A stretch of DNA of 22,007 bases from IMG/VR virus record IMGVR_UViG_3300045738_000612, positions 1 to 22,007 of that record; one strand, given 5' to 3'. Numbering within the stretch: the stretch's first letter is position 1; every line of letters begins with the position of its first letter. The notes below the pieces were generated by a model. The model ran no database searches. It had not been told where the DNA came from and was given only the letters and a program-made list of their open reading frames with translations. Below, piece by piece: positions 1 through 22,007 of the stretch. A program made the position numbers and the translations under genes. The DNA comes from a virus.

Positions 1-27
1 AAACGCCTGATAACCAACAACGGGTGA
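1..27 (+). CDS. possible 3' end of an upstream virion gene (partial)
   Basis: The first frame reads KRLITNNG and then TGA, seven bases before the next start codon. This spacing fits the close gene packing seen downstream. The other two frames also close within 41 bases, so the frame of the preceding gene cannot be settled from eight codons. No function can be given. Confidence 0.3.
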   Translation, partial: KRLITNNG

Positions 28-33
28 TAAAAT

Positions 34-693
34 ATGTGTGATCCTGTAACGCTTGTCGGTGCCTCTCCTATTATGGCTGGCTTTGTTCCCTCTGTGGGAA
101 CTATCGGACTTTTCGGTGCTGGCGGCTCATTTGGCCTGGGAGCCGGATCCCTGTTCGGGGCCGGGACATTCGGCGCGGGTATGGGTATTGGCGCGGCTGC
201 GCCAAGCAGTTTTGGCCTTGGCTCTCTTTTCCAGTTGGGGTCGTTTTTTGTACAGGGTTTCGGCGCTATCCGCCAAGGCCAGTTTTATGAAGGCCAAGCC
301 GAGCAGTCAGCCCGGATTGCGGAGTTCAACGCCAGGGTTGCTGAGAATGACGCCATCATGGCGCGCCAAGCGGAGCAACTGGACAACGACAGGACTGATG
401 ATCTCAGGAAACGGATTGCGTCCGCCGCGCAAACCAGTTTTACCAAGTCGGGTGTTGTTATCAATATTGATACGCCCTTGGCTATCCAGGAGCGGATTGC
501 AACGGATGCTGCGGAAGATCAATTCAACCGCACCTTTGTTGCCGATCAGCAAGTTGCCGCTGCCAGAGTGCGCGCAGCCGGGGGCCGTGCGTCAGCCACC
601 AATTTCCGGATTACGGGCCAACAGGCGGTAACCTCATCCAGGCTGAAGGCTATAGGCGCGGCGTTCAAGGTTGGCGAGAGTTTGTTGGCGTAA
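34..693 (+). CDS. internal virion protein, T7 gp14-like position
   Basis: The protein has 219 residues. Residues 1-75 are rich in Gly, Ala, Phe and Leu and look membrane-active (GLFGAGG, GLGSLFQLG). Residues 80-135 form an Ala/Glu/Arg-rich helix with coiled-coil character, and the rest is mixed helix. A short hydrophobic N-terminus followed by a helical body is typical of small internal virion proteins of podophages, which form part of the ejection channel. It is the first of four overlapping genes that precede the tail fibre, the position of gene 14 in T7. The call rests on composition and gene order, not on a motif. The start is ATG with a weak GGGTGA ribosome site. A long ORF in another frame inside it (53-631) is a shadow. 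Confidence 0.6.
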   Translation: MCDPVTLVGASPIMAGFVPSVGTIGLFGAGGSFGLGAGSLFGAGTFGAGMGIGAAAPSSFGLGSLFQLGSFFVQGFGAIRQGQFYEGQAEQSARIAEFNARVAENDAIMARQAEQLDNDRTDDLRKRIASAAQTSFTKSGVVINIDTPLAIQERIATDAAEDQFNRTFVADQQVAAARVRAAGGRASATNFRITGQQAVTSSRLKAIGAAFKVGESLLA

Positions 694-2372
694 TGGCACA
701 GATCAAGACATACCAGCAGAGGCAAGGCCTCCCGACTGAGACGGGCGTCCAACTTCAAGTCACTCCGGCCCAGAGCAATGTCGGGACTTCACTGTTTGAG
801 TTAGGCACCCAGTTCGGCCAGATCGGGGAGCGTCTGGACCTTGCCCAGGACAACCGGGACATCTCGACCTCGACGCTTAACGCGACGGTCAAATTGCAAG
901 ACCTGGAGACGGAACTGTCAACGGCGGATCCTCGGATTGCAAGGGGTTCCTACCAGGGCCGCGCCGATCAGATTTTCCAGGAGGCCTCTGGAGGGTTGAG
1001 CGGCAGGGCGCTGGACAAGTTCACTCAAAATTTCAATCAGTTGTCTATCAAATCACGGTTCTCCGTCAAATCAGCCAGCGTTACGCGCCACCGGCAGCAG
1101 TTGGAGGGAGGGCTGGAGACAACGCTTGCCGGGTTGGTTCGAGCAGCTGGCAACAGCCAAATGTTGCCGACGAGGAATGGGGTGCAGATCGCCAAGGGTG
1201 ACATCATCAAGACCGGCATGACCGACATCGACGCTATGGTGGATCAGGGCGTCATCAAGGCTGATTGGGCGGCTAGGAGAAAGTTGAAGTTTCTTAAAAA
1301 TGTCGCCGGGGCCGGGATCAGTTCCAAGCTCCGCAAGTCATCTCTGGAGGATCTCGGCACATTGATAACTGAGATGAGTACCGATAGTATTACAGATGCG
1401 GAGGTTGCGGACTACTGGAAACAGTTGAATGAAAAGGAGAAGCTGGATTTTCAAAAGAAAGTTATGTCAACCCATGAGATCCAGTTGAATATTATAGAGA
1501 AGCAACAGACCAGGAACGTGGCGGGGCTTCAGCGCAAGTATGACAGGAATTACGGCAAACATATGAACAAGATTCTTTTAGCCCATGAAGATCCCGATAA
1601 TAATGAAATGCCGACCAGCATTGAGATCACTAAAGCCCTGGCTGATGATGATATCGGTGCCACTGAATATAACAAACTGAAAGTGGCGCTGGTCAATAGT
1701 GATCCAGCTGGCAGCAGCCAGCCATATATTACCGGTATTATGAGACGGATCAGGATCGCCCCTAATGAGGCTGCGATCAAAACCATCATCGAGGAAATGG
1801 AGACTACTACTGGGCCTACAGGCAAGCTGCGGTTCGAGCATTTCAAAATTCTGGAACAGCGCGCCCAGGCACAGATCAACAAAACACCGTCAGCAAAACG
1901 CGCCAATATTTACAGCAAGGCTCTCGATAAAATTCTCGCCTCTACCGATTTTATGGACTCGGTCATTCCTGGGGTCAAAGAGCGCGGCGCGAGGGTCAGA
2001 ATTGATTTTGAGGGGCGGCTTGCTGATGGCGCGAATGATCCTAATTTTGATCCCGCCGAGGCGTTTACCGAGGCCCTGGAGGCGTTCCGGACCAGAGGCA
2101 CCATTAACATCAATGCGATCCCCCGGCCTCAGTTCGGCCCTGCTAAGAAACTCAATGATTGGACCCTCAAAGAGGTTAATGATGCGATAGCGGAAACTAA
2201 AATCAAATTCAAAGGCAAGACCAATACTCTCACCTCTCAACTGGATATTCTTATTTCCCTCTCTGCTTATTTGGGGGCTAAGGGAAAAGCTATTGGTGAT
2301 GCTGAATCTCAGGATGAAAAAGCCGGGACTATCAAATCTCGTCTTAAAAAGGCCTATGAGGGAGAAGATTAA
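693..2372 (+). CDS. large helical internal virion / ejection protein, T7 gp15-like position
   Basis: The protein has 559 residues, is almost entirely polar and helical, and has no signal peptide and no clear membrane segment. The N-terminus (residues 1-60) is rich in Gln and Thr; the rest alternates charged helices. I recognise no catalytic motif. The start codon overlaps the previous stop as TAATG, so translation is probably coupled. It lies between a gp14-like protein and two larger proteins with Gly/Ala-rich membrane-like segments, just before the tail fibre, which is where podophages encode their ejected core proteins. The role in DNA ejection is inferred from order and architecture only. 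Confidence 0.55.
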   Translation: MAQIKTYQQRQGLPTETGVQLQVTPAQSNVGTSLFELGTQFGQIGERLDLAQDNRDISTSTLNATVKLQDLETELSTADPRIARGSYQGRADQIFQEASGGLSGRALDKFTQNFNQLSIKSRFSVKSASVTRHRQQLEGGLETTLAGLVRAAGNSQMLPTRNGVQIAKGDIIKTGMTDIDAMVDQGVIKADWAARRKLKFLKNVAGAGISSKLRKSSLEDLGTLITEMSTDSITDAEVADYWKQLNEKEKLDFQKKVMSTHEIQLNIIEKQQTRNVAGLQRKYDRNYGKHMNKILLAHEDPDNNEMPTSIEITKALADDDIGATEYNKLKVALVNSDPAGSSQPYITGIMRRIRIAPNEAAIKTIIEEMETTTGPTGKLRFEHFKILEQRAQAQINKTPSAKRANIYSKALDKILASTDFMDSVIPGVKERGARVRIDFEGRLADGANDPNFDPAEAFTEALEAFRTRGTININAIPRPQFGPAKKLNDWTLKEVNDAIAETKIKFKGKTNTLTSQLDILISLSAYLGAKGKAIGDAESQDEKAGTIKSRLKKAYEGED

Positions 2373-4222
2373 TGGCTGAACCCGCCAGAATACCCATCCC
2401 AGGCCCAGAGGCTCCCCTCACCGGGGAACTCCTCACCGGGGAACTCCTCACCGGGGAACCCGTCAGCCGTGATCCCTTGACCATCCGCATCGCTCCAGAG
2501 ACAACTGATCCAGAGACACTGCCGGTTCCGGGACAACTGCAAAGTGATCCTGTCAATATGTCACCGGATTTTGATGCCGAGGCGGCTGATGTCCCGACGG
2601 GCAATGATATGATTGTTGATTTTGGCGCGTCGCGCCCTCCTGAGGGATCTTCACCGGAGACTTTCAGCCTGATCGAGAGCATGGGATATGACGCCGATTA
2701 TGTTATCAGCAAGAACATAGAGATTGACGCGACGGCCAAGGATAAGCCGCCGCCGATAACGGAAACCACCCTGGCTGATCCCAATGATAAGGCGGGGTCC
2801 TTGTTCATCGAGTCAGCGAAAATTCTAATGCCCCTGTTCCCGGATCGTTTTCCGGGTGATGATAAGGATCCGGCTCAGTGGGGCCTGGAGTTCATGGGCT
2901 GGTTCAACTTTAATTTGCCATCAATGGGAATGTCACTTCACAAGATCCAGAGTGCGCCTGATAATCAGAAGCTGGCCCTTCTCTACATGATGGAACTTTA
3001 CATCGAAAAAGACATCACCTGGGACGGGACCAAGCGCGCCCTTACTGCAATTGTCCAAGATCCCACCACCTATGTAGGCCTTGGAACCTTTGGGTTCGGG
3101 GCGTTCCTTGGAGCCTCGGCCAAGCAAGCCACGAAGGCGGGAGTGATGTCGGCGCTCAGAGCGTCCCTGCCAGCGACAAAACTCGGCGCGTTGGAGGGCG
3201 CGCTGTATGGCGGCGTCCAGAACATCATGGAGCAAAAGGTCAAGATCGAGGGGGGCAGACAAGAGGAATTGGATCTTCGTGAGGCGGCGCTTGTCTCAGG
3301 AGTCGGTGCCTTTGCAGCTGGCGGCTTTACCGCTGGCCTTGGCGTTACAGGCAAACTCGCCAAGGATGCAGTTATCGGTGCAATCGGGAGGATACGCTCA
3401 CGTCAAGCATCCGGCGGGACGCCGTTGCGAGCTAAAAACGCATCCGAGGCTGGCCTAGCGCCCATAATCTCGCCAAAAGAGACGGCCCCTTCCGGGGGAG
3501 GTTCCCAATTATTGCCAACCCAGACCTCAATTATGGCACCACCGTCTGGTGTCTCAGAGATCTTGGCAAGCACCCCGCCTAAGTTGCGCGGCGCGTATAA
3601 ACCTTCATTTGATGACATTGATATAATCCTATCCAACAAGATTTATCATTTTAATAATGATCTTACAACCCTACTTGAATTGGCGAATGCTCATAAGGCG
3701 CTTCTGAAGGGGGATCTTGATGATATTGCCACCGAAATCCCAGGAATTGTGGCTTTCAAACTAGGGCCTAGAATCAAGAAAAAGCAATCCCTTCTGAAGA
3801 AAATGAAAATCAAGGAAATAGAGCCAAATCAACTATCTGATCTTCTCGGAGGCCGGTTGGTTGCTGATAATCTGGACGCCATAGAGTTGGTGAAAGCAAG
3901 GTTGAATGATGGTTTCAGTATTATTGAGATTGATGATTTTCATCTAAGGCCGAAAGGGGGATATCGGGCAACCCATATCCAGATCATGTCAGACAGTGGG
4001 CTTTCGATAGAAATCCAGGCACAAGTCAAGGAAATACGCGCCGTCCAAGATGGAGTACACAAGAAATATTATGAACCCTGGAAAGGCAAACGTATCAAAA
4101 TTGATTCCCCGGAACATAAGCGCATGAAAATCGACCATGCAAAGGGAGAGGTCATTTTTAATGCCGCCTGGAATAGGTATCTAAAGAGAACGGGGGGTGA
4201 AACATTAAACAATGGCGGTTGA
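2372..4222 (+). CDS. virion-associated protein with C-terminal RelA/SpoT-like domain
   Basis: The protein has 616 residues in three parts. Residues 1-130 are Pro/Glu/Thr-rich and disordered, with an LTGEL repeat. Residues 130-350 are helical with Gly/Ala-rich membrane-like stretches near 235-265 and 305-330, as in podophage ejection proteins. After a low-complexity linker, residues about 413-580 match the RelA/SpoT nucleotidyltransferase fold: R467/K469 and S473 with K476 (like R-x-K...S...K of RelA), D490 and R495 in DLLGGR, G530-Y531 with H535 in GYRATH, E547-I-Q549 (the catalytic Glu motif) and H563 before KYYEPW. The Asn usual before Gly-Tyr is Gly529. Family members make or break (p)ppGpp, and toxSAS members can make ppApp or pyrophosphorylate tRNA; which applies here is unknown. 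TAATG overlap upstream, 11-base overlap downstream. Delivery into the host with the virion is inferred. Confidence 0.75.
   Translation: MAEPARIPIPGPEAPLTGELLTGELLTGEPVSRDPLTIRIAPETTDPETLPVPGQLQSDPVNMSPDFDAEAADVPTGNDMIVDFGASRPPEGSSPETFSLIESMGYDADYVISKNIEIDATAKDKPPPITETTLADPNDKAGSLFIESAKILMPLFPDRFPGDDKDPAQWGLEFMGWFNFNLPSMGMSLHKIQSAPDNQKLALLYMMELYIEKDITWDGTKRALTAIVQDPTTYVGLGTFGFGAFLGASAKQATKAGVMSALRASLPATKLGALEGALYGGVQNIMEQKVKIEGGRQEELDLREAALVSGVGAFAAGGFTAGLGVTGKLAKDAVIGAIGRIRSRQASGGTPLRAKNASEAGLAPIISPKETAPSGGGSQLLPTQTSIMAPPSGVSEILASTPPKLRGAYKPSFDDIDIILSNKIYHFNNDLTTLLELANAHKALLKGDLDDIATEIPGIVAFKLGPRIKKKQSLLKKMKIKEIEPNQLSDLLGGRLVADNLDAIELVKARLNDGFSIIEIDDFHLRPKGGYRATHIQIMSDSGLSIEIQAQVKEIRAVQDGVHKKYYEPWKGKRIKIDSPEHKRMKIDHAKGEVIFNAAWNRYLKRTGGETLNNGG
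2417..2460 (+). repeat. 15-bp tandem repeat, three copies, inside a gene
   Basis: The unit CTCACCGGGGAACTC occurs three times head to tail, the last copy lacking its final base. It encodes LTGEL-LTGEL-LTGEP in the disordered N-terminus of the RelA/SpoT-domain protein. The exact identity between copies suggests recent slippage. Copy number changes would keep the reading frame. Confidence 0.9.
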
Positions 4223-7199
4223 TCCTTCTGGCGCTCTGATCCCCGATGCCGATGCGGCTCCCGATCCTGGGATGTTCGACGGCCTGATCAACGTCCCCAT
4301 CGTTGACAGTGATGCTATGGGTGTTGATGAACAGCCGATGGTGTCGGAGGAGGGCATCCAGGTTGCCGGTCCTATGGGCAAGCTGGGGGCCGACATAGGC
4401 TCCGGCGTTGCGCGTGTTTTCGGGAAAACGCTGGCCGAGGCCAGGAAAAAATCACTCGATCCGGAGTTCAAGGCCAAGAAAGCAGAACGGGAACCGAGCA
4501 TGTTCGATATGCCCGGAGAGCCGGAGGCCCCCCCAGCAAAGCCAGAGGCTCCGGATCCGGAGACTACGGGGCCGGTGATCAAGGAACTTAGTGAGGACGC
4601 CGGGTTGCCTCCGGCAGCGCCTGGAACGCCGGATCGGTTCAAGACGGCTGATCCTTATGAGAATTATATCCGAATAGGTGAGGAGGACGTTGCCGCTGCT
4701 TTGGAGCCGCCCCCCTTCAAGAAGGGCCAGGGGCTGTCCGACTTCAATGCCAAGAACCTCCCTGATGAGGCCAGCATCCAGGCGCGGATCGAACTGAACA
4801 GCCAACGGTTCGCCGGTAAGATTGACGAAGCGAAACGTGAGAAAATTACGTTTGAGGCCACTCAGCAACTGAGTAACCTGATTGGCATGTCGCCCAAGAA
4901 GTTGGCAGCGGCGATCCTCAAGCGACAGACAGGCCAGGGGATCCATGTCGAGGGCAAGGGCATGGCTGAAACCATGCTTGCCGCCAGGGATCTCCTGGTG
5001 TTGGAGATGCGGAAGCTGGACGGGCTGGCCGAGATTGCAAAGACCGGCAGCGATGAGCAAGCTATGGCGTTCCGATATCAGTTGGAACTTGTTGCCAATC
5101 TGCAAAAAAACATCAAAGGCGCGCAAACCGAGATAGCCAGATCCCTCGGGGCCATGCGGATTCCGGCGACGGGCGCGCCCAGAGATCCCGCCCTGGCAGC
5201 CGAGTTCGCAGCCAGGAGCAAGCGGGACCTAACGATGATGCTGGGCGATTACGGCGGTGCCGACAACGTCAGGACGATGGCTGATCTTTATAGCCGCACC
5301 GGAGCGCCGCATAAGAAAAGTGCCTTTATCAAAGGCATGGGCAAAGCGCGCCTTGTGGGAGATGCGATCTATGAGGTCTGGCAGCATGCCCTGTTGACCA
5401 ATATTGTTTCGCAGACAAAAAACATTCTCGGCAACATTCTAACTATGTTCATCTCCGACGTCGAGACGGCTGGCGCGGCTGCTATTGGAACTGCGCGCCG
5501 CGCAATGGGTGGTGAGGGCGGCACTACGTTTGGTGATCTCAACGCCAAGATTTTCGGGCAGACCATGTCATTCATGTCAGCCCTCAAATACGCCGGTCAG
5601 TCATTTGCCACGGGCAAGAGCATCATTCCCGGCACCAAGATCGACAGCGCCCAGGGGGCTGGCCGGAAGCATATGAATGCAGCCAGTGGTGAGGCATTTG
5701 GCGCAACCGGCGCACTGGCAACGGGGATTGATGTTATCGGTACTATCGCCACCGGAGGGCGGGTGGCCTTCCGCGCCCTAGAATTTGGCGATACTTTTTT
5801 CAAAGTGCTGGCGGCTCAAGGCAAGACCTGGGAGGAGGCAATGTCTGCCGGTCAGGCCAGGGGCCTCAAGGGAGAGGCGCTGTCGGATTTCATTGCCGAC
5901 TTTGTCAACGACCCTCCAGTGTATGTTATGGAGCGGTCAGCTGCCGAGGCAAGATATGTAACCTTGCAGACGGAACTTGACGCTGTTGGCAAGGGGTTCA
6001 AGGTACTCCAGAACATCCCCGGTATGCGCTGGCTGGTGCCGTTTCTAAAAACGCCTTACAACAGTTTCAAGTGGTCATTTATCGACAGGACGCCCCTCGG
6101 CCTGTTCTGGGGGGATACGGCCAGAAAGATCCGCGCCGGGGGCCGGGAAGCTGAAGAGGCAATAGCCAGGGTTTCCGTTGGAACCAGTATGGCGACAGTT
6201 GCAACAATGCTGACCTACAGCGGCGTGATCACCGGAGGCGGTCCCGTCAGCAGGGGAGAGCGCGCTACGGATCGACGCTTGGGGATCCAGAATTACAGCT
6301 GGAGAATTGGCGATCAATATTATAGCTATGCGGGAACGGAGCCTTTCGCCTCAGTAATCGGCATTTGGGCCGATGTAGGGCAAATCATGGCGTCAGGCCA
6401 TTTAAAGACGGAGGAGGAGCGCGGTGAGTTGTTTGCCGCCGCCCTGGCCGGGACCGCTCACAACATGACCAACAAGTCATTCATGCAGGGGTTTGCGACA
6501 TTCATCGAGGCTACCAGTGATCCGAATCGCTATTCAAAGAGCATGATGAAAAACCTGATCCGTTCCGTTGTGCCGAGGCTGGCCTCTCAGATTGAGCGGA
6601 TCAATGATCCAACGATCCGGGAAGCGCGGTCATATGTTGATGAAATCATAGCCCAGATCCCTGGGCTGTCATCTATTCTAAAGCCTCGCGTTGACCTGTG
6701 GGGCCGGGACGCCAAGATAGGCATCCCGACGCCGGGAGGGGGAACCAATCTCGCTTTTGGACCTGACATCGTCTCCCCGATTTTTGTGTCCCGGTATAAG
6801 CCCAATCCTGTTGACCTGGAACTCAAAAGGATGAAGGTCAAGCTATCTCCCCCGACAGACGCCCTGTTATATCCGGGGATGGAGGAGCCAATGAGATTGA
6901 CGGATGATCAGCGTTATTGGTATCAACAGACAGCTGGCAAGTTGTCATTTAAAAGGCTCTCCGCTTTCGTCGGAAGTGATGATTACAAGCAACTGAAAAA
7001 GCAATCAGAAAAGGGAAATATTTTTGTCACCGAATTGCTAACCAACAAAATCAGGGGCATCCACACCCTTACAAAGAAAGAGGCGGAAGGGCTGCTTATT
7101 AATGATAGTGAGTTTTCTGAAAGCTTAATGGAACGGATAACATCAATTCTTGAACTTGAAGCGGAAGTGAAAGCGCAACAGACGGGACAAATCCAATGA
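4212..7199 (+). CDS. large internal virion / ejection protein, T7 gp16-like position
   Basis: The protein has 995 residues. Residues 1-150 are acidic and Pro-rich (probably disordered). Residues 150-340 are charged helices. From about 370 to 520 there are Gly/Ala-rich, weakly hydrophobic segments. Residues about 600-630 carry IPGMRWLVPF, LKTPYN and DRTPLGLF, which resemble the aromatic, proline-containing core of the large polyvalent (LPD38-like) domains of phage ejection proteins. A hydrophobic segment follows at about 655-677. No lysozyme or lytic transglycosylase motif was found. The gene is the last of the ejection set, and its stop overlaps the fibre start as ATGA. In T7 the corresponding gp16 spans the cell envelope during ejection; the same role here is inferred. 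Confidence 0.65.
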   Translation: MAVDPSGALIPDADAAPDPGMFDGLINVPIVDSDAMGVDEQPMVSEEGIQVAGPMGKLGADIGSGVARVFGKTLAEARKKSLDPEFKAKKAEREPSMFDMPGEPEAPPAKPEAPDPETTGPVIKELSEDAGLPPAAPGTPDRFKTADPYENYIRIGEEDVAAALEPPPFKKGQGLSDFNAKNLPDEASIQARIELNSQRFAGKIDEAKREKITFEATQQLSNLIGMSPKKLAAAILKRQTGQGIHVEGKGMAETMLAARDLLVLEMRKLDGLAEIAKTGSDEQAMAFRYQLELVANLQKNIKGAQTEIARSLGAMRIPATGAPRDPALAAEFAARSKRDLTMMLGDYGGADNVRTMADLYSRTGAPHKKSAFIKGMGKARLVGDAIYEVWQHALLTNIVSQTKNILGNILTMFISDVETAGAAAIGTARRAMGGEGGTTFGDLNAKIFGQTMSFMSALKYAGQSFATGKSIIPGTKIDSAQGAGRKHMNAASGEAFGATGALATGIDVIGTIATGGRVAFRALEFGDTFFKVLAAQGKTWEEAMSAGQARGLKGEALSDFIADFVNDPPVYVMERSAAEARYVTLQTELDAVGKGFKVLQNIPGMRWLVPFLKTPYNSFKWSFIDRTPLGLFWGDTARKIRAGGREAEEAIARVSVGTSMATVATMLTYSGVITGGGPVSRGERATDRRLGIQNYSWRIGDQYYSYAGTEPFASVIGIWADVGQIMASGHLKTEEERGELFAAALAGTAHNMTNKSFMQGFATFIEATSDPNRYSKSMMKNLIRSVVPRLASQIERINDPTIREARSYVDEIIAQIPGLSSILKPRVDLWGRDAKIGIPTPGGGTNLAFGPDIVSPIFVSRYKPNPVDLELKRMKVKLSPPTDALLYPGMEEPMRLTDDQRYWYQQTAGKLSFKRLSAFVGSDDYKQLKKQSEKGNIFVTELLTNKIRGIHTLTKKEAEGLLINDSEFSESLMERITSILELEAEVKAQQTGQIQ

Positions 7200-9520
7200 C
7201 AGTATCCTCAACAACGACATCAGTTTCATATACGGGAGATGCCTCGACAACCGACTTTGCCGTGACCTTCCCGTTTTTGGGTACCGGCTCATCAAGTGAG
7301 TTGACCGTTGTTGAGCGCGTCATTGCAACCGGAGCCGAAACCACGAAATCCTACACCTCACACTTCACGGTAACAGGTGGAGATGGTGAAACCGGCACCG
7401 TGATTGCCGCATCAGCCCCGGCATCCACCGTCCAATGGCATATTCGACGCAACACTACGGCCACACAGACGACGGATTATGTTACCAACGATCCATTCGC
7501 TGCTGATACATTTGAATTATCTCTTGACCGCCTAGCTATGTCAGGCCAGGAGCGTGACGGGGATATATCTCAGGCGTTCTCATTCCCCGACACCTACACC
7601 GGCGGCGCGTCCACCACATTTCCTGAGCCGGTAGCCAATGCATACCTACTTTATAATGCTGCCGCTGATGCGCTGACCACCTCAGATTCCAGTGCCGCTC
7701 AATACCTGGGCGGGAATGGCACGGTGTCTTTGCCGTTTTATTCTTACTCCTCCGATCCAAATTCTGGGGCCTACCGAATAGGCGCCGACAACATTGGCTG
7801 GGCCGTCAACGGCGTAAAGGGTCTTGATCTATCCACCTCAGGTCTGGCCGTCACCGGGACACTGGCGGCAACTGCAATTACCGGCTCCGGCATCCTCTCA
7901 ATCGATGACACTACTGAAAGCAGCAGTACCACCACAGGCTCCGTTCACGCCGACGGCGGCCTTGGGGTCGCCAAAAAACTATACGTTGGGGGCATAACCA
8001 CTCACGGCGCTGATGTCCTATCTGATACCGACAGCACGGACAGTCTGGGATCGACAGGGGTCCGGTGGCTCAAGCTGTGGGTTGATAGCATACAGACAAC
8101 GGCTAACCTGGATGTTGCGGGATCGGTAGTTATCACCGGATCCCTTACCGTTAACGGGACGACGATCACGAACGATGCTACTAACACCACTATTAAAGAC
8201 CCACTCATCGAATTAAATTCTGGTGCTGGTTCAAATGCCAACGATCTCGGGTTCATTTTCGAGCGGGGTTCAACAGGGAATAATGCGTTCCTGGGTTGGG
8301 ACGAATCGGGCGATTTCTTTGCCGCTGGTACAACCACCGCCACTGGCGCTTCAACTGGAAACATAACGTATTCCTTCGCACCGTTTAAATGCAGTGCGAT
8401 TACGGCAACATCAGGCACGTTGGCGGGTTTAACCTCAATCGCTATGGCGGCTGGCGCGACCCTAACCGCCGGGTTCCTCGATGAAGATGATATGAGTAGT
8501 AATTCAGCCGTTGCTGGAGTCACCCAACAATCAATCAAGGCATACGTCGATAATAATGCTCCTGAGAATGGCGTTAAGTTCGCATTTGAAAGTACTACTA
8601 CGGACACGGATCAGGGCGTTGGGAAGGTCTGGTTGAACAACGGCACTCCCTCAAGCGCAACAGTTCTCTATGTCGATGACGTTGAGGCCGGTAGTGTTAG
8701 CGTCAACGCATGGGTTGACACCTGGGATGATGTCAGTAATGCCGTCGCAAGAGGGTATGTTTATATTGCCAGCTATGGCACGACCAATGCCATCCTTGTT
8801 TTTAAAGTTACCGGTGCAGTCACATCCGCCAGCACCTATTCTAAGGTTGCCGTCACTCATGTTCTAACTGTTGGCACTATTAGCGACGGTGACAACATTG
8901 GCCTGACGTTTGTGCCATCAGGTGTAGACGGCTCTGGCGACATGAGCGATTTGGTGGACGACACAACTCCGCAACTCGGCGGCTTCCTCGACACGAACTC
9001 CAAATTTATCAGCCATGCCCAGGGCGCTGCCATCGCCTCTGTTGCTGGTGACACAAACATATGGACAAACTTCGACGGCAACACAGTCCACATCACTGGA
9101 ACTAATGCCATCACTGATTTTGGAACCCCAAAGAGTGCTGGCGATTCCATGTGGGTAATCTTCGATGCCGCCGCATCTGTCGTCGATAGTGCCACGATTA
9201 CCGTAGCAGGAAACACCAACTATCAGGCGGCAGCAAATGACCTTGCCCTTGTCTACGCCTTAACAACAAGCACCTTCCTGTTTATGCCCTTTCCTAATAG
9301 TGGGGCATCTCCCGTAGCTGCTGCTGGTGGTGGTGGTTGGTTAGGTGAAAGTGGCAGTCCACTAGGTACTAGTGCCGATATCGTTCGCGTGAATGAACAG
9401 ACATTGAACAACAGTATCTCTATAGTCGGCACGGATAATGCCAGTGCCACTGGTCCCCTGGCGATTGCTTCTGGAATAACGGTGACGGTTTCCAGTGGCG
9501 CGACTTTTGCAGTTATCTAA
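7196..9520 (+). CDS. tail fibre protein
   Basis: The protein has 774 residues, very rich in Ser, Thr, Gly, Ala and Asp and poor in Cys and Lys, which is typical of trimeric beta-structured fibres. Residues 1-130 form the attachment-type N-terminal domain seen in podophage fibres: it begins with YTGDASTTDFAVTFPF, then strands around WHIRRNT and the NDPFAADTFE segment. Repeated beta units follow (SGLAVTGTL, SVVITGSLTVNGTTI). The shaft is interrupted by a more globular region near 455-600, and a Gly-rich AAAGGGGW stretch near residue 705 leads to the C-terminal tip. The start overlaps the previous stop by four bases. It follows the ejection genes as gene 17 does in T7. Its receptor cannot be predicted. 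Confidence 0.8.
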   Translation: MTVSSTTTSVSYTGDASTTDFAVTFPFLGTGSSSELTVVERVIATGAETTKSYTSHFTVTGGDGETGTVIAASAPASTVQWHIRRNTTATQTTDYVTNDPFAADTFELSLDRLAMSGQERDGDISQAFSFPDTYTGGASTTFPEPVANAYLLYNAAADALTTSDSSAAQYLGGNGTVSLPFYSYSSDPNSGAYRIGADNIGWAVNGVKGLDLSTSGLAVTGTLAATAITGSGILSIDDTTESSSTTTGSVHADGGLGVAKKLYVGGITTHGADVLSDTDSTDSLGSTGVRWLKLWVDSIQTTANLDVAGSVVITGSLTVNGTTITNDATNTTIKDPLIELNSGAGSNANDLGFIFERGSTGNNAFLGWDESGDFFAAGTTTATGASTGNITYSFAPFKCSAITATSGTLAGLTSIAMAAGATLTAGFLDEDDMSSNSAVAGVTQQSIKAYVDNNAPENGVKFAFESTTTDTDQGVGKVWLNNGTPSSATVLYVDDVEAGSVSVNAWVDTWDDVSNAVARGYVYIASYGTTNAILVFKVTGAVTSASTYSKVAVTHVLTVGTISDGDNIGLTFVPSGVDGSGDMSDLVDDTTPQLGGFLDTNSKFISHAQGAAIASVAGDTNIWTNFDGNTVHITGTNAITDFGTPKSAGDSMWVIFDAAASVVDSATITVAGNTNYQAAANDLALVYALTTSTFLFMPFPNSGASPVAAAGGGGWLGESGSPLGTSADIVRVNEQTLNNSISIVGTDNASATGPLAIASGITVTVSSGATFAVI

Positions 9521-9537
9521 CTTGAAGGAGAAAATTT

Positions 9538-10410
9538 ATGTCAACAATTAAGGCGGACGCTGTAACGGCAGTCAGTGCTGGGGGCGATCTCAGCCTGGAC
9601 GGCTTGGGAACCGGGGGAGTTAGTATTGCCTCAACCCTGAAGATGACAAAAGGTGGCGACATATCTTCAGCTTCTCCACTGGTGATCGACACAGATGGAA
9701 ATTATTTCGACGTGACCGGAACGACAAATTTCAGTGCCATGACTGTGGAGTCTGGCAACTTCTTCATGTTGCAGTTTGATGGTGCTTTAACGATTACCCA
9801 CGGTTCTGGAATTGAACTCCCCGGTGCGGCAAACCTAACTACAGCGGCTGGCGACAGGCTAATTTGTTATGCCACGGCGGCTGACACGGTTGAGGTCATG
9901 TCGGTAGAGACAGAAGCGGCGTCAAGTGCTGGCTTCACCCAACTAACAGAAGCTGCAACAACGTCTGGTAATTCAGACGAAATCTCGGGAATACCAACGA
10001 CGGCCAGTATGGTGGTTCTTATGTTCTATGGTGTTTCGTCTAGCGGAAATATAGATTTAGAGGTCGAAATGGGTGACAGCGGTGGCTTTGAAACCGCTGA
10101 TTATAAATCGACACATACAACTTTCACTGGCGGCGTTATTGCCGGTCCAACAGCAATCGCGGACGCTATAGAGGTTACTGGAACGGCTGTTTATGGAGGA
10201 ACTGGGACTATTACAGGAACTATTATATTCACCAAAGAACTAGATAGTGCTGATAACTGGACTTGGTTTGGTCATGTCTCCACGACAACGGATACCGTCG
10301 AAAGTTCAACGCTTGCTGGGAGTAAATCGTTATCTGCGGATTTCTCACAGATAAAAATGACAAGCACAAACACTCTGGATGCTGGCGCAATTAATGCCAT
10401 GTACATATAA
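9538..10410 (+). CDS. fibre-like / receptor-binding accessory protein
   Basis: The protein has 290 residues of Ser/Thr/Gly-rich beta composition. The N-terminus (STIKADAVTAV, then LSLDGLGTGGVSI) resembles that of the 247-residue protein encoded at 10833-11576 (SDLKVDGIIAS, ALTLQGKGSGKVDI), so the two are probably related fibre or fibre-tip proteins with different C-terminal parts. A strong ribosome site (AAGGAG) precedes ATG. It lies between the main fibre and a tail assembly chaperone gene. Assignment as a second adsorption protein is from composition and context; it could also be a fibre tip or head decoration protein. Confidence 0.55.
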   Translation: MSTIKADAVTAVSAGGDLSLDGLGTGGVSIASTLKMTKGGDISSASPLVIDTDGNYFDVTGTTNFSAMTVESGNFFMLQFDGALTITHGSGIELPGAANLTTAAGDRLICYATAADTVEVMSVETEAASSAGFTQLTEAATTSGNSDEISGIPTTASMVVLMFYGVSSSGNIDLEVEMGDSGGFETADYKSTHTTFTGGVIAGPTAIADAIEVTGTAVYGGTGTITGTIIFTKELDSADNWTWFGHVSTTTDTVESSTLAGSKSLSADFSQIKMTSTNTLDAGAINAMYI

Positions 10411-10419
10411 GGAAGGAAC

Positions 10420-10821
10420 ATGGAAAACTTTGTAGCAATTGTTAAAAGTACGGACGGCAAACTGCACAAGTACAAAGACTTTGCCGTTGAGGCTGATGCT
10501 GTCAGTCACGTTGCGACTTATGGCGGCTTCGTTGTCCCTGATCCCGGTGGTAATACAAGTTATTGGGTCGTGGATGCAGAGGCTCAGACGGTTACCAACA
10601 ACCAAGATCAAGCTGATGCTGACACCCTCGCAAGAAGTTGGACTTTTCTTCGTAGAGAACGTAATGCCTTGTTAGTTTCCAGCGATTGGACGCAAGGCGC
10701 TGATTCGCCTCTTACGGATGAAGCTAAGGCTGAATGGGCAACGTATCGGGAAACACTGAGAAACCTCCCTGCCAACACACCTGACCCTGCTAACCCAACG
10801 TGGCCGACGCCGCCAGAATAA
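10420..10821 (+). CDS. tail fibre assembly chaperone, copy 1
   Basis: The protein has 133 residues. The C-terminal half (about 68-133) has the pattern of the phage tail assembly chaperone family (Phage_tail_APC type): RRERNALL, SDWTQ, DSPL, EW-x2-YRETLRNLP and WPTPP. The N-terminal half is a separate small domain (MENFVAIVKSTDG). Such proteins usually sit next to a fibre gene and help that fibre fold or attach, as here. The ribosome site is GGAAGGAAC before ATG. The C-terminal domain is closely similar to that of the protein at 11585-11881, so the module has been duplicated. Confidence 0.75.
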   Translation: MENFVAIVKSTDGKLHKYKDFAVEADAVSHVATYGGFVVPDPGGNTSYWVVDAEAQTVTNNQDQADADTLARSWTFLRRERNALLVSSDWTQGADSPLTDEAKAEWATYRETLRNLPANTPDPANPTWPTPPE

Positions 10822-10832
10822 GGAGATAAGTT

Positions 10833-11576
10833 TTGTCCGATCTCAAAGTTGACGGCATCATCGCCAGCACTGGCACAAATACGGCGCTTACTCTCCAGGG
10901 CAAGGGTTCTGGCAAGGTGGACATAGGCGATGGCGCTTTAAGTTTCCCAGACGCCGATGGAAATGCTGATGAGTTTATAAAGACAGACGGTAGTGGGGCA
11001 TTATCATTCGCGGCGGCGGGTGGTGGCATGGTCTTTATAGAGACTGTTACTGCAAGTGGAGCCGCTAGTATAGATTTCGATGCATCACTTAGTAGCACTT
11101 ATGATCGGTATCTGTTCATCGGCACAGATATAAACCCTGCTACTAATGACACATACTTGCAATGTAGAACCGATAGTAGTGGTGGAGCAAGTTGGGATGA
11201 TGGCGCTAGTGATTATTCTTGGGTGGCTGGGATATTTAATGCTTCTGGTTCTTCCACCACACCGGATGCCGATACATCGTCTGCCTATATTGGTATGACC
11301 GGCGATACTTCAGGTAGTGAGGCTAAAATGGGCAACGCCACGGCGGAAAGTACCCACTTTGAAATGTGGGTAAATAACCCATCTGGAACAGTATACCATA
11401 AAAAGGTGGGGGGTAATGTTTATGTTACAACAGGTACTGGCACACCTCGTCAGTTGGCTAGTATTTTATTTGTCGGTAGTAGGTTGGCGACAGCGGCCAT
11501 TGACAGCATCCAGTTCTTCATGTCTAGCGGTAATATTGATGGCACGGTTAGACTTTACGGCATAGTGGATAGTTAA
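10833..11576 (+). CDS. fibre-like / receptor-binding accessory protein, second copy
   Basis: The protein has 247 residues. It starts at TTG with an AAGGAGA ribosome site seven to eight bases upstream; no in-frame ATG exists near the N-terminus. It opens with SDLKVDGIIAS and a short beta repeat, then a DADGNADEFIKTDGSGALSF segment of the kind seen in phage fibre or neck-appendage proteins. The remainder is Gly/Ser/Thr/Asp-rich with aromatic residues and ends in DGTVRLYGIVDS, like many receptor-binding C-terminal domains. It is followed after eight bases by a chaperone gene, so gene pairs 9538/10420 and 10833/11585 look like two versions of the same cassette. Confidence 0.55.
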   Translation: MSDLKVDGIIASTGTNTALTLQGKGSGKVDIGDGALSFPDADGNADEFIKTDGSGALSFAAAGGGMVFIETVTASGAASIDFDASLSSTYDRYLFIGTDINPATNDTYLQCRTDSSGGASWDDGASDYSWVAGIFNASGSSTTPDADTSSAYIGMTGDTSGSEAKMGNATAESTHFEMWVNNPSGTVYHKKVGGNVYVTTGTGTPRQLASILFVGSRLATAAIDSIQFFMSSGNIDGTVRLYGIVDS

Positions 11577-11584
11577 GGATAAAT

Positions 11585-11881
11585 ATGATGCCAAGATATA
11601 GAGCAACATCTAGCGGCCCTGTTCAGTTATCCGCTGAACGAGAAACCCAACGTGATGCTGAAGAGGCAACTTGGGAAGAAGAGGGGCCAGCACGGGCGAT
11701 GGCTAGGCTTCGTGCAGAGCGTAACACCCTGTTAACCGAAACCGATTGGACTCAATACAACGACTCGCCAATGGCAGATGAGGTCAAGGCTGAGTGGACT
11801 GTGTACCGTGAGTCACTTCGCGACCTACCAGCTAACACCGACGATCCCGCTGATCCGACTTGGCCCACTCCACCGGGGTGA
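11585..11881 (+). CDS. tail fibre assembly chaperone, copy 2
   Basis: The protein has 98 residues and consists almost wholly of the chaperone domain. RAERNTLL, TDWTQ, DSPM, EW-x2-YRESLRDLPANT and DPTWPTPP match copy 1 nearly position for position, whereas the N-terminus (RYRATSSGPVQL) differs. ATGATG occurs at the start, and either Met may be used; AAGGAT lies just upstream. It probably serves the 247-residue fibre-like protein encoded immediately before it. Confidence 0.75.
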   Translation: MMPRYRATSSGPVQLSAERETQRDAEEATWEEEGPARAMARLRAERNTLLTETDWTQYNDSPMADEVKAEWTVYRESLRDLPANTDDPADPTWPTPPG

Positions 11882-11887
11882 TGACCG

Positions 11888-12055
11888 ATGCGTAAGAAAA
11901 TTAGCTCCATTAATTCCAAGCTGACAACGCATGAGGCCGTGTGCGCTGAACGGTATTTGTCAATCTGCGCGAGGCTGAAGCGTCTGGAAACGATTGTGAT
12001 GTCTACAGCCGGGATGATTATCTTGTTACTTCTTGGCATGGTTTATCGGGGTTAA
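11888..12055 (+). CDS. small membrane protein, possibly XhlA-like
   Basis: This 55-residue ORF starts at ATG after a GGGGTGAT ribosome site and ends three bases before the next gene. The N-terminal 37 residues are charged and helical (HEAVCAERYLSICARLKRLE) and the C-terminus is one membrane helix (about 38-53: MSTAGMIILLLLGMVY). A short coiled helix followed by a C-terminal membrane anchor recalls the XhlA/haemolysin family, which acts with phage holins, but the sequence is too short for certainty. It opens the lysis region. Confidence 0.55.
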   Translation: MRKKISSINSKLTTHEAVCAERYLSICARLKRLETIVMSTAGMIILLLLGMVYRG

Positions 12056-12057
12056 CT

Positions 12058-12396
12058 GTGGAGCTAGGTGCTAGAGAGATTCTAACTTTCGCTACCGTCC
12101 TCGTCGGTCTCGCCAGTGGCTGGGCCATGATTAAAACTCAATTGGCACATGCCCAGAAAACGATAACGAAATTATCTAGACTACTTCAGAACATCGAATC
12201 AAGGATGGACTCTGTTGAGTCAGATAAAAATGTAGCGCAGAGTCAACTGGGAACCATCACCTCAATCCTGGCACCCGATAAGCTGAAGAAAATGTCTGAG
12301 CGTGACGGCGCAATTGAAGAGAGGCTGAAGTCCCTGGAGCGTGAGGTGGCGGCCCAAAGACGAATGCACAATGATACGCATCCAAAGGTCGAGTGA
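12058..12396 (+). CDS. membrane-anchored coiled-coil protein; candidate i-spanin or DUF2730-like
   Basis: The protein has 112 residues and starts at GTG with GGGG six bases upstream. One membrane helix (about 8-26) is followed by a long coiled coil (about 28-105, with TKLSRLLQNIESRMDSVES and REVAAQRRMH). This architecture fits two families: inner-membrane spanins (Rz-like), or the DUF2730 proteins of Mu-like phages. Positive charges just after the helix (K27, K35) argue somewhat for a cytoplasmic C-terminus and hence against a spanin. The next gene, overlapping by one base, encodes a lipoprotein, as expected for a spanin pair. Function undecided. Confidence 0.55.
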   Translation: MELGAREILTFATVLVGLASGWAMIKTQLAHAQKTITKLSRLLQNIESRMDSVESDKNVAQSQLGTITSILAPDKLKKMSERDGAIEERLKSLEREVAAQRRMHNDTHPKVE

Positions 12397-12722
12397 TGAA
12401 ACCTCTCATTATTTTTTGTCTATTATTCTTGGCGGCGTGTTCGACCCTAGATAAGTCTGAGATAATTAATACCTCTGCCATTCGCGTTAGTTCGGCCCAA
12501 TGTGGTCCGACGCCATCCGCAAAGGTGGAACTTGAGCGGTTAGGTGAGAAGCTGAGAGCGTCAGCACTTATGCAAGTGACTCCAACCGAGACGGTCATAG
12601 TCTCCTTTTACAGCGAGCAATCTGGAGACAGGGACTGGACAGTACTGATAGACAGCAGGAGCGGTAAAAGTTGCATGATACTTTGGGGCAAACACTGGCT
12701 CATGGCAGGACAAGAGAGTTAG
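12396..12722 (+). CDS. phage lipoprotein; candidate o-spanin
   Basis: The protein has 108 residues from the ATG that overlaps the previous stop as TGATG. (A GTG one codon upstream would add one residue.) The signal peptide KPLIIFCLLFLAAC has a clear lipobox L12-A13-A14-C15, so Cys15 should be lipidated after signal peptidase II cleavage. The mature part contains a helix (VELERLGEKLRASAL) and a strand-rich end with two cysteines (ending KSCMILWGKHW). It is not Pro-rich as lambda Rz1 is. Outer-membrane location and a link with the coiled-coil protein before it are inferred from gene pairing. Confidence 0.6.
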   Translation: MKPLIIFCLLFLAACSTLDKSEIINTSAIRVSSAQCGPTPSAKVELERLGEKLRASALMQVTPTETVIVSFYSEQSGDRDWTVLIDSRSGKSCMILWGKHWLMAGQES

Positions 12723-12730
12723 AGAACAGT

Positions 12731-12943
12731 ATGTTTATGTTAGTATTGATACCGTTGGTTTTTGGCGGTGCGTTTTATGCCGGTAATGAGGACTTTTTTG
12801 ACACCGCCTCAAGGCAAATTAATGATGGATATAATTGGCACTACATTGGTTACAAGAAGGCCGACACAAGGGTGCCATCGTTGCCACTGCAAGTTGATGG
12901 GTACGAACCTTATGTTTTGTGGAAGTTAAAAAAGGTGAGGTAG
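12731..12943 (+). CDS. small secreted or membrane protein of unknown function
   Basis: The protein has 70 residues from ATG 12731. A longer in-frame version from 12671 exists but would overlap the lipoprotein gene and add a non-hydrophobic tail before the membrane helix, so the internal ATG is preferred. Residues 1-17 (MFMLVLIPLVFGGAFYA) form a signal peptide or anchor. The rest is polar with many Tyr and Asp residues (NWHYIGYKKAD). I do not recognise a family. Confidence 0.5.
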   Translation: MFMLVLIPLVFGGAFYAGNEDFFDTASRQINDGYNWHYIGYKKADTRVPSLPLQVDGYEPYVLWKLKKVR

Positions 12944-13168
12944 TTGAAAATAATCTTAATCGGGCTGGTTGTCTTGATGGTTTCCGGGTGCGGTCTGCCG
13001 ATGCCGCTGTCGTACTTTAGTTATGGATGGACGGCCTACGATACGCATCAGATCATTCATGGAGATGAAACGGCAACGGACACTGTACTAAGTAAGGCGA
13101 CGGGTATGGACTGCCACATTGTTAATGCGCTGGAAGATAAAGAAGTGTGTGCCAGCAAGGCAGAATGA
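12944..13168 (+). CDS. small lipoprotein
   Basis: The protein has 74 residues and starts at TTG directly after the previous stop, with AAAGGTGAGG as ribosome site. The signal peptide ends in a lipobox V13-S14-G15-C16. The mature part has the pattern HGDETATDTVLSKATGMDC followed by EVC near the C-terminus; a DH/DT..S...G.DC......VC arrangement is found in small lipoproteins of marine and other proteobacteria and their phages, of unknown role. It is the second lipoprotein in the lysis region. Confidence 0.6.
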   Translation: MKIILIGLVVLMVSGCGLPMPLSYFSYGWTAYDTHQIIHGDETATDTVLSKATGMDCHIVNALEDKEVCASKAE

Positions 13169-13169
13169 A

Positions 13170-13235
13170 ATGAAAGCAACCACTCTGATACTGGCCGTTA
13201 CGGCGATAACTTGTGTAATAATTTTAAGTAGGTGA
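13170..13235 (+). CDS. possible 21-residue membrane peptide
   Basis: An ATG overlapping the space right after the preceding stop opens a 21-codon ORF (KATTLILAVTAITCVIILSR) that is almost all one membrane helix and ends three bases before the holin start. The position fits the close packing here, but a ribosome site is weak and the ORF is short, so it may be chance. Confidence 0.3.
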   Translation: MKATTLILAVTAITCVIILSR

Positions 13236-13238
13236 ACT

Positions 13239-13688
13239 ATGTTATCATTACTCGGTAGCCTTTTAGGATTCGGCACCTCCTTCCTTCCGAAAGTGATGGA
13301 TTTCTTTCAGGACAAGCAAGATAAGAAACATGAACTTGCTGTCATGGAGGTTCAGATCCGGCAACAGAAGGAACTGGCCGACCAAAAGCTGGAGGCGATT
13401 AATGTTGATGCAGATATTAGAGAAATTGAAGCACTTCAAAAGAGTATGCAACCCACTGGTGTTGGCTGGGTTGATGCTTATCGTGCCAGCGTGCGACCGA
13501 CCATTACCTACTGCTTCTTCGCCGTTTTTTGTTTCGTCGAAATCTCCGCATACCTCTCACTTACCGCTATGGGGATATCAGGACTCGATGCCGCCAGACT
13601 CACCTTCGATGAAAATACCCAGGCACTTTTCAGTTGTGTCATCGCATTCTGGTTCGGGGGTCGGGCCATTTCCCGTCTCAGTAAATAA
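13239..13688 (+). CDS. holin, three-helix gene-transfer-agent type
   Basis: The protein has 149 residues. A hydrophobic N-terminus (1-23) is followed by a charged coiled coil (about 26-70). Then come W77, R86-P87 and a membrane helix at about 88-110, and a last helix at 129-141 running into FWFGGRAI (137-144). The W...RP...FWFG.RAI pattern is that of the 'holin of 3TMs, for gene-transfer release' family. Its role would be to open the inner membrane for the endolysin encoded 23 bases downstream. The ribosome site is GTAGGTGA before ATG. Confidence 0.75.
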   Translation: MLSLLGSLLGFGTSFLPKVMDFFQDKQDKKHELAVMEVQIRQQKELADQKLEAINVDADIREIEALQKSMQPTGVGWVDAYRASVRPTITYCFFAVFCFVEISAYLSLTAMGISGLDAARLTFDENTQALFSCVIAFWFGGRAISRLSK

Positions 13689-13710
13689 TCCCTGTATCTG
13701 CTGCAAGCTA

Positions 13711-14193
13711 ATGCAAATCAATGCAGGTGGGCTATCAATCATCCTTGTTGCCGAAGGCTTCGTTGCGACGCCGTATCGATGCCCAGCAGGGGTCATTTCG
13801 CAGGGCTTCGGATCGACCGTTCTTCTTGACGGTACGAGAGTTAAGATGGATAGCCCTCCGATCACCAAGGATGAGGGCAAGGCTCTACTGCGGCGGCACC
13901 TGGATCATGTCGAGACAGGCATACTCAGGTTTGTTCGGGTGCCACTCAACGAGAACGAGTTCTCGGCTCTGTGTTCATTCGTCTACAATCTCGGGATCGG
14001 ACGGCTCCAATCATCTACGTTGAGGGCGAAGCTTAATCGAGGCGAGCGGCTAGGCGCGGCCAACGAATTTCCTAAATGGCGACGGGCGGGGGGTAGGGTG
14101 CTTCGAGGTTTGGTTATTCGGAGAGAGGCTGAACGTCAGCTATTTCTAACCCCAATTAGCTATGGTTCATCGTTCAAAAATGCATCGTTTTAA
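13711..14193 (+). CDS. endolysin, GH24 lysozyme (muramidase)
   Basis: The protein has 160 residues, the usual size for T4/P22-type lysozymes. The start MQINAGGLSII corresponds to the common family start, and no signal anchor precedes it; a longer in-frame ORF from 13330 overlaps the holin and is not real. The active-site region is E15-G-F...Y22-x-C24-P-A-G-V-I-S30-Q-G-F-G, that is E-8-C-5-S. The usual triad is E-8-D/C-5-T; the Thr is Ser here. The later FSALCSFVYNLG and W-x2-AGG-x4-GL-x2-RR-x2-E motifs are also typical. It cleaves peptidoglycan glycan strands. With no signal peptide, export depends on the holin. No good ribosome site is visible, so coupling to the holin gene is likely. Confidence 0.88.
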   Translation: MQINAGGLSIILVAEGFVATPYRCPAGVISQGFGSTVLLDGTRVKMDSPPITKDEGKALLRRHLDHVETGILRFVRVPLNENEFSALCSFVYNLGIGRLQSSTLRAKLNRGERLGAANEFPKWRRAGGRVLRGLVIRREAERQLFLTPISYGSSFKNASF

Positions 14194-14344
14194 GGAGTGG
14201 TGGCATTTGTGCTTTTCCATGATACAAACACTAGCACTCATCGTCATGTTTACCACTCTCCTTGCTGGTTACTGGATATTTTTTGAGCTTCCTATTCAGA
14301 TTTATAATCTCATTTTAGGTGCCACCTTTCGCCGTTTCCGTTAA
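14162..14344 (+). CDS. small membrane protein after the endolysin
   Basis: The ORF encodes up to 60 residues and overlaps the endolysin by 32 bases. It has one or two membrane segments (SMIQTLALIVMFTTLLAGYW, then FFELPIQIYNLIL). The only good ribosome site (AAGGAG, 14192-14197) lies inside the ORF, nine bases before an in-frame TTG at 14207, so the true product may be a 45-residue protein. TTG starts are used elsewhere in this genome. It could be an antiholin or a lysis accessory; nothing in the sequence decides this. Confidence 0.45.
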   Translation: MVHRSKMHRFKEWWHLCFSMIQTLALIVMFTTLLAGYWIFFELPIQIYNLILGATFRRFR

Positions 14345-14460
14345 TGTTGGGCCAGGAACCTCCGACTGAGATCACGCTGGCTTGGTGTTGAGTTGGGGTT
14401 TGACAGCATCTCACAGGCCTCACGTTTCAGCTTGAGGATCAGTTCTGCCGGGGGCCTCAT
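14341..14460 (-). CDS. 39-residue ORF at the end of the recombination operon
   Basis: The ORF reads MRPPAELILKLKREACEML and ends SRRFLAQH. Its ATG overlaps the upstream stop as ATGA, so it could be translated by coupling. Its stop shares the TTAA bases 14341-14344 with the stop of the convergent + strand gene. The peptide is basic and helical. No family is recognised. Confidence 0.45.
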   Translation of the reverse strand: MRPPAELILKLKREACEMLSNPNSTPSQRDLSRRFLAQH

Positions 14461-14849
14461 GCTGTCACCAGATCCCCAAGCCGGTTGAACGCCTCGCTTA
14501 CTTGTTCAGCCTGTTCATCATTAACGCTGTCACCGTACATCGCGACTTGATCACGCCAATTCTTTTGGCGATCCAGGAACTCGATAGCCGCACTTTTGAT
14601 TTCGCGCAGCTGCTTGAGTTCCTCATTGGGATCCGGAACCAGGGCGATTGATCTCGCTTTAAACTTTTGCCGGATGATATGTCCTCGATCCTCCAGGCCG
14701 CGCAACAGCCTGACGGCTCCTGATCTGGCGCGCAGTCCGAGCGCCTCGATGATCTCATCATTCGTCGGTGGGATCCCATTCTCCCCCAAATACTTTTTGA
14801 TGAAACTCAAGCACTCGGTCTGCCGTTTTGTCATGCCCAACTTGGTCAT
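14457..14849 (-). CDS. LexA-like winged-helix protein without protease domain
   Basis: The protein has 130 residues. Residues 1-70 match the LexA N-terminal DNA-binding domain closely: MTKRQ-x-ECLSFI, ENGIPPTNDEI, ALGLRARSGAVRLL, LEDRGHI. The C-terminal part (75-130) is a charged helix and contains no Ser/Lys autoprotease (no A-G cleavage site, no S24 core), so it cannot be inactivated by RecA-stimulated self-cleavage as LexA is. The ATG overlaps the RecT stop as ATGA, with GAGGGGAGAG as ribosome site. It may regulate a phage operon or compete for host SOS boxes; both are inferences. Confidence 0.75.
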   Translation of the reverse strand: MTKLGMTKRQTECLSFIKKYLGENGIPPTNDEIIEALGLRARSGAVRLLRGLEDRGHIIRQKFKARSIALVPDPNEELKQLREIKSAAIEFLDRQKNWRDQVAMYGDSVNDEQAEQVSEAFNRLGDLVTA

Positions 14850-15793
14850 GCTCTCCCCTCCTCATCCTTGGCCTTGGCCGAGAGGGTCTTGATCAGCTTC
14901 TTGTACCGATCCTTGATGTCTGCCCCCAGCGCCTCGCGCTCCTGGCAAAGACGCTCGATAGTGTCATCGTTGGCCTTCTTGATGACGGATGCATTGTGGC
15001 GGCGGTCATTGAGATTGATATCCTCATCATTTGCTGCGCGCCCTATGGCCGCGATGAACTCTTCGTACCACATATCGGCGTCCTGGCACTCAATAACCTC
15101 ATCATCAAGTATGAGTTCCCAGACCCTGCTCTCAGGGGCCTGAGAGGGCGCTGGAGGGGTTTCAGCTTCCTCTGATACCTTGGGTATCTGAGCCTCCTCA
15201 ACTTGGACAGGCGGCGCTTCCAGGGCCTCGGTTTTCTCAAGGGCCTCACCAAAAGCTGCATCCAGTGGATTTTCAGGTGAGGTCTGCTCAGATGACCCTT
15301 TATCCTCATCTATCCCGACACCTTTTATCGCATCAGGAAAACTATCTCTAATTGCAAACCCCCGCGCTCTCATCTGGAGCATCCGATTTGGATATTGTTG
15401 CCACGGCCCCGCTTTGTTGAGCAGACCGGCGCGCTTGGCTTCACCGACAGAGAACGTGCGTTCCGTCTCGACCTTCTCCGCATTGACCAGTCGAGTGATC
15501 CGGCAGTGTGCCGTCTCGCCGTCCAGCCATTCCTGATGACCACCGTATTGAGGATGCGCCGTGACCAGCGCGAGAGCAGCGTCTCCGTATATGGTTGGCT
15601 TGCCGTTGATGACTGCAATATTCTGGAGCGCCGACATGATCGGCAGTCCAACTTCGCTGCCCCACTGCACCGCAACCAGGATATCCTCCGGCTTGCCCTG
15701 GAATTGTTTTGGTACCATGCTCGACGCCGCCAGCATCTTTGAAAACTTGATGGCTTCATTCATGGTCTTTGGAACTAGCATTTTTCCGGTCAT
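14846..15793 (-). CDS. recT: RecT-family single-strand annealing protein
   Basis: The protein has 315 residues from the ATG that overlaps the exonuclease stop as TAATG, with AAGGAG eight bases upstream. A longer in-frame ORF reaching to 15895 lacks a ribosome site and overlaps the exonuclease gene. The N-terminal 170 residues carry the RecT pattern: MNEAIKFSKMLAAS, ILVAVQWGSEVGLP, MSALQNIAVINGKPTIYGD, and NRMLQMRARGFAIRD. The C-terminal 145 residues are acidic and Pro/Glu-rich, then helical. RecT proteins bind single-stranded DNA and anneal complementary strands, and they work with a partner exonuclease, encoded directly upstream here. The acidic tail may mediate partner contacts. Confidence 0.85.
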   Translation of the reverse strand: MTGKMLVPKTMNEAIKFSKMLAASSMVPKQFQGKPEDILVAVQWGSEVGLPIMSALQNIAVINGKPTIYGDAALALVTAHPQYGGHQEWLDGETAHCRITRLVNAEKVETERTFSVGEAKRAGLLNKAGPWQQYPNRMLQMRARGFAIRDSFPDAIKGVGIDEDKGSSEQTSPENPLDAAFGEALEKTEALEAPPVQVEEAQIPKVSEEAETPPAPSQAPESRVWELILDDEVIECQDADMWYEEFIAAIGRAANDEDINLNDRRHNASVIKKANDDTIERLCQEREALGADIKDRYKKLIKTLSAKAKDEEGRA

Positions 15794-16737
15794 TACTTTT
15801 TCTCCTTCACGGTTATGGTTGACTGACGTTTGCTGGACGCCTCCTTGGCCGGGACAATTTTCTCCGGCTGCGCCTTGGAGTGCCTCATCGGCCATTTGAA
15901 CTCATAGCCCTCGACGTTGCCGGTGACATGGTTGCCGAGTTGCTCCTGGACTTTGGCGTTGATGATCTTGATGGCGTCCTCGCCTTCTTTGATCGACGCC
16001 CTGAGCGCCAGAAATTCCTCAGCCAGTTTGGCAAACGCCGGGTCCAGATCCTTGGGAACCTCATCATCCCCCTCGCCGTATATTAAGAGTGCATCTGCAC
16101 TGTTCTCAATGTCATACCAGCGCACCGGATCACTCCGCAGCCGCTTGTCAAAATCGAGGACGGCGGCAGAAATGGCGGCAACAGTTGGCGCATGAGGAAC
16201 AAACACAAAACATCTGAGAGCGATCCCCTGGTACAGGATCCCCAGTACACCCCAGGAAAAGTTCCCGCACATCATTTGCCCCTGCAATTGCAACGGCCCC
16301 CGGCCCATGTCAGGAGCATCCTCGGGCCGGTAGGATGTAACCTTGCTTTCAATGCAGCCTGGGCCGTCGAGGGAGATCTGTTCGGCTCCCATGCAATAGA
16401 TCCCATTCTCCGGATCCGTCCTGATGATCTGCCCCTGGCCTACGGCCTCGCAGTCGAGGCTTGTCTCCAGTTCCAGGGTGCCGTGTTTGATGGCGTAGTC
16501 GATGTCTTTGTTGTAGTCGCGGATATTTAAACGCCTCGCAGTCTCATCAATGACCACCGGCTCAAGTCTATCACCCCAGCCTGTTGCCTCATTCCCATCC
16601 CAGGAATCAGCGGTCCCGTCGATATGGGACTTGACCAAGGCGAGGGTTTCGTTTGGCGTTGACCATTGTGAATGTCCCATGATCCCTGGGAGCAGAGATG
16701 CAGATGCCTTACAGTTGTCGGTAACTTTACCAACCAT
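15793..16737 (-). CDS. YqaJ / lambda-exonuclease-type recombination nuclease
   Basis: The protein has 314 residues. It shows the features of the YqaJ branch of PD-(D/E)XK nucleases: SLLPGIMGHSQWSTPNE near 14-30, NEATGWGDRLEP (E59), SLDCEA (D95), IESK (E130-S-K132) and the following Gln-rich helix GPLQLQGQMM. These are the metal-binding D, E and K of the fold and the associated Q motif. It should resect double-stranded ends 5' to 3' and load the RecT partner, as in lambda Red or RecET. The C-terminal helix region contains a possible coiled coil (ALRASIKEGEDAIKIINAK). AGGAG lies seven bases before ATG. Confidence 0.82.
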   Translation of the reverse strand: MVGKVTDNCKASASLLPGIMGHSQWSTPNETLALVKSHIDGTADSWDGNEATGWGDRLEPVVIDETARRLNIRDYNKDIDYAIKHGTLELETSLDCEAVGQGQIIRTDPENGIYCMGAEQISLDGPGCIESKVTSYRPEDAPDMGRGPLQLQGQMMCGNFSWGVLGILYQGIALRCFVFVPHAPTVAAISAAVLDFDKRLRSDPVRWYDIENSADALLIYGEGDDEVPKDLDPAFAKLAEEFLALRASIKEGEDAIKIINAKVQEQLGNHVTGNVEGYEFKWPMRHSKAQPEKIVPAKEASSKRQSTITVKEKK

Positions 16738-16756
16738 TTAAAAGTCTCCTAGATTT

Positions 16757-16915
16757 TTACTTGTTGAAGATGACCGCCGTAACGGCGACTAACGCTGTCA
16801 AGGCCACGACCTTTACCGCGACCAGGGCCGTCCAGATCCACTTGGGCGGTTTCCAGTGTGCTGGCTCTCGCTCTGATTTAATGAGTTCATCCAGCGCCTT
16901 GTCAAAATTTGTCAT
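16757..16915 (-). CDS. 52-residue single-pass membrane protein
   Basis: The ORF starts at ATG behind a very strong ribosome site (AAAGGAGGT, five bases upstream) and begins three bases after the recombinase stop. The N-terminal 28 residues are charged (TNFDKALDELIKSE, then WKPPKWIW) and residues 28-50 form one Ala/Val-rich membrane helix. No family is recognised. A membrane protein inside a recombination operon is unusual; lambda-like phages sometimes encode host-nuclease inhibitors or exclusion proteins in such places. Confidence 0.6.
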   Translation of the reverse strand: MTNFDKALDELIKSEREPAHWKPPKWIWTALVAVKVVALTALVAVTAVIFNK

Positions 16916-16918
16916 GCT

Positions 16919-17578
16919 TTACCTCCTTTCAACTCTCTCGATGATCAACTTGACCTGTTGCGGGTGCCAAACAGGGCGTCCTGAGGGCGTCGAGATCTTG
17001 CGCTCAGTCAGTTCTTGGGCGATCCCCCGCAGTGAAGTCACTCCGAATTTCTTGATCCGCTCGATGACGGGATAGACGTTCTCAGCAATCTCGTTTGCCT
17101 TGAGGGTGCGCGCTGCTCGACCAGCTGCTGCGACTGCCCTGATGTTCTTGCTCCCCAGTTTTTTACCCTTGGCCTTGAGAGCGGCCAGGGCGGCTTTGGT
17201 GCGCTCGGAGATCTTGACTCTCTCCAGTTCCGCGACAGCTGCAATGATATGGACGTTGAAACGGTCAGCCACCGGCATGTCGGCAATGGTGATCTCAACC
17301 TCACTCTCCAGGAGGACGGCGATCTGCGCGACAGATCTGCCCAGCCGGTCAACCTTGGCAACCAGGAGCGCCGCCTTTTCTTTCCGGCATAGTTCCAGAG
17401 CAGCCATCAACTCGGGCCGGTCATCCTTGCTCCCACTCTCAACCTCGGAGAACTCAGCCAGGATCTCCGCGCCTCGCGCAGCCGCCAGATCCTCGACGGC
17501 TTTGCGCTGCGCTTCCATACCCAAGCCAGCGATCCCCTGCTTATCAGTGGAAACTCTGAGATAAGTGACGTATTTCAT
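16919..17578 (-). CDS. small serine recombinase (resolvase/invertase superfamily)
   Basis: The protein has 219 residues. The catalytic domain (1-145) has YVTYLRVSTDKQ with R8 and the nucleophile S10, KVDRLGRS (77-82) and the E helix with ELERVKISERT. The C-terminal part (about 155-219) has the short DNA-binding segment common in proteobacterial members: VTSLRGIAQELTERKISTPSG followed by W. It is too short for a large serine integrase and has no zinc ribbon. It may resolve, invert or integrate DNA; no matching sites were found. The ATG overlaps the upstream stop as ATGA, so it is co-translated with the recombination operon. Confidence 0.85.
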   Translation of the reverse strand: MKYVTYLRVSTDKQGIAGLGMEAQRKAVEDLAAARGAEILAEFSEVESGSKDDRPELMAALELCRKEKAALLVAKVDRLGRSVAQIAVLLESEVEITIADMPVADRFNVHIIAAVAELERVKISERTKAALAALKAKGKKLGSKNIRAVAAAGRAARTLKANEIAENVYPVIERIKKFGVTSLRGIAQELTERKISTPSGRPVWHPQQVKLIIERVERR

Positions 17579-18189
17579 CCGTCCATCTCCTCACTCATGG
17601 TTTCCGCGATTTCCTCAGCCTCTCTGGCCCTATCCAGGACCGCTTCAACCCTGGCATACTCGGCAGCGTATGCCTTGCTGTTTGACCGTCCTTCATATTT
17701 CGCCAGGATCTCGCAAACCAGATCCCAGCCCCGGCCTCGGGGAAGTTCTCCGCTCCGCATTGACCGCGCAATGCTGTCACAGAACCGGCCCTTGCCGTCC
17801 TCAATCTCATCAGCCAGGGGCTTGAGCAACTCAACAATCGGTTCCTTGAGGATCCGTCCGGCCTCAGCCTCGGCGGCATTCTCAGCGTCCCGCTTGGCGT
17901 TCTCATCCGCGCAACGCTCGGCCCTGGCGGCGTTCTCTTTCTCCCGCTTGGCCGCTGCTTTCTCCCGCCGCTTGACCAGGGCCTTGTATTCCTTCTCAGT
18001 GTAGGCCCTTACCGTCTCCTTGCCGGTGCCGCCGCAGCCAAAGCAAGTGTCCCCATACGCTGCACACCAGGAGAACTTGCCGGTGCCGCCGCATCGAGAG
18101 CAAGTGCCGCTTGTGATGGCCTTGCCCTTGCTGTTGAAAGCCAGCCCTCGGGCCGCTTCTCCGGTGCTTGTGAAATGCTTTTCTTTCAT
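17575..18189 (-). CDS. DnaJ-type zinc-finger and coiled-coil protein
   Basis: The protein has 204 residues from ATG 18189, with GGAG nine bases upstream; a GTG two codons earlier is too close to that site. Two CxxCGGTG motifs (C30/C33 and C49/C52, plus C42) form a DnaJ-like zinc finger. They are followed by a highly charged coiled coil (about 65-115, rich in Lys, Arg, Glu and Ala) and a helical C-terminus. No J domain is present. It is the first gene after promoter P1 and so leads the recombination operon. It may be a nucleic-acid-binding or chaperone-like accessory protein; the role is unknown. Confidence 0.65.
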   Translation of the reverse strand: MKEKHFTSTGEAARGLAFNSKGKAITSGTCSRCGGTGKFSWCAAYGDTCFGCGGTGKETVRAYTEKEYKALVKRREKAAAKREKENAARAERCADENAKRDAENAAEAEAGRILKEPIVELLKPLADEIEDGKGRFCDSIARSMRSGELPRGRGWDLVCEILAKYEGRSNSKAYAAEYARVEAVLDRAREAEEIAETMSEEMDG

Positions 18190-18230
18190 GCTCACTATCT
18201 CCTTATGCTTAATTTAGGTATTGCTCTCCC
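18184..18230 (-). repeat. leader element, copy 1
   Basis: The block from GGGAGAGCAA to ATGAAA upstream of the zinc-finger gene resembles the block at 20235-20281. Placed end to end without gaps, 31 of 47 positions agree, and the central TAATTAAG/TAAATTAAG match improves if small gaps are allowed. ATAGTGAGCATGAAA is identical in both. Confidence 0.75.
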
Positions 18231-18239
18231 TGGTGTCAA
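18211..18239 (-). promoter_or_regulatory. promoter P1 of the recombination operon
   Basis: On the minus strand, a perfect -35 box TTGACA (18234-18239) and a -10 box TAAATT (18211-18216, 4 of 6) are exactly 17 bases apart. The first gene starts 22 bases beyond the -10 box. The 12 bases AGAACTTGACAC are identical to those of promoter P2. Confidence 0.65.
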
Positions 18240-18305
18240 GTTCTTTGGGGTGATTTTCTGAACTTTTTTTCCTCAACCAGGAACTCCCTCAATTCAGTCT
18301 CCTAT

Positions 18306-18358
18306 CTAGTCTCATCAGTGGGCTTGAACCCAGACGCCCAGTAGGGCGTTTCGACTAG
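18306..18358 (-). ncRNA. type II hammerhead ribozyme
   Basis: Read on the minus strand, all core elements are present in order. Stem II 5' strand CTAGTC; GAAA; stem III CGCCC with loop TACT and GGGCG; cleavage triplet GUC (G of stem III, then UC at 18334-18333); stem I TGGG with loop TTCAAG and CCCA; CUGAUGA (18318-18312); stem II 3' strand GACTAG, which pairs perfectly with CTAGTC. A15.1-U16.1 and G10.1-C11.1 pairs are kept. The open end is at stem II, hence type II. Self-cleavage is expected between 18333 and 18332. The TAG stop of the preceding gene lies in stem II. Hammerheads of this type are known from bacterial and phage sequences; activity here is inferred from the complete core. Confidence 0.92.
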
Positions 18359-18558
18359 CGGGTGATTGACTTAAGGAACTCATCATCCAAGCCGGGGTGG
18401 TTCCGTAGCCAGCGCCTTAAGGCTCCTTTCGTTGAGTCAATCTGCTTTTGGACGGGACGCCTCTTAAAGGTGGCGTCAAAGGGAAGGTCTAACAGCATCT
18501 CAAGCTTTTTCTTGAGGCGCTGGACCCGCTTGGCGGCGTAGTCTCTGTCATGTGCCAT
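18355..18558 (-). CDS. small basic protein, last gene of the early operon
   Basis: The protein has 67 residues from ATG 18558, with GGAGGAGAAAAGAG upstream; an in-frame extension to 18609 would lie deep inside the previous gene. It overlaps the previous gene by 11 bases. The sequence is basic and helical (AAKRVQRLKKKLEML, then QKQIDSTKGALRRWLRNHPG) and could bind nucleic acid. Its TAG stop lies within stem II of the hammerhead ribozyme. No family is recognised. Confidence 0.65.
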   Translation of the reverse strand: MAHDRDYAAKRVQRLKKKLEMLLDLPFDATFKRRPVQKQIDSTKGALRRWLRNHPGLDDEFLKSITR

Positions 18559-18739
18559 CTCTTTTCTCCTCCATTTCATCCAGCAGTTTATCAAAAGCCT
18601 CGATCTCATCCTCAGAAGCGGCCTTCAGATCAACAGGCAGCGTGATGATGAAGTTCTCCATCTCCGGAGTCAGTTTCACCGGGCTATGCAAGGCGATCAT
18701 ATGAAGATCGAGGCGGGTAACAGGATCGATCCGTTTCAT
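18548..18739 (-). CDS. small protein of unknown function
   Basis: The protein has 63 residues from ATG 18739, just after AAGGAGG. An upstream in-frame TTG would place the ribosome site inside the coding region and is rejected. The N-terminus is neutral (MKRIDPVTRLDLHMIALHSP) and the C-terminus acidic and helical (DEIEAFDKLLDEMEEK). Not recognised. Confidence 0.6.
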   Translation of the reverse strand: MKRIDPVTRLDLHMIALHSPVKLTPEMENFIITLPVDLKAASEDEIEAFDKLLDEMEEKRDGT

Positions 18740-18756
18740 GGTTCCTCCTTTTTTAT

Positions 18757-19125
18757 TCAACGTCTCGCAAACCCAACATCAAAACCGTAGTACGGCTCCA
18801 GATACCAGCCCTTGCCGTTCAGGATCCCGACAACGTCCGGATCTCCCTTGCCGTCATAGGCCCCTACATAGCGCGTTTCCCACTCAGGGAATGAGAACAC
18901 TGAGGATCCGGACATGCCGACACCCCACTCATAGGGGCCAGCCTCCCACATAACGCGCCACTCCTTCCCGAAACCGTTGGCTACGCCCTCCTCCGGCGTC
19001 ATCAGGCGGCACTCGATGTCAGGATCCATGCCAGTTGCTTCCGCTTTCTCGCAAACCAGGGTGTAAAGCGCCTTGGCTGCGCCAGCTGCGGATTTATATT
19101 TCGACAGATCTAAAGGTTTGGTCAT
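18757..19125 (-). CDS. small conserved early protein of unknown function
   Basis: The protein has 122 residues, and its start overlaps the upstream stop as ATGA. It has many aromatic residues and a distinctive end (EAGPYEWGVGMSGSS, WYLEPYYGFDVGF). This pattern recalls small hypothetical proteins of alphaproteobacterial phages and prophages, but no function is known to me. No membrane segment or metal-binding motif is visible. Confidence 0.6.
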   Translation of the reverse strand: MTKPLDLSKYKSAAGAAKALYTLVCEKAEATGMDPDIECRLMTPEEGVANGFGKEWRVMWEAGPYEWGVGMSGSSVFSFPEWETRYVGAYDGKGDPDVVGILNGKGWYLEPYYGFDVGFARR

Positions 19126-19340
19126 GCTTCCGGTCCTTCCATAAATTCCCGGCCCATTGGTGTCCGGACATAAATGACATATTCTCCGTTCTCTTCACAA
19201 CGATCCAAAGAACAAGGACGCCCCTCGGCAAACTCAGCGATGCTCACTTTTTTGCCAAGGTATTCAGCGCCGGTCGCAGTATGCGGAACGATGGTGATCT
19301 CGTCTGAAAAGAACATGATTGGCGTCAGTGATTTTCCCAT
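19122..19340 (-). CDS. small early protein of unknown function
   Basis: The protein has 72 residues from ATG 19340, which overlaps the previous stop as TGATG and has GAGGAGG seven bases upstream. An in-frame extension to 19361 is unlikely. It appears beta-rich (IMFFSDEITIVPHTATG, EYVIYVRTPMG). Not recognised. Confidence 0.6.
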   Translation of the reverse strand: MGKSLTPIMFFSDEITIVPHTATGAEYLGKKVSIAEFAEGRPCSLDRCEENGEYVIYVRTPMGREFMEGPEA

Positions 19341-19543
19341 CAGAGTTCCTCCTCTTTGCAAGCCTCGTAGGCCTCGGGATGGATTGGGTGAGGCTCAAGA
19401 CCCTTCTCCTCCCGTTTGGCGTTTCCCGCCGTCATGCAGTCCAGGCAGAACGCCTCATTGTTCAAGCTCGGCACCTTCTTAGGATTGAAAGTGAACAGCT
19501 TGCCGCAAGCACCGCAGCTGCCGGTGCAAAATGCGTATCCCAT
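19340..19543 (-). CDS. small zinc-ribbon-like protein
   Basis: The protein has 67 residues from ATG 19543 (TGATG overlap, GGGAG eight bases upstream); an in-frame ATG at 19558 would add five residues. Two CxxC pairs (C10/C13 and C33/C36) 19 residues apart form a likely zinc ribbon, and the acidic C-terminus is disordered. Such small zinc proteins in early operons often bind host or phage proteins or nucleic acid. Specific role unknown. Confidence 0.6.
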   Translation of the reverse strand: MGYAFCTGSCGACGKLFTFNPKKVPSLNNEAFCLDCMTAGNAKREEKGLEPHPIHPEAYEACKEEEL

Positions 19544-19848
19544 CAAACGAACTCCCATTTTCCAGTGGTTTTGTTCCGGTATTTGATTCCGGTGCAGCCG
19601 TAGCTCGGCGTCCCGTAATCATCGAGAGGCCCGAAACAATCCTCTCCATTATCTCCATCCTCGATGAACCTTCCTGTCAGGTTGAGGGTGCCGTCATCAT
19701 CATAAAGTTTGAATGCTTCCCCTCCTCCTTTCTCCAAGATCCCGATCCAGGCATCGACCTTGGCGCTGTCCGGATTGTTCCCCGGCCCAGTGATAAAGAT
19801 CTCCTCGTTATTGAGGCAGTCTTTAGTGATTATCCAGGCATATCCCAT
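19543..19848 (-). CDS. small conserved phage/prophage protein of unknown function
   Basis: The protein has 101 residues. The layout YAWIITKDCL, then FKLYDDDG, GRFIEDGDNGEDCFGPLDDYG and GCTGIKYRN-x-TTGKWE recalls a small protein found in many alphaproteobacterial genomes and phages, without known function. It starts by TGATG coupling to the 22-residue ORF and begins with MGYA, like the next gene's product, although the rest of the two proteins is unrelated. Confidence 0.65.
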   Translation of the reverse strand: MGYAWIITKDCLNNEEIFITGPGNNPDSAKVDAWIGILEKGGGEAFKLYDDDGTLNLTGRFIEDGDNGEDCFGPLDDYGTPSYGCTGIKYRNKTTGKWEFV

Positions 19849-19916
19849 CAGAACGCTCCTTTCAGCTTTTCCATAGTCTTGGCGTACTCAGCCCAGGGTT
19901 TCCCTTTGTCAGTCAT
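19848..19916 (-). CDS. 22-residue coupled microprotein
   Basis: The ORF reads MTDKGKPWAEYAKTMEKLK then GAF and stop. Its ATG overlaps the end of the upstream gene, and its stop overlaps the next ATG as TGATG. GAGGAGG lies upstream of the ATG. The tight coupling on both sides argues that it is translated. It may serve as a translational relay or be a true microprotein. Confidence 0.45.
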   Translation of the reverse strand: MTDKGKPWAEYAKTMEKLKGAF

Positions 19917-20085
19917 AGTATCCCTCCTCTCTCAAGGCCTCATTCGCGGCACCCTTTGGCGTGTATCCGTCTTCGAACATATCAAGGTAGGACATGTCCA
20001 TGAGATCCAGGCTCGATAATCCGCAAGCTTTGTCGATGGCCTCATCAACCTTCCGCATCCAACCCTCGAAATTTCTCTTTGCCAT
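19909..20085 (-). CDS. small acidic early protein
   Basis: The protein has 58 residues, started by TAATG coupling with AAAGGAGG upstream. It contains GWMRKVDEAIDKACGLSSLDLMDM, then YLDMFEDGYTPKGAANEAL. A W...V...........DL.D..Y.D.FEDG..P..AA.EAL layout is common in small unknown proteins of phages and proteobacteria. Function unknown. Confidence 0.6.
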   Translation of the reverse strand: MAKRNFEGWMRKVDEAIDKACGLSSLDLMDMSYLDMFEDGYTPKGAANEALREEGYYD

Positions 20086-20240
20086 TAAATGCCTCCTTTG
20101 ATGACAGTTATGAACAACATGAATGTCGCCAGGATTGACGCGCTTTTCAGGGCAATCATTTCCAGGCTGATCCGTCCCAACCCTTCAAAGCTGGTTGCTT
20201 GGGCGCTGGAAAAATTCTCACTAACCAAAAAAGGTTTCAT
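20085..20240 (-). CDS. first gene of the early operon, 51-residue membrane protein
   Basis: The ORF starts at ATG 20240 at the end of the shared leader, with AAGGAAGGGA upstream. Residues 1-25 are polar (MKPFLVSENFSSAQATS) and residues 26-47 form one membrane helix (ISLEMIALKSASILATFMLF, then ITVI). Being first after a strong promoter, it is probably the most highly expressed early product. Small early membrane proteins can act in superinfection exclusion or envelope takeover, but nothing specific is visible. Confidence 0.6.
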   Translation of the reverse strand: MKPFLVSENFSSAQATSFEGLGRISLEMIALKSASILATFMLFITVIKGGI

Positions 20241-20281
20241 GCTCACTATTCCCTTCCTTAATTATCCTGTTTTGCTCTCCT
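20235..20281 (-). repeat. leader element, copy 2
   Basis: The block from AGGAGAGCAA to ATGAAA upstream of the first early gene is the counterpart of 18184-18230. Here it lies downstream of the promoter, whereas in copy 1 its first bases form the spacer between the -35 and -10 boxes. Confidence 0.75.
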
Positions 20282-20309
20282 TGAACTAAATATAGGCACA
20301 TGGTAAAAG
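20281..20309 (+). promoter_or_regulatory. possible promoter for the ribbon-helix-helix gene
   Basis: On the plus strand, TTGAAC (20281-20286) and TAAAAG (20304-20309) are 17 bases apart, each matching the sigma70 consensus at four of six positions. It overlaps promoter P2 on the other strand almost completely, so the two would compete. Confidence 0.4.
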
Positions 20310-20317
20310 AGTGTCAA
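20289..20317 (-). promoter_or_regulatory. promoter P2 of the early operon
   Basis: On the minus strand, a perfect TTGACA (20312-20317) and TATATT (20289-20294, 5 of 6) are 17 bases apart, about 50 bases before the first early start codon. It is the strongest promoter match in the window. Confidence 0.75.
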
Positions 20318-20348
20318 GTTCTAAACGCAAAAAAGTGAGATTATTTCA

Positions 20349-20537
20349 ATGAAACTCCCCAAAACCCCTATGAGCTTGAGTTTGGACCCGGAATTAAATG
20401 TCGAACTGAGGCGAATTTCCGACGCCACAGGCATTCCGATGACCCGTTTGATTGAGGATGCGCTGATTAATTACCTCCCCTCAATCCGCGAGGCTCACGC
20501 TGACCAGCTGGTCGCCCTCGCCAGGGCGGCGCACTAG
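20349..20537 (+). CDS. ribbon-helix-helix DNA-binding regulator
   Basis: The protein has 62 residues, typical for Arc/CopG/MetJ-type proteins. A beta strand MSLSLDPEL (8-16) is followed by two helices (NVELRRISDATG and MTRLIEDALINYL). Such proteins dimerise through the strand, which contacts the DNA major groove, and usually repress their own and adjacent promoters. It is transcribed away from the early operon, beside the overlapping promoters at 20281-20317, so control of the early promoters is a reasonable inference. A weak GTGAGA ribosome site precedes ATG. Confidence 0.75.
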   Translation: MKLPKTPMSLSLDPELNVELRRISDATGIPMTRLIEDALINYLPSIREAHADQLVALARAAH

Positions 20538-20855
20538 ATGAACCGGTCAAAATATCGAAATGTCCGGACAGAGGTAGACGGCATCAAGTTTGCCAGCCGC
20601 GCTGAGGCAAAGCGGTATCAGGAACTCAAAATCCTGGAGCGCGCCGGGGAGATAACGCGCCTTGACCTTCAGCCCCGCTTTGACTGTTGGGTTAACGGCA
20701 ACAAGGTTTGCACCTACGTCTCGGATTTTCGGTATTTCACTGATGCGGGTCAGATAATTGAGGATGTTAAGGGGATGAAAACGCCGGTCTATAAACTCAA
20801 GAAAAAACTGGTCGAGGCTTGTTACCCCGGCGTCAAAATTATAGAGATAAAATAA
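20538..20855 (+). CDS. DUF1064-family nuclease-like protein
   Basis: The protein has 105 residues and starts directly after the regulator's stop. It shows the DUF1064 pattern: SKYRN, DGIKFASRAEAKRYQEL (E23), LQPRF, then SDFRYF (D63), EDVKG (D76-V-K78) and KLKKKLVEA. The E...D...(D/E)xK set is that of a small PD-(D/E)XK nuclease, and family members occur in phage replication and recombination regions, possibly as junction- or end-processing nucleases. The exact substrate is unknown. The TAATG overlap couples it to the next ORF. Confidence 0.8.
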   Translation: MNRSKYRNVRTEVDGIKFASRAEAKRYQELKILERAGEITRLDLQPRFDCWVNGNKVCTYVSDFRYFTDAGQIIEDVKGMKTPVYKLKKKLVEACYPGVKIIEIK

Positions 20856-21034
20856 TGGATCAACTGAGAATGAGGATCAATGGTCTGCTCGACAACGTCC
20901 AACTGCTGACTGAGAAGAACGAGCGCATGCAGAAAGCCCTGGAGGAGATCCGGGACGTTGCCGGGGTTTCTGATGGCGTCGAGTTCTATGTCATGTTGGC
21001 CGAGCAGGGCCTGGGAGAGGGTGATGAAAGTTAG
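20855..21034 (+). CDS. 59-residue coiled-coil protein
   Basis: The start is the ATG overlapping the previous stop (TAATG); an in-frame extension into the DUF1064 gene is rejected. Residues 3-35 form a helix with heptad character (QLRMRINGLLDNVQLL, TEKNERMQKALEEI), and the tail is acidic. The function is unknown. Confidence 0.55.
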   Translation: MDQLRMRINGLLDNVQLLTEKNERMQKALEEIRDVAGVSDGVEFYVMLAEQGLGEGDES

Positions 21035-21188
21035 AACCCTTGACGGCAAGAAGATAATCGAAATCAACGCTGTTGACTCCAGGTTGAAGGAAGCTGTGGA
21101 TGCGGAGGCTAATGGCTACCCGCAGTTCGCCTTACAGAAGCTGGATGAAGCTATCCAAGCCGAGCGGAAGTTAGAAAATGCTGATTGA
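21024..21188 (+). CDS. 54-residue protein of unknown function
   Basis: The start is ATG 21024 behind GAGAGGGTG, overlapping the previous gene by 11 bases; an in-frame extension to 20958 reads as a shadow of that gene. It begins MKVRTLDGKKIIEINAVDS and continues with two helices (LKEAVDAEANG, ALQKLDEAIQAERKLENA). Not recognised. Confidence 0.5.
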   Translation: MKVRTLDGKKIIEINAVDSRLKEAVDAEANGYPQFALQKLDEAIQAERKLENAD

Positions 21189-21216
21189 AATATGGTATGA
21201 GAGTTGAAGAGGCATA

Positions 21217-22007
21217 GTGAAATTTCTCTCGTTATTTGCCGGTATCGGAGGATTCGACCTTGGTCTGGAACGCGCTGGTATGACATGCGTCGGCCAGGTG
21301 GAGAACGATCCGTATTGCATCAAGGTCTTGGAGAAGCACTGGCCGAATGTGCCACGGTGGACAGATATAAGGAATTTCAAGGAACCCGCCAATGCAGATG
21401 GAATTGACCTTATCTGCGGCGGGTTCCCGTGACCGTGCCAACCTTGGTCCGGTGCCGGGAAGCGCAGAGGCACAGAAGATGACCGCGATCTCTGGCCGGA
21501 GATGCTCCGCATTATTGAGATTGTCAGGCCAAGATGGGTCGTTGGCGAGAATGTCAGAGGCTTTGTTTCAATGGAAATGGGCCTCGAGCGCAGCATTTCT
21601 GACCTGGAAGCCATCTGCGGCTACGCCGTCCAGGCTTTTGTTGTTCCAGCTTGCGCCGTCGATGCCCCGCACCGAAGAGACAGATGCTGGGTTGTGGGCC
21701 ACCGCCAGCAGCAGGGATTGGAAGGATACACCGGGAATGGCAGCAACAGGAACCAACCCGGACGGAACGGAAAGAAAGCGCGAGGATCAGTTGGTGAGAC
21801 AAGTTTATGCGGGGATGTGGCCGACGCCGAAGGCGCAGGACAGCCACGGCGGAAGCGGACAAAACGTACAGGGCAGCCCATCTTTGACGGACAAGGTGAA
21901 GCTGTGGCCGACGGCCAGGTCCAAGCATTTATGCGGAGGGACGGGCAACTTCGAGCAACTGAACAAATTGAAGGATGCGGGACAGATAACGGAGCCGGAA
22001 CGCAAGG
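21217..22007 (+). pseudogene. C5-cytosine DNA methyltransferase, broken and running off the window
   Basis: Starts at GTG behind GAAGAGG. Motif I (LFAGIGGFDLGLERAG), motif II (ENDPYC), motif IV (GGFP-stop-PCQPWS), motif VI (VVGENVRGFV) and motif VIII (DAPHRRDR) are all present. An in-frame TGA (21430-21432) splits motif IV just before the catalytic Cys (PCQ), where CCGTGA-CCGTGC looks like a tandem 6-base duplication. After VIII, the typical C-terminal pattern (LWATASSRDWKDTPG, MWPTPKAQDS, KLWPTARSKH) is found in the +1 frame (from about 21692), so a second lesion or deletion lies near 21680-21695. The downstream frame is open to the window end. Such enzymes protect phage DNA from host restriction. 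This copy should be inactive unless the lesions are sequence errors or are read through. Confidence 0.8.

Follow-up and report, generated by a model that had tools for sequence, protein, structure and literature searches.

The first half of a split ejection-type protein, encoded at the gp16 position of a T7-like phage, ends in an exchangeable cargo slot, as comparison with its relatives shows, and in the phage analysed here this slot is occupied by a domain of the RelA/SpoT synthetase type. The window, i.e. the whole stretch of DNA that was analysed, is 22,007 nucleotides long (IMG/VR record IMGVR_UViG_3300045738_000612) and the features discussed below are located in Table 1. The evidence is computational and comprises the fold, the catalytic residues, the slot itself, its swapping among relatives and the foreign composition of the cassette. 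On this basis, the 616-amino acid protein is probably a virion-borne effector carrier, in which a body belonging to the ejection machinery is followed by a C-terminal slot bearing a 3'-pyrophosphokinase of the small-alarmone-synthetase kind.

Table 1. Location of the carrier, its cargo and other features in the window
Feature	Position	Strand	Details and basis
gp14-like internal virion protein	34..693	+	phrog_418, E 1.3e-7
Protein in gp15 position	693..2372	+	559 aa; position only, weak profile hits
First half of split gp16-position ejection-type protein, bears cargo	2372..4222	+	616 aa; ORF, Pfam, homologues
Short tandem repeat coding for GELLT, near carrier N-terminus	about 2420..2462	+	
Conserved carrier body, Gly/Ala-rich	2654..3337	+	residues about 95-322
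Low-complexity linker, body to cargo	3338..3601	+	residues about 323-410; sequence
RelA/SpoT synthetase-like cargo, low G+C	3602..4219	+	residues 411-616; profile, model, fold match
Second half, gp16C-like internal virion protein	4212..7199	+	995 aa; phrog_6651 'internal virion protein', E 3.9e-25
Phage_tail_APC (tail-assembly-chaperone domain), first of two separate genes	10420..10821	+	
Phage_tail_APC, second gene	11585..11881	+	
Serine recombinase	16919..17578	-	Resolvase, E 3.9e-28

The presence of a RelA/SpoT-like domain at the C-terminus had been proposed in an earlier note on this DNA, which placed it at 3608-4180; this corresponds to residues 413-603 and is right for the domain. Pfam PF04607 (RelA_SpoT) is matched over residues 467-563 of the protein (E 5.9e-9, 36.6 bits for a cutoff of 27). 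The ten catalytic landmarks named in the note (R467, K469, S473, K476, D490, R495, Y531, H535, E547 and Q549) are all present at their positions and include the synthetase catalytic set Asp, Arg, Tyr-x3-His, Glu-x-Gln (D490, R495, Y531, H535, E547 and Q549). When aligned with E. coli RelA, the landmark positions show the same residue or a residue of the same class (phmmer E 0.016, a match that is weak alone). A profile built from the cargo domain and its phage relatives retrieved the Streptococcus synthetase 2be3 (E 3e-5) together with other synthetases. The AlphaFold2 model of residues 411-616 has a mean pLDDT of 79.9 and a pTM of 0.71; its input alignment included 8 sister RelA-type tails (see below), of which the model is thus not independent. 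The top PDB match for this model was RelP in Foldseek (6fgj, E 3.6e-9), and VIA-align superposed it on RelP 6ewz_A with a Z of 15.2 (rmsd 3.5, 174 residues), on SaSAS with 13.4, on Tas1 with 12.7, on CapRel with 12.0 and, more weakly, on FaRel2 with 7.9. Because VIA-align rows no more than 1 Z apart count as tied, the substrate is not fixed by the fold. With profile and predicted fold both far beyond chance, we assign a RelA/SpoT synthetase domain to the 616-amino acid protein; these same statistics rule out a chance motif match. A long RSH protein (Rel, RelA or SpoT) was also considered and rejected: RelA_SpoT is the sole domain above cutoff in the protein, and there is no HD_4 domain in the 22-kb window. 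The matches to NCBIfam synthetase models scored far under the curated cutoffs and were set aside.

The genes around the carrier are those expected of an ejection-protein locus, in line with the setting that the note had suggested, virion status being given by context only. The gene order gp14-gp15-gp16-tail fibre matches that of T7, with gp15 assigned by order only, and the gp14-like and gp16C-like products are recognised by profile (Table 1). In a tblastn search, the gp16C neighbour matched 41 of 50,697 phage records, many of which are labelled internal virion protein. The body (query residues 145-301) is matched, at 42% over 157 amino acids, by the N-terminal part of gp47 of phage LUZ100, 'internal virion D', an assignment made by its authors through synteny (PMC10134795). 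The gp16-position protein is one chain in LUZ100 and two ORFs in this phage. Neither the body nor the gp16C neighbour showed similarity to T7 gp16 with small or large profiles (hhalign probability about 0.2 per cent). Gene order and the names of the matched profiles are what the gp16 equivalence is based on, and it is this genomic context, and not homology to T7 gp16, that supports the predicted role in ejection well. The linker that separates body and cargo appears by eye to be rich in Gly, Pro, Ser and Ala. One weak match to phrog_342, in the relative L089 (E 6e-4), sits over a low-complexity stretch and was discarded.

Relatives were collected with the gp16C neighbour and the body as queries, the two large surveys consisting of the best 80 of 186 and the best 80 of 85 relatives. 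At least 144 body-bearing ORFs were found, of which at least 108 are distinct. Among the 108 distinct ORFs listed, 51 are followed by a separate gp16C ORF, 38 are fused to gp16C and 19 are unsorted, the latter including fragments and divergent unsplit proteins. The tails of the 51 listed split ORFs are of several kinds: 29 are large and linked to each other by BLAST, 19 are RelA/SpoT-like (including that of this phage) and 3 are singletons (L003, L089 and L143). The L003 tail is a Zeta toxin (Pfam 2.7e-11); the cargo of L089, a close relative of this phage, is 313 amino acids long (ORF 6113-8008) and gave no Pfam match at 0.01. The Pfam scan took in 19 of the 29 large tails: DUF7178 is above cutoff in 4 (L093, L098, L099 and L137) and below cutoff in L006 and L092, ART-PolyVal is below cutoff in 2 (L095 and L100) and the other 11 have no match at 0.01. 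The 616-amino acid protein itself contains one recognised Pfam domain. The body is common to homologues bearing Zeta, ART, DUF7178 and RelA tails and to LUZ100 gp47. Searches with the whole 616-amino acid protein yielded a single match among phage records, the LUZ100 body, and no close relative in viral contigs; 4 matches to the body were obtained in bacterial genome contigs, all of them unsplit long ORFs. Several unsplit homologues (L073, L076, L078, L079 and the fragment L075) have a longer gap between body and gp16C (418 amino acids in L073). The tail of the L075 fragment looks ADP-ribosyltransferase-like by eye and has no Pfam match.

The clearest case of swapping is provided by L093, L100 and L109, which combine near-identical bodies with unrelated tails. 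The three proteins share 88-93% identity over residues 1 to about 340, and the DNA before the cargo is 94.7% identical between L093 and L100 and 93.3% identical between L100 and L109. No BLASTP similarity was found among the three tails (about 380, 548 and 728 residues, respectively). Similarity resumes 24 bases before the stop codon in both pairs, at 93.8% for L093/L100 and at 96.8% over 346 bases for L100/L109, the latter pair being 85.8% identical further into gp16C.

The position of this phage among its relatives was analysed with a tree of the 51 listed gp16C proteins (IQ-TREE quick, SH-aLRT support only), which form 34 clusters at 90% identity, 7 of them RelA-type. This phage pairs with the Zeta phage L003 (SH-aLRT 98), then with L089 (97) and then with L005 (100). 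None of these three has a RelA tail, and the other 18 RelA rows lie elsewhere in the tree. The RelA label, assigned by tail length in agreement with the profile hits, requires 3 changes on the tree, at least 2 of them via well-supported branches. L003 is also the nearest gp16C relative among the matches listed: the gp16C proteins are 73.5% identical and the bodies 44% identical, and the cargo is the Zeta toxin. The cassette has a G+C content of 0.419, lower than that of the body (0.564), the linker (0.576) and the next gene (0.557); among the 2956 cassette-length segments of the late operon, only 7 are as low, all of them on the cassette. We propose that this cassette, whose foreign composition these figures show, was recently acquired. 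When the RelA domain alone was used as query, it found no close relative in viral contigs (i.e. it is a singleton) and only the provirus Nvie-Pro1 among phage records. A plasmid search gave one archaeal record.

As to packaging, ejection, activity, product and benefit, we infer the following course of events. In a T7-like podovirus, the carrier body would be part of the ejection machinery, within a gp16-position protein that is split in two genes; the carrier would be packed in the head and go along with the ejection complex as the DNA enters. The cargo would reach the cytoplasm, a plausible destination by analogy with T7 gp16, the C-terminal part of which is located in the host cytoplasm (review PMC8954989). 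There, it would use ATP as the pyrophosphate donor for a nucleotide acceptor, GDP or GTP being the likeliest, which would yield (p)ppGpp; the alternative acceptors would be ATP/ADP or tRNA CCA ends. Host transcription and translation would be damped during takeover or during the choice between lysis and lysogeny. The cargo motifs DLLGGR and GYRATH are nearer to the guanosine type (A-V-R, SxH) than to the adenosine type (RYT, GxN) as described in PMC12226406; syn2 and syn3 lean towards the guanosine type, whereas syn4 (EIQAQ) is unlike the IR that is usual in that type. These motifs are a weak basis for predicting the product, because motif exchange was reported to leave specificity unchanged (PMC12226406).

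A wider reading, which we put forward tentatively, is that the whole class of T7-like phages with a split gp16-position protein may use its first half as a dedicated injected-effector carrier. Cassettes (at least two alarmone-synthetase lineages, a Zeta-toxin kinase, an ADP-ribosyltransferase-like one, DUF7178 and several uncharacterised ones) would swap as units without immunity genes and, in the present case, a (p)ppGpp-type synthetase would enter with the DNA and set the stringent-response state of the host before phage gene expression. If this is true, the ejection machinery of short-tailed phages itself contains a slot through which exchangeable effectors are delivered, much as in the polymorphic toxins of MuF or T6SS type, and the setting of host alarmone levels by a phage at DNA entry becomes testable. 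The tails found at the slot, the uncharacterised ones included, can be listed as candidate effectors of early infection.

The cargo ORF and the gp16C ORF share 11 bases, so that an immunity gene has no space between them, and neither an HD_4 hydrolase nor a Panacea antitoxin was found in the 22-kb window (the record is a fragment). Therefore, either the phage would tolerate the enzyme while its virions are made or the enzyme would be latent or weak. A standard toxin-antitoxin module was rejected, since there is no partner gene, the next gene being the overlapping gp16C, and no Panacea match in the window. The same observations bear on a use as a polymorphic toxin like MuF-Apk2, where the injected enzyme would poison competing cells or bring them to a halt, also when the infection is abortive, and so favour the lysogens of the phage. 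The constant carrier with its swappable, toxin-like C-terminal domains fits such a use, and so does the serine recombinase gene, which suggests that the phage is temperate, MuF toxins being tied to temperate phages (PMC5576092). However, Apk2 loci possess downstream immunity genes, iapK and aph1 (PMC12226406), whereas the next gene here overlaps the cargo ORF and the window lacks both HD_4 and Panacea; we consider this explanation unlikely. That no immunity gene lies next to the cargo makes manipulation of the host slightly more likely than the killing of competitors. The MuF-Apk2 toxins, which belong to temperate phages, otherwise resemble the present case: a toxin domain of RelA/SpoT fold forms the C-terminal end of a virion protein that is otherwise constant and bears other toxin domains in relatives (PMC12226406; PMC5576092). 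The differences are that the MuF carrier is encoded beside the portal gene, whereas a T7-like ejection-type carrier beside gp14 and gp16C is found here (virion status by context), that this phage is without an adjacent immunity gene and that its motifs are nearer to the guanosine type. No MuF domain was matched in the 616-amino acid protein up to an E-value of 1 (Pfam).

The domain could also be a counter-defence cargo and not a poison, directed against the alarmone or toxSAS defences of the host, for instance by serving as a decoy for CapRel-type systems or by competing with them. The resemblance of its fold to CapRel, a PADLOC match to PDC-S33 (E 8e-7) and the other cargoes of the slot (ART-PolyVal-like, DUF7178), among them a family that takes its name from phage conflict proteins, are consistent with this; the retention of the catalytic residues is, however, expected of an enzyme and not of a decoy, and we regard this explanation as more doubtful still.

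The sister RelA-type tails gave no Pfam match to PF04607 in the 5 that were scanned. They are linked to the domain of this phage by BLAST (E 8e-7 to 5e-5 for the 9 listed) and by hhalign (probability 88, E 2.9e-6), and their predicted structure matches RelQ (5dec_B, Z 16.1) and Tas1 (Z 14.6), so that several tests point to a shared RelA/SpoT fold. A profile comparison of these tails with the PDB placed Tas1, an active (p)ppApp synthetase, first (E 0.0035). Their motifs (DIVRAG, GYFDRK, ELQI) differ from the canonical ones; with respect to the motif descriptions in PMC12226406, syn2 leans towards the adenosine type and syn3 fits neither type. The dN/dS ratio is below 1 in 8 out of 8 pairs of sister tails (about 0.05-0.42), so that the domain is kept in these tails by purifying selection. 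That the tails of the 18 other listed split homologues stray from the canonical motifs would agree with the reuse of a degenerate synthetase fold as a mere nucleic-acid- or protein-binding module of the ejection complex, but this is highly improbable, given that all ten landmarks are kept in the domain of this phage, that relatives replace the domain by unrelated sequences, so that the fold is not structurally required, and that the variant tails resemble Tas1.

For a carrier of an injected synthetase, as we interpret the protein, there are several precedents. The note had held that a RelA/SpoT domain in this setting appears to be unusual; this calls for correction as far as virion proteins are concerned, since MuF toxins with RelA-like domains (PMC5576092), MuF-Apk2 (p)ppApp synthetases (PMC12226406) and phage polyvalent proteins with RelA/SpoT domains (PMC5512222) have been published, as have exported alarmone synthetases (PMC12691689). 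The polyvalent proteins (RelA/SpoT, ART, Zeta, ddrB-ParB) share with the present case the idea of an injected effector and an overlapping cargo repertoire (PMC5512222), but differ in that here each carrier has one recognised cargo, in a fixed slot of a split ejection protein; the terms 'internal virion', 'ejected' and 'Autographivir' are absent from the main text of PMC5512222. RelP and RelQ and the exported SaSAS and SaEAS have the fold and catalytic residues of the cargo, but are stand-alone or secreted bacterial enzymes, and toxSAS (FaRel2, CapRel) and Tas1 have its fold and include toxic family members, but are toxin-antitoxin modules or a T6SS effector. T4 Alt, N4 vRNAP and P1 DarA/DarB likewise enter the cell with the phage DNA as enzymes or effectors (PMC8402733); enzymes and carriers are unrelated to those described here. 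A limited search of the open-licence literature found no paper on RelA/SpoT domains in T7-like ejection proteins; within its scope, the enzyme class and the idea of a virion toxin are known, and the carrier and the directly demonstrated swap slot are new.

RelA/SpoT-like domains were also encountered in other viral contexts. The thaumarchaeal provirus Nvie-Pro1 encodes a Rel_Spo-like domain (Pfam E 3.8e-20) in its gene 6 (L202, 3285-3917), which lies between the portal and the protease/major capsid genes; this 230-amino acid frame differs from the present protein in its carrier and virus group. Ten viral contigs without the body (L192-L201) have RelA-like stretches in large proteins (1120-2174 amino acids, some cut by contig ends), of which that of L192 also has ddrB-ParB and that of L198 GNAT.

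Follow-up and report, generated by a model that had tools for sequence, protein, structure and literature searches.

The window, a 22,007-nt stretch of a viral genome record (IMGVR_UViG_3300045738_000612), carries on its minus strand a type II hammerhead ribozyme whose stem II contains the stop codon of a small phage gene. It is probable (roughly 60%) that this element is a genuine type II hammerhead acting as a cutter of mRNA between cistrons, with its catalysis predicted from sequence and structure.

Structure of the predicted ribozyme

The minus-strand RNA, read 5' to 3' from 18358 down to 18306, was assigned to the following elements.

18306..18358 (-), type II hammerhead ribozyme, recognised by core and stem layout, Rfam match, descriptor scan, comparison with phage contig L123, and folding
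18358-18353 with 18311-18306 (-), stem II, 6 bp, open (CUAGUC with GACUAG)
18352-18349 (-), GAAA core strand
18348-18344 with 18339-18335 (-), stem III, 5 bp (CGCCC with GGGCG, loop UACU) plus the A15.1-U16.1 pair, U16.1 being 18334
18332..18333 (-), predicted cleavage site, after C17 (18333) of the GUC triplet
18332-18328 with 18323-18319 (-), stem I, 4 Watson-Crick bp (UGGG with CCCA, enclosing UUCAAG) and a possible fifth U-G pair
18318-18312 (-), CUGAUGA core strand

The core CUGANGA and GAAA strands were present with the A15.1-U16.1 pair, and the NUH cleavage triplet was GUC. Stems I and III were closed by loops and stem II was open, which is the type II layout; the strand between UC and CUGAUGA, comprising stem I and its loop, is UGGGUUCAAGCCCA. 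Cleavage is presumed to occur between 18333 and 18332, a position that we take from established hammerhead anatomy. The minimum-free-energy fold was exactly the hammerhead structure for the isolated ribozyme (-22.2 kcal/mol, z -3.7), and also when its flanks were included. The original prediction of a complete type II hammerhead at 18306-18358 on the minus strand was confirmed in its sequence, coordinates and core, with stems of 6, 5 and 4-5 bp.

A search of the window against Rfam detected RF02276 (Hammerhead_II) as the sole match at E <= 1, and no other self-cleaving RNA family appeared at this level. The score was 26 bits, with an E-value of 0.18 over all families and 4.4e-5 when RF02276 was searched as a single family; the corresponding ribozyme of L123 scored 24.1 bits, and both values were below the curated gathering cut-off of 37 bits. 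The covariance-model check proposed with the prediction accordingly located RF02276 at the predicted place, at a score under the threshold, which is formally the first of the two outcomes that together would have counted against the prediction. As the cut-off is a curation threshold and not a structural feature, we retain the assignment to the type II architecture, without formal membership in the Rfam family. In our assessment, the comparative evidence from the sequences described below outweighs the sub-threshold score.

The low score would also agree with a structure formed by chance without ribozyme ancestry. However, a loose type II descriptor (every stem of at least 3 bp, any NUH triplet) gave no match in 40 Mb of simulated Markov sequence of the same dinucleotide make-up, and the exact strict structure was expected about 4e-11 times per 44 kb by a composition-based, after-the-fact estimate. 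The structure was moreover kept in L123 with changes restricted to tolerated positions, and it lies in the stop-codon register typical of phage hammerheads. We regard a chance origin as highly improbable.

A gene-ribozyme pair common to an unrelated phage

The following features surround the upstream side of the ribozyme and its 3' border.

18355..18558 (-), 67-aa orphan gene directly upstream of the ribozyme, with relatives in L123 (91%) and L124 (73%) only
18355..18357 (-), UAG stop codon of this gene, within the 5' strand of stem II and ending 2 nt before GAAA
18296..18305 (-), ribosome-binding-site sequence AUAGGAGACU directly 3' of stem II, which precedes a full gene in L123
18296..18570 (-), block common to the window and L123, consisting of the gene and the ribozyme from ribosome-binding site to ribosome-binding site, 87.6% DNA identity

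The 67-aa protein had no match in Pfam or PHROGs, and no relatives were found in genome contigs, nor in viral contigs beyond the two listed. The annotated phage collection gave nothing for the protein (tblastn) or for the right half of the window, 12001-22007 (megablast). In L124 the relative of the gene is present without the ribozyme, and the next gene there has its own promoter and ribosome-binding site. Consecutive small genes at 3930-4300 of L124 each carry a near-identical promoter and ribosome-binding-site unit (TTGACAGGCCGATCTCGCTGTGCTTTAAT ... AGATAGGAGACGTGAAATG, with small changes); such repeated units might serve for the exchange of gene cassettes.

The phage contig L123 has a length of 33.5 kb and a GC content of 41.6%, compared with 52.6% in the window; within the piece compared, its DNA matched the window over 18570-18296 only. 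The order in L123 was the gene, a hammerhead overlapping the UAG stop codon of the gene, AUAGGAGACU, and a further full gene. The two ribozymes differed at 8 of 53 positions, all located in loop III, loop I or the cleavage nucleotide, with the core and the remaining pairs identical. The cleavage nucleotide 17 was C in the window and A in L123, changing GUC to GUA in keeping with the NUH rule, and the possible fifth pair of stem I was U-G in the window and U-A in L123. All 8 differences fell among 11 positions at which hammerheads tolerate change (loop III, nucleotide 17 and loop I; P about 2e-7 if random), although these 11 positions were named after viewing the alignment, in line with the established consensus. 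The restriction of differences to the loops and the cleavage nucleotide indicates selection for a working ribozyme, as judged from the one homologous pair formed by the window and L123.

The exact CTGATGANNNTAGATAGGAG arrangement was detected among viral contigs in the contig of L123 only, and genome contigs contained no hammerhead with a TAGTC/GACTA stem. Contig L272 has, at 593-666 (-) and soon after a stop codon, a further site resembling a type II hammerhead; its stem II is likewise CTAGTC/GACTAG, and its stem I seems to contain an internal loop.

Placement of type II hammerheads in phages

Two pattern scans of viral contigs, using different stem III sequences, yielded at least 194 distinct type II hammerheads in at least 159 flanking-DNA clusters. 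Among the matches listed, a reading frame of at least 40 codons terminated within -12 to +3 nt of GAAA in 128 of the 154 cluster representatives with enough upstream sequence (83%), compared with 6-7% of random same-strand positions. The stop codon exactly abutted stem II or overlapped it by one base in 67 of these representatives, and a start codon with a ribosome-binding site followed downstream in 160 of 194, at a median of 23 nt. The distance in the window, 2 nt before GAAA, was one of the two commonest offsets in the same set. Given the compactness of phage genomes, an intergenic position would be expected in any case; the tight abutment would not. The window ribozyme fits the layout of stop codon, ribozyme and start codon of phage type II hammerheads; it is a fresh example of a known ribozyme class in the location usual for phages. 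The stop-codon register was not reported in the titles and abstracts found in the open-licence literature. One phage contig, L154, carries nine type II hammerheads in about 4.2 kb (946-5156, -), most of which have a start codon shortly downstream.

Presence, absence and proposed transfer of the cassette

The region 3' of the ribozyme contains the following features.

18245..18563 (-), 319-bp stretch in place of which the sister phage L002 has 36 nt, the gene and the ribozyme both being absent in L002 and the flanks being 95-97% identical
18292-18236 (-), 18-codon TTG reading frame after AUAGGAGACU, probably a relic
18211..18239 (-), sigma-70-like promoter (TTGACA-17-TAAATT) belonging to the following gene block and conserved in L002
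17575..18189 (-), next gene, encoding a small protein with CxxCxGxG-type zinc-finger repeats

Over most of the flanking block, L002 and the window shared 95-99% identity, and L002 kept the promoter at 18239-18211 despite the loss or absence of the gene and the ribozyme. In L123, TAGATAGGAGACT bordered the pair at either end; it is a variant of the ribosome-binding-site sequence that recurs at the early genes of that phage. Recombination exchange at such repeats would be the simplest account, and AUAGGAGACU located 3' of the window ribozyme seems to mark the edge of an imported piece. We propose from these sequences that the gene and the ribozyme may travel between phages as one unit, with either phage as a possible donor. 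The boundary position in the window seems to stem from the landing of the cassette there, or from its loss in the sister phage.

Proposed function and alternative explanations

Leftward transcription from an early promoter near 20317 would read through the small genes into the ribozyme. Departure of the ribosome from the UAG stop codon, which is part of stem II, would be followed by folding of the RNA and cleavage after C17. Because the cut would fall downstream of the stop codon and upstream of the ribosome-binding site, the 67-aa reading frame would stay whole and both frames would remain intact. Cleavage would leave the upstream mRNA with a 3' end formed by the stem III hairpin and a 2',3'-cyclic phosphate, and the downstream RNA with a 5'-OH followed by the stem I hairpin; both hairpin-capped ends would be expected to resist exonucleases. 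In the arrangement of L123, the downstream piece would carry the ribosome-binding site of the next gene and the cut would separate two genes. In the window, the next gene is reduced to the 18-codon frame and a sigma-70-like promoter belongs to the following block; transcripts would accordingly be trimmed or separated by cleavage, and the ribozyme would mainly set the 3' end of the early transcript before that promoter.

The original prediction had regarded the boundary between two operons as the telling feature of this placement. The ribozyme indeed comes after the last of the small early genes, and the next block, which starts with the zinc-finger-repeat gene followed by resolvase, RecE-like, RecT-like and LexA-like genes, does have its own promoter. 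The significance attached to the boundary was not supported: in L123 the pair has a gene on either side and is followed closely by the next ribosome-binding site, and phage type II hammerheads generally lie after a stop codon and before a ribosome-binding site. Since the sister phage has neither gene nor ribozyme and the L123 ribozyme is located between two genes, the operon-boundary placement is local.

From 18355 to the promoter at 18239, the minus strand showed no terminator-like site, and the downstream frame has just 18 codons; both agree with an active ribozyme serving solely as a 3'-end maker, or terminator substitute, for the small early operon, with gene separation irrelevant. The full gene and ribosome-binding site at about 23 nt downstream in L123 and in most of the at least 194 phage cases stand against this explanation, which we consider a minor possibility.

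Another alternative concerns activity. A pseudoknot between loop I and the 3' tail is stabilising and is usual, though not universal, in type II hammerheads. Its canonical form was sought in the window ribozyme and not found, and the only match between loop I and the tail was one of 4 nt at tail offset 9-13, which was not kept in L123. Activity at cellular magnesium could thus be low. Among the matches listed, a match of at least 4 nt was present in 71 of 194 phage forms, compared with 28 of 194 with shuffled tails, so the pseudoknot is not obligatory. The failure to find a canonical pseudoknot, the sub-threshold Rfam score, the lack of a full downstream gene and the absence of the cassette from the sister phage would all suit a relic carried along with the gene, intact in structure and slow or inactive in the window phage. 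A relic is, however, difficult to reconcile with a core and stems that remained unchanged while the loops diverged from L123, and we judge it improbable. The score, the pseudoknot search and a sister phage that manages without the ribozyme also weigh against the preferred reading of an mRNA cutter between cistrons. As a speculative and rather doubtful extension of that reading, the tight register might allow the terminating ribosome to cover the core, so that upstream translation would time the cut and gene and ribozyme would form a transferable expression module.

Relation to known hammerheads

The window ribozyme shares with Hammerhead_II (RF02276), as described by Perreault et al. (2011, PMC3088659), the open stem II, the CUGAUGA/GAAA core, the NUH triplet, and a phage location between small genes with the stop codon beside stem II. 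It differs in its stem I of just 4-5 bp instead of the usual 6-8, in that no canonical loop I-tail pseudoknot was found, and in its 26 bits against the 37-bit cut-off; its 6-bp stem II compares with 2-5 bp in all but one of the 194 phage forms among the matches listed. Clustered prophage hammerheads in a similar setting are described in the same report as cleaving in vitro and in E. coli, and were proposed there to divide the long transcripts of phages into mRNAs of gene length (PMC3088659). As in the clusters given there for A. tumefaciens ardA, C. scindens and A. caulinodans, the ribozyme in the window flanks one small gene; unlike those clusters, the window has one ribozyme with a different gene family, and the pair occurs in an unrelated phage but not in a sister phage. 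The role of hammerheads in bacteria and phages is described in a review as an open question (PMC6155905). The present case links a single ribozyme with a single mobile gene, with signs of selection in two phages, and the layout of stop codon, ribozyme and ribosome-binding site, together with at least 194 others, leads to testable predictions on transcript ends and translation.

Several other features of the window were observed. In a C5 cytosine DNA methylase frame at 21217-22007 (+), a single in-frame TGA interrupts the catalytic motif (GGFP-TGA-PCQPWS), with a 6-base near-duplication (CCGTGA CCGTGC); the frame is otherwise open to the window end, and the TGA may reflect a pseudogene, a sequencing or assembly error, or read-through. 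The protein encoded at 14457-14849 (-), at the end of the RecE/RecT block, has a LexA-type DNA-binding domain without a visible peptidase domain. The phage also encodes a relative of the internal virion proteins found in T7-like marine podoviruses.
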